Positions 1 to 63,037 of a DNA stretch of 63,037 nucleotides are shown here, piece by piece. Each line of letters opens with the position of its first letter. Position 1 is the first letter of the stretch. The position numbers and the translations under genes are program-made. The DNA comes from Ureibacillus massiliensis 4400831 = CIP 108448 = CCUG 49529 (GTDB lineage: Bacteria; Bacillota; Bacilli; Bacillales_A; Planococcaceae), in NCBI RefSeq assembly GCF_000772965.1, contig NZ_JPVQ01000022.1:1-63037 (forward strand). Direction: 5' to 3'. A model generated the notes under the pieces. It ran no database searches and had not been told where the DNA came from. It was given only the letters and a program-made list of their open reading frames with translations.

Positions 1-52
1 AAAGAAAAACTATTTTCGTGTCTAAATATTTAAGGGGGCTAAAAAGAAAGAT

Positions 53-235
53 GGTGCTGAGTGGACAAAACGATCAAGTGAATGGACAAAAACCGCACGC
101 GAATGGACAAAACTGAAGTGGGTAGACAAAACGAAGCGATGAACGGACAAAAGTTGGTGCTGAGTGGACAAAACGATCAAGTGAATGGACAAAAACCGCT
201 CGCGAATGGACAAAACTGAAGTGAGTAGACAAAAT
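53..235. repeat. Array A1: GGACAAAA words, 103-bp period
   Basis: Words of the form GGACAAAA (once or twice AGACAAAA) begin at 63, 84, 105, 124, 145, 166, 187, 208 and 227. The steps are 21, 21, 19, 21, 21, 21, 21, 19, so the block starting at 53 recurs at 156, exactly 103 bp later. The bases between words are also conserved between the two copies. 103 is not a multiple of three and the block encodes no credible protein. The array belongs to the same spacing family as the arrays at 491, 21292, 21695, 26234 and 29468. Function unknown. Confidence 0.9.
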
Positions 236-362
236 AACAGTCGGAATGAGAAAAAAGTTGCTCGGTTAATTAAAGATTCAACATTATTTGTTATGTTACT
301 AGTTAATATCTTGTGAAAAGAATTCGATACTCATAATTTCTTTTAACTTAGAAGTAGGCAAC

Positions 363-397
363 AGGATTTCGGATCTCAATCCTATTTTTTCTTTTTA
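363..397 (+). terminator. Terminator-like hairpin in the left intergenic region
   Basis: AGGATT (363-368) and AATCCT (378-383) form a short stem followed by a T-rich tract to about 397. It could end a transcript entering from the left of the window. The short stem keeps confidence modest. The rest of 236-490 shows nothing recognisable. Confidence 0.45.
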
Positions 398-490
398 AAA
401 ATAATAGCAATTAAAATGAATCGTTTTAGTATGGTCAATCGTAGATTAATATGAATGAACAAAGTGGTGATTAGTCTGTCATTTTTTTTC

Positions 491-1715
491 GGGCGGATAG
501 GTAGTTGATTTGAGCACATAGTCCGATTATTGGATCACGTGCGCGTTGTTGTATGCAAATAAAATTTATTCGGGCGGATAAATCGTTGATTGGATCACAT
601 AGCCCGAGGATTAGAGCGGATACCAATCCGATTGGATCACATGCACCCTCGTTTCGGGTGGATTAAATAATTTGGAGCGGATACCAATCCGATTGGATCA
701 CATAGTCAGAGGATTGGAGCACATATCTGGTTGATTGGATCACAAGCTCCCTCGTTTCGGGCGGATAAAATTATTTGGAGCGGATACCAATTCGATTGGA
801 TCACATAGCCCGAGGACTGGAGCGCTTATCTGGTCGATTGGATCACAAGCTCCCTCGTTTCGGGTGGATAAAATTATTTGGAGCGGATACTAATCCGATT
901 GGATCACATAGTCCGAGGATTGGAGCGCTTACCTGATTGATTGGATCACATGCTCCTCCGTTTCGGGCGGATTAAATAATTTGGAGCGGATACTAATCCG
1001 ATTGGATCACATAGTCCGAGGATTAGAGCACATATCTGGTTGATTGGATCACATGCACCCTCGTTTCGGGAGGATAAAATTATTTGGAGCGGATACCAAT
1101 CCGATTTGAGCACATAGTCCGAGGATTGGAGCACATATCTGGTTGATTGGATCACATGCACCCTCGTTTCGGGCGGATAAAATTATTTGGAGCGGATACC
1201 AATCCGATTGGATCACATAGCCCGAGGATTAGAGCACATATCTGGTTGATTGGATCACATGCACCCTCGTTTCGGGCGGATAAAATTATTTGGAGCGGAT
1301 ACCAATCCGATTGGATCACATAGCCCGAGGATTAGAGCACATATCTGGTTGATTGGATCACATGCACCCTCGTTTCGGGCGGATAAAATTATTTGGAGCG
1401 GATACCAATCCGATTGGATCACATAGCCCGAGGATTAGAGCACATATCTGGTTGATTGGATCACATGCACCCTCGTTTCGGGTGGATAAAATTATTTGGA
1501 GCGGATACCAATCCGATTGGATCACATGCTCCCTCGTTTCGGGCGGATTAAATTATTTGGAGCGGATACTAATTCGATTGGATCACATAGTCCGAGGATT
1601 GGAGCGCTTATCTGGTCGATTGGATCACATAGCCCGATGATTAGAGCGCTTATCTGATTGATTGGATCACATAGCCCGATGATTAGAGCGCTTATCTGAT
1701 TGATTGGATCACATA
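491..1715. repeat. Array A2: about 60 phased 9-mers, 103-bp period
   Basis: This 1.2-kb array is made of 9-bp words GATCACATA, GAGCACATA, GAGCGGATA, GGGCGGATA and GAGCGCTTA, which fit one loose consensus G-A/G-T/G-C-A/G-C/G-A/T-T-A. Within a unit the word starts step 21, 19, 21, 21, 21 bp. The phrase GGATCACATGCACCCTCG recurs at 1149, 1252, 1355 and 1458, always 103 bp apart. Outer units are more diverged than the central ones, as expected for local homogenisation. Open frames inside are by-products of the repeat. Function unknown. Confidence 0.93.
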
Positions 1716-2388
1716 ACCAACAGATCCGACCTTTATCCAATAGTTCCAATCCCTATCAAATTAGCTGCTCACAAATCCACTCCGAAAATCAACGACAACT
1801 GCCCGTGTTACAGGATTTAAGCGAATTTATCTATCTATTTGAAATTTTTTTATTTTAGTAGAGTGATTTGATGCTTTTTTTAAAAAAGCATGGTAAACTG
1901 ATTTGTGATAATGAACAATGATTTGAACCGATAGTTCAAAAGGTAAATAAAACCTGTAATTTAGCGCTTACATTTTCAAATTTTGTTCATTTTTCACAAG
2001 AATTGGGTAGTGCTTGTATACGTTTTGTACTAGCAGTCTAATTTACTTAACTGAAAAAATTTTTAAGATTGTTTAGACAAACAGTACGATGCCAGCAATA
2101 TCTGATGAAAGCAGTCCAAACATTACATAATTGAAATTTGCCTACATAAGATGCATATGTCGCAAAACTAAATCACACACAAAAACTTATTGATTAGGTC
2201 TTTACGCGAACATTTTTATGGAAGTTTCCATGTATAGCTTTATTTTTAAATAAGGCTATTGCATTTCTTCCATTAAAGCTACAGACCCCATCATAAAAAG
2301 ACATAGTCATTTTAATAAGCAATTTCCATTCATTTTTTGAATGATACTAGATTTTGAGATTACAATTTTAGGAGGATAACGTTTAATT
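1716..2388. other. Intergenic region upstream of the RND genes, with two inverted repeats
   Basis: No gene is supported here. There is a perfect inverted repeat at 1871-1891 (ATGCTTTTTT, one T, AAAAAAGCAT) and a second, imperfect one at 2234-2259 (ATAGC-TTATTT against AAATAA-GGCTAT). Either could be a regulatory or terminator-like structure. I could not assign a promoter for the efflux genes with confidence. Confidence 0.5.
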
Positions 2389-3624
2389 ATGAAGGTGAAC
2401 AAATATCGTTTCGGTGGAGCGCTGTTTTTAAGTACAGCACTGCTGCTGAGTGGTTGTAATAATAATGCAGATTCAGAAGACACGACAGAAGAAGTAGTTC
2501 GCGAAATCCCTGTTGAAACAGCTGCTGTAACATTCGGTGCTTTAACGGATGACCAATTGTTAACAGGACAAATTGAAGCAGAAAATGAAGTATCAATCTT
2601 ACCAAGTACTGCAGGCGAAATCACAGCTATTTATGTTAAAAAAGGTGATGTCGTAAAAGTAGGTCAGGTAATTGCTCAATTAGATAATACGAATGAGTTA
2701 AATGCCGTGAAACAAGCGGAAATTAGTGTGAAACAAGCCCAGCTTTCATTGGAAGATGCACAGAAAAGTCAATCGGATGCATTGGAAAATATTGAGTTGC
2801 AGCTTGAACAAGCACAATCAGCTTATGATACTGCAAAGGCTGATTTAGATCGCAATCAGAAGCTTTTTGATGCTGGTCTTATTTCAGAAAAGGAATTAGA
2901 GGGTTATAAATTACAAGAAAAAAATGCCCGTATCCAATTAGACCAGGTAAATTTAAGTAAAGTACAAGCAGAAAATACAATTGGTATCCAAACAGTTGAA
3001 ACTTCGTTAGAACAAGCCCAGCTTTCTCTTGAATCAGCTAAGCAACGTTTAGATGACAAAGTGGTGAAAGCGACGATTTCAGGTGAAGTTACTTCTGTAG
3101 ATGCAGAAGTAGGAGAAATGGCATCAGGTCAAAGTCCATTAGCAACAGTTGTTTCTATGAATACTGTTTCGCTAAATGTGAATCTTTTACAGGGTCATTT
3201 AAATTCCTTTGCAGTTGGCGATGAAATCGAAGTACAAGTGATTGGCCTAGAGGGTACATTTGAAGGTACTGTTTCATATATCTCAAGTATTAGCTCAGGC
3301 TCAGGTTTATTTACAATGGAAGTTCAAATTGACAATTCAGACAAAGTAATTAAACCGGGTATGGTAGCTTCTATTGTTATGGAAGAAGTTCTTGAACAAG
3401 ATAAATTAATGGTACCAACGGAAGCAATTATTCAAAAAGAAGGTAAATCCGTTGTCTTTATCGTTCAAGATAATAAAGCGGTACAAAAAGAAGTGGAAGT
3501 TATCCGCTTCAATACCGAACTAACAGCAGTTACTGGTGAATTAAAAGAAAATGACTTAGTCGTTATATCAGGACAAAACCTCCTAAATGATGGAGATTTA
3601 GTGAAAGTCATGGAGGAGGACTAA
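2389..3624 (+). CDS. RND/HlyD-family efflux adaptor lipoprotein
   Basis: This 411-aa protein is the membrane-fusion (adaptor) partner of the pump encoded 3 bases downstream. The N-terminus is a lipoprotein signal with lipobox LLSGC (Cys23), so the protein should sit on the outer face of the membrane. After it come a lipoyl/barrel-sandwich half, a long Gln/Glu/Ala-rich coiled-coil hairpin (about residues 100-205), the second lipoyl half and beta-barrel domains. AGGAGG lies at 2370-2375 ahead of the ATG. In Gram-positives such adaptors work with SwrC/YerP-type RND pumps that export amphiphiles. The substrate here is not visible from sequence. Confidence 0.9.
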   Translation: MKVNKYRFGGALFLSTALLLSGCNNNADSEDTTEEVVREIPVETAAVTFGALTDDQLLTGQIEAENEVSILPSTAGEITAIYVKKGDVVKVGQVIAQLDNTNELNAVKQAEISVKQAQLSLEDAQKSQSDALENIELQLEQAQSAYDTAKADLDRNQKLFDAGLISEKELEGYKLQEKNARIQLDQVNLSKVQAENTIGIQTVETSLEQAQLSLESAKQRLDDKVVKATISGEVTSVDAEVGEMASGQSPLATVVSMNTVSLNVNLLQGHLNSFAVGDEIEVQVIGLEGTFEGTVSYISSISSGSGLFTMEVQIDNSDKVIKPGMVASIVMEEVLEQDKLMVPTEAIIQKEGKSVVFIVQDNKAVQKEVEVIRFNTELTAVTGELKENDLVVISGQNLLNDGDLVKVMEED

Positions 3625-3627
3625 ACC

Positions 3628-6600
3628 TTGAAAAATTTAGTTAAAACCTCTATACAGCGTCCAGTCGGCGTCATTATGTTTGTCGTTGTCGCCCTGGTAA
3701 TTGGATTTATATCTTTAACAGGTTTAAAAGTAGATTTATTCCCTAAAATGGATTTACCGATAGCGGTTGTAGCAACTAGTTATCCAGGAGGTGCCCCTCA
3801 GGAGGTAGAGGAGTTAATTTCCAAACCGATTGAGGATGCAGTAGGTACAATCGAAGGTATGGATACGATTCAATCGGTTTCTCAACAATCATCTTCTTTA
3901 GTCATTATGATGTTTGACTTTGGTCGAGACATTGAAAGTGCTATGACCGATGTGCGTGAAAAAGTGGATCAAATTTCTGGGACGTTGCCAGAGAATGCCA
4001 ATGATCCAATGGTTATGCGACTTGACCCAAATGCAACTGCGGTCGTCTATGCATCGTTATCGGGTGCAGAGTTAAGTGAATTACAAGAGATTGCAGAAAA
4101 CGAAGTACAACCTGCTTTAGAGCGTGCAGGTGGTGTTGCTTCTGCATCTATTTCCGGTGGGGTGGAACGCGAAATCCGCGTGAACCTTGACCAGGCGAAG
4201 CTAATGAATTTTGGCTTAACTGGCTCCCAGGTAATGAATGCGTTGGCTGGAGAAAACCGTTCTATATCAGCTGGGACAGTTGAACAAGGTGGTAAGGATG
4301 TTCAGCTACGGATTGTAGGGGAATATACTTCCATTGAAGATATCCGCAATACGCAGTTAACATTAAATAGTGGTGAAACGATTCGTGTACGAGATGTTGC
4401 GGAGGTTGTGGATACATTTAAAGAACAAACATCCGTTTCTCGTGTTAATGGGGAAGATACTTTATTGTTCTCAATTATGAAGCAATCTGATGCAAACTCA
4501 GTTGAAGTATCTACAGAAGTTCAAAAAGCTATAGATGAATTAAACGAAAAGTTTGCAGATCGTGGTTTGAAAATTAATACAGTAATGGATACGTCGACAT
4601 ATATTACGGATTCCATTGATTCTGTTATTAGTAACATGGTTATCGGTGGCGGTTTAGCAGCGTTAATTTTATTACTATTTTTACGTAGTATTCGTGCGAC
4701 ATTGGTTATTGGGATTTCTATGCCAATTGCCATTATTACGACGTTCTCGTTAATGTACTTTACTGGTGAAACATTGAACGTTATTTCCATGGGTGGTCTT
4801 GCCCTTGGTATTGGGATGATGGTGGATAGCTCCATCGTTATTTTGGAGAATATATTCCTCAAACGGCAGGAAGGTATGCCGCTTAGGGAAGCTGCTATAG
4901 AAGGTGGCGGCGAGTTAGTTGGTGCCGTTGTTGCTTCCACATTGACGACAGCCGTTGTGTTTATTCCAATCGTCTTTGTTGAAGGGATTGCAGCACAGAT
5001 TTTCCGTCCATTGGCTTTAGCGGTAGTGTTCTCATTAACGGCGGCGTTGTTAGCAGCGATTACATTGATTCCGATGTTATCTTCGAAATTACTTGGTAAT
5101 GTGATGATTGCCATGGATGGAGAGAAGCCAAAAGGTATTGTTAATAAACTACTAGAAGCGTTTAAAAAGGTTTATGGAAAAGTATTGAAATGGGCTTTGA
5201 AGTTCAGAAAAACAGTAATTTTAATTGTAATGGCATGTTTTGTAGGAAGCTTTGCTCTACTAGGCTCTGTGGGTGTTGAGTTTATGCCAGAAAGTGATGC
5301 AGGGCAAATCGGTATTACTGCAGAAATTCAAAGTGGCTCACAATTAGAAGAAACAGAAGAAGTTGTGAATGAAATCAATGAACGTCTTGCACAATTTGAA
5401 GACATTATTCGTGTAAGTTATGTAAGTATTGGCGGTAGTTCAAATGGTGTAAGTGCCGGTACAACCAATACCGCATCTTATATGCTTGAGTTAGTAAGTT
5501 CTAGTGAACGTGATATTACGACTAAAGAATTTATTGCACAGGTTACAGATCTTGTGGGAGATATTCCTGGAGCAGAGATTACAGTAGCTGATCAAAGTTC
5601 GGGTATGAGTACAGGGTCGCCAATTCAATTACAAATTTCTGGTGATGATCAAGATGTGTTAGGTGATTTAGCACAACAAGTAGTTTGGATGCTTGAAGAT
5701 ATTGATGGTACATTAAATGTAGAAAGTTCAATGTCAGAAGGGAATCCGGAAGTACAAGTTGTAGTAAATCGTGAAGTTGCAAGTGCATTTGGTCTTTCTT
5801 ATCAGCAAATCATGAATGAAATTAATTTGTCCTTTAACGGTCAAGTGGCGACTTACTATAAAGAAGGCGGTTCTGAATACGATGTAACGGTTGCATTACC
5901 AAAAGAAGAAACGGAAACTGTTCGCGATTTAGAAACAATGAACATTCGTAATAATCAAGGTATGGATATTCCATTGTCCCTTGTAGCGGAATTTGTACAA
6001 GTACAGGGTCCTTCTCAAATCACACGTGTTGACCAAGTTCGTACAGTTAATGTAACGAGTGATGTTTATGGTCGTGATTTAGGAAGTGTCGCAACGGATA
6101 TTCAATTAGCAGTTGAGGATTTAACCTTACCTGATGGCTATGAAATTAGTATGGGTGGGGAAACGGAACAAATGATGGAATCCTTCGGTCAACTAGCATT
6201 GGCACTATTACTAGGTATCTTCCTAGTATATATGGTCATGGCAGTGCAGTTTGAGTCCTTTGTATATCCATTCATTATCATGTTCTCGATGCCGACAATG
6301 ATTATCGGTGTAATTGTGGGTCTATTTATAGTAGGTATCCCATTAAGTATGCCAGGTTTCATCGGTATAATATTACTAGCAGGGATTGTAGTAAACAACG
6401 GTATCTTACTAGTTGAGTATATTAATATTTTACGAAATAAAGGCATGGAACGTATGGAAGCCATTATCGAAGCGGGTAAAAGTCGTGTTCGTCCAATCTT
6501 TATGACGACATTAACAACTGTTCTTGCGATGATTCCATTAGCAATGGCATTAGGAGAAGGTGCGGAATCTCAACAACCAATGGCAGTCGTTGTTGTATTC

Positions 6601-7008
6601 GGTTTATCTGCTTCTACATTATTTACTTTAGTATTTGTTCCAGTTATGTATGTCATTATCGATAATATGGCAGTGAAAGTAAAAGGCTGGTTCGGTCCTA
6701 AAGAGAAAAAAGCGAAGAAGAAAAAGAAAAAATTCGGCTTCGGTAAACGTAAAAACGGTGATAACAGTGTTGAAGAGACAGTAGATACTAAAGATCGTTC
6801 ATCAGAAGGTATTCCTGCGCTAAACACTGATGAACTTAAAGATAAAGTCGGTGTTACAAGTGATACAACTGAAATTCCAGTTGTTCCAGAAATACCAGAA
6901 CAAACAGAATCAGAAACTGTAGAAAATGCTGAAGTATCCTCAAAACTTACTGATAAAAAAGTGAACAAACGAAAAGGACTATTTGGCCGTAATAAGTCCA
7001 AAGAATGA
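3628..7008 (+). CDS. RND-family efflux pump (AcrB/SwrC-like)
   Basis: A proton-driven multidrug/lipopeptide-type exporter of 1126 aa, starting at TTG with GGAGGAGGA immediately upstream. It shows the RND layout: TM1 near residues 12-34, a large extracytoplasmic porter loop, TM2-6, a second porter loop and TM8-12. The TM4 motif reads GMMVDSSIVILEN, with one Asp where AcrB has two, as in Gram-positive SwrC-like pumps. It is longer than usual because of a roughly 95-residue cytoplasmic tail: a Lys-rich patch (KKAKKKKKKFGFGKRK), an acidic, Thr/Glu-rich linker, and a second basic patch ending RKGLFGRNKSKE. It is co-transcribed with the adaptor and closed by the terminator at 7029. Confidence 0.92.
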   Translation: MKNLVKTSIQRPVGVIMFVVVALVIGFISLTGLKVDLFPKMDLPIAVVATSYPGGAPQEVEELISKPIEDAVGTIEGMDTIQSVSQQSSSLVIMMFDFGRDIESAMTDVREKVDQISGTLPENANDPMVMRLDPNATAVVYASLSGAELSELQEIAENEVQPALERAGGVASASISGGVEREIRVNLDQAKLMNFGLTGSQVMNALAGENRSISAGTVEQGGKDVQLRIVGEYTSIEDIRNTQLTLNSGETIRVRDVAEVVDTFKEQTSVSRVNGEDTLLFSIMKQSDANSVEVSTEVQKAIDELNEKFADRGLKINTVMDTSTYITDSIDSVISNMVIGGGLAALILLLFLRSIRATLVIGISMPIAIITTFSLMYFTGETLNVISMGGLALGIGMMVDSSIVILENIFLKRQEGMPLREAAIEGGGELVGAVVASTLTTAVVFIPIVFVEGIAAQIFRPLALAVVFSLTAALLAAITLIPMLSSKLLGNVMIAMDGEKPKGIVNKLLEAFKKVYGKVLKWALKFRKTVILIVMACFVGSFALLGSVGVEFMPESDAGQIGITAEIQSGSQLEETEEVVNEINERLAQFEDIIRVSYVSIGGSSNGVSAGTTNTASYMLELVSSSERDITTKEFIAQVTDLVGDIPGAEITVADQSSGMSTGSPIQLQISGDDQDVLGDLAQQVVWMLEDIDGTLNVESSMSEGNPEVQVVVNREVASAFGLSYQQIMNEINLSFNGQVATYYKEGGSEYDVTVALPKEETETVRDLETMNIRNNQGMDIPLSLVAEFVQVQGPSQITRVDQVRTVNVTSDVYGRDLGSVATDIQLAVEDLTLPDGYEISMGGETEQMMESFGQLALALLLGIFLVYMVMAVQFESFVYPFIIMFSMPTMIIGVIVGLFIVGIPLSMPGFIGIILLAGIVVNNGILLVEYINILRNKGMERMEAIIEAGKSRVRPIFMTTLTTVLAMIPLAMALGEGAESQQPMAVVVVFGLSASTLFTLVFVPVMYVIIDNMAVKVKGWFGPKEKKAKKKKKKFGFGKRKNGDNSVEETVDTKDRSSEGIPALNTDELKDKVGVTSDTTEIPVVPEIPEQTESETVENAEVSSKLTDKKVNKRKGLFGRNKSKE

Positions 7009-7028
7009 TTAAAATTAATACAAATTAC

Positions 7029-7070
7029 AAGCACCAGACGTGGGTAGATGCGTCTGGTGCTTGTTTTTTT
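7029..7070 (+). terminator. Rho-independent terminator of the efflux operon
   Basis: AAGCACCAGACG (7029-7040) pairs perfectly with CGTCTGGTGCTT (7051-7062) and is followed by GTTTTTTT. Confidence 0.95.
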
Positions 7071-7692
7071 ATTTTGTGGTAAACGATTTATTCTTCTCTC
7101 TTTGATGTAATTCGTAAAGAAGTGTTTTCGTTAATAGGAACTCCTTCCTAATCGTAGTCCTATTTAATTAGGAATAACGGAGTAGAAGATGAGAGCAGTA
7201 GGTGATATCATTTGCTATTTTTTGAAAATATAATTAAATCACTTCCATTAGTAACTTCATAGATTAGTAAAGTCATATTTTTATCACTTCCAACAGATTC
7301 CGCTCAGATATCTAGAAGAATATTAATTAAGATTCAAACAGGTGGTAATTAGAAATTACTAAATTTCGCCAGTGCTTTATAAACTGAAACAATATAGACA
7401 AAAAAGTAAAAAAATAATATTATAAAGAAGTAATAGGTACTTTTTTCTTCTTGTAAAAATCTAGTTATAAGGACTTTATACCTAATGTAATTAATTATTT
7501 AATTATGGTTTATTAGCTATAATTTAGTAATTTGATTTATCTGAATAGTTGAATTTACGAAATAATATTAGAAATCTATCTATGTATGCTTTAGTACATA
7601 AATTGTTCGTAAATTCGTTATTGTATGATAATGATAAATTTATGTTTTGGGGTATGAGCGGATACTCGAAAATATCGAAAGGGGGATAAAAA
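7071..7692. other. AT-rich intergenic region before the pterin operon
   Basis: No gene is supported. A hairpin candidate lies at 7141-7182 (TTCCTAAT at 7145-7152 against ATTAGGAA at 7167-7174, with outer CTCC/GGAG). A lone GAGCGGATA word sits at about 7657-7665, just before the next gene's ribosome site. The promoter of the long operon should lie in this region, but I could not pick one convincingly. Confidence 0.5.
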
Positions 7693-8088
7693 ATGACTCG
7701 AAAAACTACATATGATGGAATGTCAGTAAAAACAAGACAAAATATACCTTACCACTTTTCAAAACATAAGATCAAAGGAGAAATTCTAAAAATAACTGAA
7801 GAAAAGAAAATGACATCTGAAGAACAAGTAGAATTCTTATATGCTGTTATTCAAGAACAAGCTATTGATTTAGAAAAGTTAAGAAAACGAGAATTAAAGC
7901 AAAATTATGAAATTGAAAAGTCAAAACTATTTAATAAATTAGTTCATTGTTATGAAAAGAAAGTCGATATTGCAGTGGATCGTGAATTAAAGAATCACTA
8001 TTTTGAATTGCGAGAGATCATAAAAGAAATGGTTAAAGTAGATCGACAATTTGAGAAGTTTGCAGTGATTTTGGATGATTTGAAATAA
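7693..8088 (+). CDS. Hypothetical charged, coiled-coil protein
   Basis: A 131-aa protein with a strong AAAGGGGG ribosome site and ATG start. It is rich in Lys, Glu and Gln; residues about 25-80 and 95-125 look helical and coiled-coil. There is no signal peptide or membrane segment. It lies 63 bp upstream of the GTP cyclohydrolase gene on the same strand with no terminator between, so it may be the first gene of the operon. I do not recognise the family. The charge and helix content would fit a small DNA- or protein-binding regulator, but nothing in the sequence proves that. Confidence 0.75.
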   Translation: MTRKTTYDGMSVKTRQNIPYHFSKHKIKGEILKITEEKKMTSEEQVEFLYAVIQEQAIDLEKLRKRELKQNYEIEKSKLFNKLVHCYEKKVDIAVDRELKNHYFELREIIKEMVKVDRQFEKFAVILDDLK

Positions 8089-8151
8089 GGTTGCCCCAAT
8101 GTCACGTAATATATCTACAGACAAAATAGCATTTACAGGAGAATGATAGAC

Positions 8152-8757
8152 ATGATTAACACTAAAGAATTAACAGAACCTTTCGCAGAAAAGAAATCGG
8201 TGGACAATCAAATAATTGAAGATGCAATGCGTACGATTTTAAATGAGTTAGGAGAAGATATCCATCGTGAAGGGTTATTAGATACGCCGAAACGTGTTGC
8301 GAAAATGTATCGAGAAGTATTTCAAGGAGTAGGTATTGATCCAGAAATCGCATTAACAACTACCTTTGCAGAAGACTATGAAGGCATTGTAACTGTAAAA
8401 GATATTACATTCTACACGTTCTGTGAGCATCACATAATACCGTTCTTTGGTAAAGCGCATATCGGATACATTCCAAATGGTCGTGTTGTCGGCTTATCTA
8501 AATTTGCAAGATTAGTAGAATTAACTTCACAGCGTCCACAAGTACAAGAGCGTATGACAACTCAAATTGCGAATGCAATTGAAAATGTACTACAGCCAAA
8601 AGGTGTTATCGTCACTCTTGAAGCAGAACATCTTTGTATGTGTGCAAGAGGCGTAAAAAAACCAGGAACAAAAACGGTTACGACAATTAAAAAAGGTTTA
8701 TTTGCATCTGATGTTTCTCTATGTGAAGAGTTTGAAAGATCAATTTCTAGAGATTAA
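8152..8757 (+). CDS. folE: GTP cyclohydrolase I
   Basis: It converts GTP to 7,8-dihydroneopterin triphosphate, the entry step of folate and biopterin synthesis. The 201-aa product carries the family core: DTPKRVAKMY, FCEHHIIPFFGKAHIGYIP, QVQERMTTQI and LCMCARGV. Cys91, His94 and Cys162 match the zinc ligands of the E. coli enzyme. I prefer the ATG at 8152 over the one at 8143 because AGGAG (8137-8141) is too close to the latter. Its neighbours are PTPS and SDR genes, not folate genes, which points to biopterin rather than folate. It is probably a second copy, with a housekeeping folE elsewhere; that is inference. Confidence 0.95.
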   Translation: MINTKELTEPFAEKKSVDNQIIEDAMRTILNELGEDIHREGLLDTPKRVAKMYREVFQGVGIDPEIALTTTFAEDYEGIVTVKDITFYTFCEHHIIPFFGKAHIGYIPNGRVVGLSKFARLVELTSQRPQVQERMTTQIANAIENVLQPKGVIVTLEAEHLCMCARGVKKPGTKTVTTIKKGLFASDVSLCEEFERSISRD

Positions 8758-8772
8758 TAGGAGGAATATCCA

Positions 8773-9597
8773 ATGCTTTATTTATCAAGAAGGGTAGATT
8801 TCTCTGCCACTCATACATACAACATCCCGAGTTGGAGTAAAGAACTGAATAGACAAGTATTTGGAAAATGTAATAACCCTAATGGTCATGGACATGACTA
8901 CAAGCTTGAGGTAATGGTGCGTGGAAAATTGAACATGGAATCAGGAATTGTGGTTAATACAACAGACATTAAACATATCGTAAATACTTTTTTAGCAGAA
9001 GAACTTGATGGGAAATTTTTAGATAGAGAACACCCGTATTTTATCCGAAACTTGCCTACAACAGAGAATTTAGTAAATTACATTTGGAATTCTTTAAAGG
9101 ATAAAATGGAGGGCTGTGAACTCTATCAACTGCGCCTACACGAAAACCATTATTTACATGCCGAAAGGAAGATTAATGAAATGACTTATTTAACGAGACA
9201 ATACCATTTCTCTGCTGCTCATAGATTACATAGCATCCACCTTTCTGATGAGGAAAACGTAAAGCTATTCGGAAAATGCAACAATCCAAACGGCCATGGT
9301 CACAATTATTATGTGGATGTTCAAGTAAAAGGCGAACCTTCTAAAGAAACGGGAATGATTATTAACTTAGCAGATTTAGATGAAATCGTTGAACGTGAAA
9401 TAATGGATAAATTTGATCACATGAATTTAAATCTGGATACAGAAGAATTTAAAGAATTAAATCCAACATCGGAAGTAGTGGCAATGGTGTTTTATAACTT
9501 ACTCAAACCACATATCCCAAATTTGCATAAAATCGGGCTATGGGAGACTGAAAAAAATTACTTTGAATATTTAGGTGAGGACGATTATGGCATTTAA
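8773..9597 (+). CDS. Tandem-fused 6-pyruvoyl-tetrahydropterin synthase
   Basis: PTPS turns dihydroneopterin triphosphate into 6-pyruvoyl-tetrahydropterin. The 274-aa protein is two full PTPS domains in one chain, about residues 1-133 and 137-274. Each has a zinc-binding set and the catalytic cysteine: H14, C33, H39, H41 and H150, C169, H175, H177. Both copies read CNNPNGHGH, that is Cys-x5-His-Gly-His. This spacing is typical of biopterin-type PTPS; queuosine QueD has Cys-x3-His-Gly-His. Family members are normally single-domain hexamers, so the double form is unusual. The start is ATG with AGGAGG upstream, 15 bp after folE. The next gene overlaps its stop by 11 bp, implying translational coupling. 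Confidence 0.92.
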   Translation: MLYLSRRVDFSATHTYNIPSWSKELNRQVFGKCNNPNGHGHDYKLEVMVRGKLNMESGIVVNTTDIKHIVNTFLAEELDGKFLDREHPYFIRNLPTTENLVNYIWNSLKDKMEGCELYQLRLHENHYLHAERKINEMTYLTRQYHFSAAHRLHSIHLSDEENVKLFGKCNNPNGHGHNYYVDVQVKGEPSKETGMIINLADLDEIVEREIMDKFDHMNLNLDTEEFKELNPTSEVVAMVFYNLLKPHIPNLHKIGLWETEKNYFEYLGEDDYGI

Positions 9598-10309
9598 TAC
9601 AGACATCCTTAAAGGAAAAAATATCGCAATAGCAGGTGCTTCGAAAGGAATTGGTAAAGAAACAGCCAAACTTCTTTCATCACTAGGTGCCAACTTACTA
9701 TTAGGGGCAAGAACTTTAGATGCTCTTATCGAGGTGTCCGCTAACCAATCAAATAAAGTGGTACATCAATTTTTAGATGTAACAAATGAAGACTCTGTAA
9801 GAAATTTTGTTGAACTTGGAATATCAGAATTCGGTGAAATCGATGCACTCGTTAATTGTTCTGGATATGGTACTTTCAATTCATTTTTAGAGCTTTCAAC
9901 AGAAGAATTCGATCGAATGATTTCTGTCAATTTAAGAGGAACATTTTTAACTTCAAAATATTTTGCGAAACATATGGTGAAAAACAAACGAGGACAAATT
10001 ATTAATATTAACTCAATTGCTGGGGAGACGGTGCTTGAGGGGAATGCAGGATATTCTTCTTCAAAATTTGGCCTACTAGGATTGTCCAAGGTGATGCAGT
10101 TAGAACTAAGAAAACAAGGAGTATATGTAACTTCTGTTCTTCCTGGTTCAACAAGTACTTCTTTTTGGGATCACATTGAAAATCACCCAGATAAATCAAA
10201 GATGATTCCACAGGATGTTGTTGCAAAACATATCGTTTCAATCTTATGCCAACCAGAAGGAGTGGTCGTTGAAGAAGTAACCATTACACCACCTTTAGGG
10301 ATACTTTAG
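9587..10309 (+). CDS. Short-chain dehydrogenase, candidate sepiapterin-reductase role
   Basis: A classical SDR of 240 aa: cofactor loop GASKGIGKE near the N-terminus, a conserved NCSG strand, active-site Ser in NINSIAG, and Tyr156-x3-Lys160 (YSSSK). The basic or polar residues after the glycine motif would fit NADPH. Placed directly after GTP cyclohydrolase I and PTPS, it is the natural candidate for reducing 6-pyruvoyl-tetrahydropterin to tetrahydrobiopterin, the job of sepiapterin reductase. SDR substrate cannot be read from sequence, so this role is inferred from context. ATG 9587 is chosen because AGGTGAGG sits 6 bases upstream; it overlaps the end of the PTPS gene. Confidence 0.85.
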   Translation: MAFNTDILKGKNIAIAGASKGIGKETAKLLSSLGANLLLGARTLDALIEVSANQSNKVVHQFLDVTNEDSVRNFVELGISEFGEIDALVNCSGYGTFNSFLELSTEEFDRMISVNLRGTFLTSKYFAKHMVKNKRGQIININSIAGETVLEGNAGYSSSKFGLLGLSKVMQLELRKQGVYVTSVLPGSTSTSFWDHIENHPDKSKMIPQDVVAKHIVSILCQPEGVVVEEVTITPPLGIL

Positions 10310-10327
10310 TTTAGGGAGTGGATAACA

Positions 10328-11251
10328 ATGAATCCGCTACTCAGTCGATTTTTTGGAGGTAACGAAAAACAAGAAGTTCAAGAAATCCCTATAATTCCTA
10401 AAACGATTCATTCTTTAGAAGAGCATCAAAGAATTTCAGTTGTTGGATGGATTGCGAATAAATTAGGACAGCTCATTGGAGTAGAACATTGCGATGACGG
10501 ACAATTAATGGTGGATGTTTTAAGTAAAGACTTTACCGAATTAGATCAGGAGAATCAAGAAGAGTATCTTTTTTTTCTCGCTAATTCCCTCGTTACTTGG
10601 ATTGAAAAGGATGAGGACGTTTATTTCAACATTAAAATGATGCAATTAGATTCCAACTATCACAAACATTTATTAGAAGTGTATGAGTTAGTGAAATCTT
10701 ATGACAACATCTACTTTAACAAAAAGAATCCGCTTATACAGGACATTAGCGAAGATGATAAGGAATGGGAAATATATCGAGATGTCCTTCATGCTGCAAG
10801 TAGTAGGAAATTTTTAATGGTAAAAGATGAGGAGCTTGAGCAATACAGGAACGATGAGCTTCTACTAGATGAACCTGTTGAAACAAAGGAAGACATTCCT
10901 TTAGTAAGAAATAAAGCGAAAACTAAGCTACAGGAAATAGAGGTACCTTCGAGTAAAATTGCTAGCTACGTGTTATTAATATCTGAAGCGATTACCAATA
11001 TGATCAAACATGCTAACGGTGGTCGTCTGAAAATTACAAAGAACGAAAAATCTATTCATTTTTTAATTGAGGACCGGGGTTCGGGTTTTCCTTTAAAAAT
11101 ATTACCTTATACAGTACTGATGTCTGGATATTCAACGAAGAAATCCTTAGGACAAGGGTTCACATTAATGCTAAAACTATCATCTCGAGTTCTTTTGAAA
11201 ACTTCGTCAACTGGTTCAACAATCGTGCTTATTTTAGAAGAAGAAGAGTAA
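10328..11251 (+). CDS. GHKL ATPase, RsbW/RsbT-like switch kinase with novel N-terminus
   Basis: The C-terminal third (about residues 210-305) is a HATPase_c fold of the anti-sigma/switch-kinase type: N-box EAITNMIKHANG at 220-231, DRGSGFP at 249-255, and GYSTKKSLGQGFTLM as the ATP-lid/G2 region. There is no histidine-kinase dimerisation domain. The first 200 residues are acidic and helical and match nothing I know. Its likely job is to phosphorylate one or both STAS proteins encoded downstream (17488, 20752), opposed by the phosphatase at 17807. It lies inside the pterin genes, 18 bp after the SDR, which links the two halves of the cluster. No cognate sigma factor is present. Confidence 0.82.
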   Translation: MNPLLSRFFGGNEKQEVQEIPIIPKTIHSLEEHQRISVVGWIANKLGQLIGVEHCDDGQLMVDVLSKDFTELDQENQEEYLFFLANSLVTWIEKDEDVYFNIKMMQLDSNYHKHLLEVYELVKSYDNIYFNKKNPLIQDISEDDKEWEIYRDVLHAASSRKFLMVKDEELEQYRNDELLLDEPVETKEDIPLVRNKAKTKLQEIEVPSSKIASYVLLISEAITNMIKHANGGRLKITKNEKSIHFLIEDRGSGFPLKILPYTVLMSGYSTKKSLGQGFTLMLKLSSRVLLKTSSTGSTIVLILEEEE

Positions 11252-11288
11252 ATAAAGAGAGTTTTATAAATGATTTTTAAATAGAAAA

Positions 11289-11298
11289 CACTATAGTG
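11289..11298. promoter_or_regulatory. CACTATAGTG palindrome in the operon's largest internal gap
   Basis: A perfect 10-bp palindrome in the 109-bp gap between the ATPase and first carrier-protein genes, followed by a further AGTG half. It could mark an internal promoter or operator that lets the carrier-protein genes be regulated separately. Only position and symmetry support this. Confidence 0.3.
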
Positions 11299-11360
11299 AT
11301 AGTGGAAATGATATTTTGATTTTACATGCGAAGGATATTGTTAAAAGGAGGAATAGTTCA

Positions 11361-11612
11361 ATGAATTTTAATGATTTTTGTACGACGATGTTCGATCTAC
11401 TGGAAAGAGAACCCATCATAGTTTCGGAAAATACAGTGCTTCGAGATGACCTAGATGTAGATTCACTTCAAATGGTTAATCTCGCAACAAGCTTGGCAGA
11501 TCATTATCTTATCCCTTTTAGTTTATTTATTGAGAAAGCAGACAAGATTGGCACAGTTGGTGGACTATTCGAGATTGTTAAAGAAGGTGCAACATATGAA
11601 GTTATACAATAA
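11361..11612 (+). CDS. Acyl carrier protein, copy 1
   Basis: An 83-aa carrier protein with the phosphopantetheine site DVDSLQMVN (Ser35), an acidic helix around it and the usual four-helix length. It should carry an acyl or aminoacyl group as a thioester loaded by the adenylate ligase whose ATG overlaps its 3' end. A perfect AAAGGAGG precedes ATG 11361, so an in-frame upstream start at 11316 is not favoured. It is clearly paralogous to the carrier protein at 14183: the first 20 residues and the whole DVDSLQ helix are nearly the same. It differs from housekeeping AcpP, which normally has DSLDTVE-like contexts. Confidence 0.9.
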   Translation: MNFNDFCTTMFDLLEREPIIVSENTVLRDDLDVDSLQMVNLATSLADHYLIPFSLFIEKADKIGTVGGLFEIVKEGATYEVIQ

Positions 11613-13050
11613 AGTGCTAGCTGATATAGAAGAAAATACAATTTCTTTAACTACTTTTGATAGTCGATTCACAGCTGGTGAATTGCGAGATGCTGTTTCA
11701 AAGTATGAGGAATTACTACGTCCCTATAACGTAGTGGGAAAAAGAATTGCAATTTTAGTACCAGCAATACAGCAATTTCTACCTCTTTTCTTTGCAATAA
11801 ATAAACTGAAAGGAACAGTCGCTCCTCTAAGCTGGCAATTTAGAAAAGAAGATTTGAATAATGTGATCGATTTTCTTAACCCCCATATTATTTTTACGGT
11901 AAACGAACATAATGGTTTTTCATTCTCAGAAGTGATTCAAGGTTGGGCGAGTGAGAAAGGAAATGAGACGTTAATCTTTACATCGGAAAATTGTAGCGAT
12001 TGGCATCTCACAAATTTCCAAGGAGCAACTAAAAAGCTAGAAACAATCCCAGGTCGGTTTATCACATTTACTTCTGGTAGTACAGGAACACCTAAAGGAT
12101 TAATTTATAAAGAAGAAATCATGGACTATTCCTACGAACAGTTATCGAAAGTAATGAAACTGGATAATAAAGATAATGTTTTTGTCTATGCATCCACAAG
12201 CACCGTTTTGGGGATTATTTCCATGAGTTCAGTATTAATGGCGAATGCAAATTTACTTGTGGCAAATGAGTTTGATTTAGTAAAAATTATCCAAAGGATG
12301 GAAGACACTCAGTGTAATAAGTTTATTACGACGCCTTCCATATTTAAAGCATTATACAATTTCGCAAGCAAGCTTAACCCGAAAGTATTAACCAATTTAG
12401 AAGTCGTTTGTCTTGTAGGCGAGAAGATACCAGACAATTACGTAAATCCATTCCCTCTATTAGAACAATGTATATTTGTTTCTCACTATGGTAGCTCAGA
12501 GACAGGCGCTGTTGGGAATGTATATCTTAAGAAGGATTCTAAAGATTTGGAGTATACATTGATTAATGAAGCCGAGGCAAAGTCAGTTGAAGGTGAGCTA
12601 TATGTGAAAACAGGAGCGATGTTTACTGAATACTTCGGAAACCCTACATTAACAAATGAAGTTTTCGAAGACGGTTGGTATAAGATGGGAGACTTAGTTG
12701 AATTTTTAGATGATCAAGTCTTTAAAATCATCGGTAGGAAAAAGGACATTATTAAAAAAAGTGGTCAACAGGTCGTTTCTGCTGAAGTAGAACAGATTTT
12801 ACACCGAATGGAAGAAGTTCAAAGTGTTGCTGTAATCGGCGCACCACACGAGGTCTTTGGAGAACAAATCGTTGCATTTGTCGTTTCTGAAAATTTAACT
12901 GCTGCAGATATTCGTACATATTGCTTAGGGAAAATCTCATCCTATAAAGTTCCTGACAAAATCATATTTTTAGAGGAACTGCCCTTAAATCAAGGGAAAG
13001 TAGATAAGTTAAAGCTAAGAACACATTTTGCAGAACAGCAATTAACATAA
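11596..13050 (+). CDS. Acyl-/aryl-adenylate ligase loading carrier protein, copy 1
   Basis: A class I adenylate-forming enzyme of 484 aa. It has the P-loop TFTSGSTGTPKG at 157-168, a YGSSETG motif, GWYKMGDLVEF, the hinge region GRKKDIIKKSGQQV and the C-terminal catalytic lysine in NQGKVDK (Lys468). It should activate a carboxylic acid with ATP and transfer it to the adjacent carrier protein; the substrate is not predictable. ATG 11596 overlaps the carrier-protein gene by 17 bp and has AAGAAGGTG upstream. It is collinear with the ligase at 14419: P-loop and catalytic Lys have the same residue numbers. No condensation or reductase domain is attached. Confidence 0.88.
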   Translation: MKLYNKVLADIEENTISLTTFDSRFTAGELRDAVSKYEELLRPYNVVGKRIAILVPAIQQFLPLFFAINKLKGTVAPLSWQFRKEDLNNVIDFLNPHIIFTVNEHNGFSFSEVIQGWASEKGNETLIFTSENCSDWHLTNFQGATKKLETIPGRFITFTSGSTGTPKGLIYKEEIMDYSYEQLSKVMKLDNKDNVFVYASTSTVLGIISMSSVLMANANLLVANEFDLVKIIQRMEDTQCNKFITTPSIFKALYNFASKLNPKVLTNLEVVCLVGEKIPDNYVNPFPLLEQCIFVSHYGSSETGAVGNVYLKKDSKDLEYTLINEAEAKSVEGELYVKTGAMFTEYFGNPTLTNEVFEDGWYKMGDLVEFLDDQVFKIIGRKKDIIKKSGQQVVSAEVEQILHRMEEVQSVAVIGAPHEVFGEQIVAFVVSENLTAADIRTYCLGKISSYKVPDKIIFLEELPLNQGKVDKLKLRTHFAEQQLT

Positions 13051-13113
13051 TCGTGTAATAGATGATTTCTTTTAAGAAGTGTTTGAGAAGAAGAGAAAGA
13101 TGATGGTGAAAAA

Positions 13114-14193
13114 ATGGAAAAGTCTCTTGGGAAAATGTCGACGGATGTCATTATTGAGAAAACAATTTTTACAAGTGTTATGGATAACGGATTTTGGGAT
13201 CGTTGGATTGTCCATGGAATCGATGAAGCATTCATTAAAGAAAATAAAACTAAAATGATCAATGTAGATGGCTGGACAAAAACGTTATCAGATAAAGCAG
13301 AAGAGTATTCAAAACTAGCGGAAAAATTTGAAGAAGCAGGGGACAAGCTTCAAGCAGAACAAAATTATCGTAAAGCGGGTATTTATTATAATCTCGTTCA
13401 ATGGGTGTTTCCTGAGCCAGCTGGTAAGAGAGCTGAATGGTATGAACGCTGCTTAGAAGCGTTTCGATTTGCAGATCTTGCGTCGGAGGATGAAATCATC
13501 CATCATACATTGACGATTAATGAAAAAAATTATGGTGGACGTATTCGAATTCCGAATAGAGAAGTTGAAGGGGTTGTCATTCTTGTGATGCCAACCGATT
13601 CAACAAAAGAAGAATTCTATTTGTATGAACAGGATTTTGCTGAAGAGGGATTTGTAGTTATTAGTTTTGATGGAACAGGTCAAGGGGAAACATTACTAAT
13701 CCATGGACATAAGGCAGATATTGAGACATGGGAGCAGTTCATGAATGGGGTAGTCCATTTTGCATCGGCGCAGTTCCCAAATCTATCGATCAATTTATTT
13801 GGTACAAGCTCTGGTGGTGCATGGGCAATGGAAGGTAGCCGAAATTCGCTCGTATCGAAAACGGCAGTTGTTAGTCCACCACCAAAGTTTAAAAATAACG
13901 TTCGACTTCCTGATTACTTTAGAGAGCGTATGAACAATATGTTAGTTGATTTTGATAAAGGCTCATTACCATTATTTCAACATGCAGAGGAAATTGACGA
14001 CATCGTGGTATTTCACGGTGGAAAGGATTTATTAGTTATTGAAGATGAATTGAAGGAGCTATTTAATCAATTCTCCCCAGAAAAACGATTCATTACTTAT
14101 GAAGAAGAGGCGCATTGCTGTAACTATAAATTAGGGGAAATTCGTCACAGAACAGCTGAATGGTTTAAGGGGAGAAACATCCATGAAATTTAA
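13114..14193 (+). CDS. Alpha/beta hydrolase, FrsA/DHPON-hydrolase-like
   Basis: A 359-aa protein with a helical N-terminal lid (about 1-125) containing a WVFPEP/EWYERCLEAF segment, then an alpha/beta-hydrolase core. The nucleophile elbow is GTSSGGAW (Ser232), the acid is probably Asp in HGGKDLLV, and the His is His334 in EEEAHCCNY. That AHCC ending is typical of the 2,6-dihydroxypseudooxynicotine hydrolase/FrsA-like group, which includes C-C hydrolases and esterases. Sitting between two ligase/carrier-protein pairs, it may release or transfer the carrier-bound group (thioesterase or acyltransferase). The reaction is unknown. The ribosome site is weak; Met8 (13135) is an alternative start. Confidence 0.82.
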   Translation: MEKSLGKMSTDVIIEKTIFTSVMDNGFWDRWIVHGIDEAFIKENKTKMINVDGWTKTLSDKAEEYSKLAEKFEEAGDKLQAEQNYRKAGIYYNLVQWVFPEPAGKRAEWYERCLEAFRFADLASEDEIIHHTLTINEKNYGGRIRIPNREVEGVVILVMPTDSTKEEFYLYEQDFAEEGFVVISFDGTGQGETLLIHGHKADIETWEQFMNGVVHFASAQFPNLSINLFGTSSGGAWAMEGSRNSLVSKTAVVSPPPKFKNNVRLPDYFRERMNNMLVDFDKGSLPLFQHAEEIDDIVVFHGGKDLLVIEDELKELFNQFSPEKRFITYEEEAHCCNYKLGEIRHRTAEWFKGRNIHEI

Positions 14194-14422
14194 CGATTTT
14201 TGTGAGACTTTATTCAATCTATTGGAAAGAGAACCTGTACCAGTTTCAAATTCTATGAATCTTAGAGACGAATTAGATGTGGATTCACTACAAATGGTCA
14301 ATCTTGCAACAAGTATAGCAGATCATTATGAAATTCCTTTTCGTTTATTTATAGAAAATGCCGATAAAATTGGTACGGTTGGTGGTTTATACGAAATTGT
14401 GTTGGAGGGGGCATCTATGTGA
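14183..14422 (+). CDS. Acyl carrier protein, copy 2
   Basis: A 79-aa carrier protein with the same DVDSLQMVN phosphopantetheine site (Ser35) as copy 1. Both also share FNDFC near the start and DKIGTVGGL near the end. The ATG overlaps the hydrolase stop by 11 bp, and its own stop overlaps the GTG of the next ligase (sequence ATGTGA), so three genes are translationally coupled. The pair 14183/14419 is a duplicate of the pair 11361/11596. Confidence 0.9.
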   Translation: MKFNDFCETLFNLLEREPVPVSNSMNLRDELDVDSLQMVNLATSIADHYEIPFRLFIENADKIGTVGGLYEIVLEGASM

Positions 14423-15864
14423 GTCTATACGAGAATATCTTAGCAGGCTTAGATAGAAAAAAAGAATCATTAGTTACTTTAGAAAAATGTTTTACAGCAG
14501 GTGAATTGCAAGATGCTGTATTTAAATATGAGATGATGTTAAGTCCTTTTAACTTAGAGGGAAAAAGAGTCGCCCTTTTAGTTCCAACTATTTCTGAATT
14601 TCTACCATTATTTTTTGCGGTGAATAAACTGAAAGGTACCGTTTCTCCTTTGAGTTTGCAACTAAGAAAAGGGGACTTGTTAAATGTTTTGGATTTCCTA
14701 GATCCACATGTTGTATTTTCTGTAAATGATCATTCAGGATTTGCTTTCTCAGAAGTTGTAACAAATTGGGCAAGTGGTATGAATCGAGAAGCATTAATCT
14801 TCACATCAGATGATTGCACAAATTGGGAAGTGGAGATCTTTCATGGAAGCTGTAAACCATTACAGTCTCAATTAGGAGGATTTATTACTTTTACTTCAGG
14901 TAGTACTGGTACTCCAAAGGGTGTCGTTTTTAAAGATGAGGTCCTACAATATGGCTATGACAGACTGTTGGATGCCATGAAATTAGAACCTTCTGATACT
15001 GTTTTTGTTTACACAGCACCGAGTACGCTCTATGGTGTTTCATCGATGAATGCAATGTTAAAGGTAGGCGCAACATTGGTTACAGCTGATGACTTTGATT
15101 TAGTTAAGATGATTCACACAATGAAAAAAGCAAAGTGCAATAAGATTACTACAACTCCATCAATCTTTAAATCTTTATATAACTTTGCTAGTCGATTAGA
15201 TGAAGAGGTTGTAAAAAATTTAGAATTAGTATGTGTGATTGGTGAGAAAGTACCTGCTAATTTTAAAAGTTATTTTCCATTAATGGAAAGTTGTACGTTT
15301 TTATCACATTACGGTAGCTCGGAATCTGGTTCTCTAGCAAATGCTTATATGAATAAGGATGCCGAAGAATTACTATTTACAATGCCAAAGGAAGTAGATT
15401 GTAAAACAGTAGACGGGGAATTGTTTGTGAAGTCAGGTGGATTATTTACAGAATACTATCAAAATCCAATTTTAACAGCAGAAGTGTTAGAAGACGGTTG
15501 GTTTAAAATGGGTGACTTAGTTGAATTTATTGATCAACACACATTCAAGATTGTAGGTAGGAAGAAGGATGTCATTAAAAAAGGTGGCGTTCAAGTAATA
15601 ACAAGTGAAGTGGAACAAATTCTCAGTCAAATAGACGGTGTAAAAGGTGTTGCTGTAGTTGGTTCTCCGCATGAAGTTTTTGGCGAACAAATTGTTGCAT
15701 TTATCATTGCTGATGGCATCACATCAAAAGATATCCGCTCTTATTGCGCGGGAAATTTTTCTTCCTATAAAATACCGGATAAGATGATTTTTATTGATGA
15801 ATTCCCTTTAATAAATGGAAAAGTAGATAAGATGAAACTGAAATCCCAATTAAGTAGAGGATAA
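14419..15864 (+). CDS. Acyl-/aryl-adenylate ligase loading carrier protein, copy 2
   Basis: A paralogue of the ligase at 11596, 481 aa, beginning at GTG 14419 with GGAGGGGG 7 bases upstream. It keeps TFTSGSTGTPKG (157-168), YGSSESG, GWFKMGDLVEF, GRKKDVIKKGGVQV and the C-terminal NGKVDK lysine (Lys468). Small changes in the substrate half (for example YTAPSTLYGVSSMNAML against YASTSTVLGIISMSSVL) suggest the two ligases may take different acids. Its intact motifs argue against decay. The duplication predicts that the product contains two activated units, or that the same carrier chemistry runs twice. Confidence 0.88.
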   Translation: MSLYENILAGLDRKKESLVTLEKCFTAGELQDAVFKYEMMLSPFNLEGKRVALLVPTISEFLPLFFAVNKLKGTVSPLSLQLRKGDLLNVLDFLDPHVVFSVNDHSGFAFSEVVTNWASGMNREALIFTSDDCTNWEVEIFHGSCKPLQSQLGGFITFTSGSTGTPKGVVFKDEVLQYGYDRLLDAMKLEPSDTVFVYTAPSTLYGVSSMNAMLKVGATLVTADDFDLVKMIHTMKKAKCNKITTTPSIFKSLYNFASRLDEEVVKNLELVCVIGEKVPANFKSYFPLMESCTFLSHYGSSESGSLANAYMNKDAEELLFTMPKEVDCKTVDGELFVKSGGLFTEYYQNPILTAEVLEDGWFKMGDLVEFIDQHTFKIVGRKKDVIKKGGVQVITSEVEQILSQIDGVKGVAVVGSPHEVFGEQIVAFIIADGITSKDIRSYCAGNFSSYKIPDKMIFIDEFPLINGKVDKMKLKSQLSRG

Positions 15865-15871
15865 CAATAAT

Positions 15872-17476
15872 ATGAAAAAAATAAAAAAAACAAGAAAAAG
15901 TACTTTAAATAGGCAGTTTGTCAGCAGAATGCTTATCGTGCTTTTAATTATATTAAGTTCTTCTGGTTTTATTCAGTATTTATATTTAAGTAAAAAGGTA
16001 AATTCTGATGTAACTGTTGAAGCATATAAAGTAGCTCAAAGTATTGAGCAAGGTTTGATAGAAACACATGAGGCATCAAAAGCAATTGAACTTCAACTAG
16101 ACTTAAAGCTTAAACTAATCGCCCAGCATATTAGTGATCGATTAGGAGATAGACCTATAACTGAGATAACGAATGAAGAGTTAGTAGCTCTAAGCAAAGA
16201 ATTTAATATTGCGGGAATTTCCCTATTCGAAGAACAGGCAGAAGGAGATATTGTTGGTGTCAAATCAACTGCACGAAGTGATATAGGATTTAGTTTTAAG
16301 AAGTTTCTTGGTGAAGAATCCCATGGGTATCAAACCGTATATAAGCTACTAAAGGGTGAGGAAATTGACGTTACTTATGAGACATATGTAGATGAAACGA
16401 CGGTTGTTTTACCTATTGCACCATCGGGATCACACAACGATACCCCAACATTTTTTAAATATGGATATTATGTTGCTCCAGATAAAAATTACATTATCAA
16501 TCCATTCTTTGAGGCAAATGAGGTATATCATTTTACACAAGATGTTGGACCAAGTGCATGGATTAAGACCGTATTAGAATCAAATGATTATGTAGAAGAA
16601 GTAGCGGTTTTAACACCGGAAGTTTACGCTGATCCATCATTATTAGATATTACAACTGAACTTTGGAAAAAAATTGAGTATGGTGCATTCGATTCTGAGA
16701 CTGAAAAAGATAGAGCAACAGTATCTAGTTTTCTTGAAAAGCCTGAAAGAGTTTCTTATATCGAAAAGCAAGGTGAGAAGACTTATTACAAAATGTTTAT
16801 TCCGACAGATGATGGAAAAGTCATTTATGTAGGATTAGATTATGATCATATGAGCGCACCATTAAAAAATATGTCATTAATACTTCTAGGATTTAGTTTT
16901 ATTTCATTATTAGCGTTATTTATTTTATCAACAAGATTCTTTGGGAAAATCTATAAAAACATCCAGGTCATTATTTCTCAAATTAAAACACTTGAGTCAG
17001 GAGACTTTACTTCTCAAAGTGAGATCAAGGATAACGGTGAATTAGGAGACTTATCTGCTAGTGCCAATCGAATGACGGTTACACTAAAGGATGTTTTAAA
17101 GGATACAACGAAGCAAGCTTCAAAGGTGCAAACGTTGTCTTCTCAGTTAAATAATGAAGCAAATGAAACTGTTGAAAAGGTTTATGAAATTTCAATTGAC
17201 CTAACATCTAAAGCTCGAGATGATGCATTTGAAATTATGGATTTCTTAGATATGGTAGAAAAAACCTTACAATCAGTGTCAAAAACAGAAGATGTCGAGT
17301 CTCTATTAAATCGAATAGAGAAAGTTCGAGCTCTTACAAATGATCGTTCACAATCAGCGACGGAGATTACTATTACTCTTTCAGATTTAATCAAATCATT
17401 ACAGGAACAATCAATGGAGCTGTCTGAAATCTCAAATGTACTCTTCAAAAATATGTATAAGTTTAAACTTAAATAG
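15872..17476 (+). CDS. Transmembrane HAMP sensor with extracellular sensing domain
   Basis: A 534-aa membrane receptor: TM1 at about residues 20-39, an extracytoplasmic region of about 295 residues (Cache-like by size and placement), TM2 at about 334-354, a HAMP linker to about 410, then a helical, Ser/Thr/Glu-rich cytoplasmic tail. The tail resembles a shortened methyl-accepting coiled coil, but I see no histidine kinase, GGDEF or classical MCP hairpin tip. It begins 8 bp after the second ligase and runs directly into the STAS and phosphatase genes, so it is the likely signal input for the partner switch. Its ligand is unknown; a secreted product of this operon is one possibility. Confidence 0.82.
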   Translation: MKKIKKTRKSTLNRQFVSRMLIVLLIILSSSGFIQYLYLSKKVNSDVTVEAYKVAQSIEQGLIETHEASKAIELQLDLKLKLIAQHISDRLGDRPITEITNEELVALSKEFNIAGISLFEEQAEGDIVGVKSTARSDIGFSFKKFLGEESHGYQTVYKLLKGEEIDVTYETYVDETTVVLPIAPSGSHNDTPTFFKYGYYVAPDKNYIINPFFEANEVYHFTQDVGPSAWIKTVLESNDYVEEVAVLTPEVYADPSLLDITTELWKKIEYGAFDSETEKDRATVSSFLEKPERVSYIEKQGEKTYYKMFIPTDDGKVIYVGLDYDHMSAPLKNMSLILLGFSFISLLALFILSTRFFGKIYKNIQVIISQIKTLESGDFTSQSEIKDNGELGDLSASANRMTVTLKDVLKDTTKQASKVQTLSSQLNNEANETVEKVYEISIDLTSKARDDAFEIMDFLDMVEKTLQSVSKTEDVESLLNRIEKVRALTNDRSQSATEITITLSDLIKSLQEQSMELSEISNVLFKNMYKFKLK

Positions 17477-17487
17477 GAGTGTCCAGC

Positions 17488-17814
17488 ATGCTTTTAACAG
17501 TAGAAAGTTTTACAGAAGAGTTTAAGCAAGTTTTTCAATTAAAAGGGATATTGGATTTCTCAACTGTTGATCATTTTGATTTCTACCAAAATATAAGTGA
17601 ATCTGTTAGGGAAATAGAAGTTGATTTTACTCATCTAGAATTTATCGATTCAACTGGAATTGGTGCGATATTATCAATTCTTCATCGTGCAGCTAGTTTA
17701 AATGCAAAGGTTAACTTCAGTGGGATGTCTAAGGATACCATTGATCTGTTTGAAACGATTGGCGTGTTCGATATAAAAAAATCTCTTCTAGATGGGAATG
17801 ATCATCATGTTTAA
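17488..17814 (+). CDS. STAS-domain anti-sigma-factor-antagonist-like protein, 1
   Basis: A 108-aa single STAS domain with the phosphorylation loop EFIDSTGIGAILS (Ser55 after Asp54). Such proteins are phosphorylated by GHKL switch kinases and dephosphorylated by PP2C phosphatases, and they switch binding partner accordingly. Both enzyme types are encoded in this operon (10328 and 17807). ATG 17488 is preferred to the in-frame GTG at 17479 because TAGGAG lies 8 bases upstream of it. The downstream phosphatase start overlaps its 3' end. Confidence 0.88.
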   Translation: MLLTVESFTEEFKQVFQLKGILDFSTVDHFDFYQNISESVREIEVDFTHLEFIDSTGIGAILSILHRAASLNAKVNFSGMSKDTIDLFETIGVFDIKKSLLDGNDHHV

Positions 17815-18634
17815 AAGAGGATTAGTTCAAGATCATCAATTGCTTGATCCGCAGATTAAAACACTAGAACGAGAAATAAATTTGGCGAAAAATATCCAAA
17901 CGAAATTATTAAATGGTGAGAGGCCAAAACTAGAGAATAGTGAAGTTTTAGGTATCTCAATACCTGCTAGGTTAATAGGGGGGGACTATTTTGATTTTTA
18001 CCCCCTTCCTAATGGGAAGATTCGAATTGTAATTGGTGATGTAATGGGGAAAGGAATTCCTGCTGCCATGCTGATGATACTGACACGTGGCGCATTTCGG
18101 ACAGCAGCAGAGTCAACAAAGGGTCCAGGTGAAACTTTAACGGCAATGAATAATGCACTTTATCGAGATTTGAGAATACTTAATTCATTTGTAACTGTAT
18201 TTTGTGCTGATTGGGATTCGACAACGTGGACTTTTTCTTATGCTAGTGCCGGTCATTCATTACCAGAGGTTATAAGAAAAGATACGACTCAATTTGATAT
18301 ACCTTCTGTTCGAGGAATCATGCTTGGTGGATTACCTAATCAAGTATATAAAGAAGAAAAAGTAACTTTAGCTGAAGGTGATCTAGTTTTCTTATATACA
18401 GATGGAATTGTGGAAGCAGTTAATAAAGCGAATGAAATGTATAAAGTGGATCGTTTGAAAGATGTATTGAGATCAGTCGTGTCTAAGAATATAAAGACGA
18501 TTGAAGAAACGGTGATTGAGGATATAAAAGTTTTTACTGAAGGATTACCACAACGGGATGATATAACGATGGTTCTTTTAAAAATTGGGAAGGAAAGCTC
18601 AGAGATATCCAGTTATAATGCCCCGCTAGTGTAA
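17807..18634 (+). CDS. SpoIIE/RsbU-type PP2C serine phosphatase
   Basis: A soluble 275-aa PPM phosphatase. Metal-binding motifs are present: GGDYFDF (Asp60), IGDVMGKG, FLYTDGIVEA and RDDITMVLL. A short N-terminal helix, residues about 15-45, resembles the linker/switch helix of RsbU-class enzymes, and there is no sensory domain of its own. It would dephosphorylate a STAS protein of this operon. The membrane sensor two genes upstream may control it. ATG 17807 has GATGGGA upstream; in-frame ATGs at 17792 and 17798 are possible. The gene overlaps the STAS gene. Confidence 0.9.
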   Translation: MFKRGLVQDHQLLDPQIKTLEREINLAKNIQTKLLNGERPKLENSEVLGISIPARLIGGDYFDFYPLPNGKIRIVIGDVMGKGIPAAMLMILTRGAFRTAAESTKGPGETLTAMNNALYRDLRILNSFVTVFCADWDSTTWTFSYASAGHSLPEVIRKDTTQFDIPSVRGIMLGGLPNQVYKEEKVTLAEGDLVFLYTDGIVEAVNKANEMYKVDRLKDVLRSVVSKNIKTIEETVIEDIKVFTEGLPQRDDITMVLLKIGKESSEISSYNAPLV

Positions 18635-18650
18635 TGAGAGGAGGATGGAT

Positions 18651-20750
18651 ATGGGTGAATTAATTACATCGAAGGGTAAAAATGCAAAAGAGGCTGTTGA
18701 TTTGGCTTTATCGTTATTAGGTAAGGATATTTCTGAGGTGGAAATAGAGATATTAAAACATGAGGAAAAAAGTTTTTTAGGGTTAAAATCTAAGCCAGCT
18801 GTCGTTCGGGTCAAAGTAAAAGATGAAGTCATGTTAATAGAAGATGAACTGAACGAGTCCAGTCACCTTGTAACGGATAATGATATTGATTCCGCGTCCC
18901 AATCGATTGAAGAATTCCTATCATCAATAGAGAACGAATCGCAGAATACGGATGTAAATTTCAATCTTGATCCCTTTGAAATTGAAAATCTTCGAGGGAA
19001 AGCTTGGATCATTGATGGAAAGATTTATTGCAAAGATGCGGGAAATAAATATCCATTAATCGAACCATCTAAAGATGTACGTATATTTAAAAACGGTATG
19101 TTAATTCAATCAACAGAAATTATTACTGAAACAGATGTTTTCAAAATTGAAGCTCCTTCTGAAGAAATATTACCGTCTTGGGAGCTTTCGATAAGTAAAG
19201 ATAAATTAGAAGTTCGTTTACAGATTAAAGTCGGTAAAAAAATAAGCTATACACCAATCGATTTAGAGCCTAGTGATTATCTAAAAATCGAAACAGTTAA
19301 AGCCATTACTCCTCTTACAATTCAACTAAGTGAAGTTTTAAATAAATTGAAAGAATTAAGAGTAGTGCATGGCATCGATTACACGGAGATTAATAAAGCC
19401 TGTGCCACAGAAGAAGATGGGGATTATATCATTGCAAAGGGTACACCAGCAACTCAAGGAAAGAATGGTACCTTCCAGCTTTTTAATGATATTGAAGTAA
19501 AGAAGCAATTAAAAGAGCGTGTAGATGGGTCTGTTGATTTTAGAGAAACGCGAGAATTTCCTTCAGTACATTTTGGTCAAATTATTGGTGAAGCCATGCC
19601 GCCAATCGAAGGGAAGTCCGGCATGGATGTTACGGGAACAGTAATCGAACCAGAAGCTGTATATCCAATTATATTAAAAGCAGGTACTGGTGTCATTCTT
19701 GTAGATAATTCTAAAGTCGTTTCAACAGAAACTGGTTATCCCGAAGTGAAAATAGTTGGACAGTTAGCAACTGTTTCCGTAGTTCCTAAACTAGTCATTC
19801 AGCATGATGTCACAATAGAAACTGGCAATGTTCATTATCTAGGTGCGGTAGAAGTTAAAGCATCCATCCAAGATAATATGACAGTGGAAGCAAAGGGAAA
19901 TATTAAAGTTGGTAGTAACGTTATTCGAGCGAAAGTCTTATCCGGTAAATCTATTATTGTAGAAAATAATATTATCGCCAGCAGCTTAACTTCTGGGAAT
20001 GGAATTTTACAAAAGCTAGAATTATCGAAAGAACTATTACGCTTTTCTAAAGGTTTGAAAAATTTGATTGTCGCAATGAAACAATTGTCACAAGCGTCGG
20101 CATTTAAAGTCCAATCTCTAAATGTCACAGGTCTTGGTCCACTTGTGAAAATTCTTTTTAATAGTAAATTTAAAGATATGCCACCATTGATAAATTCAAT
20201 CGTAAATAGAACAAGAGAGTATTCCTCAATCTTGGAAAGTGATTGGATTGATTTTGCAGAATTAATCAATAAAGAATTTATTGCTTTTCATCAATCTTCG
20301 TTAAAAAATGAAGAAGATTTAGAACGTATTGTAAGTCAAGCGGAATCCTTGTACTTACCAGTGATGGATGAAAATGAGGCGGAATCTACTTTTATAAGAG
20401 CGAATTTTGTTCAAAGTAGTGATTTATATTCAAGTGGAGATATACTGATTACGGGCCAGGGCGTCTATAGCTCGAAATTGTATGCACGAAAAAATATAAA
20501 AATAAACGGTTTTGTTCGTGGTGGGGACATTTATGCTGAAAATAGTGTCATCATTAACGAAGTTGGCTTCCGAGCAAGTTCTTATGTAAAAATCAATGTA
20601 TCGAAAGATGGTTATATCAAGATTAAAAGTGCTTCACCCAACACAATTATCCAAGTTGGCGGTCAGTCTCAAATTTTATATAATCCAGCAAAGAACATTG
20701 ATGCAAGATTAGATCAGTATGGCAACTTAGTTATATCAAAGGAGGAATAA
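18651..20750 (+). CDS. Jag_N-FapA (DUF342) beta-helix protein
   Basis: A 699-aa protein. The first 55 residues look like a Jag_N domain (KGKNAKEAVDLALSLLG and FLGLKSKPAVVRV), the module at the N-terminus of KhpB/Jag. The rest is a FapA/DUF342 architecture: repeated Gly/Val/Ile strands such as GDILITGQGVYS and GNIKVGSNVIRAKV that predict a right-handed beta-helix, broken by a helical hairpin near residues 465-585. FapA proteins are often listed as flagellar assembly protein A, but no flagellar gene is nearby. Placed between the phosphatase and the last STAS gene, it may be the switch's scaffold or output. ATG 18651 follows GAGGAGG. Confidence 0.85.
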   Translation: MGELITSKGKNAKEAVDLALSLLGKDISEVEIEILKHEEKSFLGLKSKPAVVRVKVKDEVMLIEDELNESSHLVTDNDIDSASQSIEEFLSSIENESQNTDVNFNLDPFEIENLRGKAWIIDGKIYCKDAGNKYPLIEPSKDVRIFKNGMLIQSTEIITETDVFKIEAPSEEILPSWELSISKDKLEVRLQIKVGKKISYTPIDLEPSDYLKIETVKAITPLTIQLSEVLNKLKELRVVHGIDYTEINKACATEEDGDYIIAKGTPATQGKNGTFQLFNDIEVKKQLKERVDGSVDFRETREFPSVHFGQIIGEAMPPIEGKSGMDVTGTVIEPEAVYPIILKAGTGVILVDNSKVVSTETGYPEVKIVGQLATVSVVPKLVIQHDVTIETGNVHYLGAVEVKASIQDNMTVEAKGNIKVGSNVIRAKVLSGKSIIVENNIIASSLTSGNGILQKLELSKELLRFSKGLKNLIVAMKQLSQASAFKVQSLNVTGLGPLVKILFNSKFKDMPPLINSIVNRTREYSSILESDWIDFAELINKEFIAFHQSSLKNEEDLERIVSQAESLYLPVMDENEAESTFIRANFVQSSDLYSSGDILITGQGVYSSKLYARKNIKINGFVRGGDIYAENSVIINEVGFRASSYVKINVSKDGYIKIKSASPNTIIQVGGQSQILYNPAKNIDARLDQYGNLVISKEE

Positions 20751-20751
20751 C

Positions 20752-21069
20752 ATGTTCCGGTTTAATGTACAAGATGAACATGAAAAGACCGTTATTCATT
20801 TCGATGGAGATTTAGACATTGAAGCAACAGAAGTCATTGAAGGCGAATTAATGAATGAAATAACTCATACTTCAGAATTAGTGGAGCTAAATTTTAAAAA
20901 TATCGACTTCGTAGATTCTTCTGGGATTGGGTTATTAATTACTTTAATATCTGTATTAAAAGATTCAGAAAAAAAGCCGACAATCACAAATATTAATGAA
21001 GATGTCAAAGTCGTTTTTGAATTACTCCAATTAGAAGAAATATTAGGCAAAGATGTAGTAAACGTTTAA
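20752..21069 (+). CDS. STAS-domain anti-sigma-factor-antagonist-like protein, 2
   Basis: A 105-aa STAS domain with the loop IDFVDSSGIGLLITL (Ser56/57 after Asp55), the canonical RsbV/SpoIIAA site. It is the last gene of the operon, 1 bp after the FapA stop, with AAAGGAGG. It is diverged from the STAS at 17488, so the two may answer to different partners, for example one to the ATPase and one to FapA. Being directly coupled to FapA suggests a physical complex. That is inference. Confidence 0.9.
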   Translation: MFRFNVQDEHEKTVIHFDGDLDIEATEVIEGELMNEITHTSELVELNFKNIDFVDSSGIGLLITLISVLKDSEKKPTITNINEDVKVVFELLQLEEILGKDVVNV

Positions 21070-21107
21070 CATTTAAACAATCATGTGCATATGGGGATAT
21101 ATTTTCG

Positions 21108-21138
21108 GAGAAGTTGAAATTTTGACTTCTCTTTTTTT
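21108..21138 (+). terminator. Rho-independent terminator of the 7693-21069 operon
   Basis: GAGAAGT (21108-21114) pairs with ACTTCTC (21125-21131), followed by seven T. It is the first convincing terminator after the one at 7029, supporting a single long transcription unit. Confidence 0.9.
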
Positions 21139-21291
21139 GCGTGGGTTTGGGATAGTTGGTGTGCCGTAGAAATCGAGGGATTGGACAAGAGTTGGATGTA
21201 GGCGGAAATTTGCGGTGCTGGTGGGTTTGCTTGCGAATAAAGTTTGGAGTGCTGGAGGTTTGCGGATGAATAAAGCTGGAGATTTGCGAGT

Positions 21292-21671
21292 GGACAAAAG
21301 AAGGTTCTGGACGGGCAAAAAGTAGAGCTGAGCGGACAAAAGCCGCGGTTGAATGGACAAAACTTGAGGTACTGGACAAAAGCGGTTTGTGAATGGACAA
21401 AAGTAAATCGTGGATGGACAAAAAGTAGAGCTGAGCGGACAAAAGCCGCGGTTGAATGGACAAAACTTGAGGTACTGGACAAAAGCGGTTTGTGAATGGA
21501 CAAAAGTAAATCGTGGATGGACAAAAAGTAGAGCTGAGCGGACAAAAGCCGCGGTTGAATGGACGAAACTTGAGGTACTGGACAAAAGCGGTTTGTGAAT
21601 GGACAAAAGTAAATCGTGGATGGACAAAAAGTAGAGCTGAGCGGACAAAAGCTGCGGATGAATGGACAAAA
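21292..21671. repeat. Array A3: GGACAAAA words, 103-bp period
   Basis: GGACAAAA words start at 21292, 21313 (as GGGCAAAA), 21334, 21355, 21374, 21395, 21416 and onward with steps 21, 21, 21, 19, 21, 21. The landmark AGTAGAGCTG recurs at 21321, 21424, 21527 and 21630, each exactly 103 bp apart. The word is the same as in the array at position 53, 21 kb away, but the spacer sequence differs. Decayed copies seem to run back to about 21200. The minus-strand frames rich in FVHS/LSIH are repeat artefacts. Confidence 0.93.
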
Positions 21672-21694
21672 CTAACACCAGATAGTTATCTTTC

Positions 21695-22134
21695 GAGCGG
21701 ATAGCATCACCATAGGATCACATAACTAATAATTGGATCACAAAGCATCCCGACTTGAGCGGAAGACGCCATGTCTTGATCACACATCATTCTTTCGAGC
21801 GGATAGCATCACCATAGGATCACATAACAAAATAATTGGATCACAAAGCATCCCGACTTGATCGGAAGGCTACATGCTTTGATCACATAACAATCTTTCG
21901 AGCGGATAGCATCACCATAGGATCACATAACAAATTAATTGGATCACAAAGCATCGCGACTTGATCGGAAGGCTTCATGTTTTGATCACATAACAATCTT
22001 TCGAGCGGATAGCATCATGATAGGATCACATAGCAAAATAATTGGATCACAAAGCATCGCCACTTGATTAGAAGGCGCCATATCTTAATCGCATAACTAA
22101 CCTATTAGAACTAACGCCATGTCTTAATCACATT
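21695..22134. repeat. Array A4: GATCACATA/GAGCGGATA words, 103-bp period
   Basis: This array directly follows A3 with a 31-bp junction step (21+10). Word starts within a unit step 21, 21, 21, 21, 19. The TTTCGAGCGG landmark recurs at 21691, 21793, 21896 and 21999 (102, 103 and 103 bp). Words are GAGCGGATA, GATCACATA, GATCACAAA, GATCGGAAG. The last unit decays after about 22100. The remaining 22135-22405 is AT-rich leader for the SLH gene with nothing I can name. Confidence 0.92.
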
Positions 22135-22405
22135 GCAAACGATTCCTTCACAATAAGCCCACATACTGAATCGACACCCCCTTTCTCCACATCACACACA
22201 TTCCTATAGAACAAAAACCGTATCCGCTAGATTACTATCCGGAGCTACAATATTACTTTCGTTCATGAAAATCCGAAAATCATAAGAACGATAACTTTTC
22301 GCCATCATATACCAACAAAACCACAAATATATCATTTATTTATCAAACCTATTAAATTATTATTAAGTAGTAATATCAAAACTATTACTTGGGGGAAATA
22401 AATTA

Positions 22406-25400
22406 ATGACGAAAAAACAATATAACAAATTTTTAAATACAGCAATCGCAGCAACGGTAGTAGCATCTGGAGCAGCAATGGTAGCGCCCAATACAGCTGA
22501 TGCAAGTGAAAAGTTTTCAGATATAAAAGTAACAGATAATTTCTATGATGCTGTTATGAGCTTAGCAGATAGAGGTTTCGTAAAAGGATTTGAGGATGGT
22601 ACATACGGTCCGCATAAAAGTATTACGCGCGGACAAGTGGCAGTCATCCTAGCGAATGCATTAGGGTTAGATAAAGAAAACGTAACAAATCCAGAATTTA
22701 AAGACGTTTCAACAGATCATCCTTATTATAGTTCGATTGCCGCTCTACAAAATGCAGGTTATGTAGCTGGTTTTGAAGATGGAACATTTAAACCAGGGGA
22801 ACCAATTAACCGATATCATATGGCTTTAATCTTAAAAGCCGCATATAACTTATCAGCATCAAATGTGGATGCACTTCCATTCACTGATGTATATAAAGAT
22901 TACAAAGAATCCATTGCAGCACTTTATGAAAATGGCGTAACTTCTGGTAAAACACCAACTTCATTTAAAGGTTTAGATAATGTAACACGTAGCCAAATGG
23001 CATTATTTATTGTAGCAGCTGAAAAAGCAGTAAACCCGACGATTACTATTAGCGAGATTACAGACACTAAAGTTGTGACAACAAAAGGTGAGTATTCATT
23101 TGTTCCGGAAGTTGCTGAAATTTTCACAGAAGCAAATGAATCAGCGTTAAAAAATGCACAAGCTCAAGTAAAAGTTGAAGCAGGCAAAATTGTTGAAATA
23201 CAAGCTTTAACATTAAACAGCGCTGGTACAGCTGAAACGTCAGTCGTATTCAATGGTGGCGCTGCAAAAATCGGTGCATTGACAATTAATGCTGACCATG
23301 TTGAAGTGAATAACTTAGAAGTTACTGGAGATATTACAGTTACTGATAGTGTGTCAACTCAAACAAAATTAATACAAGTAAAATCAAATGGTGAATTAAT
23401 TGTAGAAGAATCTGTTCAACCAGTAGCTGCTCGAACTTTCTTCTCATTAATGACTGCAACTGAAGAAGTAGGACCAACGATTACATTAGAACAATCTTCA
23501 GTACAAGGAGTTCAAGCAAAACGAAACAACCTAGTATTAATTTCTGATACAAAATTAGGTCATATCACTGTTGCACCAGCAGTATCTACTATTAAAGTTG
23601 ATAGTAAAGTAGATAAAGTGGTTGTTGATAACTCATTAGCAATCTCAGGTAATGCAACAATAAATGAATTATCAGTAGAAAAAGAAGCAAATGTTTCAGT
23701 AAATGTTACTGGCGTAGTGAAAAACTTAATCGTTAAAAATGGAACATCTAAGGTTGAATTAGGTACATCTACTCAAGTTGAAGCTGTTAAGGTTCCAGTT
23801 GCGTCTACTCCTTCAACAATTATTTCGAACTACGATGATGTAAAAGATAATATTATTTCTATCGTTGATGATGAAGGTACTGAAATTGATGAATTAACAG
23901 ACGCAGAAGCTTATCAAATTTTCTTAAACGATATTGCAAATGCTTCTGAAGGTGAAACTGTTGAATTAAGACGTGACATTACGGTTACTTCCCCATTAGT
24001 AATTGATAAAGCAATTACATTAGAAGGTAATGGTCATAATCTGGTGATCAACACTGGTAGCGATGATTATAGTAATACATTAAAATCATTATTTATCAAC
24101 GCAGATGCAACGCTTCAAAACATGATTGTTGAAAACGGTGAATTAACAAACGACAACTTGATAGAAGTACAAGATGCAAATGTAACACTAAATAATGTTG
24201 CTATTCTTAATAGTAAACGTGCAGGTATTGCGCTTCTTGCTGGCGGTAAAATGACTCTTCAAGGTGAAATTACATTAAACGGTAATACTTGGGGCGGTAT
24301 TGATGTAAGTAAAGAAGGTTCACATTTAACAATTGCAGAAGATGCAATGATTCATTATGATGGTGCGAAAAAAGTAAACGGCCAAGTAACGCCAATCGTT
24401 TATATTGATAATGAAGCGAAAAACATTGACCCTAGTGTTTACGTTACTGACAACGCTGGAATTTTACCGGAAGCTGTTTATGTATTAAAAGGTAAAGACG
24501 AATTTAACGTTGAGACAAATGAACTTTCAACAAAAGAAGAAGCAAACTTCGTATGGTTTGGTGGAACACCGATTTCTGAAGAAGGCGCAATTTCAAAATT
24601 CCTAGCAGATATCGAGGCAGCTGAAGTAGGTGACACTGTTGAATTAGCTCGTGACATCACATTAACTCAACCATTAGCAATTGATAAAGCAATCACAATT
24701 GATGGTAATGGATTCACTGTGACAGTAGAAACAGGAGCAGATGACTGGAGTAATACATTAAAATCAGTATTTATTAGCGCAGATGCAACATTAAAAGATA
24801 TCAAGATTGTGAATGGTGAATCAACAGACGATAATTTAATCGAAGTACAAGCTGCCAATGTTACTTTACAAAACGTAACAGTAGAAGGAAGTAAACGTGC
24901 AGGTATTGCAATCTTAAAAGACGGTAATGTAACACTTGAAGGAAAAACAACTTTAAAAAATAACGCTTGGGGCGGAATGGATGTAAGTCAAGAAGGTTCT
25001 CACTTAACAATTGCTGAAAATGCATTCATCTCATATGATGGCGCAGTGAAAGCAAATGGACAAGTAACTCCAATCGTTTATATCGATAATGAATCGAAAA
25101 ATATAGATCCAAGTGTTTATGTAACAGACAATGCAGGAATTTTACCTGAAGCTGTTCATGTAGTAAAAGGTGGAGCAAGTGGCACAGAAACTGAAACAAA
25201 CGAAAGAGCAACATTAGAAGAAGCAAATTTCGTATGGTTCGGTGGAGAGCTTGAAGCAAATGAATATCTAGTAAACCAACTTGAGTACGATCTTGCAAAT
25301 GCAGAAGCAGGAGAAACAGTAGAACTTGTTGCAGATATTACGATTTCAGAACCACTAGCAATTGATAAAGAAATTACATTCGATGGTAATGGACGTACAA

Positions 25401-25981
25401 TTACAGTTGCAACAGGAGCAGATGACTGGAGTAACACATTAAAATCATTCTATATTAGTGCAGACGCAACATTGCAAGATGTTGATATCGTAAATGGTGA
25501 AGGTACTGACGATAACTTAATTGAAGTTGAAAATGCGAATGTAACGTTAGAAAACGTATCTGTTGAAGGAAGTAAACGTGCAGGTATCGCAGTATTAGCA
25601 GGCGGTAATGTCACTTTAGAAGGTGAAACTTCATTAATTGATAATGCTTGGGGCGGTATTGATGTAAGTAAAGAAGGCTCTCACTTAACAGTAGCTGAAG
25701 GCGCAACGATTGCTTACACTGGTGCGTTAAAAGAGAACGGCCAAATGACACCAATCATTTATATCGACAATGCTGCAGGAAATATTGATCCGAGCGTTTA
25801 TGTAACAGATCTTTCTGGAACATTACCTGAAGCGGTTCATGTGTTTAAAGCAATACAAAATGGTGTTGAAACAAACGTAATAGCTTCTAAAGAAGAAGCA
25901 AACTTCGTATGGTTCGGTGGCACGCCAACATTAGTTGAAGAGTCTCCGGTAGTTGACTCTTCAGAAGAAATTGTAGAGTAA
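22406..25981 (+). CDS. Large SLH surface protein with three beta-helix repeats
   Basis: A 1191-aa exported protein. A Sec signal ends at about ...NTADA, followed by three SLH domains (about 35-90, 98-152, 157-213) that should anchor it to pyruvylated cell-wall polymer. After a beta-rich linker come three tandem repeats of about 215 residues (504-720, 731-946, 953-1172). Each has the series NTLKSxFISADATL, SKRAGIA, WGGxDVS, IDPSVYVTD and a closing EANFVWFGG. The sequence predicts right-handed beta-helix, pectate-lyase-like folds; no catalytic residues are obvious. It could be an S-layer or adhesin-type protein. GGGGGAAA precedes the ATG; the terminator is at 26115. Confidence 0.88.
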   Translation: MTKKQYNKFLNTAIAATVVASGAAMVAPNTADASEKFSDIKVTDNFYDAVMSLADRGFVKGFEDGTYGPHKSITRGQVAVILANALGLDKENVTNPEFKDVSTDHPYYSSIAALQNAGYVAGFEDGTFKPGEPINRYHMALILKAAYNLSASNVDALPFTDVYKDYKESIAALYENGVTSGKTPTSFKGLDNVTRSQMALFIVAAEKAVNPTITISEITDTKVVTTKGEYSFVPEVAEIFTEANESALKNAQAQVKVEAGKIVEIQALTLNSAGTAETSVVFNGGAAKIGALTINADHVEVNNLEVTGDITVTDSVSTQTKLIQVKSNGELIVEESVQPVAARTFFSLMTATEEVGPTITLEQSSVQGVQAKRNNLVLISDTKLGHITVAPAVSTIKVDSKVDKVVVDNSLAISGNATINELSVEKEANVSVNVTGVVKNLIVKNGTSKVELGTSTQVEAVKVPVASTPSTIISNYDDVKDNIISIVDDEGTEIDELTDAEAYQIFLNDIANASEGETVELRRDITVTSPLVIDKAITLEGNGHNLVINTGSDDYSNTLKSLFINADATLQNMIVENGELTNDNLIEVQDANVTLNNVAILNSKRAGIALLAGGKMTLQGEITLNGNTWGGIDVSKEGSHLTIAEDAMIHYDGAKKVNGQVTPIVYIDNEAKNIDPSVYVTDNAGILPEAVYVLKGKDEFNVETNELSTKEEANFVWFGGTPISEEGAISKFLADIEAAEVGDTVELARDITLTQPLAIDKAITIDGNGFTVTVETGADDWSNTLKSVFISADATLKDIKIVNGESTDDNLIEVQAANVTLQNVTVEGSKRAGIAILKDGNVTLEGKTTLKNNAWGGMDVSQEGSHLTIAENAFISYDGAVKANGQVTPIVYIDNESKNIDPSVYVTDNAGILPEAVHVVKGGASGTETETNERATLEEANFVWFGGELEANEYLVNQLEYDLANAEAGETVELVADITISEPLAIDKEITFDGNGRTITVATGADDWSNTLKSFYISADATLQDVDIVNGEGTDDNLIEVENANVTLENVSVEGSKRAGIAVLAGGNVTLEGETSLIDNAWGGIDVSKEGSHLTVAEGATIAYTGALKENGQMTPIIYIDNAAGNIDPSVYVTDLSGTLPEAVHVFKAIQNGVETNVIASKEEANFVWFGGTPTLVEESPVVDSSEEIVE

Positions 25982-26114
25982 TAGAATTTGCTACAAGGCA
26001 GTGAACGTAAACTTTAGGTTTTACGAAAATTTAAACATGCTAAGTTTCCTTTGAACTTTCAGATATCGGGCTACCAACCAAGTATTTGAAGCAGGTTCAT
26101 ATTTAGATAAGATG

Positions 26115-26143
26115 CTCCCTCAAGAAATTGAGGGAGTATTTTT
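26115..26143 (+). terminator. Terminator of the SLH beta-helix gene
   Basis: CTCCCTCAA (26115-26123), loop GAAA, TTGAGGGAG (26128-26136), then TATTTTT. Confidence 0.93.
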
Positions 26144-26233
26144 CAATTTTATATTTGATTGAATCGAAGTTATTCGTAAAACAGGTTGTTTTGGCTGATG
26201 AAGGTTTAATAGGATCGCAAGGAATGAGGAATT

Positions 26234-26528
26234 GATCGTTTAGCAGAATGATTCGGGCGGATAGAGAATTCTCATCTTTGGAGAAAACTGTTTTGAGCGT
26301 ATATGAGGTTCATTGGATCACATAAATGAACGATTTGGTCACTTAGCAGAGTGATTGGAGCGGATAAGAAGGCGTTTGGATCACATACGTTTTTTTGGGG
26401 CGGATATGTTTGTCATTGGATCACATAGGTGAAGGAATTGATCACTTAGCAACGCAATTCGGGCTGATAGAAGATTCTTCCTTTAAAGAAATGCTTTTGG
26501 GCAGATAGCCCCACCATTGGATTACACA
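26234..26528. repeat. Array A5: degenerate phased words, 103-bp spacing
   Basis: Word starts fall at 26234, 26255, 26295, 26316, 26337, 26358, 26379, 26398, 26419, 26440, 26461, 26499 and 26520. Most steps are 21, with a 19-bp step at 26379-26398. 26295 to 26398 is 103 bp. Words include GGGCGGATA, GAGCGTATA, GATCACATA, GGTCACTTA, GAGCGGATA and GGGCTGATA. The text between words is hardly conserved, yet the spacing is, which is the strongest hint that spacing itself matters. Confidence 0.85.
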
Positions 26529-26652
26529 AACTCCAAGGGATTAAAAAAATAAGAAACGACTAAATTATTGCATTAATCCCTTCTATCAAAAGACATGATT
26601 CGATATTTAACGGAACTATTTCAGCACTTTCCCGTCTTATTATTCCGTACAT

Positions 26653-26680
26653 TTGAACTAAAAAACGTATATTCTAAAAT
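26653..26680 (+). promoter_or_regulatory. Possible sigma-A promoter for the MBOAT operon
   Basis: TTGAAC (26653-26658), a 16-bp spacer and TAAAAT (26675-26680) lie 90 bp upstream of the start codon. A TGTATACT sequence at about 26693-26700 is an alternative -10. Confidence 0.4.
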
Positions 26681-26769
26681 CTAACAAACTAGTGTATACT
26701 TTATGCTTGAGAGAGAAGAAATTACTATTTTTTAACAAGATTGATTAATTAAGAGTGGAGAAGTTAGTT

Positions 26770-28194
26770 ATGGTTTTTAGTAGCCTAATATTTTTATACG
26801 TATTTTTACCAATTGTAATTCTTTTATATTTTATATTGCCGAAGATATTTCGTAATACGCTTCTTTTAATCGCGAGTTTGTTCTTCTATGCATGGGGAGA
26901 GCCCACATATGTTGTGTTAATGCTGATTTCCATTTTGATTAACTATATTATGGGTCTCGTTATTGACAAGGCAGATGGGAAATCAAAACGGCTTAGTCTA
27001 CTTTGGATTACGATCCTATTAAACTTTGCAATTCTTGGATATTACAAATATGCTGGATTCTTTATTGATATATATGCAGATATTACTGGTCAAACTATTG
27101 AATGGGAAGCAGTACCTCTGCCAATCGGTATATCTTTCTATACGTTCCAAGCAGTCAGCTACATAATCGATGTGTATCGTAGAGATGTAAAAGCACAGCG
27201 AAGTTTAATCGATTTATCGTTATTCATTTCCTTGTTTCCACAGCTTGTGGCAGGACCAATTGTTCGTTATCAAACGATTGCTGAACAAATTAAACAACGT
27301 TTTGTAGCAAGCTCTGATTTAATGATCGGAACGAGACGTTTCATTCAAGGTTTAGGGAAAAAAGTATTAATCGCCAATCCAATGGGATCCGTTGCAGATG
27401 AAGTATTTGCAATATCGGCTGCTGATTTGACTACAGGTACCGCATGGGTCGGAATTATCGCATACTCATTACAAATCTACTTTGATTTCTCTGGTTACAG
27501 TGATATGGCCATCGGGTTAGCTCGTATTTTTGGTTTTAATTTTGAAGAAAACTTCAATTATCCATACATAGCACAATCAATTACTGAATTCTGGCGTAGA
27601 TGGCATATTTCATTAAGCTCATGGTTTAGAGATTACGTGTACTTCCCGCTTGGTGGAAGTCGAGTAAGTCACCAATGGAAAGTCTATCGTAACTTATTAA
27701 TTGTATGGACGTTTACAGGGTTCTGGCATGGTGCTAGCTGGACGTTTATGGCGTGGGGCTTTTATTACGGAATTCTCATCTGTTTAGAGAAAAAATTCTT
27801 ACTGAATTGGTTGAGCAAAATTCCAAGAGTTGTTCGCCACGTATATGTACTAATTCTTGTAATGATTGGATGGGTGTTCTTTAGAGCGGATAATTTTACA
27901 TATTCATTTGACTATATAAAAACAATGTTCTTTATTACAGAAAATGAATTTTATGATTATAGTACGTTGATTTATTTACAGGATAATGGAATTTATTTCG
28001 CTCTGGCAATTGTGCTTGCAATTCCAATTTATATGCTGTACCAAAATTGGACGGAAGCAAAAGCTGAACAGTCGCTTGCATTTGCAGCATCACTCCGAGT
28101 TTGGCAAACTGTGTATTATATGGGGTTAATTTTAATTGTTACAATGTATTTAGTAAATGCAACACACAATCCATTCATTTACTTTAGATTCTAG
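26770..28194 (+). CDS. MBOAT O-acyltransferase (AlgI/DltB-like)
   Basis: A 474-aa polytopic membrane protein of the MBOAT family. It has the signature FWRRWHISLSSWFRDYVYFPLGGSR region and the catalytic His in TGFWHGASW. Such proteins pass acetyl groups across the membrane to an extracellular transferase that modifies exopolysaccharide, peptidoglycan or wall polymer. Its partner is the DHHW protein encoded 9 bp downstream. ATG 26770 is used because GTGGAG sits 9 bases upstream; an in-frame GTG at 26755 would overlap that site. There is no dlt operon context, so a polysaccharide rather than teichoic D-alanyl target is likelier. Confidence 0.9.
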   Translation: MVFSSLIFLYVFLPIVILLYFILPKIFRNTLLLIASLFFYAWGEPTYVVLMLISILINYIMGLVIDKADGKSKRLSLLWITILLNFAILGYYKYAGFFIDIYADITGQTIEWEAVPLPIGISFYTFQAVSYIIDVYRRDVKAQRSLIDLSLFISLFPQLVAGPIVRYQTIAEQIKQRFVASSDLMIGTRRFIQGLGKKVLIANPMGSVADEVFAISAADLTTGTAWVGIIAYSLQIYFDFSGYSDMAIGLARIFGFNFEENFNYPYIAQSITEFWRRWHISLSSWFRDYVYFPLGGSRVSHQWKVYRNLLIVWTFTGFWHGASWTFMAWGFYYGILICLEKKFLLNWLSKIPRVVRHVYVLILVMIGWVFFRADNFTYSFDYIKTMFFITENEFYDYSTLIYLQDNGIYFALAIVLAIPIYMLYQNWTEAKAEQSLAFAASLRVWQTVYYMGLILIVTMYLVNATHNPFIYFRF

Positions 28195-28203
28195 GTGGAA
28201 AAC

Positions 28204-29391
28204 ATGAAAATTTTAAATTATTTATTACCTATAGCTTTTATTTGTACATTGGTTGGTGGATTGGCGCTTCATCTTGTCATTAAAGATCGTCCTATTTCTG
28301 ACATGGAGAACCGTACTCTACAAACAGTTGGTGAATTTGATGCATCACTTGAAAGCACACTCAATGGGGAATTGACGAAAAAGGTGGAATCATATATTTC
28401 CGATCAGTTCCCATTCCGTGATGCTTGGATGAAGGCGTATGTGCAAGCGCAAGGGAAAATGGGGAAAACTTATATAAATGATTCCTATTTCGTGGATTAT
28501 GCAAGTGGGTGGATCATTTCTAAACCGGTTCTGGATATGAAGGAAGAAGAGAAATTGGATGAATTTGCAGATGGATTTGTGGAAATTCAGGATGGGTTAA
28601 ACGAACATGACACCCCAATGGCATTTTTCACTTTCCCAGCAAAGGCGACTTATGTACGTGACCCGAGCCCAGCTTATTTACCTAAGGATACAGGTGAAGA
28701 AAGCAATCGATTGTTGCATAGCATATTGACTGAAAAGGGTATTGATAATGCGGTACTGATGGATTTCATTGGGGATGACGTTGATGTGCATGATATGTAT
28801 TTCAAAACTGACCACCACTGGAATATCTATGGCGCTTATCATGGGTATAAGGCTTTAATGGAAAACATCAGTGCACGGATTGATGAGGACATTGAACCGA
28901 TAGCATATGATGAAGCGGCCAATGTGTGCTTAGAGAAAGATTTTGTAGGCTCATGGAATAAACAACTGTATATGACAGTCAATAGTGATGATCAAGTTTG
29001 CTATAACTATCCCGAATCCTTTGAAACTCAGTTCAAGATCTATAAAGGACCTGTGGCAGAAGGTAAGGAAATTGCGTTTAACGACATTTATGGTTTAGTT
29101 AGAAATAATCCTGAAGAAGATACTGTTTCGTATGCAACAGGCTACACTGCTGATTATGGTGTGTTAAATATTGTGAATGAACATGCTGAATCCGATAAGC
29201 ATATCGTTGTTGTGAAGGATTCCTATTTCAATGCAATCCAATTCCACGTAGCAAGTCATTTCAAACAATTGACGGTACTGGATTTACGTTATATTGAAGA
29301 AAATCCTGTTGATTTTATCGCTGAATTAGACGCAGATTATGTATTCTTTGTTTATAATGATCGTAACTTTAATGTAGTGGAGATTTATTAA
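28204..29391 (+). CDS. DHHW-family (AlgX/AlgJ-like) acetyltransferase partner
   Basis: A 395-aa protein with one N-terminal membrane anchor (about residues 5-25) and an extracellular SGNH-like domain. The TDHHWNIYGAYHGY motif and the later VVKDSYFNA segment match the DHHW/AlgX group, which complete O-acetylation started by an MBOAT. It forms a two-gene unit with the MBOAT at 26770. ATG 28204 has TAGGTGGA upstream; GTG 28195 is an in-frame alternative. The target could be the SLH-binding cell-wall polymer, given the surrounding surface genes; that is inference. Confidence 0.86.
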   Translation: MKILNYLLPIAFICTLVGGLALHLVIKDRPISDMENRTLQTVGEFDASLESTLNGELTKKVESYISDQFPFRDAWMKAYVQAQGKMGKTYINDSYFVDYASGWIISKPVLDMKEEEKLDEFADGFVEIQDGLNEHDTPMAFFTFPAKATYVRDPSPAYLPKDTGEESNRLLHSILTEKGIDNAVLMDFIGDDVDVHDMYFKTDHHWNIYGAYHGYKALMENISARIDEDIEPIAYDEAANVCLEKDFVGSWNKQLYMTVNSDDQVCYNYPESFETQFKIYKGPVAEGKEIAFNDIYGLVRNNPEEDTVSYATGYTADYGVLNIVNEHAESDKHIVVVKDSYFNAIQFHVASHFKQLTVLDLRYIEENPVDFIAELDADYVFFVYNDRNFNVVEIY

Positions 29392-29393
29392 TA

Positions 29394-29431
29394 AAAAAGC
29401 GTATTCGAACATGTTTCGAATATGCTTTTTT
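29394..29431 (+). terminator. Terminator of the MBOAT/DHHW operon
   Basis: A long A-start/T-end stem: AAAAAGCGTATTCGAA against TTTCGAATATGCTTTTTT, with a tiny loop. Confidence 0.9.
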
Positions 29432-29467
29432 GATGTTTGATTTGCAACTGAAGCTGAACCTGATTTT

Positions 29468-29690
29468 ATCGCTCTACAATGTGTCCGAATGGATCAGTTT
29501 TGTGACCAAATCGCTCTAATTTATGTCCGAATCGCCCTAATTTGTGACAATATCGCCCTTCACGAACAAGAGCTGCATTTATCGCTCTAAAATGTGTCCG
29601 AATGGATCAGTTTTGTGACAATATCGCTCTAATTTATGTCCGAATCGCCCTAATTTGTGACCATATCGCCCTCCATGAACAACAACCACA
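29468..29690. repeat. Array A6: reverse-oriented words, 113-bp period
   Basis: Two copies of a 113-bp unit begin at 29468 and 29581. Each is four 21-bp subunits starting ATCGC or ATGGATC, plus one of 29 bp. Read on the minus strand the words are GAGCGATA, GGGCGATA, GGTCACAAA, GGTCACAAAA and GGACACAT, the same word family as the other arrays. 29 equals 19+10, so this unit is the 103-bp unit with one extra helical turn. It is the only clear array in the opposite orientation besides the decayed one near 36880. Confidence 0.88.
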
Positions 29691-29834
29691 TCTAACATTC
29701 ACTAGTTCTACAAAACATCATCTCAAAATTAAATTCTATAATTATTTAAGAGGGAATATCATAAATTAATATAAATAAATTGGACGGAAATTAAATTTTT
29801 CTGATATTCAGATTGTATAGGAGGGGATGTATGC

Positions 29835-30725
29835 TTGAACATTGTTATTGAAAATGCAATAACGAATTTCGAATTCTATCAAAATAATATTCCATTAAAC
29901 TATCAAAAGATGATAGAGAAACACCCCTCTGATTATATTGCGTTGGGTGCTCGAAGCGAAGAGTCATTTATAGGAATCATACTGGCAAAGAAAAATTTAA
30001 AAATATCAATAATAGAAATTGTTTATTTAGCTGTAAGTGATTGGAATAAAACTACAGGTGTTGAAGAAATGCTAATCTATGCATTGGAGGATAAAGCCCA
30101 AAAGGAAAAAGTCAACTTTATTAATTTCGACTACTTTGATAATAATGATTTGGATTACTTAAAATATATTGATGGGATTCTCCGGAAAAATAACTGGTCC
30201 TCCTTACGAACAAAAAATTATATCTATATAACTCGGAGTTTCAAAGTAGAAGAACATTATTGGTTCAGAAGATTTATAAAAAATACTCAAAATCTGTCAA
30301 TATTTCAATGGGGGTTACTATCAGAAGACGACCGTCAAAAGCTAAAAGAGGAAGAGGGAAATGGATATCCTAAAAAACTATCTCCTTTTATAAATGAGGA
30401 TCAAATTGACAAAAAAAGTAGTATTGGCGTCAAAGCTGATGGAAAAGTAGTTGGCTGGTTTTTAATTCAAGAAGTATCACCAACCATGGTGTTTATAAAA
30501 TCTGTTTACCTTAAAGAAGGTTATAGGAGCATTGCAAATATTAAACAATTAATGAGCACAGGCATAATGCAAACAATCTATAAAAGTAAATCGAAATATG
30601 TGATGTTTAGTATTGGAGAAAGTAATAAACAAATGTTGAACTTTGTTGAGCGAAAATTTAAAAACGCTATCATCAGCAAAAAACCAGTTTATCGTTCATT
30701 AAAAAGAATCAATCAAAACCATTAA
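29835..30725 (+). CDS. GNAT-like acetyltransferase, two-half protein
   Basis: A 296-aa protein beginning at TTG 29835 with GGAGGGG 8 bases upstream. The ATGs at 29827 and 29831 are out of frame. It appears to be two diverged GNAT-like halves, about 1-130 and 150-290. Each half has the beta4 strand followed by helix typical of acetyl-CoA binding (IIEIVYLAVSDWNKTTGVEE and MVFIKSVYLKEGYRSIANI), but the Q/RxxGxG/A loop is poorly kept. Substrate unknown. It lies alone between a repeat array and an unrelated gene. The GNAT assignment is moderate. Confidence 0.65.
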   Translation: MNIVIENAITNFEFYQNNIPLNYQKMIEKHPSDYIALGARSEESFIGIILAKKNLKISIIEIVYLAVSDWNKTTGVEEMLIYALEDKAQKEKVNFINFDYFDNNDLDYLKYIDGILRKNNWSSLRTKNYIYITRSFKVEEHYWFRRFIKNTQNLSIFQWGLLSEDDRQKLKEEEGNGYPKKLSPFINEDQIDKKSSIGVKADGKVVGWFLIQEVSPTMVFIKSVYLKEGYRSIANIKQLMSTGIMQTIYKSKSKYVMFSIGESNKQMLNFVERKFKNAIISKKPVYRSLKRINQNH

Positions 30726-30975
30726 TTTTTTGAGTGTATGGCAATAAGTTATGCGCGATTTTTTTGCGCGAAAACTGGAATAAAATGTTAAACTTTATTC
30801 CTTACCTTTTATTATATAAAAATACTATTTTAGAGTAATCAAACATTGTATGCTTAATACCACTATTTTTTGTCTAGAATTTTATTAAATTGAAAAAATG
30901 ATAAATTACAAAACTTCTATGTTGTTGGCAGGTTATTCATTTTATAATTAAGAAAAATAATCAAAGGAGCCTATC

Positions 30976-32499
30976 ATGAGCAAAATACTAGAATTAGAGT
31001 TGAATGTTTCAGATATCAGTCATAGAGTGAATCGAATTATTGAAGTTGAGGAAGAAAGTACTTTTGATCATTTAAGTGAAATTATTCAGATTGCCTTTAA
31101 CTCTTTAGAGTTCGAATCATTTTTATTCGAAGTGAAAAGAAGCAATGGGCAAGATGAAAAAATGTATATTGGCGTGGACTTTGATGGTAGCTGCATAAAA
31201 ACTAGCTCTATATTAGATGATGAGGAAGAAATTTTAGCAGATTGGTTTAAGAAAATAGATGACTATGCGAACTTTAAGATTGATAGTGACAAAGATTTAA
31301 ACATCCAAATTTTATTTAAAAAAATTAAGGAAGAAAATATTTATATTGAATATCCGAGATGTATTGGTGGGGAAGGTCATTTGGATGGCTCCACTCATGC
31401 AGTTAATATAGAAGAAATCTCGGAGCAATTAGAATTTGTTAATTTCATTACAGATGAATTTGTGGAAGAATTTATGCGGGATTTAAATATAGATGATGAA
31501 ATGGAAGATCCAAAAACAGATTGGCGAGATCTCTTCGAAGTCGCAGATGAATTGAAAAAGTTAAAGCCTTGGGAATATTTAGATAATAACCAAACGATTG
31601 TAGTAGAACATCCTGAATCGAAAACAATGCTTTACATTTGTGTAATGGGTGCAGGTGGACAAGAGTTTGGACTATCAATTTATCTTGATGATAAAGGCCG
31701 TAAAACGATGGAAAATATGCAGCTTGATAAATTACAAGACGACTTCTTATTTAATATGGAATGCTTGAATGTTACATTTGTGGATCGTGATGAACTAACA
31801 AATGATGACTATCAATTAATTAAGTCACTGGGGCTAACTTTTAGAGGCAAAAGAAATTGGATCCAATTCCGCTCTTATACACCTGGGAAATTTCCATGGA
31901 TTCCAAACGATCGTGATGCAGATTTTATATTATTTGCAATGCTTGAAACAATTGAAGTTGTTAATAAATGTAAGAATGGATGGGAGTTTCCTAGCTTGCC
32001 AATAGGTGACTATTATTTCCGTAGAATTGAATTTGTTAATGACACATTTCAAGTAGTTGAACATATTATTACCTTTAATGAAAAGGAAAATCAGGTACTT
32101 GAGCCTATTTTAGTCGATATTTCGGAATTAGAAATAAAACAATTAGCAAAAAAGAAAGTGGAGCAAGAAGAGCTTGAATTCGATCTCTTGTATATGCCAC
32201 AAGCAGTGCAGGAAAATCCTGGTGAACGCCCATTTTATCCATTATTGGTAATCGGAATGAGCCGTAGTTCAGGAATGGTTATTTACCAACAAATGCTGTC
32301 AATTGCAAAAGACTCATTTGTTGCACAAATTGCTTTTATCGAAATGCTAAAAAGTCTAACATTTAAACCAAGTACAGTCTATGTATCTGAAGGTGTTTAT
32401 TCGACTGTTGCAAACTTATCAAAAGCCATCAATGTACCTATTAAAGCAGGCAAGTTAATTGCGATTGCCGATTTAAAATCTTATATGGAAATGAAATAA
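30976..32499 (+). CDS. pRiA4b ORF-3-like domain protein
   Basis: A 507-aa cytoplasmic protein. Residues about 1-150 resemble the plasmid pRiA4b ORF-3-like family: the start follows VSDISHRVNRIIEVEEESTF and contains the landmark YPRCIGGEGHLDGS near residue 125. The remaining two thirds are a separate alpha/beta region of the kind often attached to this domain (DUF6930-like by my recollection). No catalytic motif is evident. AAAGGAG precedes ATG 30976. It seems monocistronic. An imperfect stem (32518-32556) with a weak T tract follows and may be its terminator. Confidence 0.72.
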   Translation: MSKILELELNVSDISHRVNRIIEVEEESTFDHLSEIIQIAFNSLEFESFLFEVKRSNGQDEKMYIGVDFDGSCIKTSSILDDEEEILADWFKKIDDYANFKIDSDKDLNIQILFKKIKEENIYIEYPRCIGGEGHLDGSTHAVNIEEISEQLEFVNFITDEFVEEFMRDLNIDDEMEDPKTDWRDLFEVADELKKLKPWEYLDNNQTIVVEHPESKTMLYICVMGAGGQEFGLSIYLDDKGRKTMENMQLDKLQDDFLFNMECLNVTFVDRDELTNDDYQLIKSLGLTFRGKRNWIQFRSYTPGKFPWIPNDRDADFILFAMLETIEVVNKCKNGWEFPSLPIGDYYFRRIEFVNDTFQVVEHIITFNEKENQVLEPILVDISELEIKQLAKKKVEQEELEFDLLYMPQAVQENPGERPFYPLLVIGMSRSSGMVIYQQMLSIAKDSFVAQIAFIEMLKSLTFKPSTVYVSEGVYSTVANLSKAINVPIKAGKLIAIADLKSYMEMK

Positions 32500-32699
32500 A
32501 ACATTGAATTATTTACGCGCTAGGCATCTTGCATAAAAAAATGTAGGTGCCTGGTTTTGCGAACTTTTATCAATGAACGGGCACTCAACCTTAAATAATC
32601 AAAAACAAAAAAGCATTCCAGAAGCTTATATGTCTGAAATACCAATCATACTGCTACAATATAAATAAGTAGATACGACTGTAAAAGAAAGGTGAAATT

Positions 32700-33923
32700 A
32701 TGAATCAAAGAAAGGGACTCGTGATGCGGGAGATACGAATGGATGAGATGGCGCAATCCATCGATCTGTTGAACTATGTCTTTCAAATGTCGATGTCCAT
32801 AAAAAAAGATCGTCGTTTTGTTAGTGAGAAAAGTAGACAGTTTAATGAAGGGCATGCAATTGGTTGGTTTGATGGCGATCATCTTGTATCCCAAATCCTA
32901 AGCCTTCCATTCCAAGTGAATATTTATGGAGTACCGTACGAAATGGGGGGGATCACTGCCATTGGTACCTACCCTGAATATTCTAAGCAAGGGCTGATGG
33001 ATCAATTAATAAAAGAAACATTGACGATCATGCGAGAAGAAGGCCGATATATTTCGTATTTATTCCCATTTTCTATCCCTTACTATCGAAAAAAGGGCTG
33101 GGAGATAATGAGTGATATTGTAGAGTTTCAGGTAAAAGATACTCAGTTCCCACATTATAAGCAAGTGCCTGGAAAAATTCGTCGTGTGAATACGCGCCAT
33201 CAGGATTTAGTAAGTGTCTATGATCGCTTTGCTGCGAAAACCCATGGTGCGATGATTCGTAATACGATTGCTTGGAATGAAAAATTCCACGAAGATTATT
33301 GGGAAGAGAAGTTTGTTGATACAGATGTCGTCTTGCAGGCCGCGGTCTACTATGACGAAGATGATGTTGCGCAAGCTTATATGTACTACCGAATTATGGA
33401 GGAAAATTTCTATATAGATGAAATAGTTTATTTAACGGAGGAATCTCGTAAAGGGATTTGGAATTTTGTTTCTGCTCATACTTCCATGGTTTATAATGCT
33501 TATGGCAAAACTACTGGAAATGAACCTGTTGCATTTTTGCTGGAAGATAGCGAGATTATTCAAGAGGTTTCGCCTTATTTTATGGCACGAATTGTAGACG
33601 TACAAAAATTTCTGGAACGCTTCCCATTTGATGAACCTAATTTCCATATACGATTTGCTGTGTTCGACCGTCTAGTTGAATGGAATAACGGCACATACGA
33701 TATTGAGTCGGTCGATGGACAGGTGACAGTCAATAAAGTAAATGATGTGGATGAGGATATCACTGTTCATTTAAACATACAAACTCTAGTTACGATGCTC
33801 CTAGGTTATAAGCGCCCTAAATATTTAGAAAAAATTGAACGACTTAGAGGTAAAAATGAAACCATTTCTACTTTAGAGGATATACTACCAATTGGCATTC
33901 CGACGTTTATCGATTATTTCTAG
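32700..33923 (+). CDS. Eis-family GNAT acetyltransferase
   Basis: A 407-aa Eis-type enzyme (tandem GNAT plus sterol-carrier-like C-terminal domain). The N-terminal GNAT half has GGITAIGTYPEYSKQGLMDQL as the acetyl-CoA loop and FSIPYYRKKGWE, whose Tyr corresponds to the proposed general acid of this family. The protein ends in ...FIDYF; a C-terminal Phe carboxylate is the proposed general base in Mycobacterium tuberculosis Eis, so both features are kept. Eis homologues acetylate aminoglycosides and lysines; the natural substrate here is unknown. AAAGGTG precedes ATG 32700, and ATG 32724 is an alternative. Confidence 0.88.
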   Translation: MNQRKGLVMREIRMDEMAQSIDLLNYVFQMSMSIKKDRRFVSEKSRQFNEGHAIGWFDGDHLVSQILSLPFQVNIYGVPYEMGGITAIGTYPEYSKQGLMDQLIKETLTIMREEGRYISYLFPFSIPYYRKKGWEIMSDIVEFQVKDTQFPHYKQVPGKIRRVNTRHQDLVSVYDRFAAKTHGAMIRNTIAWNEKFHEDYWEEKFVDTDVVLQAAVYYDEDDVAQAYMYYRIMEENFYIDEIVYLTEESRKGIWNFVSAHTSMVYNAYGKTTGNEPVAFLLEDSEIIQEVSPYFMARIVDVQKFLERFPFDEPNFHIRFAVFDRLVEWNNGTYDIESVDGQVTVNKVNDVDEDITVHLNIQTLVTMLLGYKRPKYLEKIERLRGKNETISTLEDILPIGIPTFIDYF

Positions 33924-34143
33924 GTAATTGGAAGTAGCATTGTTTAAAATTACCTAACTTGTTAGTACATGAAAGTAATTATAAGGTATTGGTAATGTCA
34001 TGCCGCATTTGAAATTGTTCACTACCCTACAAGTAAAGTGCTGGATGGGTTCCTCTCATGAGCAAAGAAAATAGAATAATACTAATTAGTTTCGGGAGAA
34101 TTAACAAGTATCTCTAAATGTAAATAATAATTTAATTAAATAG

Positions 34144-34195
34144 CCAGGTACATAAACAATTATGTTTCATCGTTGTTTGTGTACCTGGTTTTTTT
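34144..34195 (+). terminator. Strong terminator in the 34-kb intergenic region
   Basis: CCAGGTAC (34144-34151) pairs with GTACCTGG (34181-34188). The stem continues inward through AAACAA and TTGTTT, and is followed by seven T. Confidence 0.9.
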
Positions 34196-34353
34196 GTTCT
34201 TCTTTCCAAATCATTTTCAATGAGAAAAGTCATGATGGTATTAGCTGATGAGATATAAGCATAGGCTAATCCAACATAATTGTTTTCAATAATCGAATAT
34301 TTACAAGATGACGTATAAGAGAAATAGATAAAAATATCCTAGTCTATCAAAAT

Positions 34354-34379
34354 AGAACTCATTATGAGTTCTGCTTTTT
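34354..34379 (+). terminator. Second terminator-like hairpin
   Basis: AGAACTCAT (34354-34362), one T, ATGAGTTCT (34364-34372), then GCTTTTTAT. It is an almost loop-less perfect palindrome, so it could equally be a protein-binding site. Confidence 0.6.
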
Positions 34380-34686
34380 ATATGGGATCTTTCCAAAAAG
34401 ATTACCAAATTTTATTGAACGTTTATTAAGTTATATAATTTATAGTCATTATTAAGAAATTTTTTTAAGACGATGTTGTAAGAAAAATTAGTGTTGAGAC
34501 TCTGAGATTTTGTTAATTAAACTGTCGAACTGTCGTACGTAATTTTTATAAGTATAAATTGTTCTATATAAATAATCTCTCTTTGTAAATATTCAAGGTT
34601 AAAAAATTACAAAACTCTAATAATAATTAAAATTAAATTCACAAACTTTTATTAAAATAGAAGAAACTAGAAAAGGTGGTAGGAAA

Positions 34687-36759
34687 ATGAGTAAATTTAC
34701 ATCAAAAACGATGTTTGCGTTAGCTACTGCTGGTGCTGTAGTGGTAGCACCAACTATTTCAACGCAAGCAGCTGAAGTAGAATATGAAATGTCAGTTGAC
34801 GCGCGTTATAATTCTGGGATTGTGAATGCAGATGGCGGTACAACTGAAATAATCGCATATAACAAACATAATAATTCGGTTTATTTAGTAAATGGTGAAT
34901 CGAAAAAAGTTGAAGCGGTTTCATTAGACTATAACGAAACAAATGCAATGAACTTAAAACCATTCTTCTCGGTAGATGTGGCAGAATTAATTGCTACAGT
35001 TGATGCTGATTTTGTTTACGGTGGGCTACCAAGTATCGCTGTTCACCCAAATGAAAATGTGATTGTGGCGGCTGTACAAGCTAATGACTATACAAAAGAA
35101 GGATATGCTGTATTTTTAACGGGTGAAGGTGAATTAATCAGCATTGTAAAAACGGGTGTGCAACCTGACAACATTACTTTCTCACCAGATGGTTCTAAGG
35201 TGTTAACTGCGAACGAAGGCGAACCACGTGACGGTTACGGTGAAGGAATTATTGACCCACAAGGTACGATTTCAGTAATCGATGTAACGGATGGCTTTAC
35301 AAACCTAACTGCTGAGAACGTTACATTTGAAGCATTTGATACAGCTGAAAAACGGGCTGAATTAATAGAAAATCAAGTAATCTTAAAGAAAGGTTCTAAT
35401 CCATCAGTAGATTTAGAACCTGAATATATCGTTGTAAGTGAAGATAGCAAACAAGCCTATGTTGCATTACAAGAAAACAATGCAATTGCAAAAATCGATT
35501 TAACAACGAATGAAGCAGTGTCTGTTGAAGGTTTAGGATTTAAGGATTTTAGTGCTGAAGGAAATGAACTTGATCTTCGTAAAGACAAAGTAGCTAAACT
35601 TCAAAATGAGAATTATTTCGGTATTTATATGCCAGATGGAATCGCTACTTATAGCGCAAACGGTAAAAATTATATCGTTACAGCTAACGAAGGTGACGGC
35701 CGTGAGTGGGGCGAAGAAGACACAGAAGCTTTCCATTTAAATGAAAATGAAGTAGAAGTCGATGGCAATGAAATCGTACTTTTCGATACAGCAGAATATG
35801 AAGGTTTCGAAGAAGGAAAAGAGTATATCTTTGGTGGTCGTTCATTCTCCATTATTGACGCTGATACTTTAGAAGTGGTTTATGATAGCGGTAGCGATTT
35901 CGAGCGTATTACTGCTGAGCTTTATCCAGAATTCTTCAACTCTAGTAATGATGAAGTGAAACTAGATGACCGTAGCGGTAAAAAAGGTCCAGAACCGGAA
36001 GATGTAAAGATCGGTAAAATTGGCGATCAAGTATTCGCATTCATTGGCCTAGAGCGTATCGGTGGTATTGCAATGTACAATATTACAGATCCAACAAGTG
36101 TAGAGTTCGTTGATTATATTAACACTCGTGACTTTAGCGAAGACATTAAAGGTGACGTTTCTCCTGAAGGATTAGCATTTGTAGGTGGAGAAAAACCAAT
36201 GTTACTTGTCGGTCATGAAGTAAGTGGAACTGTAACAGTATTTGATTTATTAAAATCAGAAGCGCCTGTAGAAGAAAATCCAGCTGAAGAAACTCCTACA
36301 AAAGAGGTTTCATTCAACGACATTAAAGGTCACTATGCCGAAGATGCTATTTTAGCAGTTGCAAATGCTGGTTTATTCAGTGGTATAAATGAAAATACAT
36401 TTGCACCAAATAAAGGCTTCACACAATCACAGGCTTCTATCGTGCTAAATCGTTTAGCAGAGGCAAATGGTTTAAATTTTGATATTCCAGAAAATCATTC
36501 AAATAAACCAATTACACGCGAGGATTTTGCAGTAGCAGTTTACAACTATTTAGAGCAAAGTGGTGCAGTATCAAATCCAAACGCATCCGTAACAAACTAT
36601 AAAGATGATGCGAAATTAAGTACAGATGCGAAACAAGCTATTTATGCATTACAAGCAGAAGGATTAATGACAGGCGATGAAAAACAAAACTTCAATCCCA
36701 ACAAACCTTTAACACGTGCACATGCAGCAATCGTTTTCTCGCATATCCTTGGAGAATAA
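34687..36759 (+). CDS. SLH-anchored choice-of-anchor I protein
   Basis: A 690-aa exported protein. The Sec signal ends near ...STQAA. A beta-propeller-like choice-of-anchor I domain follows, up to about residue 515, with blades such as GTISVIDVTDGF, YIVVSEDSKQAYVALQENN, IVTANEGDGREWG and SPEGLAFV. A Pro/Glu linker then leads to C-terminal SLH repeats: one clear at about 540-595, a weak middle one, and one clear at about 638-690. The domain is related to proteins annotated as mesenchyme-specific or alkaline-phosphatase-like; enzymatic activity is uncertain. The SLH repeats imply binding to the same wall polymer as the other SLH proteins here. Confidence 0.85.
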   Translation: MSKFTSKTMFALATAGAVVVAPTISTQAAEVEYEMSVDARYNSGIVNADGGTTEIIAYNKHNNSVYLVNGESKKVEAVSLDYNETNAMNLKPFFSVDVAELIATVDADFVYGGLPSIAVHPNENVIVAAVQANDYTKEGYAVFLTGEGELISIVKTGVQPDNITFSPDGSKVLTANEGEPRDGYGEGIIDPQGTISVIDVTDGFTNLTAENVTFEAFDTAEKRAELIENQVILKKGSNPSVDLEPEYIVVSEDSKQAYVALQENNAIAKIDLTTNEAVSVEGLGFKDFSAEGNELDLRKDKVAKLQNENYFGIYMPDGIATYSANGKNYIVTANEGDGREWGEEDTEAFHLNENEVEVDGNEIVLFDTAEYEGFEEGKEYIFGGRSFSIIDADTLEVVYDSGSDFERITAELYPEFFNSSNDEVKLDDRSGKKGPEPEDVKIGKIGDQVFAFIGLERIGGIAMYNITDPTSVEFVDYINTRDFSEDIKGDVSPEGLAFVGGEKPMLLVGHEVSGTVTVFDLLKSEAPVEENPAEETPTKEVSFNDIKGHYAEDAILAVANAGLFSGINENTFAPNKGFTQSQASIVLNRLAEANGLNFDIPENHSNKPITREDFAVAVYNYLEQSGAVSNPNASVTNYKDDAKLSTDAKQAIYALQAEGLMTGDEKQNFNPNKPLTRAHAAIVFSHILGE

Positions 36760-36796
36760 GGTTGAAGCGCGGCGGCCATTAGAAACGGAGTTGAAT

Positions 36797-36829
36797 AACT
36801 CTCCAGAAACTTTTCTGGAGAGTTGTTTT
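36797..36829 (+). terminator. Terminator of the choice-of-anchor I gene
   Basis: AACTCTCCAGAAA and TTTTCTGGAGAGTT form a near-perfect stem followed by GTTTTT. Confidence 0.92.
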
Positions 36830-36875
36830 TATGTATTCACCTTTATCAAATAAATATCCTCTCTACTCTTTTGCG

Positions 36876-36986
36876 TATGTGGTCAAATAGACATTTTATA
36901 TGCCCCAATCAAAGGCAATGGCTCAAGACGGAATGCTTGTGATTAAATAGAAAGCTTGAATAACTGATTCCAAACTCTATCTGCTC
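36876..36986. repeat. Array A8: decayed phased words on the minus strand
   Basis: On the minus strand GACCACATA starts at 36884, GGGCATATA at 36905 (+21), GAGCCATTG at 36924 (+19), AATCACAAG at 36944 (+20) and GAGCAGATA at 36986 (+42). This is the spacing rule of the other arrays with almost no other sequence left. It sits between two convergent terminators. A minus-strand frame across 36909-37094 is best explained as non-coding. The rest of 36830-37170 shows nothing else. Confidence 0.55.
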
Positions 36987-37170
36987 GAAAGCCACCCATA
37001 CCATCACACTTGAAAAAAGGTTAGGCATGAAATTTATTCCGTAACGCATCAGTCTGTATATTGCTGTCCCAACCCAGTTGAAGAAGTTGATCAATTCTTC
37101 AATCTATCTATATAATCGATTCCTCCGCTAAATCTCCGATTCATCTCATAGACTAGTTTAATTTCAACCT

Positions 37171-37197
37171 AAAAAAGACGAGGAGTTCATCCTCGCC
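37171..37197 (-). terminator. Terminator of cstA (minus strand)
   Basis: Read on the minus strand, GGCGAGGA and TCCTCGTC form the stem, followed by TTTTTT (A run at 37171-37176 on the plus strand). Confidence 0.9.
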
Positions 37198-37234
37198 TTT
37201 CTAATATCATCTCATACACCCCATATTGTAAATC

Positions 37235-38692
37235 TTAAGCCTTATTCACCTTAAACCCTGAGACATCCTCATCCAGCAAGAACGAACTACCACGTTGTTT
37301 ATAAGCCGATATGAAGAAGATGGCAATAATCGCAGCTGTTAACACAGCCCCACCAACATAAGAAGCATTTAGTGGAATGCCGAATCCCATCGTTGGTTCA
37401 TATAAAATGTAAACGAGACACATGGACGTCATAAACGCGGCTGGAATGGTTGCAATCCAGTGATTTTTCTTTGCTAAGAATAAATACATTGCACCAACCC
37501 AAAGGGCGATAACTGCTGTCACCCCATTTGCCCAGGAGAAGTAGCGCCATAGAATATTAAAATCAATTTTTGTTAAGCCATAGGAAATGACGAATAATGG
37601 AATCGCAATCCATAAACGGCTTAATAATTTTGATTGAGCAAATTTGAAATAATCTGCAATAATCATACGAGCTGCACGGAATGCAGTATCACCAGAAGTG
37701 ATTGGTAAAATGATAACCCCAATAATCGCAAGGGTACCACCGATTGATCCCATCATTAATAGTGAAACTTCGCTTACTACCGCAGCAGGTCCACCAGCTG
37801 TGATTAATTCATTTAGACCACCGTAACCGCCAAATAAACTCATAGAAGCAGCAGCCCAAATCATCGCGATAATTCCTTCTGCAATCATCATACCGTAGAA
37901 AATTTTACGTCCTTCATTTTCATTTTTTGTTGTACGCGAAATAATGGGTGTTTGCGTTGCATGGAATCCAGATAAAGCGCCACATGTAATCGTAAAGAAA
38001 ATTAATGGGAAAATCGGCAAGTTATTTGGGTGCATATTTTGGAATGTTAATTCAGGAATTGGTGCACCTGTCACAAGTAATCCGATACCAATACCTACAG
38101 CAGAAATAAGTAACACTGCTCCAAAGATTGGGTATAGGCGCCCGATAATTTTATCAACGGGTAACAATGTTGCAAGAATGTAGTAGAAGAAGATAACCCC
38201 TACAATGATCGCTAATGCTACTTGACCATTCATCAAATTACTGATTAGCATTGCTGGTGAAGTAACGAAAACCGTACCAACTAAAATAAGTAATAAAAGT
38301 GCAAACACATTTACAACATGTTTCATAAATTTCCCTAAAAATTTTGCGGCAAGCTCAGGAAGGTGAGCTCCCTTATTACGAATAGAAATCATGCCAGTTA
38401 AATAATCGTGAACTGCCCCTGCAAAAATACAGCCGACTACAATCCAAATGAAAGCGACAGGTCCATATAAAGCCCCTGCAATTGGTCCAAATACAGGCCC
38501 AGTTCCTGCAATATTTAATAATTGAATCATTGAATTCTTTGGTGTAGACATAGGAACGTAGTCAACCCCGTCTGCATTTACATAAGCAGGCGTTGGACGA
38601 GCTGGTTTTGATCCAAATACTTTTTCAACAAACTTCCCATAAGTGAAATAACCCACAATCAAAATAACGATACAGACTAAAAACGTAATCAT
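37235..38692 (-). CDS. cstA: CstA-family carbon-starvation carrier (pyruvate/peptide)
   Basis: A 485-aa polytopic membrane protein of the CstA family, known for pyruvate and peptide uptake. The N-terminal hallmark NIAGTGPVFGPIAGALYGP is present, as are HDYLTGMISIRNKGAHLPE and a later SGFHATQTPIISR segment, with about 13-14 hydrophobic spans. The length fits the short (about 480-aa) Gram-positive branch, not the 700-aa E. coli form. AGGGGTGA lies at 38703-38710 ahead of the minus-strand ATG. The promoter region carries a TGTTATATAACA palindrome that could bind a regulator. Confidence 0.9.
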   Translation of the reverse strand: MITFLVCIVILIVGYFTYGKFVEKVFGSKPARPTPAYVNADGVDYVPMSTPKNSMIQLLNIAGTGPVFGPIAGALYGPVAFIWIVVGCIFAGAVHDYLTGMISIRNKGAHLPELAAKFLGKFMKHVVNVFALLLLILVGTVFVTSPAMLISNLMNGQVALAIIVGVIFFYYILATLLPVDKIIGRLYPIFGAVLLISAVGIGIGLLVTGAPIPELTFQNMHPNNLPIFPLIFFTITCGALSGFHATQTPIISRTTKNENEGRKIFYGMMIAEGIIAMIWAAASMSLFGGYGGLNELITAGGPAAVVSEVSLLMMGSIGGTLAIIGVIILPITSGDTAFRAARMIIADYFKFAQSKLLSRLWIAIPLFVISYGLTKIDFNILWRYFSWANGVTAVIALWVGAMYLFLAKKNHWIATIPAAFMTSMCLVYILYEPTMGFGIPLNASYVGGAVLTAAIIAIFFISAYKQRGSSFLLDEDVSGFKVNKA

Positions 38693-38755
38693 CTCACATT
38701 TTCACCCCTATTAGAATTTTCTGTTTATTTCTGATAGATTGATAATATCACATTT

Positions 38756-38767
38756 TGTTATATAACA
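38756..38767. promoter_or_regulatory. TGTTATATAACA palindrome upstream of cstA
   Basis: A perfect 12-bp palindrome about 65 bp upstream of the cstA start. On the minus strand the half CTGTTATATA also occurs about 30 bp further upstream, in a run of TA repeats. It is a candidate operator; the AT-rich surroundings raise the chance of coincidence. Confidence 0.4.
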
Positions 38768-38996
38768 GCAATATATATATATTATTTATATATAACAGAT
38801 GTGAAAACAACGACAATTGTTACAATGAAACCCCTTACAAATATGTATGGATCAAAGATTAAGAATATGATAGGAAAAAAATATTATAAAAAGTAGCAAT
38901 GAAACTCCCCTAATCAACGAACGGTAAGTTCATTACAATAATGATGGGTTCTTTAGCTCAGAAAAAAAATAAGCAGCACGCTTTTTTTCCTCAACA

Positions 38997-39028
38997 TAAA
39001 AAGAAGACACCCCTTTGTGGATGCCTTC
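38997..39028 (-). terminator. Terminator of the small membrane-protein gene (minus)
   Basis: On the minus strand, GAAGGCATCC and GGGGTGTCTTC form the stem, followed by TTTTT. Confidence 0.8.
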
Positions 39029-39034
39029 CTTCTA

Positions 39035-39544
39035 TTACAATGCTACAAATGTTTTTTTCATTTTCATAAAGCCGTAAACAAAGAAGAATATTCCACAAGT
39101 AATATACGTTAAAACGACAAAAAGAACTGATTTTCCTTGTTCTCCTGTCCAGCGGAAGAATAGACGATAGTAGAAATAGACCATTAAGATAATTAATGCG
39201 ATTGATGATAAAAATCCAATAAATGGGATAAATGAAATGATTATGAGCCCGAAGAAAATTAATGTATATTTCAAAGCCTCTGATTTCACTGCTTCCATCG
39301 TTGATTTTTTCGCTCCAAAGGCAAACATCATGTAAACATTGATAAACGGAATCCAACTCATAAAAGCGATTTCGTGGAAGCCGTTAGCTTTTGCAGTATT
39401 AGAATAAATAATGGCAGAAAGAATGTAACCGATAATGGCAAAAATTATGGCGATGATAAGCATGGCCATCAACATAGCTGCAAAAGCGGCTAAATCTACA
39501 AATACCATACTGTCGTTGTATTGGTACTGTTGAAGTTGTTGCAT
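39035..39544 (-). CDS. Small four-helix membrane protein, unknown
   Basis: A 169-aa minus-strand protein with about four hydrophobic spans (residues 20-45, 90-112, 115-130, 140-158). A short conserved-looking loop NTAKANGFHEIAFMSWIPF follows TM1. The SWIPFxNxYxMFAFG pattern resembles a family of uncharacterised Bacillales membrane proteins, but I cannot name it. AAAGGAGGTG precedes the ATG. It has its own terminator and no operon partner. Confidence 0.78.
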   Translation of the reverse strand: MQQLQQYQYNDSMVFVDLAAFAAMLMAMLIIAIIFAIIGYILSAIIYSNTAKANGFHEIAFMSWIPFINVYMMFAFGAKKSTMEAVKSEALKYTLIFFGLIIISFIPFIGFLSSIALIILMVYFYYRLFFRWTGEQGKSVLFVVLTYITCGIFFFVYGFMKMKKTFVAL

Positions 39545-39837
39545 TCAACATACACCTCCTTTCAAATACGTATTAATGTATGAATCAATATTTGTATTTA
39601 AGCATAAAAAAACGAGAATTTTATTAAGTGAATGTTAATTTAAGATGTAGCGTAGTAAATGTAATGTTATTCAATTTATTAATAATGAGTAAGTTTAATA
39701 AAATCATATGTACCGGAACGGAAAAAATGACCCGAATTCAATTTTTCATTCAAACTTCAATAAAAGCAAAAACCATTTACAAGTAACCGTATATAATAGA
39801 ACGAAAAATATTTTCTAATTAAAGGAGGGGATTGATT

Positions 39838-40284
39838 ATGTTTGATTTGAGCCCATTTCGTAAAAGAACCGATGAACTGTTCAATCATATTGAAAAGGTT
39901 TTTGATGAAATGTTAAATGATAGCAATTTTCCTATACTCAGCGAACAAATGAAATCACTCCGTTCAGAATTTACTGAGGGGAAAGATGCTTACTTTATAG
40001 AGGTAGGTGTGCCGGGTTTTTCAAAAGAAGATATTCAAATTGATTTAGAAAATAATCAGCTAACAATCGTTGCAAAACGTGATGAAAGAAATGAAATGCG
40101 GGATAAGGATGATCAAATCATTCGCTATCACAGACAGTTCGGTCAATTTGTTCGTCAATTTTATGTTCCTAACATTGACCAAGATCAAGTGGAAGCAAAA
40201 TTAGATAAAGGGTTATTGAAAATTAAACTACCGAAGCTAACACTTGGCGATAGTGGTAGTCCAAAGCGTATTGATATCGACTAA
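39838..40284 (+). CDS. Hsp20/alpha-crystallin small heat-shock protein
   Basis: A 148-aa ATP-independent holdase. The alpha-crystallin domain is clear: EVGVPGFSKEDIQIDLENNQLTI, then FGQFVRQFYVPN, then the C-terminal GLLKIKLPK. AAAGGAGG (39821-39828) is 9 bases before ATG 39838; the in-frame TTG at 39832 is not needed. No CIRCE element was seen in the promoter region. TATAAT at 39792-39797 is a plausible -10 but lacks a good -35 at proper spacing. Confidence 0.9.
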   Translation: MFDLSPFRKRTDELFNHIEKVFDEMLNDSNFPILSEQMKSLRSEFTEGKDAYFIEVGVPGFSKEDIQIDLENNQLTIVAKRDERNEMRDKDDQIIRYHRQFGQFVRQFYVPNIDQDQVEAKLDKGLLKIKLPKLTLGDSGSPKRIDID

Positions 40285-40346
40285 ACTACAATGAATTTAT
40301 AGGGACAATCTACTATTAAAATAAAACCTTCTAAATGAATGGAGCA

Positions 40347-40396
40347 GACTATAGACTAACTCGAAAGAAATGGGTTTGTTTATAGTCTTTATTTTT
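40347..40396 (+). terminator. Terminator of the hsp20 gene
   Basis: GACTATAGACTAAC pairs with GTTTGTTTATAGTC around an 11-13-base loop, followed by TTTATTTTT. Confidence 0.8.
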
Positions 40397-40856
40397 AAAG
40401 AATGATAGTTTAAAAAAGAATTCTATTATGGACAATGGGTCATAACTGAAAGTGCCCGAATGCTTGTAACAAAACGGGAAGAGGAATTTTCACAACCAAA
40501 AGTGCCCACCCGACACTCGTAAAAAATAAGTTAATCCCCAATTAGCTCCCCCTTATAGATGATATTGCGACTGAAACATAACAAATCCCCCAACACCTAC
40601 AACTTCCTATTAAAAAATGATTTAAAAAGTAGTTTAATTGGAAATAATGATAGGGATGTTATATAGAGAGAGTGAACACAAATTCGCACACTAAACTATC
40701 TTACTAATCTATTGTTTTAATACCTCTATGCCAAGCTTTTGCCCTGTCTTATAGTCGTTCAAACTTCATTTACATAAATTTGCACGTGCTGTATAATTAA
40801 AAATTGTACATAAAACTGTCGAATCATGGAATTGGACAACTTGTTGGAGGTAACAC
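40397..40856. other. Intergenic region before the gtr operon
   Basis: No gene is seen. AAGTGCCC occurs twice 50 bp apart (about 40450 and 40500), possibly a decayed relative of the phased arrays. The promoter at 40769 is the only firm element. Confidence 0.5.
40769..40797 (+). promoter_or_regulatory. Sigma-A promoter of the gtr operon
   Basis: TTTACA (40769-40774), a 17-bp spacer and TATAAT (40792-40797), about 60 bp upstream of the first start codon. Confidence 0.75.
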
Positions 40857-42422
40857 ATGCCAGAGAAAGCATTTGAAAAACTGAAACAAAACATTAAAAA
40901 TGAATGGATTATAGCCTTTAATGCAGCCATGATTATCGGGATTGTAACTCATCTTTATGCATTCATGCACAGATACCCAAATCATGATAGTCTTCATAAT
41001 TTATATAGCTCACAAGCAATGGTAACATCCGGGAGGTTTTTCCTTAGCCCTGCAGCTGGTATTAGCTCTTATTTCGATCTTCCATGGGTTATTGGATTAT
41101 TCTCTATTTTCTTCTTAGCATTAGCTGCTGTCAGCTTAGTCATTTTATTTGAAGTACGTAAAAAATTATCAATCATTCTAATTTCAGGGATTGTTGTTAC
41201 ATTCCCAAGTGTATCTTCAACATTTTCATATATTTTCACAGCTGATGGTTATATGCTTGGTATTTTTATGGCTATTTTAGCTGTTGTGATTACGAAAAAA
41301 TTTAAGAAATTTGGTTTCCTTATTGGAGCAGTGCTGGTTTGTTTATCAGTAGGGGTTTATCAAGCAAACCTTTCAGTCGTTTTAACATTTACAACGTTTT
41401 GGTTAATTCATGAAATTATTTATTCAAACAACTCATTAAAACAAATTTGGGCAAATGTTTTACGATCAGGCCTTATGATTGGAATTGGGATGGTTGGGTA
41501 TCTAATCGTCTATAAATTATTTACCTCTTTTTTTGCGGTTCAAATTTCAACCTATCAAGGACTAGATAAAGTAGGAAACTTAACGTTATCAGACATCCCT
41601 AGAAGAATCTCTCAAATAATAAAAGAATTAAAAACTTTCTTCTTTAGAGGTTTTATCAATGGCTATGAAGTTAATTTTCTTGAAATTTTAAACGTCTTAT
41701 TAGTTATCGTTCTATTTGTTGGTGTCATTGTTGTTATTATTAAAAAACAGCTTTATAAAAATATTGGGATGCTCGCTACTTTAGCGATCGGTGTCATCAC
41801 ACTTCCATTTAGCTATTACATTGCTTACTTTATGTCACCATCTGTCTTTTATCACATGCTAATGGTCTTTGGGCTAAGCAGCGTTTATATTTTCATCGTA
41901 TTAATGTATGACAAAATTGATGAGAAGCAAGGACCTGTATTAAAAATTGAACGTTTCAATTCATGGGCAACAGTAATTTTAATGACCTTTACTATTTTTA
42001 ATTTTGGTTTGATTGCTAATATTGCTTACATGAATATGGAACTCCGTTATGAAAAATCAATCAATGTGGCAAATCGACTTGTGGATCGTATTGAGCAATT
42101 AGATGAATATGAAAACATTGAAAAAATAGCGGTTTATGGCAATGTTTCGTTACATTCAGACTTAACGTCAAAAATTATTCCAAGCCAGATCCCTGAAATG
42201 ACGGGTTCAGTTGGGGAAGTTGTATTTTACAAGCCATATAGCTATCAAGAACTAATCGATCAGTTCTTAGGCTATTCTTTAAAAATGGCAACTGATGAGG
42301 AAATGGAACAAATTAGCCAAACTGAGCAATTCGCTGAAATGGGTATTTGGCCAGCAAAAGACTCTGTTGTGGTTATTGGTGATACGGTCATCATTAAATT
42401 TGAAGAAGTTGAAACAAATTAG
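40857..42422 (+). CDS. GtrII/GtrC-like polyprenyl-linked glucosyltransferase
   Basis: A 521-aa membrane glycosyltransferase with about 10-11 spans and a C-terminal extracellular domain after residue 400. The first loop has the acidic NHDSLHN motif where GT-C enzymes bind the lipid-linked donor. With the GtrB and GtrA homologues downstream it completes a three-component system. GtrB makes the bactoprenol-sugar, GtrA flips it, and this protein transfers the sugar to an extracellular polymer. In Gram-positives such trios glycosylate wall teichoic acid or secondary cell-wall polymer. TTGGAGG precedes ATG 40857. Confidence 0.82.
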   Translation: MPEKAFEKLKQNIKNEWIIAFNAAMIIGIVTHLYAFMHRYPNHDSLHNLYSSQAMVTSGRFFLSPAAGISSYFDLPWVIGLFSIFFLALAAVSLVILFEVRKKLSIILISGIVVTFPSVSSTFSYIFTADGYMLGIFMAILAVVITKKFKKFGFLIGAVLVCLSVGVYQANLSVVLTFTTFWLIHEIIYSNNSLKQIWANVLRSGLMIGIGMVGYLIVYKLFTSFFAVQISTYQGLDKVGNLTLSDIPRRISQIIKELKTFFFRGFINGYEVNFLEILNVLLVIVLFVGVIVVIIKKQLYKNIGMLATLAIGVITLPFSYYIAYFMSPSVFYHMLMVFGLSSVYIFIVLMYDKIDEKQGPVLKIERFNSWATVILMTFTIFNFGLIANIAYMNMELRYEKSINVANRLVDRIEQLDEYENIEKIAVYGNVSLHSDLTSKIIPSQIPEMTGSVGEVVFYKPYSYQELIDQFLGYSLKMATDEEMEQISQTEQFAEMGIWPAKDSVVVIGDTVIIKFEEVETN

Positions 42423-42578
42423 GAAACATTTCGTACTAATAAATAGGACTTCTAATACGCATGTGAGATTTTCCATACGCTAAAAACAGAAAATCTTAAT
42501 TATGAATTAATACAAAACAAATTTACATTAAGTAAAACACGACCTCCGAACAAAACGTCAAGTGGAAAGGAGTACAAT

Positions 42579-43508
42579 ATGCCGTTATTATCAGTAATTC
42601 TCCCTGCGTATAACGAAGAAAAAATGATTGCAAAAGCGGCTGAAACACTTTCTGCCATTTTACAAAAAGAAAATATTGAAGCGGAGCTCATTTTCATAAA
42701 TGACGGTTCGAAAGATGGAACTTGGCAAGAAATTGAACGGGCAAGTCTGGAGTTCAACTGTGTACGAGGGGTTTCATTCTCTCGAAACTTCGGAAAAGAA
42801 GCTGCTATCTTGGCGGGGCTTGAGCATGCAAAAGGGGATTGCTGTGTTGTCATGGATTGTGATTTGCAGCATCCACCAGAAACAGTTATTCAAATGTATC
42901 GACTTTGGGAAGATGGATTTGAAATTATTGAGGGTGTCAAGTCTTCCCGGGGAAATGAAACGAAAGTACATGGTATCTTCACGAGGGGTTTTTATCGGTT
43001 AATCAATAAAGCAACGGGCTTTGATATGTCACGTTCTTCAGATTTTAAGCTTTTAGATCAAAAAGTTGTTGAAGAGTATATCCGTTTACCAGAAAGAAAG
43101 CTATTTTTCCGAGCACTTTCATTTTGGTTAGGCTTTAAAAGTATTGAAGTGGAATATGAAGTTCAAGAGAGGACAGCAGGGGAAACAAAATGGTCATTTT
43201 ACTCTCTTTCGAAATATGCGATTAATAATATTACTTCCTTTTCAACTGCACCGATGCAAATTATTACAGTAATCGGTGTGTTGTTCTTACTTTTCTCTAT
43301 CTTTTTGAGCGTTCAATCGCTTGTAAATTATTTTTATGGGCAGTCCTTAGGCGGTTTCACAACGGTCATTTTACTATTGTTAGGGATTGGGAGCTTGTTA
43401 ATGATAAGTTTAGGAATTATCGGTTTTTATATTTCAAAAATTTACGAAGAAGTAAAACGTAGACCACGTTATATTGTTTCTGGGAAGACGACAAATGGAA
43501 AAGAATAA
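42579..43508 (+). CDS. gtrB: GtrB-like bactoprenol-phosphate glycosyltransferase
   Basis: A 309-aa GT2 enzyme charging undecaprenyl phosphate with a hexose on the cytoplasmic side. The N-terminal GT-A domain has LPAYNEEKMI, FINDGSKDGTW and the DxD-type CDLQHPPE. FSRNFGKEAAILAGL and RTAGETKWSFYSL are typical of the DPM1/GtrB group. Two C-terminal TM helices (about 225-250 and 262-285) anchor it. AAAGGAG precedes the ATG. It lies 156 bp after the gtrC-like gene, and its stop overlaps the gtrA-like start by 14 bp. Confidence 0.92.
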   Translation: MPLLSVILPAYNEEKMIAKAAETLSAILQKENIEAELIFINDGSKDGTWQEIERASLEFNCVRGVSFSRNFGKEAAILAGLEHAKGDCCVVMDCDLQHPPETVIQMYRLWEDGFEIIEGVKSSRGNETKVHGIFTRGFYRLINKATGFDMSRSSDFKLLDQKVVEEYIRLPERKLFFRALSFWLGFKSIEVEYEVQERTAGETKWSFYSLSKYAINNITSFSTAPMQIITVIGVLFLLFSIFLSVQSLVNYFYGQSLGGFTTVILLLLGIGSLLMISLGIIGFYISKIYEEVKRRPRYIVSGKTTNGKE

Positions 43509-43914
43509 ATCAAGCCTTAGTTCTCTCGTTGATGAAAAGTTTTGGAAGTTTATATTAGTCGGTATCGTAAATACAATCGTTGGAACAGCCATCATGTTTG
43601 GATTATATAATTTTGCAGGATTTTCTTATTGGATTTCTTCTAGTGCCAACTATATTTTAACGAGTATACTAAGCTATTTTTTAAATAAATATTTTACATT
43701 TCAGCACAAGGAAAGTTCAATTAAGTCAGCTATTCGATTTACAATAAATATTGCAATTTGTTATTTGATTGCATATGGCTTGGCAAAACCATTAACACTA
43801 CAATTTTTATCCAATGCAGATGTTGCTGTTCAAGAGAATGTTGCCATGTTTGTAGGAATGGTTCTTTTTACTGCATTAAATTATTTAGGCCAAAGATTTT
43901 TTGCTTTTAAATAG
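43495..43914 (+). CDS. gtrA: GtrA-family flippase
   Basis: A 139-aa protein with four hydrophobic spans and the family signature FILVGIVNTIVGTAIMFGLY near the N-terminus, plus the SYFLNKYFTF motif after TM2. GtrA proteins are proposed to flip bactoprenol-linked glucose. ATG 43495 has GGGAAG 7 bases upstream and overlaps gtrB; an in-frame TTG at 43474 is less likely. The system probably decorates the wall polymer used by the SLH proteins next door. Confidence 0.9.
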   Translation: MEKNKSSLSSLVDEKFWKFILVGIVNTIVGTAIMFGLYNFAGFSYWISSSANYILTSILSYFLNKYFTFQHKESSIKSAIRFTINIAICYLIAYGLAKPLTLQFLSNADVAVQENVAMFVGMVLFTALNYLGQRFFAFK

Positions 43915-44118
43915 AATTGCAGGGGTGTCTACATATTAGTTACCCCCTACCAAGCCCTAATGTCTTTTCAACACATATGGGAGAAAAGTTACTAAAGCGA
44001 GGCTCACTACACCAAAGATTACTTACTTCTTTCATCCTCACCAAATCATCAAGATTCAGTAAATATATCATTTTTAGAAAGTTTTATATCGAAATAAATT
44101 TCAAGGGGGAAGTTTAAA

Positions 44119-44817
44119 TTGACTAAAAGAAAAATGTTTACAAAAGTAATCTCCGTATTAAGTGCAGGAATATTGGTAGCAATGGTTCTCGTATTAACAC
44201 CCTTTCAGCCTCAAACAAATGCATTATCGAAGGAATCGGATTCAAACCCATTTTCTGATGTAAAGCCAAATAACTCTCATTACAATGCAATTTTATCTCT
44301 TTACGCTGATGGTATTATTACAGGGGTTTCTAACACGGAATATAAACCAAACTCCATAATAACACGTGGTGAAGCAGCACAGTTTATCGTTAATGCTTTA
44401 GGAATGGATACGAGTAAAGTAACAAACCCAGGTTTCTCAGACGTTCCTACAACTCATAAAAACTATGAAGCTATTGCAGCTTTATATGGAAAAGGTGTAA
44501 TAGGTGGGTATACAAATGGTAATTTTGGTCCAAGCGATTCATTAACACGATCACAAATTGCCACAATGCTAACGAGAGCATTCGGTTTAGAAGAAGCCAC
44601 TACAACGAAAACAAAATTTTCTGATGTGAATAAATTAACAGATTCAAATGCAAAAAAATATATTCAAACTCTTGTAAACTACAATATTACAGTAGGAACA
44701 ACTCCGACAACATTTAGTCCAAATATGAAGCTAACACGTGGTCAACTTGCGACATTTTTACTAAAAGCGATGGAAGTTGATTCGGATGACGACTTTGAAC
44801 TTATTAACGTGGAATAG
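44119..44817 (+). CDS. SLH-only exported protein
   Basis: A 232-aa protein from TTG 44119 with AAGGGGGA 8 bases upstream. After a signal peptide (about 1-35) it consists of three SLH domains: NPFSDVKPNNSHYNAILSLY at about residue 42, GFSDVPTTHKNYEAIAALYG at about 110 and TKFSDVNKL at about 175. There is no other domain. It could be a minimal S-layer-like coat or a competitor for SLH sites. The second SLH (VTNPGFSDVP) is close to those in the 22406 and 56003 proteins. It is the first of a row of SLH genes on this strand. Confidence 0.88.
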   Translation: MTKRKMFTKVISVLSAGILVAMVLVLTPFQPQTNALSKESDSNPFSDVKPNNSHYNAILSLYADGIITGVSNTEYKPNSIITRGEAAQFIVNALGMDTSKVTNPGFSDVPTTHKNYEAIAALYGKGVIGGYTNGNFGPSDSLTRSQIATMLTRAFGLEEATTTKTKFSDVNKLTDSNAKKYIQTLVNYNITVGTTPTTFSPNMKLTRGQLATFLLKAMEVDSDDDFELINVE

Positions 44818-45003
44818 AGTTTGTATCAAATGTCCCAAAATACTCATCAATTGACCAATCATAAGGAATGAATTTAAGCTCCACGTAGTGATTTCGATTC
44901 AATCCCTATAAAAATACAAAACTACTAGTATAAAAATAGATGTTGATGGATATTCTATAAAGAGATTGTGTTAGGGATTAATAGAATCGTTAGGGGAGAA
45001 ATC

Positions 45004-46305
45004 ATGCTTAGAATATTTATGAATGTGATGATACTTTTCGTTATGTTTACTTCTTTTAGCACGTCACAAGTTGAGGCGAAAAGTAGTTTATTAACTGATT
45101 CGGTAACAGAAGAGAATGCGCTGAGCAACTCTAGCTCAAATGAAACGAATGAAACAAATAAGCTAGTACAACCACAAAATGTATTATATAAATCTAGCAA
45201 TCCGGAGCAGTCGATTGAAAATGAAAATAGAAAATTGCAATCTGACTCTATATCAAGTTCAATTGATGAAACGAAGTCCGTTAAGTCTACTTCTGAAATA
45301 TTTAATAATATGTTACAAACACAAACATTTCCATATAAAGATGTAAAAAAAGGGCATTGGGCTTATAAGGAAATTGTTACTTTTATAAATAATGATTATT
45401 GGTTAAATAATAAAGAGCCATATTTCAAACCAAATTATGCTGTAACAAGGGCAGAAGCAGCGGTCGCTATTGCACGTTCATTAAACATGGATACTGATTG
45501 TGTAGGTGATATTAAGTTCGCTGATGTACAGTCAGGGGATCCTTACTATAATGCCGTTTGTCAGCTTACAAATGCAAAAGTAATTGAAAATGGTACCAAT
45601 TATTACCCAAACAAAAAAATTACAAGAGCAGATTTTATTAAAATGATTGCATTAGCCTATGATATAGATGTTGATTCAGTCAATGATAAGGCTTTTAAAG
45701 ACATAACGAATCATCCGCTAAAGAATTATATTCAATCATTGGCTGATATTAATATTGTTAGTGGTGTAAATGAACATCAATTTGCACCGGAGCGACATGT
45801 TACTCGTGCTCAATTAGCTATCATCATTTGTAGAGCAATAGAGTTTCAAGAAGCATTGAATAACCATGAAATGATATATGATTTTTTGAAAAAGGATTAT
45901 ATCGAGACCATTAATGACTCTGCAGAGTGGTCGAAAGAGGTTATTAAACTAGTAAACGAGGAGAGACAGAAAGCCAATCTTCCATTATTACAAGAAGATC
46001 CACAGCTTTCACAGATTGCTGTAATCAAGGCACAAGATTTTATTAATTCTCATTACTTTGAGCACGAATCTATACTATATGGTCAGCCATGGGATTTAGC
46101 AGCACTTTTTGATTATGAATTTATGACCTTAGGGGAAAATATTGCAAAAAACTATCATTCTCCAAAGGAAGTTGTTGCTGCATGGATGGAATCGGCAGGA
46201 CATCGTGAAAATATTTTAAGACCTCAATATACCAATATAGGCGTAGCATTTAAGAAATCAACTGACGGGAATTTCTATTGGGTGCAAATGTTCTCTAGTA
46301 AGTAA
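45004..46305 (+). CDS. SLH + CAP/SCP-domain secreted protein
   Basis: A 433-aa protein: signal peptide (about 1-25), a Ser/Asn/Glu-rich linker, three SLH domains (about 100-285) and a C-terminal CAP domain from about 315 to the end. The CAP signature is clear: LVNEERQKANLPLL, HESILYG, TLGENIAKNYHS and WMESAGHRENILRPQYTNIG. Bacterial CAP proteins of the YkwD type are common in spore-formers; biochemical activity is unsettled. ATG 45004 follows AGGGGAGA. The upstream GTG at 44968 is in frame but lacks a ribosome site. Confidence 0.9.
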   Translation: MLRIFMNVMILFVMFTSFSTSQVEAKSSLLTDSVTEENALSNSSSNETNETNKLVQPQNVLYKSSNPEQSIENENRKLQSDSISSSIDETKSVKSTSEIFNNMLQTQTFPYKDVKKGHWAYKEIVTFINNDYWLNNKEPYFKPNYAVTRAEAAVAIARSLNMDTDCVGDIKFADVQSGDPYYNAVCQLTNAKVIENGTNYYPNKKITRADFIKMIALAYDIDVDSVNDKAFKDITNHPLKNYIQSLADINIVSGVNEHQFAPERHVTRAQLAIIICRAIEFQEALNNHEMIYDFLKKDYIETINDSAEWSKEVIKLVNEERQKANLPLLQEDPQLSQIAVIKAQDFINSHYFEHESILYGQPWDLAALFDYEFMTLGENIAKNYHSPKEVVAAWMESAGHRENILRPQYTNIGVAFKKSTDGNFYWVQMFSSK

Positions 46306-46372
46306 ACAATCCTCTAACATTACAAAAATGTTACAAGAAACACAAAAATTATCCAATTTAATATTTGTCAGT

Positions 46373-46414
46373 AACGCTGATGATCAGGGAAACCTTGATA
46401 TATCAGCGTTTTTC
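46373..46414 (+). terminator. Terminator of the SLH-CAP gene
   Basis: AACGCTGAT (46373-46381) pairs with ATCAGCGTT (46402-46410), with an inner TCAGG/CCTTGA stem, then TTTC. Confidence 0.85.
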
Positions 46415-46448
46415 GTGTTGGTAGTCTTGTTTTGAAACCGTTACACAA

Positions 46449-46484
46449 TTGAAAAATAAAAATACTAAATTTTATGATAGTCTA
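46449..46484 (+). promoter_or_regulatory. Promoter of NlpC gene 1, TATGATAGTCT element
   Basis: TTGAAA (46449-46454), an 18-bp spacer, TATGAT (46473-46478) continuing into AGTCT. The same TATGATAGTCT occurs at 50037, upstream of the second NlpC/P60-SLH gene. Confidence 0.55.
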
Positions 46485-46530
46485 TTATCAGGTCAATAAA
46501 TCGAAAGAACGTGTCGGAGGAGATTACCAA

Positions 46531-47448
46531 ATGAAGAAAAAGTGGTTACTACCTGTACTTGCTTCCTTAATGGCTTTTTCAGCTACGCCAGCTTTAGCTA
46601 GTGCTAATTCAAATACACAAGCAACTCAAGCGGAACTTACAACAACAGCGAAAAGTTTTTTAAATACACCATACTACTACGGTGGAACTACTAAATCAGG
46701 AATTGATTGCTCTGCATTTACAATGAGTGTTTTTAAACAATTTGGTATCCAATTAGATAGAACATCAAGAGGTCAATATAATCAGGGTACTTCAGTATCA
46801 AAAGCAGATTTGCAAGTTGGCGATTTAGTTTTCTTTAATACTTCTGGTAGCGGTGTGTCGCACGTTGGTATTTATATTGGTAATGGTAATATGATTAGTG
46901 CTGAATCTTCAGAAGGTGTTGCGATTTCAAGTATTAATGACCCATACTATTGGGGACCACGTTATATTGGTGCTAAACGCATTGCTGAATTCCCTTCGGT
47001 AAAAGATGCTGCGATTGATTTCTCAGTTTATGCTTCTCGTAGTGAAGTTGCTAAGCAATTAGCAGTCGCTTTAGAGCTAGACATGACAAATACAGAATCT
47101 GGCTTTACTGATGTGAAGACGAACCATAAAAACGCAGGTGCAATCGCTGCTGTAAAAGAAAAAGGTATTTTCTCTGGTGATGAAAATGGAAAATTCAATC
47201 CGTTCTCACCTATTACAAAAGCACAACTTGCTAACGTTTTAGTAGCAGCATTCAAATTAGAAAAAGGTAGTCTTGATAAAACATTCTCCGATGTATCAAG
47301 CGAACACTATGCAGCAAACTCAATTGAAATTCTAGCTTCAAATGGCATCGTTTCAGGAAAAGCAGACGGTTCATTTGGAACTAGTGATATCGTGACGTTA
47401 GAACAACTTAGCTCAATGATTCAAAAGGCAAAGCTTTTAAGTAAATAA
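46531..47448 (+). CDS. NlpC/P60 endopeptidase with SLH domains, 1
   Basis: A 305-aa secreted cell-wall hydrolase expected to cut gamma-D-Glu-diaminopimelate-type bonds in peptidoglycan. The signal ends at about ...PALASA. The NlpC/P60 domain has the catalytic Cys60 (SGIDCSAF) and His111 (SHVGIYIGN). The C-terminal 140 residues carry two clear SLH domains plus an N-terminal remnant of a third (VYASRSEVAKQLAVALEL). CGGAGGAG precedes ATG 46531; the longer frame from 46474 has no ribosome site. The catalytic-domain-first, SLH-last order is shared with the gene at 50096. Confidence 0.92.
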   Translation: MKKKWLLPVLASLMAFSATPALASANSNTQATQAELTTTAKSFLNTPYYYGGTTKSGIDCSAFTMSVFKQFGIQLDRTSRGQYNQGTSVSKADLQVGDLVFFNTSGSGVSHVGIYIGNGNMISAESSEGVAISSINDPYYWGPRYIGAKRIAEFPSVKDAAIDFSVYASRSEVAKQLAVALELDMTNTESGFTDVKTNHKNAGAIAAVKEKGIFSGDENGKFNPFSPITKAQLANVLVAAFKLEKGSLDKTFSDVSSEHYAANSIEILASNGIVSGKADGSFGTSDIVTLEQLSSMIQKAKLLSK

Positions 47449-47478
47449 TCCGACAATTTTATATAAAATATGATGAAT

Positions 47479-47518
47479 GAAGGGAGAGTTTGCTATTTTT
47501 CGCAGCTCTTCTTTTTTA
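47479..47518 (+). terminator. Probable terminator after NlpC gene 1
   Basis: GAAGGGAGAGTTTGC and GCAGCTCTTC form an imperfect stem followed by TTTTTT. Confidence 0.6.
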
Positions 47519-47665
47519 TATCGAAAAATAGATTAAAAAGTAATAGTCACCATTTAAAGGGGGTGTTAGGAACTTAAGAAAAAAGTGTAAATAGTCTTAA
47601 TGAAAACTATGAAAATCTTTGGTAAACTAGGAAGTAGCTCGAATGGAAGGGAGGAAATAGGAAAA

Positions 47666-49690
47666 ATGACTGTAAAAAAAATAACTAGCGTGTTCCTTGC
47701 CTTACTGTTGACATTCTCAGCTTTGGGCGTTCAACAAGCGAGTGCTAGTGCGAAATTTGCAGATATACCGTCTTCACACGAAATTTATGACGAATTAACG
47801 TATTTATCAGACTTCAATGTTTCTTCGGGTTATTTAGTTAACGGTAGTCGTTATTTTAAACCTGATAACAACATTACAAAATCTCAAGCTTCAATTATGG
47901 TAATCAATGCATTACAATATCAAACATTAAGATTAGAAAGATCTAGTTTTGTTGATGTGAAAATTGGGACAACGGTTTCGCTCTATGCAGAACGAGTGAG
48001 AAAAATGGGCTATGTTGAACTTTCAGCAGACAAAAAGTTCAATCCTAACAAAGCATTTACTTTAAATGAGACAAGCTATATGTTAGCAAATGCATTTAAG
48101 TTAAATCCAGATAAATATAGCAATGAACCAATCCCATACACAGATGTACCGAAAACTAGTAAATATTATAAATATATTAGTGCGTTATACCATAATGGAA
48201 TTTTAGAAGAAGCAACAACAATTAAACCAACTGCACCTGTAACTCGAGGTAAATTTGTTGAATACTTAGCAAGAGCAAAGAATAAATCATTTAGAATAAA
48301 TGAAGAAGTTCAAGGTGTTACTTCTCCTGAGAATAACGGGATTATCGGTAAGGTTAAAGTTACCGTCGATAATCTAAACGTACGAAGCTCTGCTAATTCA
48401 GCAATTTCAACTAACAAAGTTGGACAAGTAAATAAAGGTACAACTTTTTCAGTAGTTGAAGATAAAAATGGGTGGTTAAAGGTTATTTATAATAATAAAT
48501 ATGCCTATGTGTCAAAACAATATACAACGTATATTGAGAAAGTCACAGAAGATTCACAAGGAGGTACAAAACCTGCTGACAAGCCAGGTACAACTCCTAC
48601 TAATCCAACTACACCATCAAATAATGTTCCAAACTTAGATCTTTCAATAGGAAAAGTTGAGGTAACAGTTGATAATCTCAACGTAAGAAGTTCAGCAAAC
48701 ACTTCCATTTCAACAAATAAAATAGGACAGGTGGACGCTGGAACTATCCTATATGTGTTTGAAGATGATGGTGAATGGTTAAAAGTGAACTATAATGCAC
48801 GTTTTGGATATGTATCAAAGGAATTTACGAAATACATAACAAAAGTGCCAGAACCTGTAGAAAATGAAGAACCAAATAAACCAGAACCAGAAGAACCAGC
48901 AGAAGTTCCTGATGAAATCGTACCTAATGGAGATGTAATTGGCCGTGTAACAGTAGATGGCTTACGCATGCGCAAAGGTCCAGGTGCAAGTTATGAGGCG
49001 ATTGATACTCTAAATACTGGTGATAAAGTTGTTGTCCATAGTATTTCAAAAAATTGGGCAAAAGTTACTTATGGTAATAAAGAGGGCTACACACATAAAT
49101 CATATTTGAAACTATTAAATCAAAATGGTAATGTGTTAGAAAATCGTATTATTATACTTGACCCAGGACACGGTGGTAAAGACCCAGGAACACATTATTC
49201 TAATTACAATGAAAAAGATATCGTATTAAAAATTTCAAATCTAGTGAAACAAAAACTAGAAGCTAGTGGTGCGAATGTTTTAATGACTAGAACAGGCGAT
49301 ACATATCCTACGCTTCAAGATCGTGTTGATTTCACGGCAAATAATTACGGTGAACTATTTGTAAGTATTCACGTAAACTCAGCTGATAGTACATCAGCGA
49401 AAGGTACGGAAACGTACTATAGTATTACATCTGGTGATATGTATAAAGAAGATATCGATCTTGCAACATACATTAACAGTGAAATTGTTAAAAATGCTGA
49501 TATGGTGGACCGTGGTGTAAGGAACTATCCATTCTATGTTGTTCGAAATATGATTATCCCTTCTGTATTAGTAGAAGTAGGATTCATTTCAAACAGTCAA
49601 GACCGTGCTAAATTAGTTGACAGTAAATATATAGAAATATACGCTGACAGCATTTACAATGGTATTGTTAAATATTACTCGAAACAATAA
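47666..49690 (+). CDS. SLH + triple SH3 + amidase_3 autolysin
   Basis: A 674-aa N-acetylmuramoyl-L-alanine amidase. It comprises a signal peptide ending ...ASASA, three diverged SLH domains (about 27-200), and three SH3-type domains (about 228-290, 328-390, 426-485). The first two SH3 domains are near duplicates with VTVDNLNVRSSAN. Pro/Thr linkers separate them. The C-terminal amidase_3 domain (about 493-670) has zinc ligands in LDPGHGGKDPG, NEKDI and SIHVNSA, and the catalytic Glu in VEVGFISN. AAGGGAGG lies before ATG 47666; the upstream ATG at 47600 is in frame but unlikely. Confidence 0.92.
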   Translation: MTVKKITSVFLALLLTFSALGVQQASASAKFADIPSSHEIYDELTYLSDFNVSSGYLVNGSRYFKPDNNITKSQASIMVINALQYQTLRLERSSFVDVKIGTTVSLYAERVRKMGYVELSADKKFNPNKAFTLNETSYMLANAFKLNPDKYSNEPIPYTDVPKTSKYYKYISALYHNGILEEATTIKPTAPVTRGKFVEYLARAKNKSFRINEEVQGVTSPENNGIIGKVKVTVDNLNVRSSANSAISTNKVGQVNKGTTFSVVEDKNGWLKVIYNNKYAYVSKQYTTYIEKVTEDSQGGTKPADKPGTTPTNPTTPSNNVPNLDLSIGKVEVTVDNLNVRSSANTSISTNKIGQVDAGTILYVFEDDGEWLKVNYNARFGYVSKEFTKYITKVPEPVENEEPNKPEPEEPAEVPDEIVPNGDVIGRVTVDGLRMRKGPGASYEAIDTLNTGDKVVVHSISKNWAKVTYGNKEGYTHKSYLKLLNQNGNVLENRIIILDPGHGGKDPGTHYSNYNEKDIVLKISNLVKQKLEASGANVLMTRTGDTYPTLQDRVDFTANNYGELFVSIHVNSADSTSAKGTETYYSITSGDMYKEDIDLATYINSEIVKNADMVDRGVRNYPFYVVRNMIIPSVLVEVGFISNSQDRAKLVDSKYIEIYADSIYNGIVKYYSKQ

Positions 49691-49696
49691 CATTTT

Positions 49697-49731
49697 ATCC
49701 CAAAAGCATAATAGCTTTTGGGATTTTTTTT
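49697..49731 (+). terminator. Terminator of the amidase gene
   Basis: ATCCCAAAAGC (49697-49707) and GCTTTTGGGAT (49714-49724) form a perfect stem followed by a T run. Confidence 0.95.
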
Positions 49732-50095
49732 GTTGAAAGTTGTTGGATTTCAGTTGAAAAATAAATAGCTGAGAAAATGATAAAATATTGGTAAAAATAG
49801 AAGAAATAATGTTAGTAATATGATGTACATATAATAGGAAATTAATATGAATGAAAGTAAATTAATAGGAGGAAAACTTGGTAAAATATTCACTCAATTT
49901 TACAGTATTATTACGCATTAATTGTTGTTGTTTAAATATTCTCGTTAATACAATAATATTCTCTAAAACGCATATAAACTATTATTCTCTAAGTAACGAA
50001 TAAGTTATCGAAATGAAAAATTATAATACTCTTTTCTATGATAGTCTTTATGTAGGATAAATATATCACTTAAAGCTAGAAGGGAGTACTTAAAT
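49732..50095. other. Leader region of NlpC gene 2
   Basis: AT-rich, with no gene. TATGATAGTCT at 50037-50047 matches the element upstream of the other NlpC/P60 gene, with ATGAAA at 50013-50018 at the same 18-bp spacing. The transcription start should be just downstream. Confidence 0.5.
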
Positions 50096-51019
50096 ATGAA
50101 AAAGCGGTGGTTACTACCAATCTTTGCATCATTCATGATTTTTTCAGGTATAGGTACAGATAACGCTGAGGCAGCAAGTGTTGCAGATTTAACAAACACA
50201 GCGATGAACTATATTGGTGCACCATATCAATATGGAGGTACTTCTATTAAATACGGAATAGATTGTTCAGCATATACACAATTAGTATTTTCTAAATTAG
50301 GAATTTCACTTCCTCGCTCATCAAGCGCACAATACAATGAAGGTACATATGTTTCAAAAAGTAATTTACAAGCAGGAGACTTGGTATTCTTTAATACTTC
50401 TGGAAGAGGAGTCTCACATGTTGGTATATACATAGGTAATAATAAATTCATCTCAGCTACAACAAGTGGCGGCGTTGCTGTTGACAGTATCAACGATCCA
50501 TACTATTGGGGATCACGTTACGTTGGTGCAAAACGAGTAGCAAATTTCAATGAAGAAAAAGCAGAAGTAAAAGCAGCTGCAGTTGATTTTACTCGCTATG
50601 CTTCACGTGGACAAGTTGCGTTGCAATTAGCTGAGGCGTTACAATTAGATACTTCAGATACAAATTCACCATTTAACGATATCGCTCCTGATTCTAAATA
50701 CGCTGGAGCAGTAACAGCATTAAACAAAATTGGTGCTTTTAATGGAAATGAAGCTGGGAACTTTGAACCGAATTCACCAATCACTCGTGGACAGTTATCT
50801 TACGTTTTAACTGGCGCATTCAACTTAGACTTACAAGGTGAAGCAGAACAATTTTCAGACGTACCAGAAGGTCATTGGGCATATGAAGGCGTAAAATTAC
50901 TATCTTCTACAAAGCTAACATACGGCCGACCGGATGGCACATTTGGAGTAAATGATTATGTAACACACACTCATATCACAGACTTTATCAATCGTTTCAT
51001 TTATAAATATAATAAATAA
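50096..51019 (+). CDS. NlpC/P60 endopeptidase with SLH domains, 2
   Basis: A 307-aa paralogue of the gene at 46531: signal peptide ending near ...DNAEA, an NlpC/P60 domain with Cys57 (YGIDCSAYTQL) and His108 (SHVGIYIGN), then two clear SLH domains and part of a third. The SINDPYYWGxRYxGAKR segment is shared by both proteins. The two genes flank the amidase gene, so this is probably an old duplication. AAGGGAG precedes the ATG. Confidence 0.92.
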   Translation: MKKRWLLPIFASFMIFSGIGTDNAEAASVADLTNTAMNYIGAPYQYGGTSIKYGIDCSAYTQLVFSKLGISLPRSSSAQYNEGTYVSKSNLQAGDLVFFNTSGRGVSHVGIYIGNNKFISATTSGGVAVDSINDPYYWGSRYVGAKRVANFNEEKAEVKAAAVDFTRYASRGQVALQLAEALQLDTSDTNSPFNDIAPDSKYAGAVTALNKIGAFNGNEAGNFEPNSPITRGQLSYVLTGAFNLDLQGEAEQFSDVPEGHWAYEGVKLLSSTKLTYGRPDGTFGVNDYVTHTHITDFINRFIYKYNK

Positions 51020-51024
51020 CTGTT

Positions 51025-51057
51025 AAAAAGAGATGCGAGTTCTGGCATCTCTTTTTT
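51025..51057 (+). terminator. Terminator of NlpC gene 2
   Basis: AAAAAGAGATGC and GCATCTCTTTTTT form a stem around GAGTTCTG. Confidence 0.93.
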
Positions 51058-51208
51058 ACGTTCAGAATCACTAATGAAGCTCTTCATTAACTAAAGACAC
51101 ACAAAGTCGCATAAAGGCACAACCACCTACTTAACAGAGTACCGGGTCCCCCAAATAATCTTCTTACCACCAATTCACCCTAAACCACACCTACTTCCAT
51201 CCAAAACA

Positions 51209-51247
51209 AAAACTCCTCTCAAGCCGAAACCAGCTTAAGAGGAGTTT
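51209..51247 (-). terminator. Terminator of the glucosaminidase gene (minus)
   Basis: ACTCCTCTCAAGC and GCTTAAGAGGAGT pair; on the minus strand a T-rich tract (TTTTTGTTTT) follows. The convergent plus-strand terminator is at 51025. Confidence 0.88.
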
Positions 51248-51274
51248 ATTATTTTTATTTTTAGATTAGTAGAT

Positions 51275-53302
51275 TTAATTCAATACATTAATTAAATCAG
51301 AACGAATCCATACAAATTGCGGAGATGAAGTAGTGTATGGAGGCGTAGCATCAGAGTAAACTTTATACCATACATAACCATCTGCTGCTTCCGTTTTATC
51401 AGCAATAATGACTGGGTAACCAAACTCTCCTGATTGACCAGGGCGTTTTTGATCATATGAATAAGCGATAGCACTGTTTGTTGTTGGTTCAACACGCGTA
51501 TTTACGCTACCCGCTAATGCCATCACCATTCCGATTTGACCATCTTCATAATCTTTAAAGCCATTACGAGAATCCATACGGTACATATGACCAGCTACCT
51601 TTGCACCCCAATGTGGATCAGAAGCATAGTTCACATTGACACCTACTGTTTTGTTACCAGGAACCGCACCTTCATTACGATAGTCACCGTTTTGTGGTAG
51701 GTAATTTGCATTTAATAAATAATTTACGAAGGCAAATACACTATCTTTCGGTTCAGCGTATTTTTCACCAGTTTTTAACGGATCGTGATCATATACTTTT
51801 ATTCCAAACAGGTTATTAATGTCTTTTGCTTTAGCACTAATACCGTAGTCACTCTCATGGATTGCTGTTGCTAAGATAAATAATGCATTAACGCTATATT
51901 TCTCTTCCATTTCTTTTAAGTAATTACCTAAACCAATTAGTTTAGATTCTTTTGTAAGGTTAGCATATCGGCTAGCACCAGATGCTTCTTTAAGTTCTAG
52001 CTCTTTTTTAATGATTGATTCAAGTTCTGCTGCTGTATAATTTGATGGTTTACGAACAGATGCGAATTGGAAGTATGGATAGTAAGTGCCAACCTCTTGC
52101 ATTTGTTTATTAAAGAAATGAACACCATCAAAACTATAATATGTTTCTCCAGATTTCATGAAGTCCGCAGCAGGTCCAACAGTATAAAATCCTTCAGATC
52201 TACCTTGAACATGGTTATAAATTCTATGGTTTAACATACCATCCGTAATGAAATATTCGTCACGGTTTTCAATGGCAGCAGTTGGGATAATACTAACATC
52301 AGTAGGCTTTGCATAACCTACGACGTCACCAATTTGTACAATTACATATACTTCACCTTTTGAATTAACTCCTGTGCCGTTATATTTCAATTCGCGACCT
52401 TCAGTAACGTATGAAATTTGTTCAACGAAGTTATTATATGCATAAACGGATGTAGTATTTGCAGAAGTATCTGCCGCATATGCTAGTCCACTTGGTGCTT
52501 TAATAATATTATTTCCAAAGTAAATTAGATTTAATGATGATGATGCATTTAGTGCAGCTAAAGCATCTGAATAAGTTTGATACATTGTTGGATTTTTCGT
52601 TACAGTACCATTTTCAATTTTTCCAACATAGAAAACTTGTTTTACAACTTCTTCTGGTGGTTGTTCATTACCATTATCCGGTTGATTGTATTTTTCAGCT
52701 TCATGGTACATGCGGAATAGGAATGCTGCTGCATGAGCAATTGTTGCTGAATCTTTTGGATTGAAATACACACCGGAATCCGTATGTGAACCTCGAATAA
52801 TGTTGTAATGAACAGATGTTGCTACACCTTTTTCAAACGAATAATAAATTCTTTCATTGTCTTTAAAAGTTAATGGTGCTTCTTCTAGCGGAACATTTAG
52901 ATATTTAAGTGCGTTGTATAACATACCGGCCATTTGTTGACGGGTAATTTGATCGTTAGGTCTAAAAGTACCATCTGGATAACCACTTAAAATTCCAGCA
53001 CCGGCTGCATTTTGTACTTCACGAGTTAAACTAGCACCCTTTAAATCTGAAAAAGTATATTTCGTAGAGAGTGGTAAATCTAATGCTCGAGCAATATATG
53101 ACGCGAATTCACCACGTGTCACTTTTCGATTTGGATTATAGTTTCCTTTAGCATCTGGTAAAATAACTCCTTTATTTGCCCAATATGTTAATTCAGTTAC
53201 CATTTGGTGATTACTGATGTCATTAGCATATGATTCTGTGGGACTAACAATTGAGAAAGTTAAGACACTAGCAAGTACTAAGCCTAGTGATTTTTTGATC
53301 AT
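51275..53302 (-). CDS. SLH + glucosaminidase (GH73) + SH3 autolysin
   Basis: A 675-aa minus-strand murein hydrolase. The signal peptide ends near ...SYA; three SLH domains follow (about 25-200), then a beta-rich middle part, a glucosaminidase domain (about 440-600) and a final SH3-like segment. The catalytic Glu is in ATAIHESDYGIS, and NNLFGIKVYDHD plus HWGAKVAGHMYR match LytD/LytG-type endo-beta-N-acetylglucosaminidases. The start is the minus-strand ATG at 53302, which has GGGGAGG upstream; the longer frame to 53323 overlaps that site. It is the only SLH gene here on the minus strand. Confidence 0.88.
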   Translation of the reverse strand: MIKKSLGLVLASVLTFSIVSPTESYANDISNHQMVTELTYWANKGVILPDAKGNYNPNRKVTRGEFASYIARALDLPLSTKYTFSDLKGASLTREVQNAAGAGILSGYPDGTFRPNDQITRQQMAGMLYNALKYLNVPLEEAPLTFKDNERIYYSFEKGVATSVHYNIIRGSHTDSGVYFNPKDSATIAHAAAFLFRMYHEAEKYNQPDNGNEQPPEEVVKQVFYVGKIENGTVTKNPTMYQTYSDALAALNASSSLNLIYFGNNIIKAPSGLAYAADTSANTTSVYAYNNFVEQISYVTEGRELKYNGTGVNSKGEVYVIVQIGDVVGYAKPTDVSIIPTAAIENRDEYFITDGMLNHRIYNHVQGRSEGFYTVGPAADFMKSGETYYSFDGVHFFNKQMQEVGTYYPYFQFASVRKPSNYTAAELESIIKKELELKEASGASRYANLTKESKLIGLGNYLKEMEEKYSVNALFILATAIHESDYGISAKAKDINNLFGIKVYDHDPLKTGEKYAEPKDSVFAFVNYLLNANYLPQNGDYRNEGAVPGNKTVGVNVNYASDPHWGAKVAGHMYRMDSRNGFKDYEDGQIGMVMALAGSVNTRVEPTTNSAIAYSYDQKRPGQSGEFGYPVIIADKTEAADGYVWYKVYSDATPPYTTSSPQFVWIRSDLINVLN

Positions 53303-53537
53303 TAAAGTTATTCCTCCCCTCATTTTCTGTTATAATGATAGCAATTTTTGAGGGAAAATGATAGGTACTTTCATAGTATAAAAGATTACAAGTATATTAA
53401 AATTAGTATAATAATTCACATTATTAAAAGATTTGTAATCAAGATGTAACCATATTATACTTAAAAAAAGTTGTAGAATAATTTGAGTTATAGGGAATAA
53501 CAAATAGTAGATACAAAAAGAGGGGATCGAAAAATAG

Positions 53538-55022
53538 ATGTTAGACATTTCGACAAAGATAGAAAAAAAAGAATGGTTAGAAATAATTCTTGCACTAGCA
53601 GTTATAATAGCAGGAGTACTTTTACCATCATCTTTTGCATTAATTAGTACAACAATTTTCTTTGCTTTGTTCGCATTTTTTAAGCCATATCAAAGCTTAG
53701 TCATACTTATTCCGTATGTTATTTTCCGTACCTTCTTTATTGAAATTAATACAGGTATGAAATTGATTGGTGATTTAATCACTATAATCGTCCTAATCCG
53801 ATTATTATTATTGAATATAAAACATTGGAAATCATGGTTTCATTTCAAATTGTTTGAATGGTTTTTCTTTGTTTTCTTAATATTTGGTGCAATTATTGGT
53901 TATTTAAATGACGTAACACTGGCTTCGGTTATTTTCCAAGTTCGTACGTTTATCATCATGTACTTATTATACTTCGTGATAAGTCGACTTCAATTACCGA
54001 AAAACTTCTTTGTAAAATTGTCGTGGATTACGGTCTTTTCTGGGATTATATTATTTATCCAAGGTGTTGTTGAAAAGATTTCTTCTCGCCAATGGTTAAT
54101 GCCTGAAGTTTGGTCAGAAAAAGTTCTTTCAGCGACAAATGCAGTTCGTGTATATGGATTACTAAATAATCCTAACTCGTTAGCGCTAGTGATGTTCTTT
54201 GCAGTATGTGCTGTTTTTTTCCTACGTTGGGTATATAAAGATGAAAAATATAAATGGTTACTTATTGTATGCCAAGTCGCATTCACAGGACTGATCGTAT
54301 TAACTTTATCCCGAGGTACATGGATATTCACGATTGTCTTTATCGCTTTCTTCTTTATCATTGCTCGTAGAAGTAAACGCCTTAAACAGTTTGCCATAAC
54401 TTTAGTTGCATCCATTGTGCTTGTTTATATACCTGTTTACTTTGGTGCTGTTTTAATGCAACAGATGGGTGCGGTTGAAGAAGGGCCAAGTGATGGTGGT
54501 GGAATTGGTAACCGATTCGCTGAAACATTTGATGAGGATACTTTAGCGTTAATGAGTGAAAGTGGTCGTTTATTCTATATTAAAAAAGGCTTTGAAGTGC
54601 TGAAGGATTACCCGATAACAGGTGCTGGATTTGGTACTTTTGGAGGATCTGCAACATTATCATACGATTCACCAATTTATGATAAGTACGAAATACGATC
54701 AGATATTTATGGTGGGAAGAACTTCTATTCTGACAATCAATATATACAAGTCATTGCTGAAACAGGAGCTATTGGTGTACTCCTATTTGCTGGATTCTTA
54801 ATTGCAATGCTCTGGATCTTCATAAAAGAACGAGAATCAATGTTTGGTAAAGTAATGTTTGCCCTTTGGTTTGCAACAGGTGTTGCAGGTGTTGTATATA
54901 ATATTTGGGAATTAAAAGTATTCACAATGTTCTTCTTTATGTTGTTTGGAATTTTTGCTTCCATCAATCAATATTATCAAAAGCTTCCATTAGATAAAGA
55001 AGCAGAGAATGCGGTAGAATAA
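53538..55022 (+). CDS. O-antigen ligase/polymerase-like membrane protein
   Basis: A 494-aa polytopic protein (about 11-12 spans) of the Wzy/WaaL superfamily. The Wzy_C core is visible: LLNNPNSLALVMFF, LTLSRGTWI, a large loop containing SGRLFYIKKGFEVLKDYPITGAGFG, and the later FYSDNQYIQVIAETGAIGVLLF. In a csaB neighbourhood it is a good candidate for polymerising or ligating the secondary cell-wall polymer. GAGGGGA precedes ATG 53538. The terminator is at 55130. Confidence 0.85.
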   Translation: MLDISTKIEKKEWLEIILALAVIIAGVLLPSSFALISTTIFFALFAFFKPYQSLVILIPYVIFRTFFIEINTGMKLIGDLITIIVLIRLLLLNIKHWKSWFHFKLFEWFFFVFLIFGAIIGYLNDVTLASVIFQVRTFIIMYLLYFVISRLQLPKNFFVKLSWITVFSGIILFIQGVVEKISSRQWLMPEVWSEKVLSATNAVRVYGLLNNPNSLALVMFFAVCAVFFLRWVYKDEKYKWLLIVCQVAFTGLIVLTLSRGTWIFTIVFIAFFFIIARRSKRLKQFAITLVASIVLVYIPVYFGAVLMQQMGAVEEGPSDGGGIGNRFAETFDEDTLALMSESGRLFYIKKGFEVLKDYPITGAGFGTFGGSATLSYDSPIYDKYEIRSDIYGGKNFYSDNQYIQVIAETGAIGVLLFAGFLIAMLWIFIKERESMFGKVMFALWFATGVAGVVYNIWELKVFTMFFFMLFGIFASINQYYQKLPLDKEAENAVE

Positions 55023-55129
55023 ATAAATCTTAGTTAGCTTTAGTAAAGGTGAATGTAACTTTCGATTGTAGAGGACAGTGTTTTTCCGTAGTAAATTTCA
55101 TTCGATCCCAAAACAAAATAATCGTTTAA

Positions 55130-55166
55130 AGGCAGTTCTCAAAATTTGAGGGCTGTCTTATTTTTG
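55130..55166 (+). terminator. Terminator of the ligase gene
   Basis: GGCAGTTCTCAAA and TTTGAGGGCTGTC pair (with G.T wobbles), followed by TTATTTTT. Confidence 0.85.
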
Positions 55167-55230
55167 TGAAAATAATAAATTTCGTGCGGATTGTAGATAA
55201 ATTTCATTCTAGCTTTTCTTTGAGAGCGCT

Positions 55231-55590
55231 TGTCGAGGACAAAATGAATGATGAGATTCGTGGAAGTGTCCGTGAGTGAGCTTGTCGAGGGCAAATTTAG
55301 GTGAGAAGCATCGAAATTGTCCACGAGAAAGCATCTCGGGGACAAAACTCATCCAAAAACCGAAGAAATTGTCCATGAGAAAGCACCTCGGGGACAAAAC
55401 TCATTCAAGAACTGAAGAAATTGTCCATGAGAAAGCACCTCGGGGACAAAACTCATTCAAGAACTGAAGAAAATGTCCACGAGAAAGCATCTCGGGGACA
55501 AAACTCATCCGAGAACCGAAGAAATTGTCCACGAGAAAGCATCTCGGGGACAAAATTCATCCAAAAACCGAGGGAAATGTCCTTGATCCA
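55231..55590. repeat. Array A7: 52-bp direct repeats of GGACAAA hairpins
   Basis: GTCC half-sites start at 55268, 55319, 55371, 55423, 55475, 55527 and 55579. GGACAAA-type words start at 55237, 55289, 55340, 55392, 55444, 55496 and 55548. The period is 52 bp (51 once in each series). Each unit folds as TGTCC-x-CGAG, a 7-base loop, CTCG-x-GGACA. Some units have TGAG instead of CGAG, keeping a G.U pair in plus-strand RNA. The GGACAAA word is that of arrays A1 and A3, but here it occurs as inverted pairs. The rest of 55023-56002 is AT-rich with no gene. Confidence 0.9.
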
Positions 55591-55974
55591 ACTTTAAGAA
55601 CGCCTATCGCATCAATCCCATCAAAATCCCATCAAAAACCCACCCCATACAACATCCCCAATACACACAATATCCTCATCCTACTTGTTCCAACGAAAAT
55701 ATCCTCGTAACAAAAATTTTAAAATCCACTATAATATAGATTCTCGTTACCATCTAAGACTTTTGCAGCTAGTGACAATGCAGGTTGGAAGCTCCCTTAA
55801 ATGCCATTTTTAATACCTCTAGTAAATATTGTCCATATCATAAAAATATATAATAACTATCTATTATACAAGAGGAATGTAATAGAGTTATTACAGAATT
55901 GATACAATAGAAACATAGAATAATAGTCAATTTTTTGATATATTAACCATATCAATATATTAAAGGAAGGTGAC

Positions 55975-56064
55975 ATGCTTCTTTACCATATGGAGCAACA
56001 TTATGAAGAAGAAAATTGCGATCATCATGAGTTTTTTACTCACAGTCTCTGTTGCATTTGCTAG
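55975..56064 (+). CDS. Possible 29-codon leader ORF overlapping the next gene
   Basis: ATG 55975 has the best ribosome site in the region (AAAGGAAGG) and opens a 29-codon frame, rich in His, Glu and Cys, that ends at 56064, inside the signal-peptide region of the SLH gene starting at 56003. It could couple or attenuate translation of that gene. It may also be chance: the same ribosome site might serve an in-frame GTG at 55970 only poorly. No homologue is known to me. Confidence 0.3.
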   Translation: MLLYHMEQHYEEENCDHHEFFTHSLCCIC

Positions 56065-58747
56065 TGTGAAAAGTTATGCAGCGATTCCAACGCTAAAAGA
56101 ATCATACCCTGTATCTCAGGGCGTACAGTATTCGAACTATACATATTCTGGTTCTATCATTAATCAGTTAGAATTGAATCTAACAAATCCTTATACAAAG
56201 TTAGAAATGAGTATACCATCACCGATTAACTCCCTTGCAACTCTAACTAATAGAGCTAATAATGATTCAAAAGAAGGACATCGTGTCGTTGGTTCAATTA
56301 ATGCAAATTTCTTCAATATGTCAGATGGGTATCCACTTTATTTATTAGCACAAAAGAATAAAATATTGTGGCCAGAAGTGATTTCTGCGAATAATACTTA
56401 CTATGTTAGTAAACCAATTGCTTTTGGTGTCACAGCCGATGGTAAAGCCGAAATTGATTATTATGATGCAAGCTTCACCGTGAATTTTAGAGGTGAAAAT
56501 ATTAAGATAGATGGTTTGAATGTAACGCGAGGTGAGAACAAAGGAATTCTTTATACGCCTCAACACCATAGCTCGAAAACACCAAACAATAAATATGGTA
56601 TGGAGTTTGTAATTGAAACACCAAACAATATTACTGAAACAAAGTTCGGTCAGACTTTAACAGGAACAGTTAAACAAATTCGTCAGTATGGTGATGATAC
56701 AAGACCAACAATTCCACGTAATGGTTTTGTTTTATCCTTTAATGGGGAAGCACTTCAGAAATTTAAAAGTATACAAGTAGGCGAACAAATCTCAGTATCT
56801 ATTGGTGTGAATCCTATTTGGAAAGATGCCGAGTATATGGCGGCAAGTGGACCATTACTTGTGTACGATGGCAAAGTGAATTTAACAATAGATCCAAAGA
56901 GTCCGCGTGCAACGCAGGTAACAGCTAGAACAGCAATTGCTATTAGTAAAGATAAAGAAAAAGTTTATTTGATTACTGTTGATAGTGCAAATGGTAGTAA
57001 AGGTATGACACTTACTCAGTTTGCAAATTATATCGCAAGCCTCGGTGTAGATCGTGCGATAAACCTTGATGGTGGCGGATCCACAACAATGGGTATTCGT
57101 AAATATGGAAGCAATACCGTTGTACTAGCTAATAGTCCATCAGGAGGCGTACAACGTAGAATTTCAGGTGCCTTACATGCAATTAGTACAGGAGCAACTG
57201 GAGCACCAAAAACATTAAAAGTGACACGAGATCAAGTCGGTTCAGTGCTTATTGGTGCTAGTGTAAAAATAACGCCACAATACGTGCTGGATGAGCATTA
57301 TAATGCTTTAGAATTCAAAAACTCAGATTTCACTGTTACAGCTACAAATAATCTAGTGTCAGTAAATGGCTTAAGCTATACAGCTGAATCAGTAGGAACT
57401 GAAACAGTAGTTGTTCGTAATGGCGATGCATCACAAACGATTAAATTTGATGTAGTCAATGCGCCTTCAACTCTATCAATCTCTTCTTCAAGTTCAACTA
57501 TTGAACCAGGTGGAGCTTTACAATTCCAAGCGACAGCGAAGGATGCAAGTGGAAATAATCTTGTCTATTCTACGAACCAGCTAACTTGGTCAGTAGAAGG
57601 TGACTTAGGTACGATTAGTCCATCAGGTTTATTTGAGTCAAATGGTAAGGTTGGTAAAGGTGCAGTTATCGCTAAATTAGGTGAAAAAACTGTCAAAAAA
57701 GAAATTGAAGTAAAAGAAGCTTATACAAAAGATACATTCACTATTAATCTATTCGAAAATAGTAAAGACTGGAAAGTTGAAACAGCTTTATCAAAAGGAT
57801 CAATTGAGCTTATTAGTTCATCTAAGTTTGGTAAAGAGGGTAAAAATTCTATTAAGCTAAATTACAATATGACAGGAAATAGTTCAGGAACAGCTGCAAC
57901 TTATCTAACATTGAACCAACCTGTTAAATTACCAGGAAGTCCTAAAAAACTTGGTGTTTGGATGTTTGGTGATGGAAATGAAACTTGGGTTCGTGGTTAT
58001 GTGAAAGATGCGAGTGGTAAAAGATATACAGTAGACTTTACTGAAGAGAATGGCCAAACTTGGACTGGGTGGAAGTATATTGAAGCACAGTTACCAACAG
58101 AAGCTGTGAAACCATTAACATTTGAATCAATCTATCTGGTTCAACCAACGCCTTCAAAACAAAAAGCTGGGGCAGTTTACTTTGATAAATTGCAAGCGAT
58201 TTATGAACCAACATATAAAGAACCGATTTTTAATGACATTAAAAATGACTACGTTTATAAAGAACAAATTGGTTATTTAGTAGATCGTGGTTATATAAGT
58301 GGTTATACAGATGGTACATTTAAACCTGAGCTGTCATTAACACGTGCGCATGCTGCTATTCTATTAGCAAATGTATTGGATGTAGATACAGCAAACATAG
58401 TAAATCCTAACTTTACAGATGTACCTGAAAGCCACCCGTATTATAAGCAAATTGCTGCAATTGAAAATGCAGGCGTGATGAATGGTAAAGGTGACGGTAC
58501 GTTTGATCCAAATGGAAAACTAACAAGAGCGCAAATGGCAGTAATTTTAGTCAATGCCTTTAAATTTACAGGTACGACGGAAGATGAATTTAAAGATATC
58601 TCAAAAGATTATTGGGCAAAAAATGCGATTTATGCTTTAGCATCTAATGGTATAACAGCTGGCTATGAAGATAATACATTCAAGCCAGGAGAGAATGTAA
58701 CTCGCAAACATTTCAGTTTATTCTTATATAAATCGTTAACTCAATAA
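56003..58747 (+). CDS. SLH-anchored phosphodiester glycosidase (NAGPA domain)
   Basis: A 914-aa secreted protein: signal peptide ending ...KSYA, a NAGPA-type domain to about residue 390 with RVVGSINANFFN and the signature NLDGGGSTTM near 354, an Ig-like region (about 390-570), a carbohydrate-binding-like beta domain (about 575-735) and three SLH domains (about 740-914). Mammalian NAGPA removes GlcNAc from phosphodiesters; bacterial homologues are tied to wall polymer and exopolysaccharide metabolism, so hydrolysis of sugar-phosphate links in the wall is plausible. ATG 56003 has TATGGAG upstream. The in-frame GTG at 55970 is an alternative. Confidence 0.88.
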   Translation: MKKKIAIIMSFLLTVSVAFASVKSYAAIPTLKESYPVSQGVQYSNYTYSGSIINQLELNLTNPYTKLEMSIPSPINSLATLTNRANNDSKEGHRVVGSINANFFNMSDGYPLYLLAQKNKILWPEVISANNTYYVSKPIAFGVTADGKAEIDYYDASFTVNFRGENIKIDGLNVTRGENKGILYTPQHHSSKTPNNKYGMEFVIETPNNITETKFGQTLTGTVKQIRQYGDDTRPTIPRNGFVLSFNGEALQKFKSIQVGEQISVSIGVNPIWKDAEYMAASGPLLVYDGKVNLTIDPKSPRATQVTARTAIAISKDKEKVYLITVDSANGSKGMTLTQFANYIASLGVDRAINLDGGGSTTMGIRKYGSNTVVLANSPSGGVQRRISGALHAISTGATGAPKTLKVTRDQVGSVLIGASVKITPQYVLDEHYNALEFKNSDFTVTATNNLVSVNGLSYTAESVGTETVVVRNGDASQTIKFDVVNAPSTLSISSSSSTIEPGGALQFQATAKDASGNNLVYSTNQLTWSVEGDLGTISPSGLFESNGKVGKGAVIAKLGEKTVKKEIEVKEAYTKDTFTINLFENSKDWKVETALSKGSIELISSSKFGKEGKNSIKLNYNMTGNSSGTAATYLTLNQPVKLPGSPKKLGVWMFGDGNETWVRGYVKDASGKRYTVDFTEENGQTWTGWKYIEAQLPTEAVKPLTFESIYLVQPTPSKQKAGAVYFDKLQAIYEPTYKEPIFNDIKNDYVYKEQIGYLVDRGYISGYTDGTFKPELSLTRAHAAILLANVLDVDTANIVNPNFTDVPESHPYYKQIAAIENAGVMNGKGDGTFDPNGKLTRAQMAVILVNAFKFTGTTEDEFKDISKDYWAKNAIYALASNGITAGYEDNTFKPGENVTRKHFSLFLYKSLTQ

Positions 58748-58756
58748 TAAAACAGG

Positions 58757-58787
58757 CGAAACCCATTGTAGATGGGTTTCGTTTTTT
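58757..58787 (+). terminator. Terminator of the phosphodiester-glycosidase gene
   Basis: CGAAACCCAT, loop TGTAG, ATGGGTTTCG, then TTTTTT. Confidence 0.95.
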
Positions 58788-59026
58788 ACTATACGGGTGA
58801 TGTTTGAGATAAGGGGTATGTTATAATTAAAAGGTTAGGTTACAGTAAAAGTTCTTGAAAATACGCTTTTAATCGTTAATAATTAGAGGTGTTAATATTT
58901 TCCATTGGTAAGAATATTGTGAAAAACCTCCTTCTTAATCGATGAATTTTTCTTTTTATTGAAATTCACTATACATACTTGGAAATAATTAAATTTAATA
59001 GAAAACAATAAAGGATGAACGTAAAA

Positions 59027-60166
59027 GTGAAAATCGGAATCGTTGGAAATTACGGAAATGATAATAATGGGGATGAGGCAATATTACTAAGTATTATTCG
59101 TCAATTACAAAAAGCCTTTCAAGTAGAAACAAATGATATTACGGTTTTTAGTAATAATCCAAAACAGACTGCTGCTCAATATGGAGTAACAAGTTACCCT
59201 CTTTATCATAAAAATGGTAATGCTGCAAAAACATTTATGAAAACATATAAACTAAATAAAGAAATTGTGAAAACCCTTGATTTTGTAGTCATTGGTGGTG
59301 GCGGAATTTTAATGGATTTATATAAACGGGAAGCGCCACTATATGGTTCGTATGCAATGATGGCCAAAGGTTCAAAAGTACCCTATGTAGTTTATGGCTG
59401 TGGAGCTGGTCCTTTAAATACAGGATTAGGGAAATGGTTTATTCGATACATGGCAAAGCATGCGAGAAATATATCGGTACGTGATCCAAAATCGAAGGCA
59501 TTACTCCAACAAATCGGCATAAAGCGTGAGGTGCATGTTATTGGTGACCCAGCCTTTAGTTTAGAAGTAGACCGTGAAGGCTATAGCTCTGAACCAATTA
59601 AAATCGGTGTAACTGCAGTTCCTTATTTTAACGCATCTTATTGGCCAACTGGAGACGAAGCAAAATACAACAATTATATAGAAGGTATGGCGAAAAATTT
59701 AGATCGTATCTTAGAAGAAAATCATGCGGAAGTAACATTCTTTGCAACAAAATATCCTCAGGATGCGGATGTGACAAAGGATATTCAAAGCAAAATGAAA
59801 TTTTCAGACAAAACGTCTATCATCGATGAAAATTTAAAACCTCAAAAATTGCTCGACTTGTCCGCTTCTTTTGATGTGTTGATTGGGACAAGACTGCATT
59901 CGTTAATATTAGCTACAGATGCAAAAACACCAATTATTGGGGTTTCGTATCATACAAAGGTAAATGATTTTCTTGAAATGGCTGGATTAGGTGAATTTTC
60001 GTTGCCAATTAATTCATTACATGAGAGCGATGAGCATTTTTCAAATTTATTTAATAAAATGAAAGCTGATTGGAATGGAGCAATTGAGCTTGCTACTTCG
60101 ACAAATAATCAATTTAAAGAAAAAGCGAGCCTAGGCTTAAAACTTCTTGTAGAAGGTGCTAAGTAA
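59027..60166 (+). CDS. csaB: CsaB polysaccharide pyruvyl transferase
   Basis: A 379-aa enzyme that adds ketal pyruvate to the secondary cell-wall polymer, the modification SLH domains recognise. It starts KIGIVGNYGNDNNGDEAIL, and has VVIGGGGILMDLYKR, YVVYGCGAGPL, ISVRDPKSKALL and the C-terminal GTRLHSLILA, all typical of the family. ATG 59015 lies directly against AAAGG, leaving no spacing, so GTG 59027 is preferred and gives the usual family start. The next gene begins 1 bp after the stop. Its presence explains why so many SLH proteins are encoded nearby. Confidence 0.93.
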   Translation: MKIGIVGNYGNDNNGDEAILLSIIRQLQKAFQVETNDITVFSNNPKQTAAQYGVTSYPLYHKNGNAAKTFMKTYKLNKEIVKTLDFVVIGGGGILMDLYKREAPLYGSYAMMAKGSKVPYVVYGCGAGPLNTGLGKWFIRYMAKHARNISVRDPKSKALLQQIGIKREVHVIGDPAFSLEVDREGYSSEPIKIGVTAVPYFNASYWPTGDEAKYNNYIEGMAKNLDRILEENHAEVTFFATKYPQDADVTKDIQSKMKFSDKTSIIDENLKPQKLLDLSASFDVLIGTRLHSLILATDAKTPIIGVSYHTKVNDFLEMAGLGEFSLPINSLHESDEHFSNLFNKMKADWNGAIELATSTNNQFKEKASLGLKLLVEGAK

Positions 60167-60167
60167 G

Positions 60168-61262
60168 ATGAAAAAAGTACTGATTATAAGCAATATGTAT
60201 CCATCAATGGAGCATTTATCATATGGTATCTTTGTGAAAAATCAAGTGGAGCAGCTTCGTGAAACCGGGATAGAGTCTTTACTAGCAGTTAATGCTGATC
60301 CGAAAACGGGGAAGTTAAATGTTCTTAAAAAATATGCGAAATGGGCTATGAAAGTTAACTCTACCTTTAAAAAAAATAAGAAGGACATTGGGCTTACTCA
60401 TTGTCATTATGTTTTTCCAAGCGGATTGTTTTCGTATCGTTTAAAAATGAAGTATGGAATTCCATACGTTGTTACAGCCCATGGTGGCGATATTAATAAA
60501 ATGGCGAAAAAGGGTGGACGCATTCGCGAATATACAAATAAAATTTTGCAAAACGCGGATCACATCATTGCCGTTGGGGAAGAGCTTGCAAGTGACATAC
60601 AACGAGATTTTGGTGTCGAGGAAAGTCGTATTTCTGTAATGAGTATGGGAATTGACCGAAAAGTGTTTTATAAGCCTGCATCAAAAGAAGAGACGATGAA
60701 ACAGGTTAATATGGACCCTAATCGCACTAATTTTTTATTCGTCGGAAATATCATTCAAGAAAAGGGTGTAGAGGAGCTCATTTCAGCTTTTAATCAACTT
60801 GATCGCAACTATCCTGATCAGGTGGCTTTATATTGTGTTGGTTCTACAAAGGATACTGCTTTTACTGAAAGGATGAAAGAGCTTGCTGGAGCAAGTAAAA
60901 ATATTCATTTTATAGAGCCGATGCCACAGAATAGATTGGCGGAATATTTTCAAGCAGCTAATGTATTTGTGTTACCCTCTTACATAGAAGGGTTAGGGCT
61001 GGTTGCACTAGAGGCTATGAGCTGCGGAACACCAGTGATTGCTTCAGATGTTGGCGGACTCCATTACATGCTGCAGGATGGAGCGGGTGTTCTTGTTCCA
61101 CCAAAGGATGCAAATGCATTATTTATGGAGTTTGAGAAAGTAGTGTTAAATAACGGGCAGATGAATGTAAATGATGCGAAAGTGGACGAGCTTCTTCAAT
61201 TACACGATTCAAAGGCGATTATTGCACGATTAACGGACATTTATCGTCAGTATATTAAATAG
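60168..61262 (+). CDS. Glycosyltransferase family 4
   Basis: A 364-aa GT-B fold retaining glycosyltransferase. The N-terminal half has LIISNMYPSMEHLSYGIFV and VTAHGGDINKMAKKGG. The C-terminal half has FVGNIIQEKGVEELI, a nucleotide-sugar site, and the E-x7-E motif EGLGLVALEAMSCGTPVIASDVGG. It is translationally adjacent to csaB (stop TAA, G, ATG) with AGAAGGTG inside csaB, so it probably acts on the same wall polymer. Donor and acceptor are not predictable. Confidence 0.9.
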   Translation: MKKVLIISNMYPSMEHLSYGIFVKNQVEQLRETGIESLLAVNADPKTGKLNVLKKYAKWAMKVNSTFKKNKKDIGLTHCHYVFPSGLFSYRLKMKYGIPYVVTAHGGDINKMAKKGGRIREYTNKILQNADHIIAVGEELASDIQRDFGVEESRISVMSMGIDRKVFYKPASKEETMKQVNMDPNRTNFLFVGNIIQEKGVEELISAFNQLDRNYPDQVALYCVGSTKDTAFTERMKELAGASKNIHFIEPMPQNRLAEYFQAANVFVLPSYIEGLGLVALEAMSCGTPVIASDVGGLHYMLQDGAGVLVPPKDANALFMEFEKVVLNNGQMNVNDAKVDELLQLHDSKAIIARLTDIYRQYIK

Positions 61263-61264
61263 TC

Positions 61265-61310
61265 GAAAAGAGATTTTCACCCAGTTAGATAATGGGAATG
61301 GCTCTTTTTA
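61265..61310 (+). terminator. Terminator of the csaB operon
   Basis: AAAAGAG pairs with CTCTTTT with an inner CCCA/TGGG stem, then T. The internal mismatches lower confidence. Confidence 0.6.
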
Positions 61311-61421
61311 CAGCATTCTCACATTTTCGTCTTTCATTAATTCTGTGTGACTGTATTTAGCACACATGGAGTCAACAAGGTTCCTTAAGGGAGCCTAATT
61401 TACAAAGGATTGTGATCTCAT

Positions 61422-62942
61422 TTGAGTCGTTTTTTAAAAATTATTGGGGCTGTTGCGGTTATTAATATTTTTGCGCGTTTTTTTGGCTTCTTGCGTGAAA
61501 TCATTATCGGTATCCAATATGGTACTACCAATTTAGCAGATAGTATTATTAATGCTTATACAATTCCGAATTTAATTTATTTAGTAGTGGGTGGTGCCTT
61601 TACTACTGCCTTTATTTCTATTTATCATAAAACTGAATCATCAATCAAAGAGTATATTCGCAGAACGTTTACAACGATTTTAATATCGATTACTCTTGTG
61701 ACCATTGTCTTTATGGTATTCGGGGATCTTTTAATACAATCATATTTTAAGCCTGAGAGTCAGGAAGAGTATGAAATATTAAAGACTTTATATAACTGGA
61801 TGATGCCTTCAACGATTATGCTTGTATTATCAACTTGGCTGAGCGGAATTTTAAATGTTCAAGGGAAATTCCATTTATCGAGTTTCTCGGTGTTAGTTTA
61901 TAATTTATCCTTTTTAATCATTTCGGTAGGACTAGCATTCTTCATTGGACCTGTTGGGTATGGTATTGGGGCATTGCTAGGAGCTATGTTTATGATTGGC
62001 TTTTTGATTTATGGTGTAAGAAAAGCCGAGCATATGTCTTTTAAACCAAGCTTTGCATTTGCTAACGATCAGAAACAGCTATGGCTAGTTGCATTACCTA
62101 TTATGCTTGGCGGAGCAACCGCACAAATGTACACGTTAATTCAACGTTTTTTCACAAACGATTTAGCAGATGGTGCAGTGTCGGCTGTGAACTATGCTAC
62201 AAAGGTATCTCAGTTTCCGCAAGCATTATTAATGACTGCTGTTACAACGGTAATTTATCCACTTTTAAGTAAAAAAGAAGGGGAAGGGGATAATGAATCC
62301 GTTAAAAAACTGTATGTGCGCGGTTTAAGAATGTTGTATTTACTCATACTGCCGACTTCTGTGTATGTGTACTTCCAATCGGAAGCTGTAGTAAGGGTAA
62401 TCTTTGAATATGGTTTATTTGATGTTGCTTCAACAGCGTTAACAGCACCTGTATTAAAAATCTTTAGTTTAACAATGTTCTTCCTTGCAGCAAGCACATA
62501 TGTGACTCGTTTTTACTATGCTAAAGGAAATTCAATGATCCCTGTCATTTTTAGTTTGCTAACTGTATTTGGAGTCAATATTGCCGTGACTTCGGCTCTA
62601 ATTGGTTCGCTTGATGCAGAAGCTGTTGCGTGGGGGAACTTAATCAGTGCCATCATAAATTTGATATTATTAATTATTTTCTTACAATATAAATATAAAT
62701 TGAAGCTTGTTGGCGATAACCTTGTACAATTTGTTAAGTTTTTAGTATTAACAATTTGCTTTGTTGCTGTTTCTTGGGGTATTTCAACATTGATTATATT
62801 TGATAATAAATTCCTACATGTGATCATTACGTTTATCCTTACGATGATTGGATATGCAGTATTTGTATTATTGTTAAAGTTCCAAGAGGTAAATAGTGCT
62901 ATAGGAAAATTTAAAAATAAGCTGTCTAAAAGTAATAAATAA
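61422..62942 (+). CDS. MurJ/Wzx-like MOP-superfamily lipid flippase
   Basis: A 506-aa protein with about 14 spans, starting at TTG 61422 (AAAGGA about 12 bases upstream). It begins LKIIGAVAVINIFARFFGFLREIIIG, the MurJ/MviN signature, and has LPIMLGGATAQMYTLIQRFF in TM7. Members flip lipid II or undecaprenyl-linked polymers. Next to csaB, GT4 and the ligase it may flip the wall-polymer precursor, but a true MurJ role cannot be excluded. The 95 bases after the stop contain no recognisable feature. Confidence 0.87.
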   Translation: MSRFLKIIGAVAVINIFARFFGFLREIIIGIQYGTTNLADSIINAYTIPNLIYLVVGGAFTTAFISIYHKTESSIKEYIRRTFTTILISITLVTIVFMVFGDLLIQSYFKPESQEEYEILKTLYNWMMPSTIMLVLSTWLSGILNVQGKFHLSSFSVLVYNLSFLIISVGLAFFIGPVGYGIGALLGAMFMIGFLIYGVRKAEHMSFKPSFAFANDQKQLWLVALPIMLGGATAQMYTLIQRFFTNDLADGAVSAVNYATKVSQFPQALLMTAVTTVIYPLLSKKEGEGDNESVKKLYVRGLRMLYLLILPTSVYVYFQSEAVVRVIFEYGLFDVASTALTAPVLKIFSLTMFFLAASTYVTRFYYAKGNSMIPVIFSLLTVFGVNIAVTSALIGSLDAEAVAWGNLISAIINLILLIIFLQYKYKLKLVGDNLVQFVKFLVLTICFVAVSWGISTLIIFDNKFLHVIITFILTMIGYAVFVLLLKFQEVNSAIGKFKNKLSKSNK

Positions 62943-63037
62943 ATTAAAATCATAATAGGTATAGAGTAATAAACTAGTAAAAGAAATTATGGTTCTTTGT
63001 CAAATAACGTTGGTGAAGAATATTAGTCGATTATTAC

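What the first reader, a model, noticed from the sequence alone, without database searches (positions are those of the whole stretch)
7693..21069. Candidate new system: biopterin synthesis + twin carrier-protein/ligase modules + partner-switching in one operon
Seen: 15 same-strand genes, mostly overlapping or a few bp apart, between terminators at 7029 and 21108. The order is unknown protein, GTP cyclohydrolase I, tandem PTPS, SDR, GHKL switch ATPase, ACP, ligase, alpha/beta hydrolase, ACP, ligase, HAMP sensor, STAS, SpoIIE phosphatase, Jag_N-FapA, STAS. Known: GTPCH-PTPS-sepiapterin reductase makes tetrahydrobiopterin; GHKL kinase, PP2C and STAS form phospho-switches. Inference: the operon makes a reduced pterin, possibly acylated through the carrier proteins, and the sensor/switch gates its production or reads it, with FapA as scaffold or output. 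I know of no described system with this combination.
Basis: partly seen in the sequence, partly recalled or inferred. Interest (0 to 1): 0.93.

Follow-up and report, generated by a model that had tools for sequence, protein, structure and literature searches.

The report
Bacterial pterin-making and signalling operon
This stretch holds one conserved set of genes that makes a vitamin-like molecule (a reduced pterin) next to a membrane sensor and a phosphate-based switch; it may be a pterin signalling system of Gram-positive bacteria, but no experiment has shown that the sensor reads the pterin.

Summary
In detail: 15 same-strand genes (7693-21069) with the stated domains lie between two terminator-like hairpins. 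Tandem PTPS genes of this type were found at 23 loci in 22 Bacilli genomes. At all 23 the same strand carries a membrane sensor with one ~290-residue extracellular domain that has no Pfam or NCBIfam family. At 17 loci a GHKL kinase gene goes with it (PP2C and STAS genes at 16, FapA at 15); at 6 the sensor is fused to GGDEF-EAL, 31-234 bp from the PTPS gene. PTPS-linked sensors fall in three places of the sensor tree. One Paenibacillus cluster carries HD-GYP-like, PilZ and GGDEF genes. I read this as a pterin-signalling module: dedicated tetrahydropterin synthesis and a receptor, tied to partner switching and, in relatives, to c-di-GMP. It works like PruA-PruR-DcpA of Proteobacteria but fails its membership tests. 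The ACP-ligase pair is accessory (ligase at 9 of 23 loci). Product, binding and direction of signalling are inferred. Main points against: the sensor family is far wider than the pterin cassette (65 against 9 of 398 genomes), and the window's own genus shows no c-di-GMP gene beside the operon.

The parts
7027..7064 (+). terminator-like hairpin after the upstream gene (RND-efflux-like by eye, no family search)
7395..7423 (+). promoter-like site upstream of gene 1 (10 of 12)
   Evidence: consensus match only, promoter-like sites overall are fewer than in shuffles
7693..8088 (+). g01, 131 aa, unknown; among all loci fetched, relatives only in two other genomes of the genus
8143..8757 (+). g02 GTP cyclohydrolase I; a second copy lies on contig C117 of the genome
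8773..9597 (+). g03 dual-domain PTPS-II; the N-domain has DG where the C-domain has DH
9575..10309 (+). g04 short-chain dehydrogenase/reductase (sepiapterin-reductase-like role inferred)
10328..11251 (+). g05 GHKL switch kinase, RsbW/SpoIIAB-like ATPase at the C-terminus
11361..11612 (+). g06 acyl carrier protein 1 (ATG start; longer TTG ORF from 11316)
11596..13050 (+). g07 AMP-forming acyl ligase 1 (longer TTG ORF from 11530)
13114..14193 (+). g08 alpha/beta hydrolase related to 2jbw, 8qd7 and AntI hydrolases
14183..14422 (+). g09 acyl carrier protein 2
14419..15864 (+). g10 AMP-forming acyl ligase 2
15872..17476 (+). g11 membrane sensor: two TM segments, extracellular domain (15980-16879) without Pfam or NCBIfam family, weak HAMP, cytoplasmic tail
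17479..17814 (+). g12 STAS protein 1 (DSTG)
17792..18634 (+). g13 SpoIIE-type PP2C phosphatase with metal-site motifs
18645..20750 (+). g14 Jag_N-FapA (DUF342) protein
20752..21069 (+). g15 STAS protein 2 (DSSG)
21107..21132 (+). terminator-like hairpin

Best explanation
A pterin-signalling operon. GTP cyclohydrolase I, a dual-domain 6-pyruvoyl-tetrahydropterin synthase and an SDR make a tetrahydrobiopterin-like reduced pterin (inferred from families; product not shown), modified perhaps by the alpha/beta hydrolase and, in some strains, an ACP-ligase pair. The pterin reaches the outside and is read, in its reduced state, by the extracellular domain of the membrane sensor g11 (inferred). Through its HAMP and tail the sensor sets the balance between the SpoIIE-type phosphatase g13 and the GHKL kinase g05 on the two STAS proteins, and a dephosphorylated STAS protein acts through FapA (inferred). 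In relatives the same sensor domain drives GGDEF-EAL directly, or the cluster holds c-di-GMP genes, so the likely purpose is to tie a surface or motility decision to pterin level or redox state. Shown here: the conserved gene set, intact motifs, and the constant pairing of PTPS and sensor. Not shown: product, binding, phosphorylation, target.
For: (1) At 23 of 23 Bacilli loci with the tandem PTPS (22 genomes; found by PTPS searches) the sensor lies on the same strand, gap 31 bp to 10.1 kb. In the 6 GGDEF-EAL-type loci the gap is 31-234 bp and no switch gene was found in the locus. (2) The 22 PTPS-linked sensors in the tree (L131's not included) need three label changes, which starred branches force, with 0 of 500 shuffles as low. 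The PTPS of L116 groups, weakly (87/49), with those of L120/L125, while its sensor lies in another starred branch: the sensor was apparently swapped for another member of the same family. (3) GCH occurs twice in 11 of 13 PTPS genomes, one copy in the cluster. (4) PTPS-II motif: C-domain 23 of 23, N-domain 20 of 23. (5) In the window both STAS proteins have DS[ST]G, the GHKL protein N-box and G1, the phosphatase its metal motifs. (6) c-di-GMP: HD-GYP-like, PilZ, GGDEF and EAL genes in the P. cremeus cluster; a c-di-GMP gene in 10 of 17 switch-type loci against 4 of 40 control stretches, Fisher p = 2.5e-4; in pterin-less FapA modules the GHKL kinase is fused to an HD domain. (7) None of 13 PTPS genomes has an aromatic amino acid hydroxylase, and bNOS is not enriched. 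(8) Precedent: pterin control of c-di-GMP in Agrobacterium (PMC13259868).
Against: The sensor domain is found in 65 of 398 Bacilli genomes (E up to 1e-10) but the full-length tandem PTPS in 9: most sensors of the family work without this pathway and may read something else. The three label changes could also be one gain and two losses. No c-di-GMP gene lies near the operon in the window or the four other PTPS loci of its genus (0 of 5); of the 10 positive loci three (L097, L122, L137) have it on the opposite strand only, and the 17 loci are related to each other. In L116, L120, L122 and L125 the patterns for GGD[YF] of the phosphatase and G1 of the kinase were not matched. In L120 PTPS and GHKL frames are broken. 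In L136, L139 and L141 the N-terminal PTPS domain lacks the motif. In L095 GCH, STAS, SpoIIE and FapA are missing. Transcription as one unit is untested.
Confidence: 0.5

Rival explanations
1. The sensor reads another outside cue and, through the switch, gates synthesis of a protective or coloured reduced pterin (antioxidant, UV screen, redox shuttle). The pterin is the output, not the signal.
For: 56 of 65 sensor genomes lack the full-length tandem PTPS. Switch and pterin genes lie in one gene run, so co-regulation is natural.
Against: Six loci pair a sensor-GGDEF-EAL protein with the PTPS (five of six with a recognised SDR) and no switch gene. Sensor and PTPS stay together through an apparent sensor swap.
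Confidence: 0.27
2. The operon makes an acylated or otherwise decorated pterin natural product, as the pepteridine cluster does; ACP-ligase pairs and hydrolase are tailoring enzymes and the switch is its private regulator.
For: Pepteridine A was lost without the GTP cyclohydrolase, PTPS or carrier-protein gene, and the locus affects quorum sensing (PMC5384830, abstract and 12 passages). The ACP serine motif is intact. The hydrolase is related to 2jbw, 8qd7 and AntI hydrolases (their carbon-carbon-cleaving chemistry is recalled).
Against: Ligase in 9, ACP in 7 of 23 loci (small ACP genes can be missed by this search); no condensation domain in the operon.
Confidence: 0.13
3. The operon supplies tetrahydrobiopterin as cofactor to an enzyme encoded elsewhere, such as nitric oxide synthase.
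For: bNOS in 10 of 13 PTPS genomes, the window's genome included.
Against: Within one sample, 6 of 9 PTPS genomes against 215 of 398 overall. G191, G207 and G492 have the cluster and no bNOS; no aromatic amino acid hydroxylase in 13 genomes. Does not explain sensor and switch.
Confidence: 0.06
4. Two unrelated operons happen to adjoin in this genome.
For: Separate promoters were not excluded.
Against: The two halves lie together in two gene orders across several families and at 16 of 17 switch-type loci.
Confidence: 0.01

Closest known systems
PruA-PruR-DcpA / DTB pterin signalling (Agrobacterium and other Proteobacteria; PMC13259868)
   Same: Reduced pterin made with an SDR-family enzyme; receptor ectodomain with exchangeable outputs (GGDEF-EAL or kinase); c-di-GMP.
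   Different: No PruR-like protein in the operon, a different ectodomain without conserved Trp, Gly instead of Arg in the SDR motif, its own GCH and PTPS-II, partner-switch output, Gram-positive hosts. The review's main text has no occurrence of Bacillus, Firmicutes, Gram-positive, STAS or PTPS.
Bacterial tetrahydrobiopterin pathway (GCH I, PTPS-II, sepiapterin reductase)
   Same: GCH I and PTPS-II met, SDR of fitting superfamily; dual-domain PTPS is said to serve BH4 synthesis in bacteria (title of Kong 2006 in the reference list of PMC5041015; paper not seen).
   Different: Embedded in a signalling operon; second GCH copy; no BH4-using hydroxylase in 13 genomes.
SpoIIA/SpoIIE, Rsb and SiaABCD partner switches
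   Same: GHKL kinase, PP2C, STAS with conserved DS[ST]G.
   Different: No sigma factor gene in the operon; PP2C not fused to the HAMP sensor as in SiaA (recalled); FapA and two STAS proteins; in pterin-less relatives the kinase is fused to an HD domain.
Pepteridine cluster of Photorhabdus (PMC5384830)
   Same: GTPCH, PTPS, reductase and a carrier protein in one locus; effect on quorum-sensing proteins.
   Different: No condensation domain or pyruvate-dehydrogenase-like subunits here; no receptor or switch reported there in what I saw.

Membership tests
BH4 biosynthesis pathway | GTP cyclohydrolase I | tested here: met
   TIGR00063 232.4 bits, cut-off 181.6
BH4 biosynthesis pathway | PTPS-II signature CxxxxxHGH | tested here: met
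   window: both domains (C33, C169), and no CxxxHGH; over 23 loci C-domain 23, N-domain 20. In several relatives the sequence CxxxHGHGH fits the QueD pattern CxxxHGH as well; signatures from PMC5041015
BH4 biosynthesis pathway | catalytic Asp-His pair of PTPS (recalled) | tested here: met
   D215 H216 invariant in the C-domain of 11 sequences; the N-domain has D79 G80 in 11 of 11, so it is probably inactive or altered; C-site DH at 23 of 23 loci
BH4 biosynthesis pathway | sepiapterin reductase | tested here: inconclusive
   SDR matches many SDRs; Chlorobium sepiapterin reductase 2bd0 at 100.4 bits is tenth
BH4 biosynthesis pathway | tetrahydrobiopterin made in the cell | not testable with these tools
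   needs LC-MS
PruA-PruR-DcpA | PruR, a SUOX-fold pterin-binding protein next to the receptor | tested here: not met
   no such family among the 15 genes; rest of the genome not searched
PruA-PruR-DcpA | TGX3RXG motif of the pteridine reductase | tested here: not met
   Gly in place of Arg in the SDR of 17 of 17 switch-type loci; window AGASKGIG
PruA-PruR-DcpA | DcpA ectodomain of ~190 aa with conserved WX7E | tested here: not met
   ectodomain ~290 aa; no Trp among invariant or nearly invariant columns of 23 sequences
PruA-PruR-DcpA | GGDEF-EAL (or histidine kinase) output on the receptor | tested here: not met
   window sensor has neither; GGDEF-EAL in 6 of 23 loci
Partner-switch module | GHKL kinase with N-box and G1 motifs | tested here: met
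   EAITNMIKH, EDRGSGF in the window
Partner-switch module | PP2C phosphatase of SpoIIE type | tested here: met
   SpoIIE 2.4e-48, metal-site motifs in the window
Partner-switch module | STAS protein with phosphorylatable DS[ST]G (site recalled) | tested here: met
   DSTG and DSSG
Partner-switch module (sigma-factor type) | cognate sigma factor gene in the operon | tested here: not met
   none among the 15 genes
SiaABCD | HAMP and PP2C in one protein; diguanylate cyclase in the operon (recalled) | tested here: not met
   separate genes, no GGDEF in the window operon
Pepteridine-type cluster | carrier protein plus condensation domain | tested here: not met
   ACPs present, no condensation domain

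The most novel reading that the evidence does not exclude
Gram-positive bacteria use a dedicated reduced pterin as a signal, made by an operon-encoded synthase, read by an undescribed extracellular sensor domain present in about one in six of 398 sampled Bacilli genomes, and wired either to c-di-GMP enzymes or to a FapA partner switch; it arose independently of the Proteobacterial PruR-DcpA pathway.
Probability: 0.4. Interest if true: 0.93.

Novelty: new variant of a known kind. Interest (0 to 1): 0.82.

Why it matters
A defined pterin receptor pathway is described, in the 2026 review I read, only for PruA-PruR-DcpA/DTB systems of Proteobacteria (it also mentions cyanobacterial pterins in phototaxis and CutA binding); which pterin serves, and how it is read, are open there. 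Here synthase and putative receptor lie in one gene run, so making and reading can be tested by single deletions. It could also give a function to a sensor domain found in 65 of 398 Bacilli genomes, to FapA/DUF342 proteins in Bacilli, and to biopterin-type PTPS in bacteria without an aromatic amino acid hydroxylase.

Tried and rejected
PTPS as a QueD/queuosine enzyme: rejected for the window by motif and scores. Pterin as cofactor for aromatic hydroxylases: none in 13 genomes; for bNOS: no enrichment. c-di-GMP genes beside the window operon: none, 0 of 5 loci of the genus. A sequence relative of the sensor domain among solved structures: one match at E 0.077, taken as chance. The sensor as a Cache domain: no such match for 23 members, one weak hit to DUF4898 in one. 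Prior description: no paper held all of GTP cyclohydrolase, 6-pyruvoyl, SpoIIE and STAS; the listings showed no account of this cluster, but most subscription journals are not in that library. Several EAL-only neighbours do not match simple patterns for catalytic motifs, so they may be receptors rather than enzymes; not pursued.

Counts to read with care. The broken sensor of L108 was left out of the sensor tree by a length filter, and L131's sensor was not in it because its locus ended before the sensor; L131 is counted through L282. G347 has a partial PTPS match with a stop and is not among the sensor genomes; it is not counted among the 23. The first script read only two of the fetched files and was replaced. 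Apart from the 17 switch-type PTPS loci, 13 of 29 other FapA loci held a c-di-GMP gene, HD-fused kinases included.
Full report
What is there. The window carries 15 genes on the + strand from 7693 to 21069 with gaps of -23 to +109 bp, bounded by terminator-like hairpins at 7027-7064 and 21107-21132. Gene 6 probably starts at the ATG at 11361 and gene 7 at 11596 (sequence); the two ACP-ligase pairs are duplicates, 77% and 57% identical.

Pterin half. The PTPS-II signature CxxxxxHGH, which marks the biopterin branch (PMC5041015, 12 passages seen), is in both domains of the window protein; over the 23 loci it is in the C-domain of all and the N-domain of 20, missing in L136, L139 and L141. The C-terminal half matches human PTPS at 157.8 bits and QueD entries at about 45. 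In 11 of 11 aligned sequences the N-domain has Asp-Gly where the C-domain has Asp-His. The SDR is generic by sequence and has Gly in place of the Arg of pteridine reductases (motif; tested). Its C-terminal [DE]E[IVM]..., P[PL]xG[IV]L ending recurs in the SDRs of the 21 PTPS loci printed (read by eye). GCH occurs twice in 11 of 13 genomes with the tandem PTPS, once in G149 and G315.

Switch half. GHKL N-box and G1, PP2C motifs, and DSTG/DSSG in the STAS proteins are intact in the window. The best NCBIfam matches of the GHKL protein are RsbA and SpoIIAB models, under their cut-offs. No sigma factor gene is in the operon.

Distribution. In the family sample the full-length tandem PTPS is in 5 of 151 genomes, all among the 17 genomes listed for the window's genus. 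In 398 class genomes it is full length in 9, with one partial, stop-containing match. A scan of named genomes kept 80 loci, 11 of them Bacillota: Paenibacillus (5), Pontibacillus, Bacillus xiamenensis, Anoxybacillus, Heyndrickxia, Domibacillus and Bacillus sp.. Together, without repeats, this gives 23 Bacilli loci in 22 genomes. The window's genus is not named by any search.

The constant partner. At all 23 the sensor lies on the same strand (L131 through L282). Other genes found in the 23 loci: SDR 22, GHKL 17, GCH 16, hydrolase 16, STAS 16, SpoIIE 16, FapA 15, ligase 9, ACP 7. L137 has no FapA in its locus; that genome's one FapA match lies on another contig with SpoIIE, STAS and GHKL genes. 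Two gene orders exist for the switch type. In six loci (L133, L134, L136, L139, L141, L231) the sensor is fused to GGDEF-EAL and lies 31-234 bp from the PTPS gene, and neither GCH nor switch genes were found in the locus.

The sensor domain. The ~290-residue extracellular domain between two TM segments has no NCBIfam family and, over 23 members, one weak Pfam hit in one member. It occurs in 65 of 398 genomes. In 20 further loci it is fused to EAL-bearing or histidine-kinase-like cytoplasmic parts (the kinases judged by eye). In a tree of 45 domains the 22 PTPS-linked ones need three changes of label, which starred branches force; 0 of 500 shuffles are as low, though near-copies help that. The PTPS tree puts L116 with L120/L125 at 87/49, whereas its sensor lies in another starred branch. 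So this PTPS is paired with separate branches of one sensor family, or was lost from branches between. This is the best evidence that enzyme and sensor work together; it does not show what the sensor binds, and most members live without the PTPS.

c-di-GMP. In Paenibacillus cremeus the order is HD-GYP-like, GCH, PTPS, SDR, FapA, STAS, PilZ, GGDEF, EAL-bearing, GHKL, hydrolase, sensor, STAS, SpoIIE, all on one strand. EAL-only genes lie just upstream of the cluster in L116, L120, L125 and L140, and two genes upstream, with a GGDEF gene between, in L138. Counting any c-di-GMP gene in the locus gives 10 of 17 switch-type PTPS loci against 4 of 40 control stretches, p = 2.5e-4. In three of the ten (L097, L122, L137) the gene is on the opposite strand only. 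Controls were 19.5-kb stretches at round positions in 12 genomes, 10 with the tandem PTPS and 2 with a FapA locus only; the 17 loci are related and of 17-28 kb, so the p value is a guide. In FapA modules without pterin genes the GHKL kinase is fused to an HD domain (three scanned by Pfam) with HD-GYP-like motifs (nine looked at). In G099 a second STAS-SpoIIE-FapA-STAS set follows an EAL-PAS gene, after two genes of 411 and 1090 residues where the window operon follows two of 411 and 1126. The window's own genus shows no c-di-GMP gene beside the PTPS operon (0 of 5).

How it most likely works is given in Best explanation. Closest in logic is PruA-PruR-DcpA/DTB of Proteobacteria (PMC13259868; parts 1-4 of 6 read, parts 5-6 not seen): reduced pterin, receptor ectodomain with exchangeable outputs, c-di-GMP. 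Tested membership features fail: no PruR-like gene in the operon, no TGX3RXG, no conserved WX7E. So it works like that system, if the reading is right, but is not a member.

Precedent for pterin plus carrier protein is the pepteridine cluster (PMC5384830, abstract and 12 passages).

Novelty. No paper in the held library joined the four terms, and the listings of nine further searches showed no account of the cluster; the 2026 review's main text does not contain Bacillus, Firmicutes, Gram-positive, STAS or PTPS. I rate it a new variant of a known kind (pterin signalling) because function is inferred; if binding is shown, the receptor domain and the switch output would be new.

Noticed in passing
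L095 (G149) 10582-17398: Same-genus cluster without GCH, STAS, SpoIIE and FapA but with PTPS, SDR, GHKL, hydrolase, ACP, ligase and sensor; the genome's best FapA match is a 28%-identical partial one.
   Followed up: partly
L093 (G099) 8817-14529: Second STAS-SpoIIE-FapA-STAS set, preceded by an EAL-PAS protein in place of pterin genes, after a gene pair of about the same lengths as upstream of the window operon.
   Followed up: partly
L222 4259-7755 and L238 3391-7044: In one genus an SDR gene lies next to a sensor-GGDEF-EAL gene, with no PTPS in the 12-kb stretch; resembles a PruA-DcpA-like pairing.
   Followed up: no
L099, L100, L104, L105, L107, L109, L111, L112, L113: GHKL switch kinases in one protein with an HD domain bearing HD-GYP-like motifs, in FapA modules without pterin genes.
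   Followed up: partly
L142 and L143: Poribacteria and Armatimonadota MAGs carry a PTPS(dual)-GCH-SDR trio without sensor or switch; many Chitinophagaceae loci (such as L145, L146, L148) carry two adjacent PTPS genes plus GCH.
   Followed up: no
L132 65-2332 and L138 1718-4780: Large membrane proteins upstream of the cluster that look MHYT-like by eye (recalled motif, no family search).
   Followed up: no
window 21073-21704: Repetitive stretch downstream of the operon with overlapping repeat-bearing ORFs on both strands, before an S-layer/SLH-like gene (by eye) at 22406-25981.
   Followed up: no
L120 (G492) 3092-5660: PTPS and GHKL frames of this cluster are interrupted, so the copy looks damaged or misread.
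   Followed up: no
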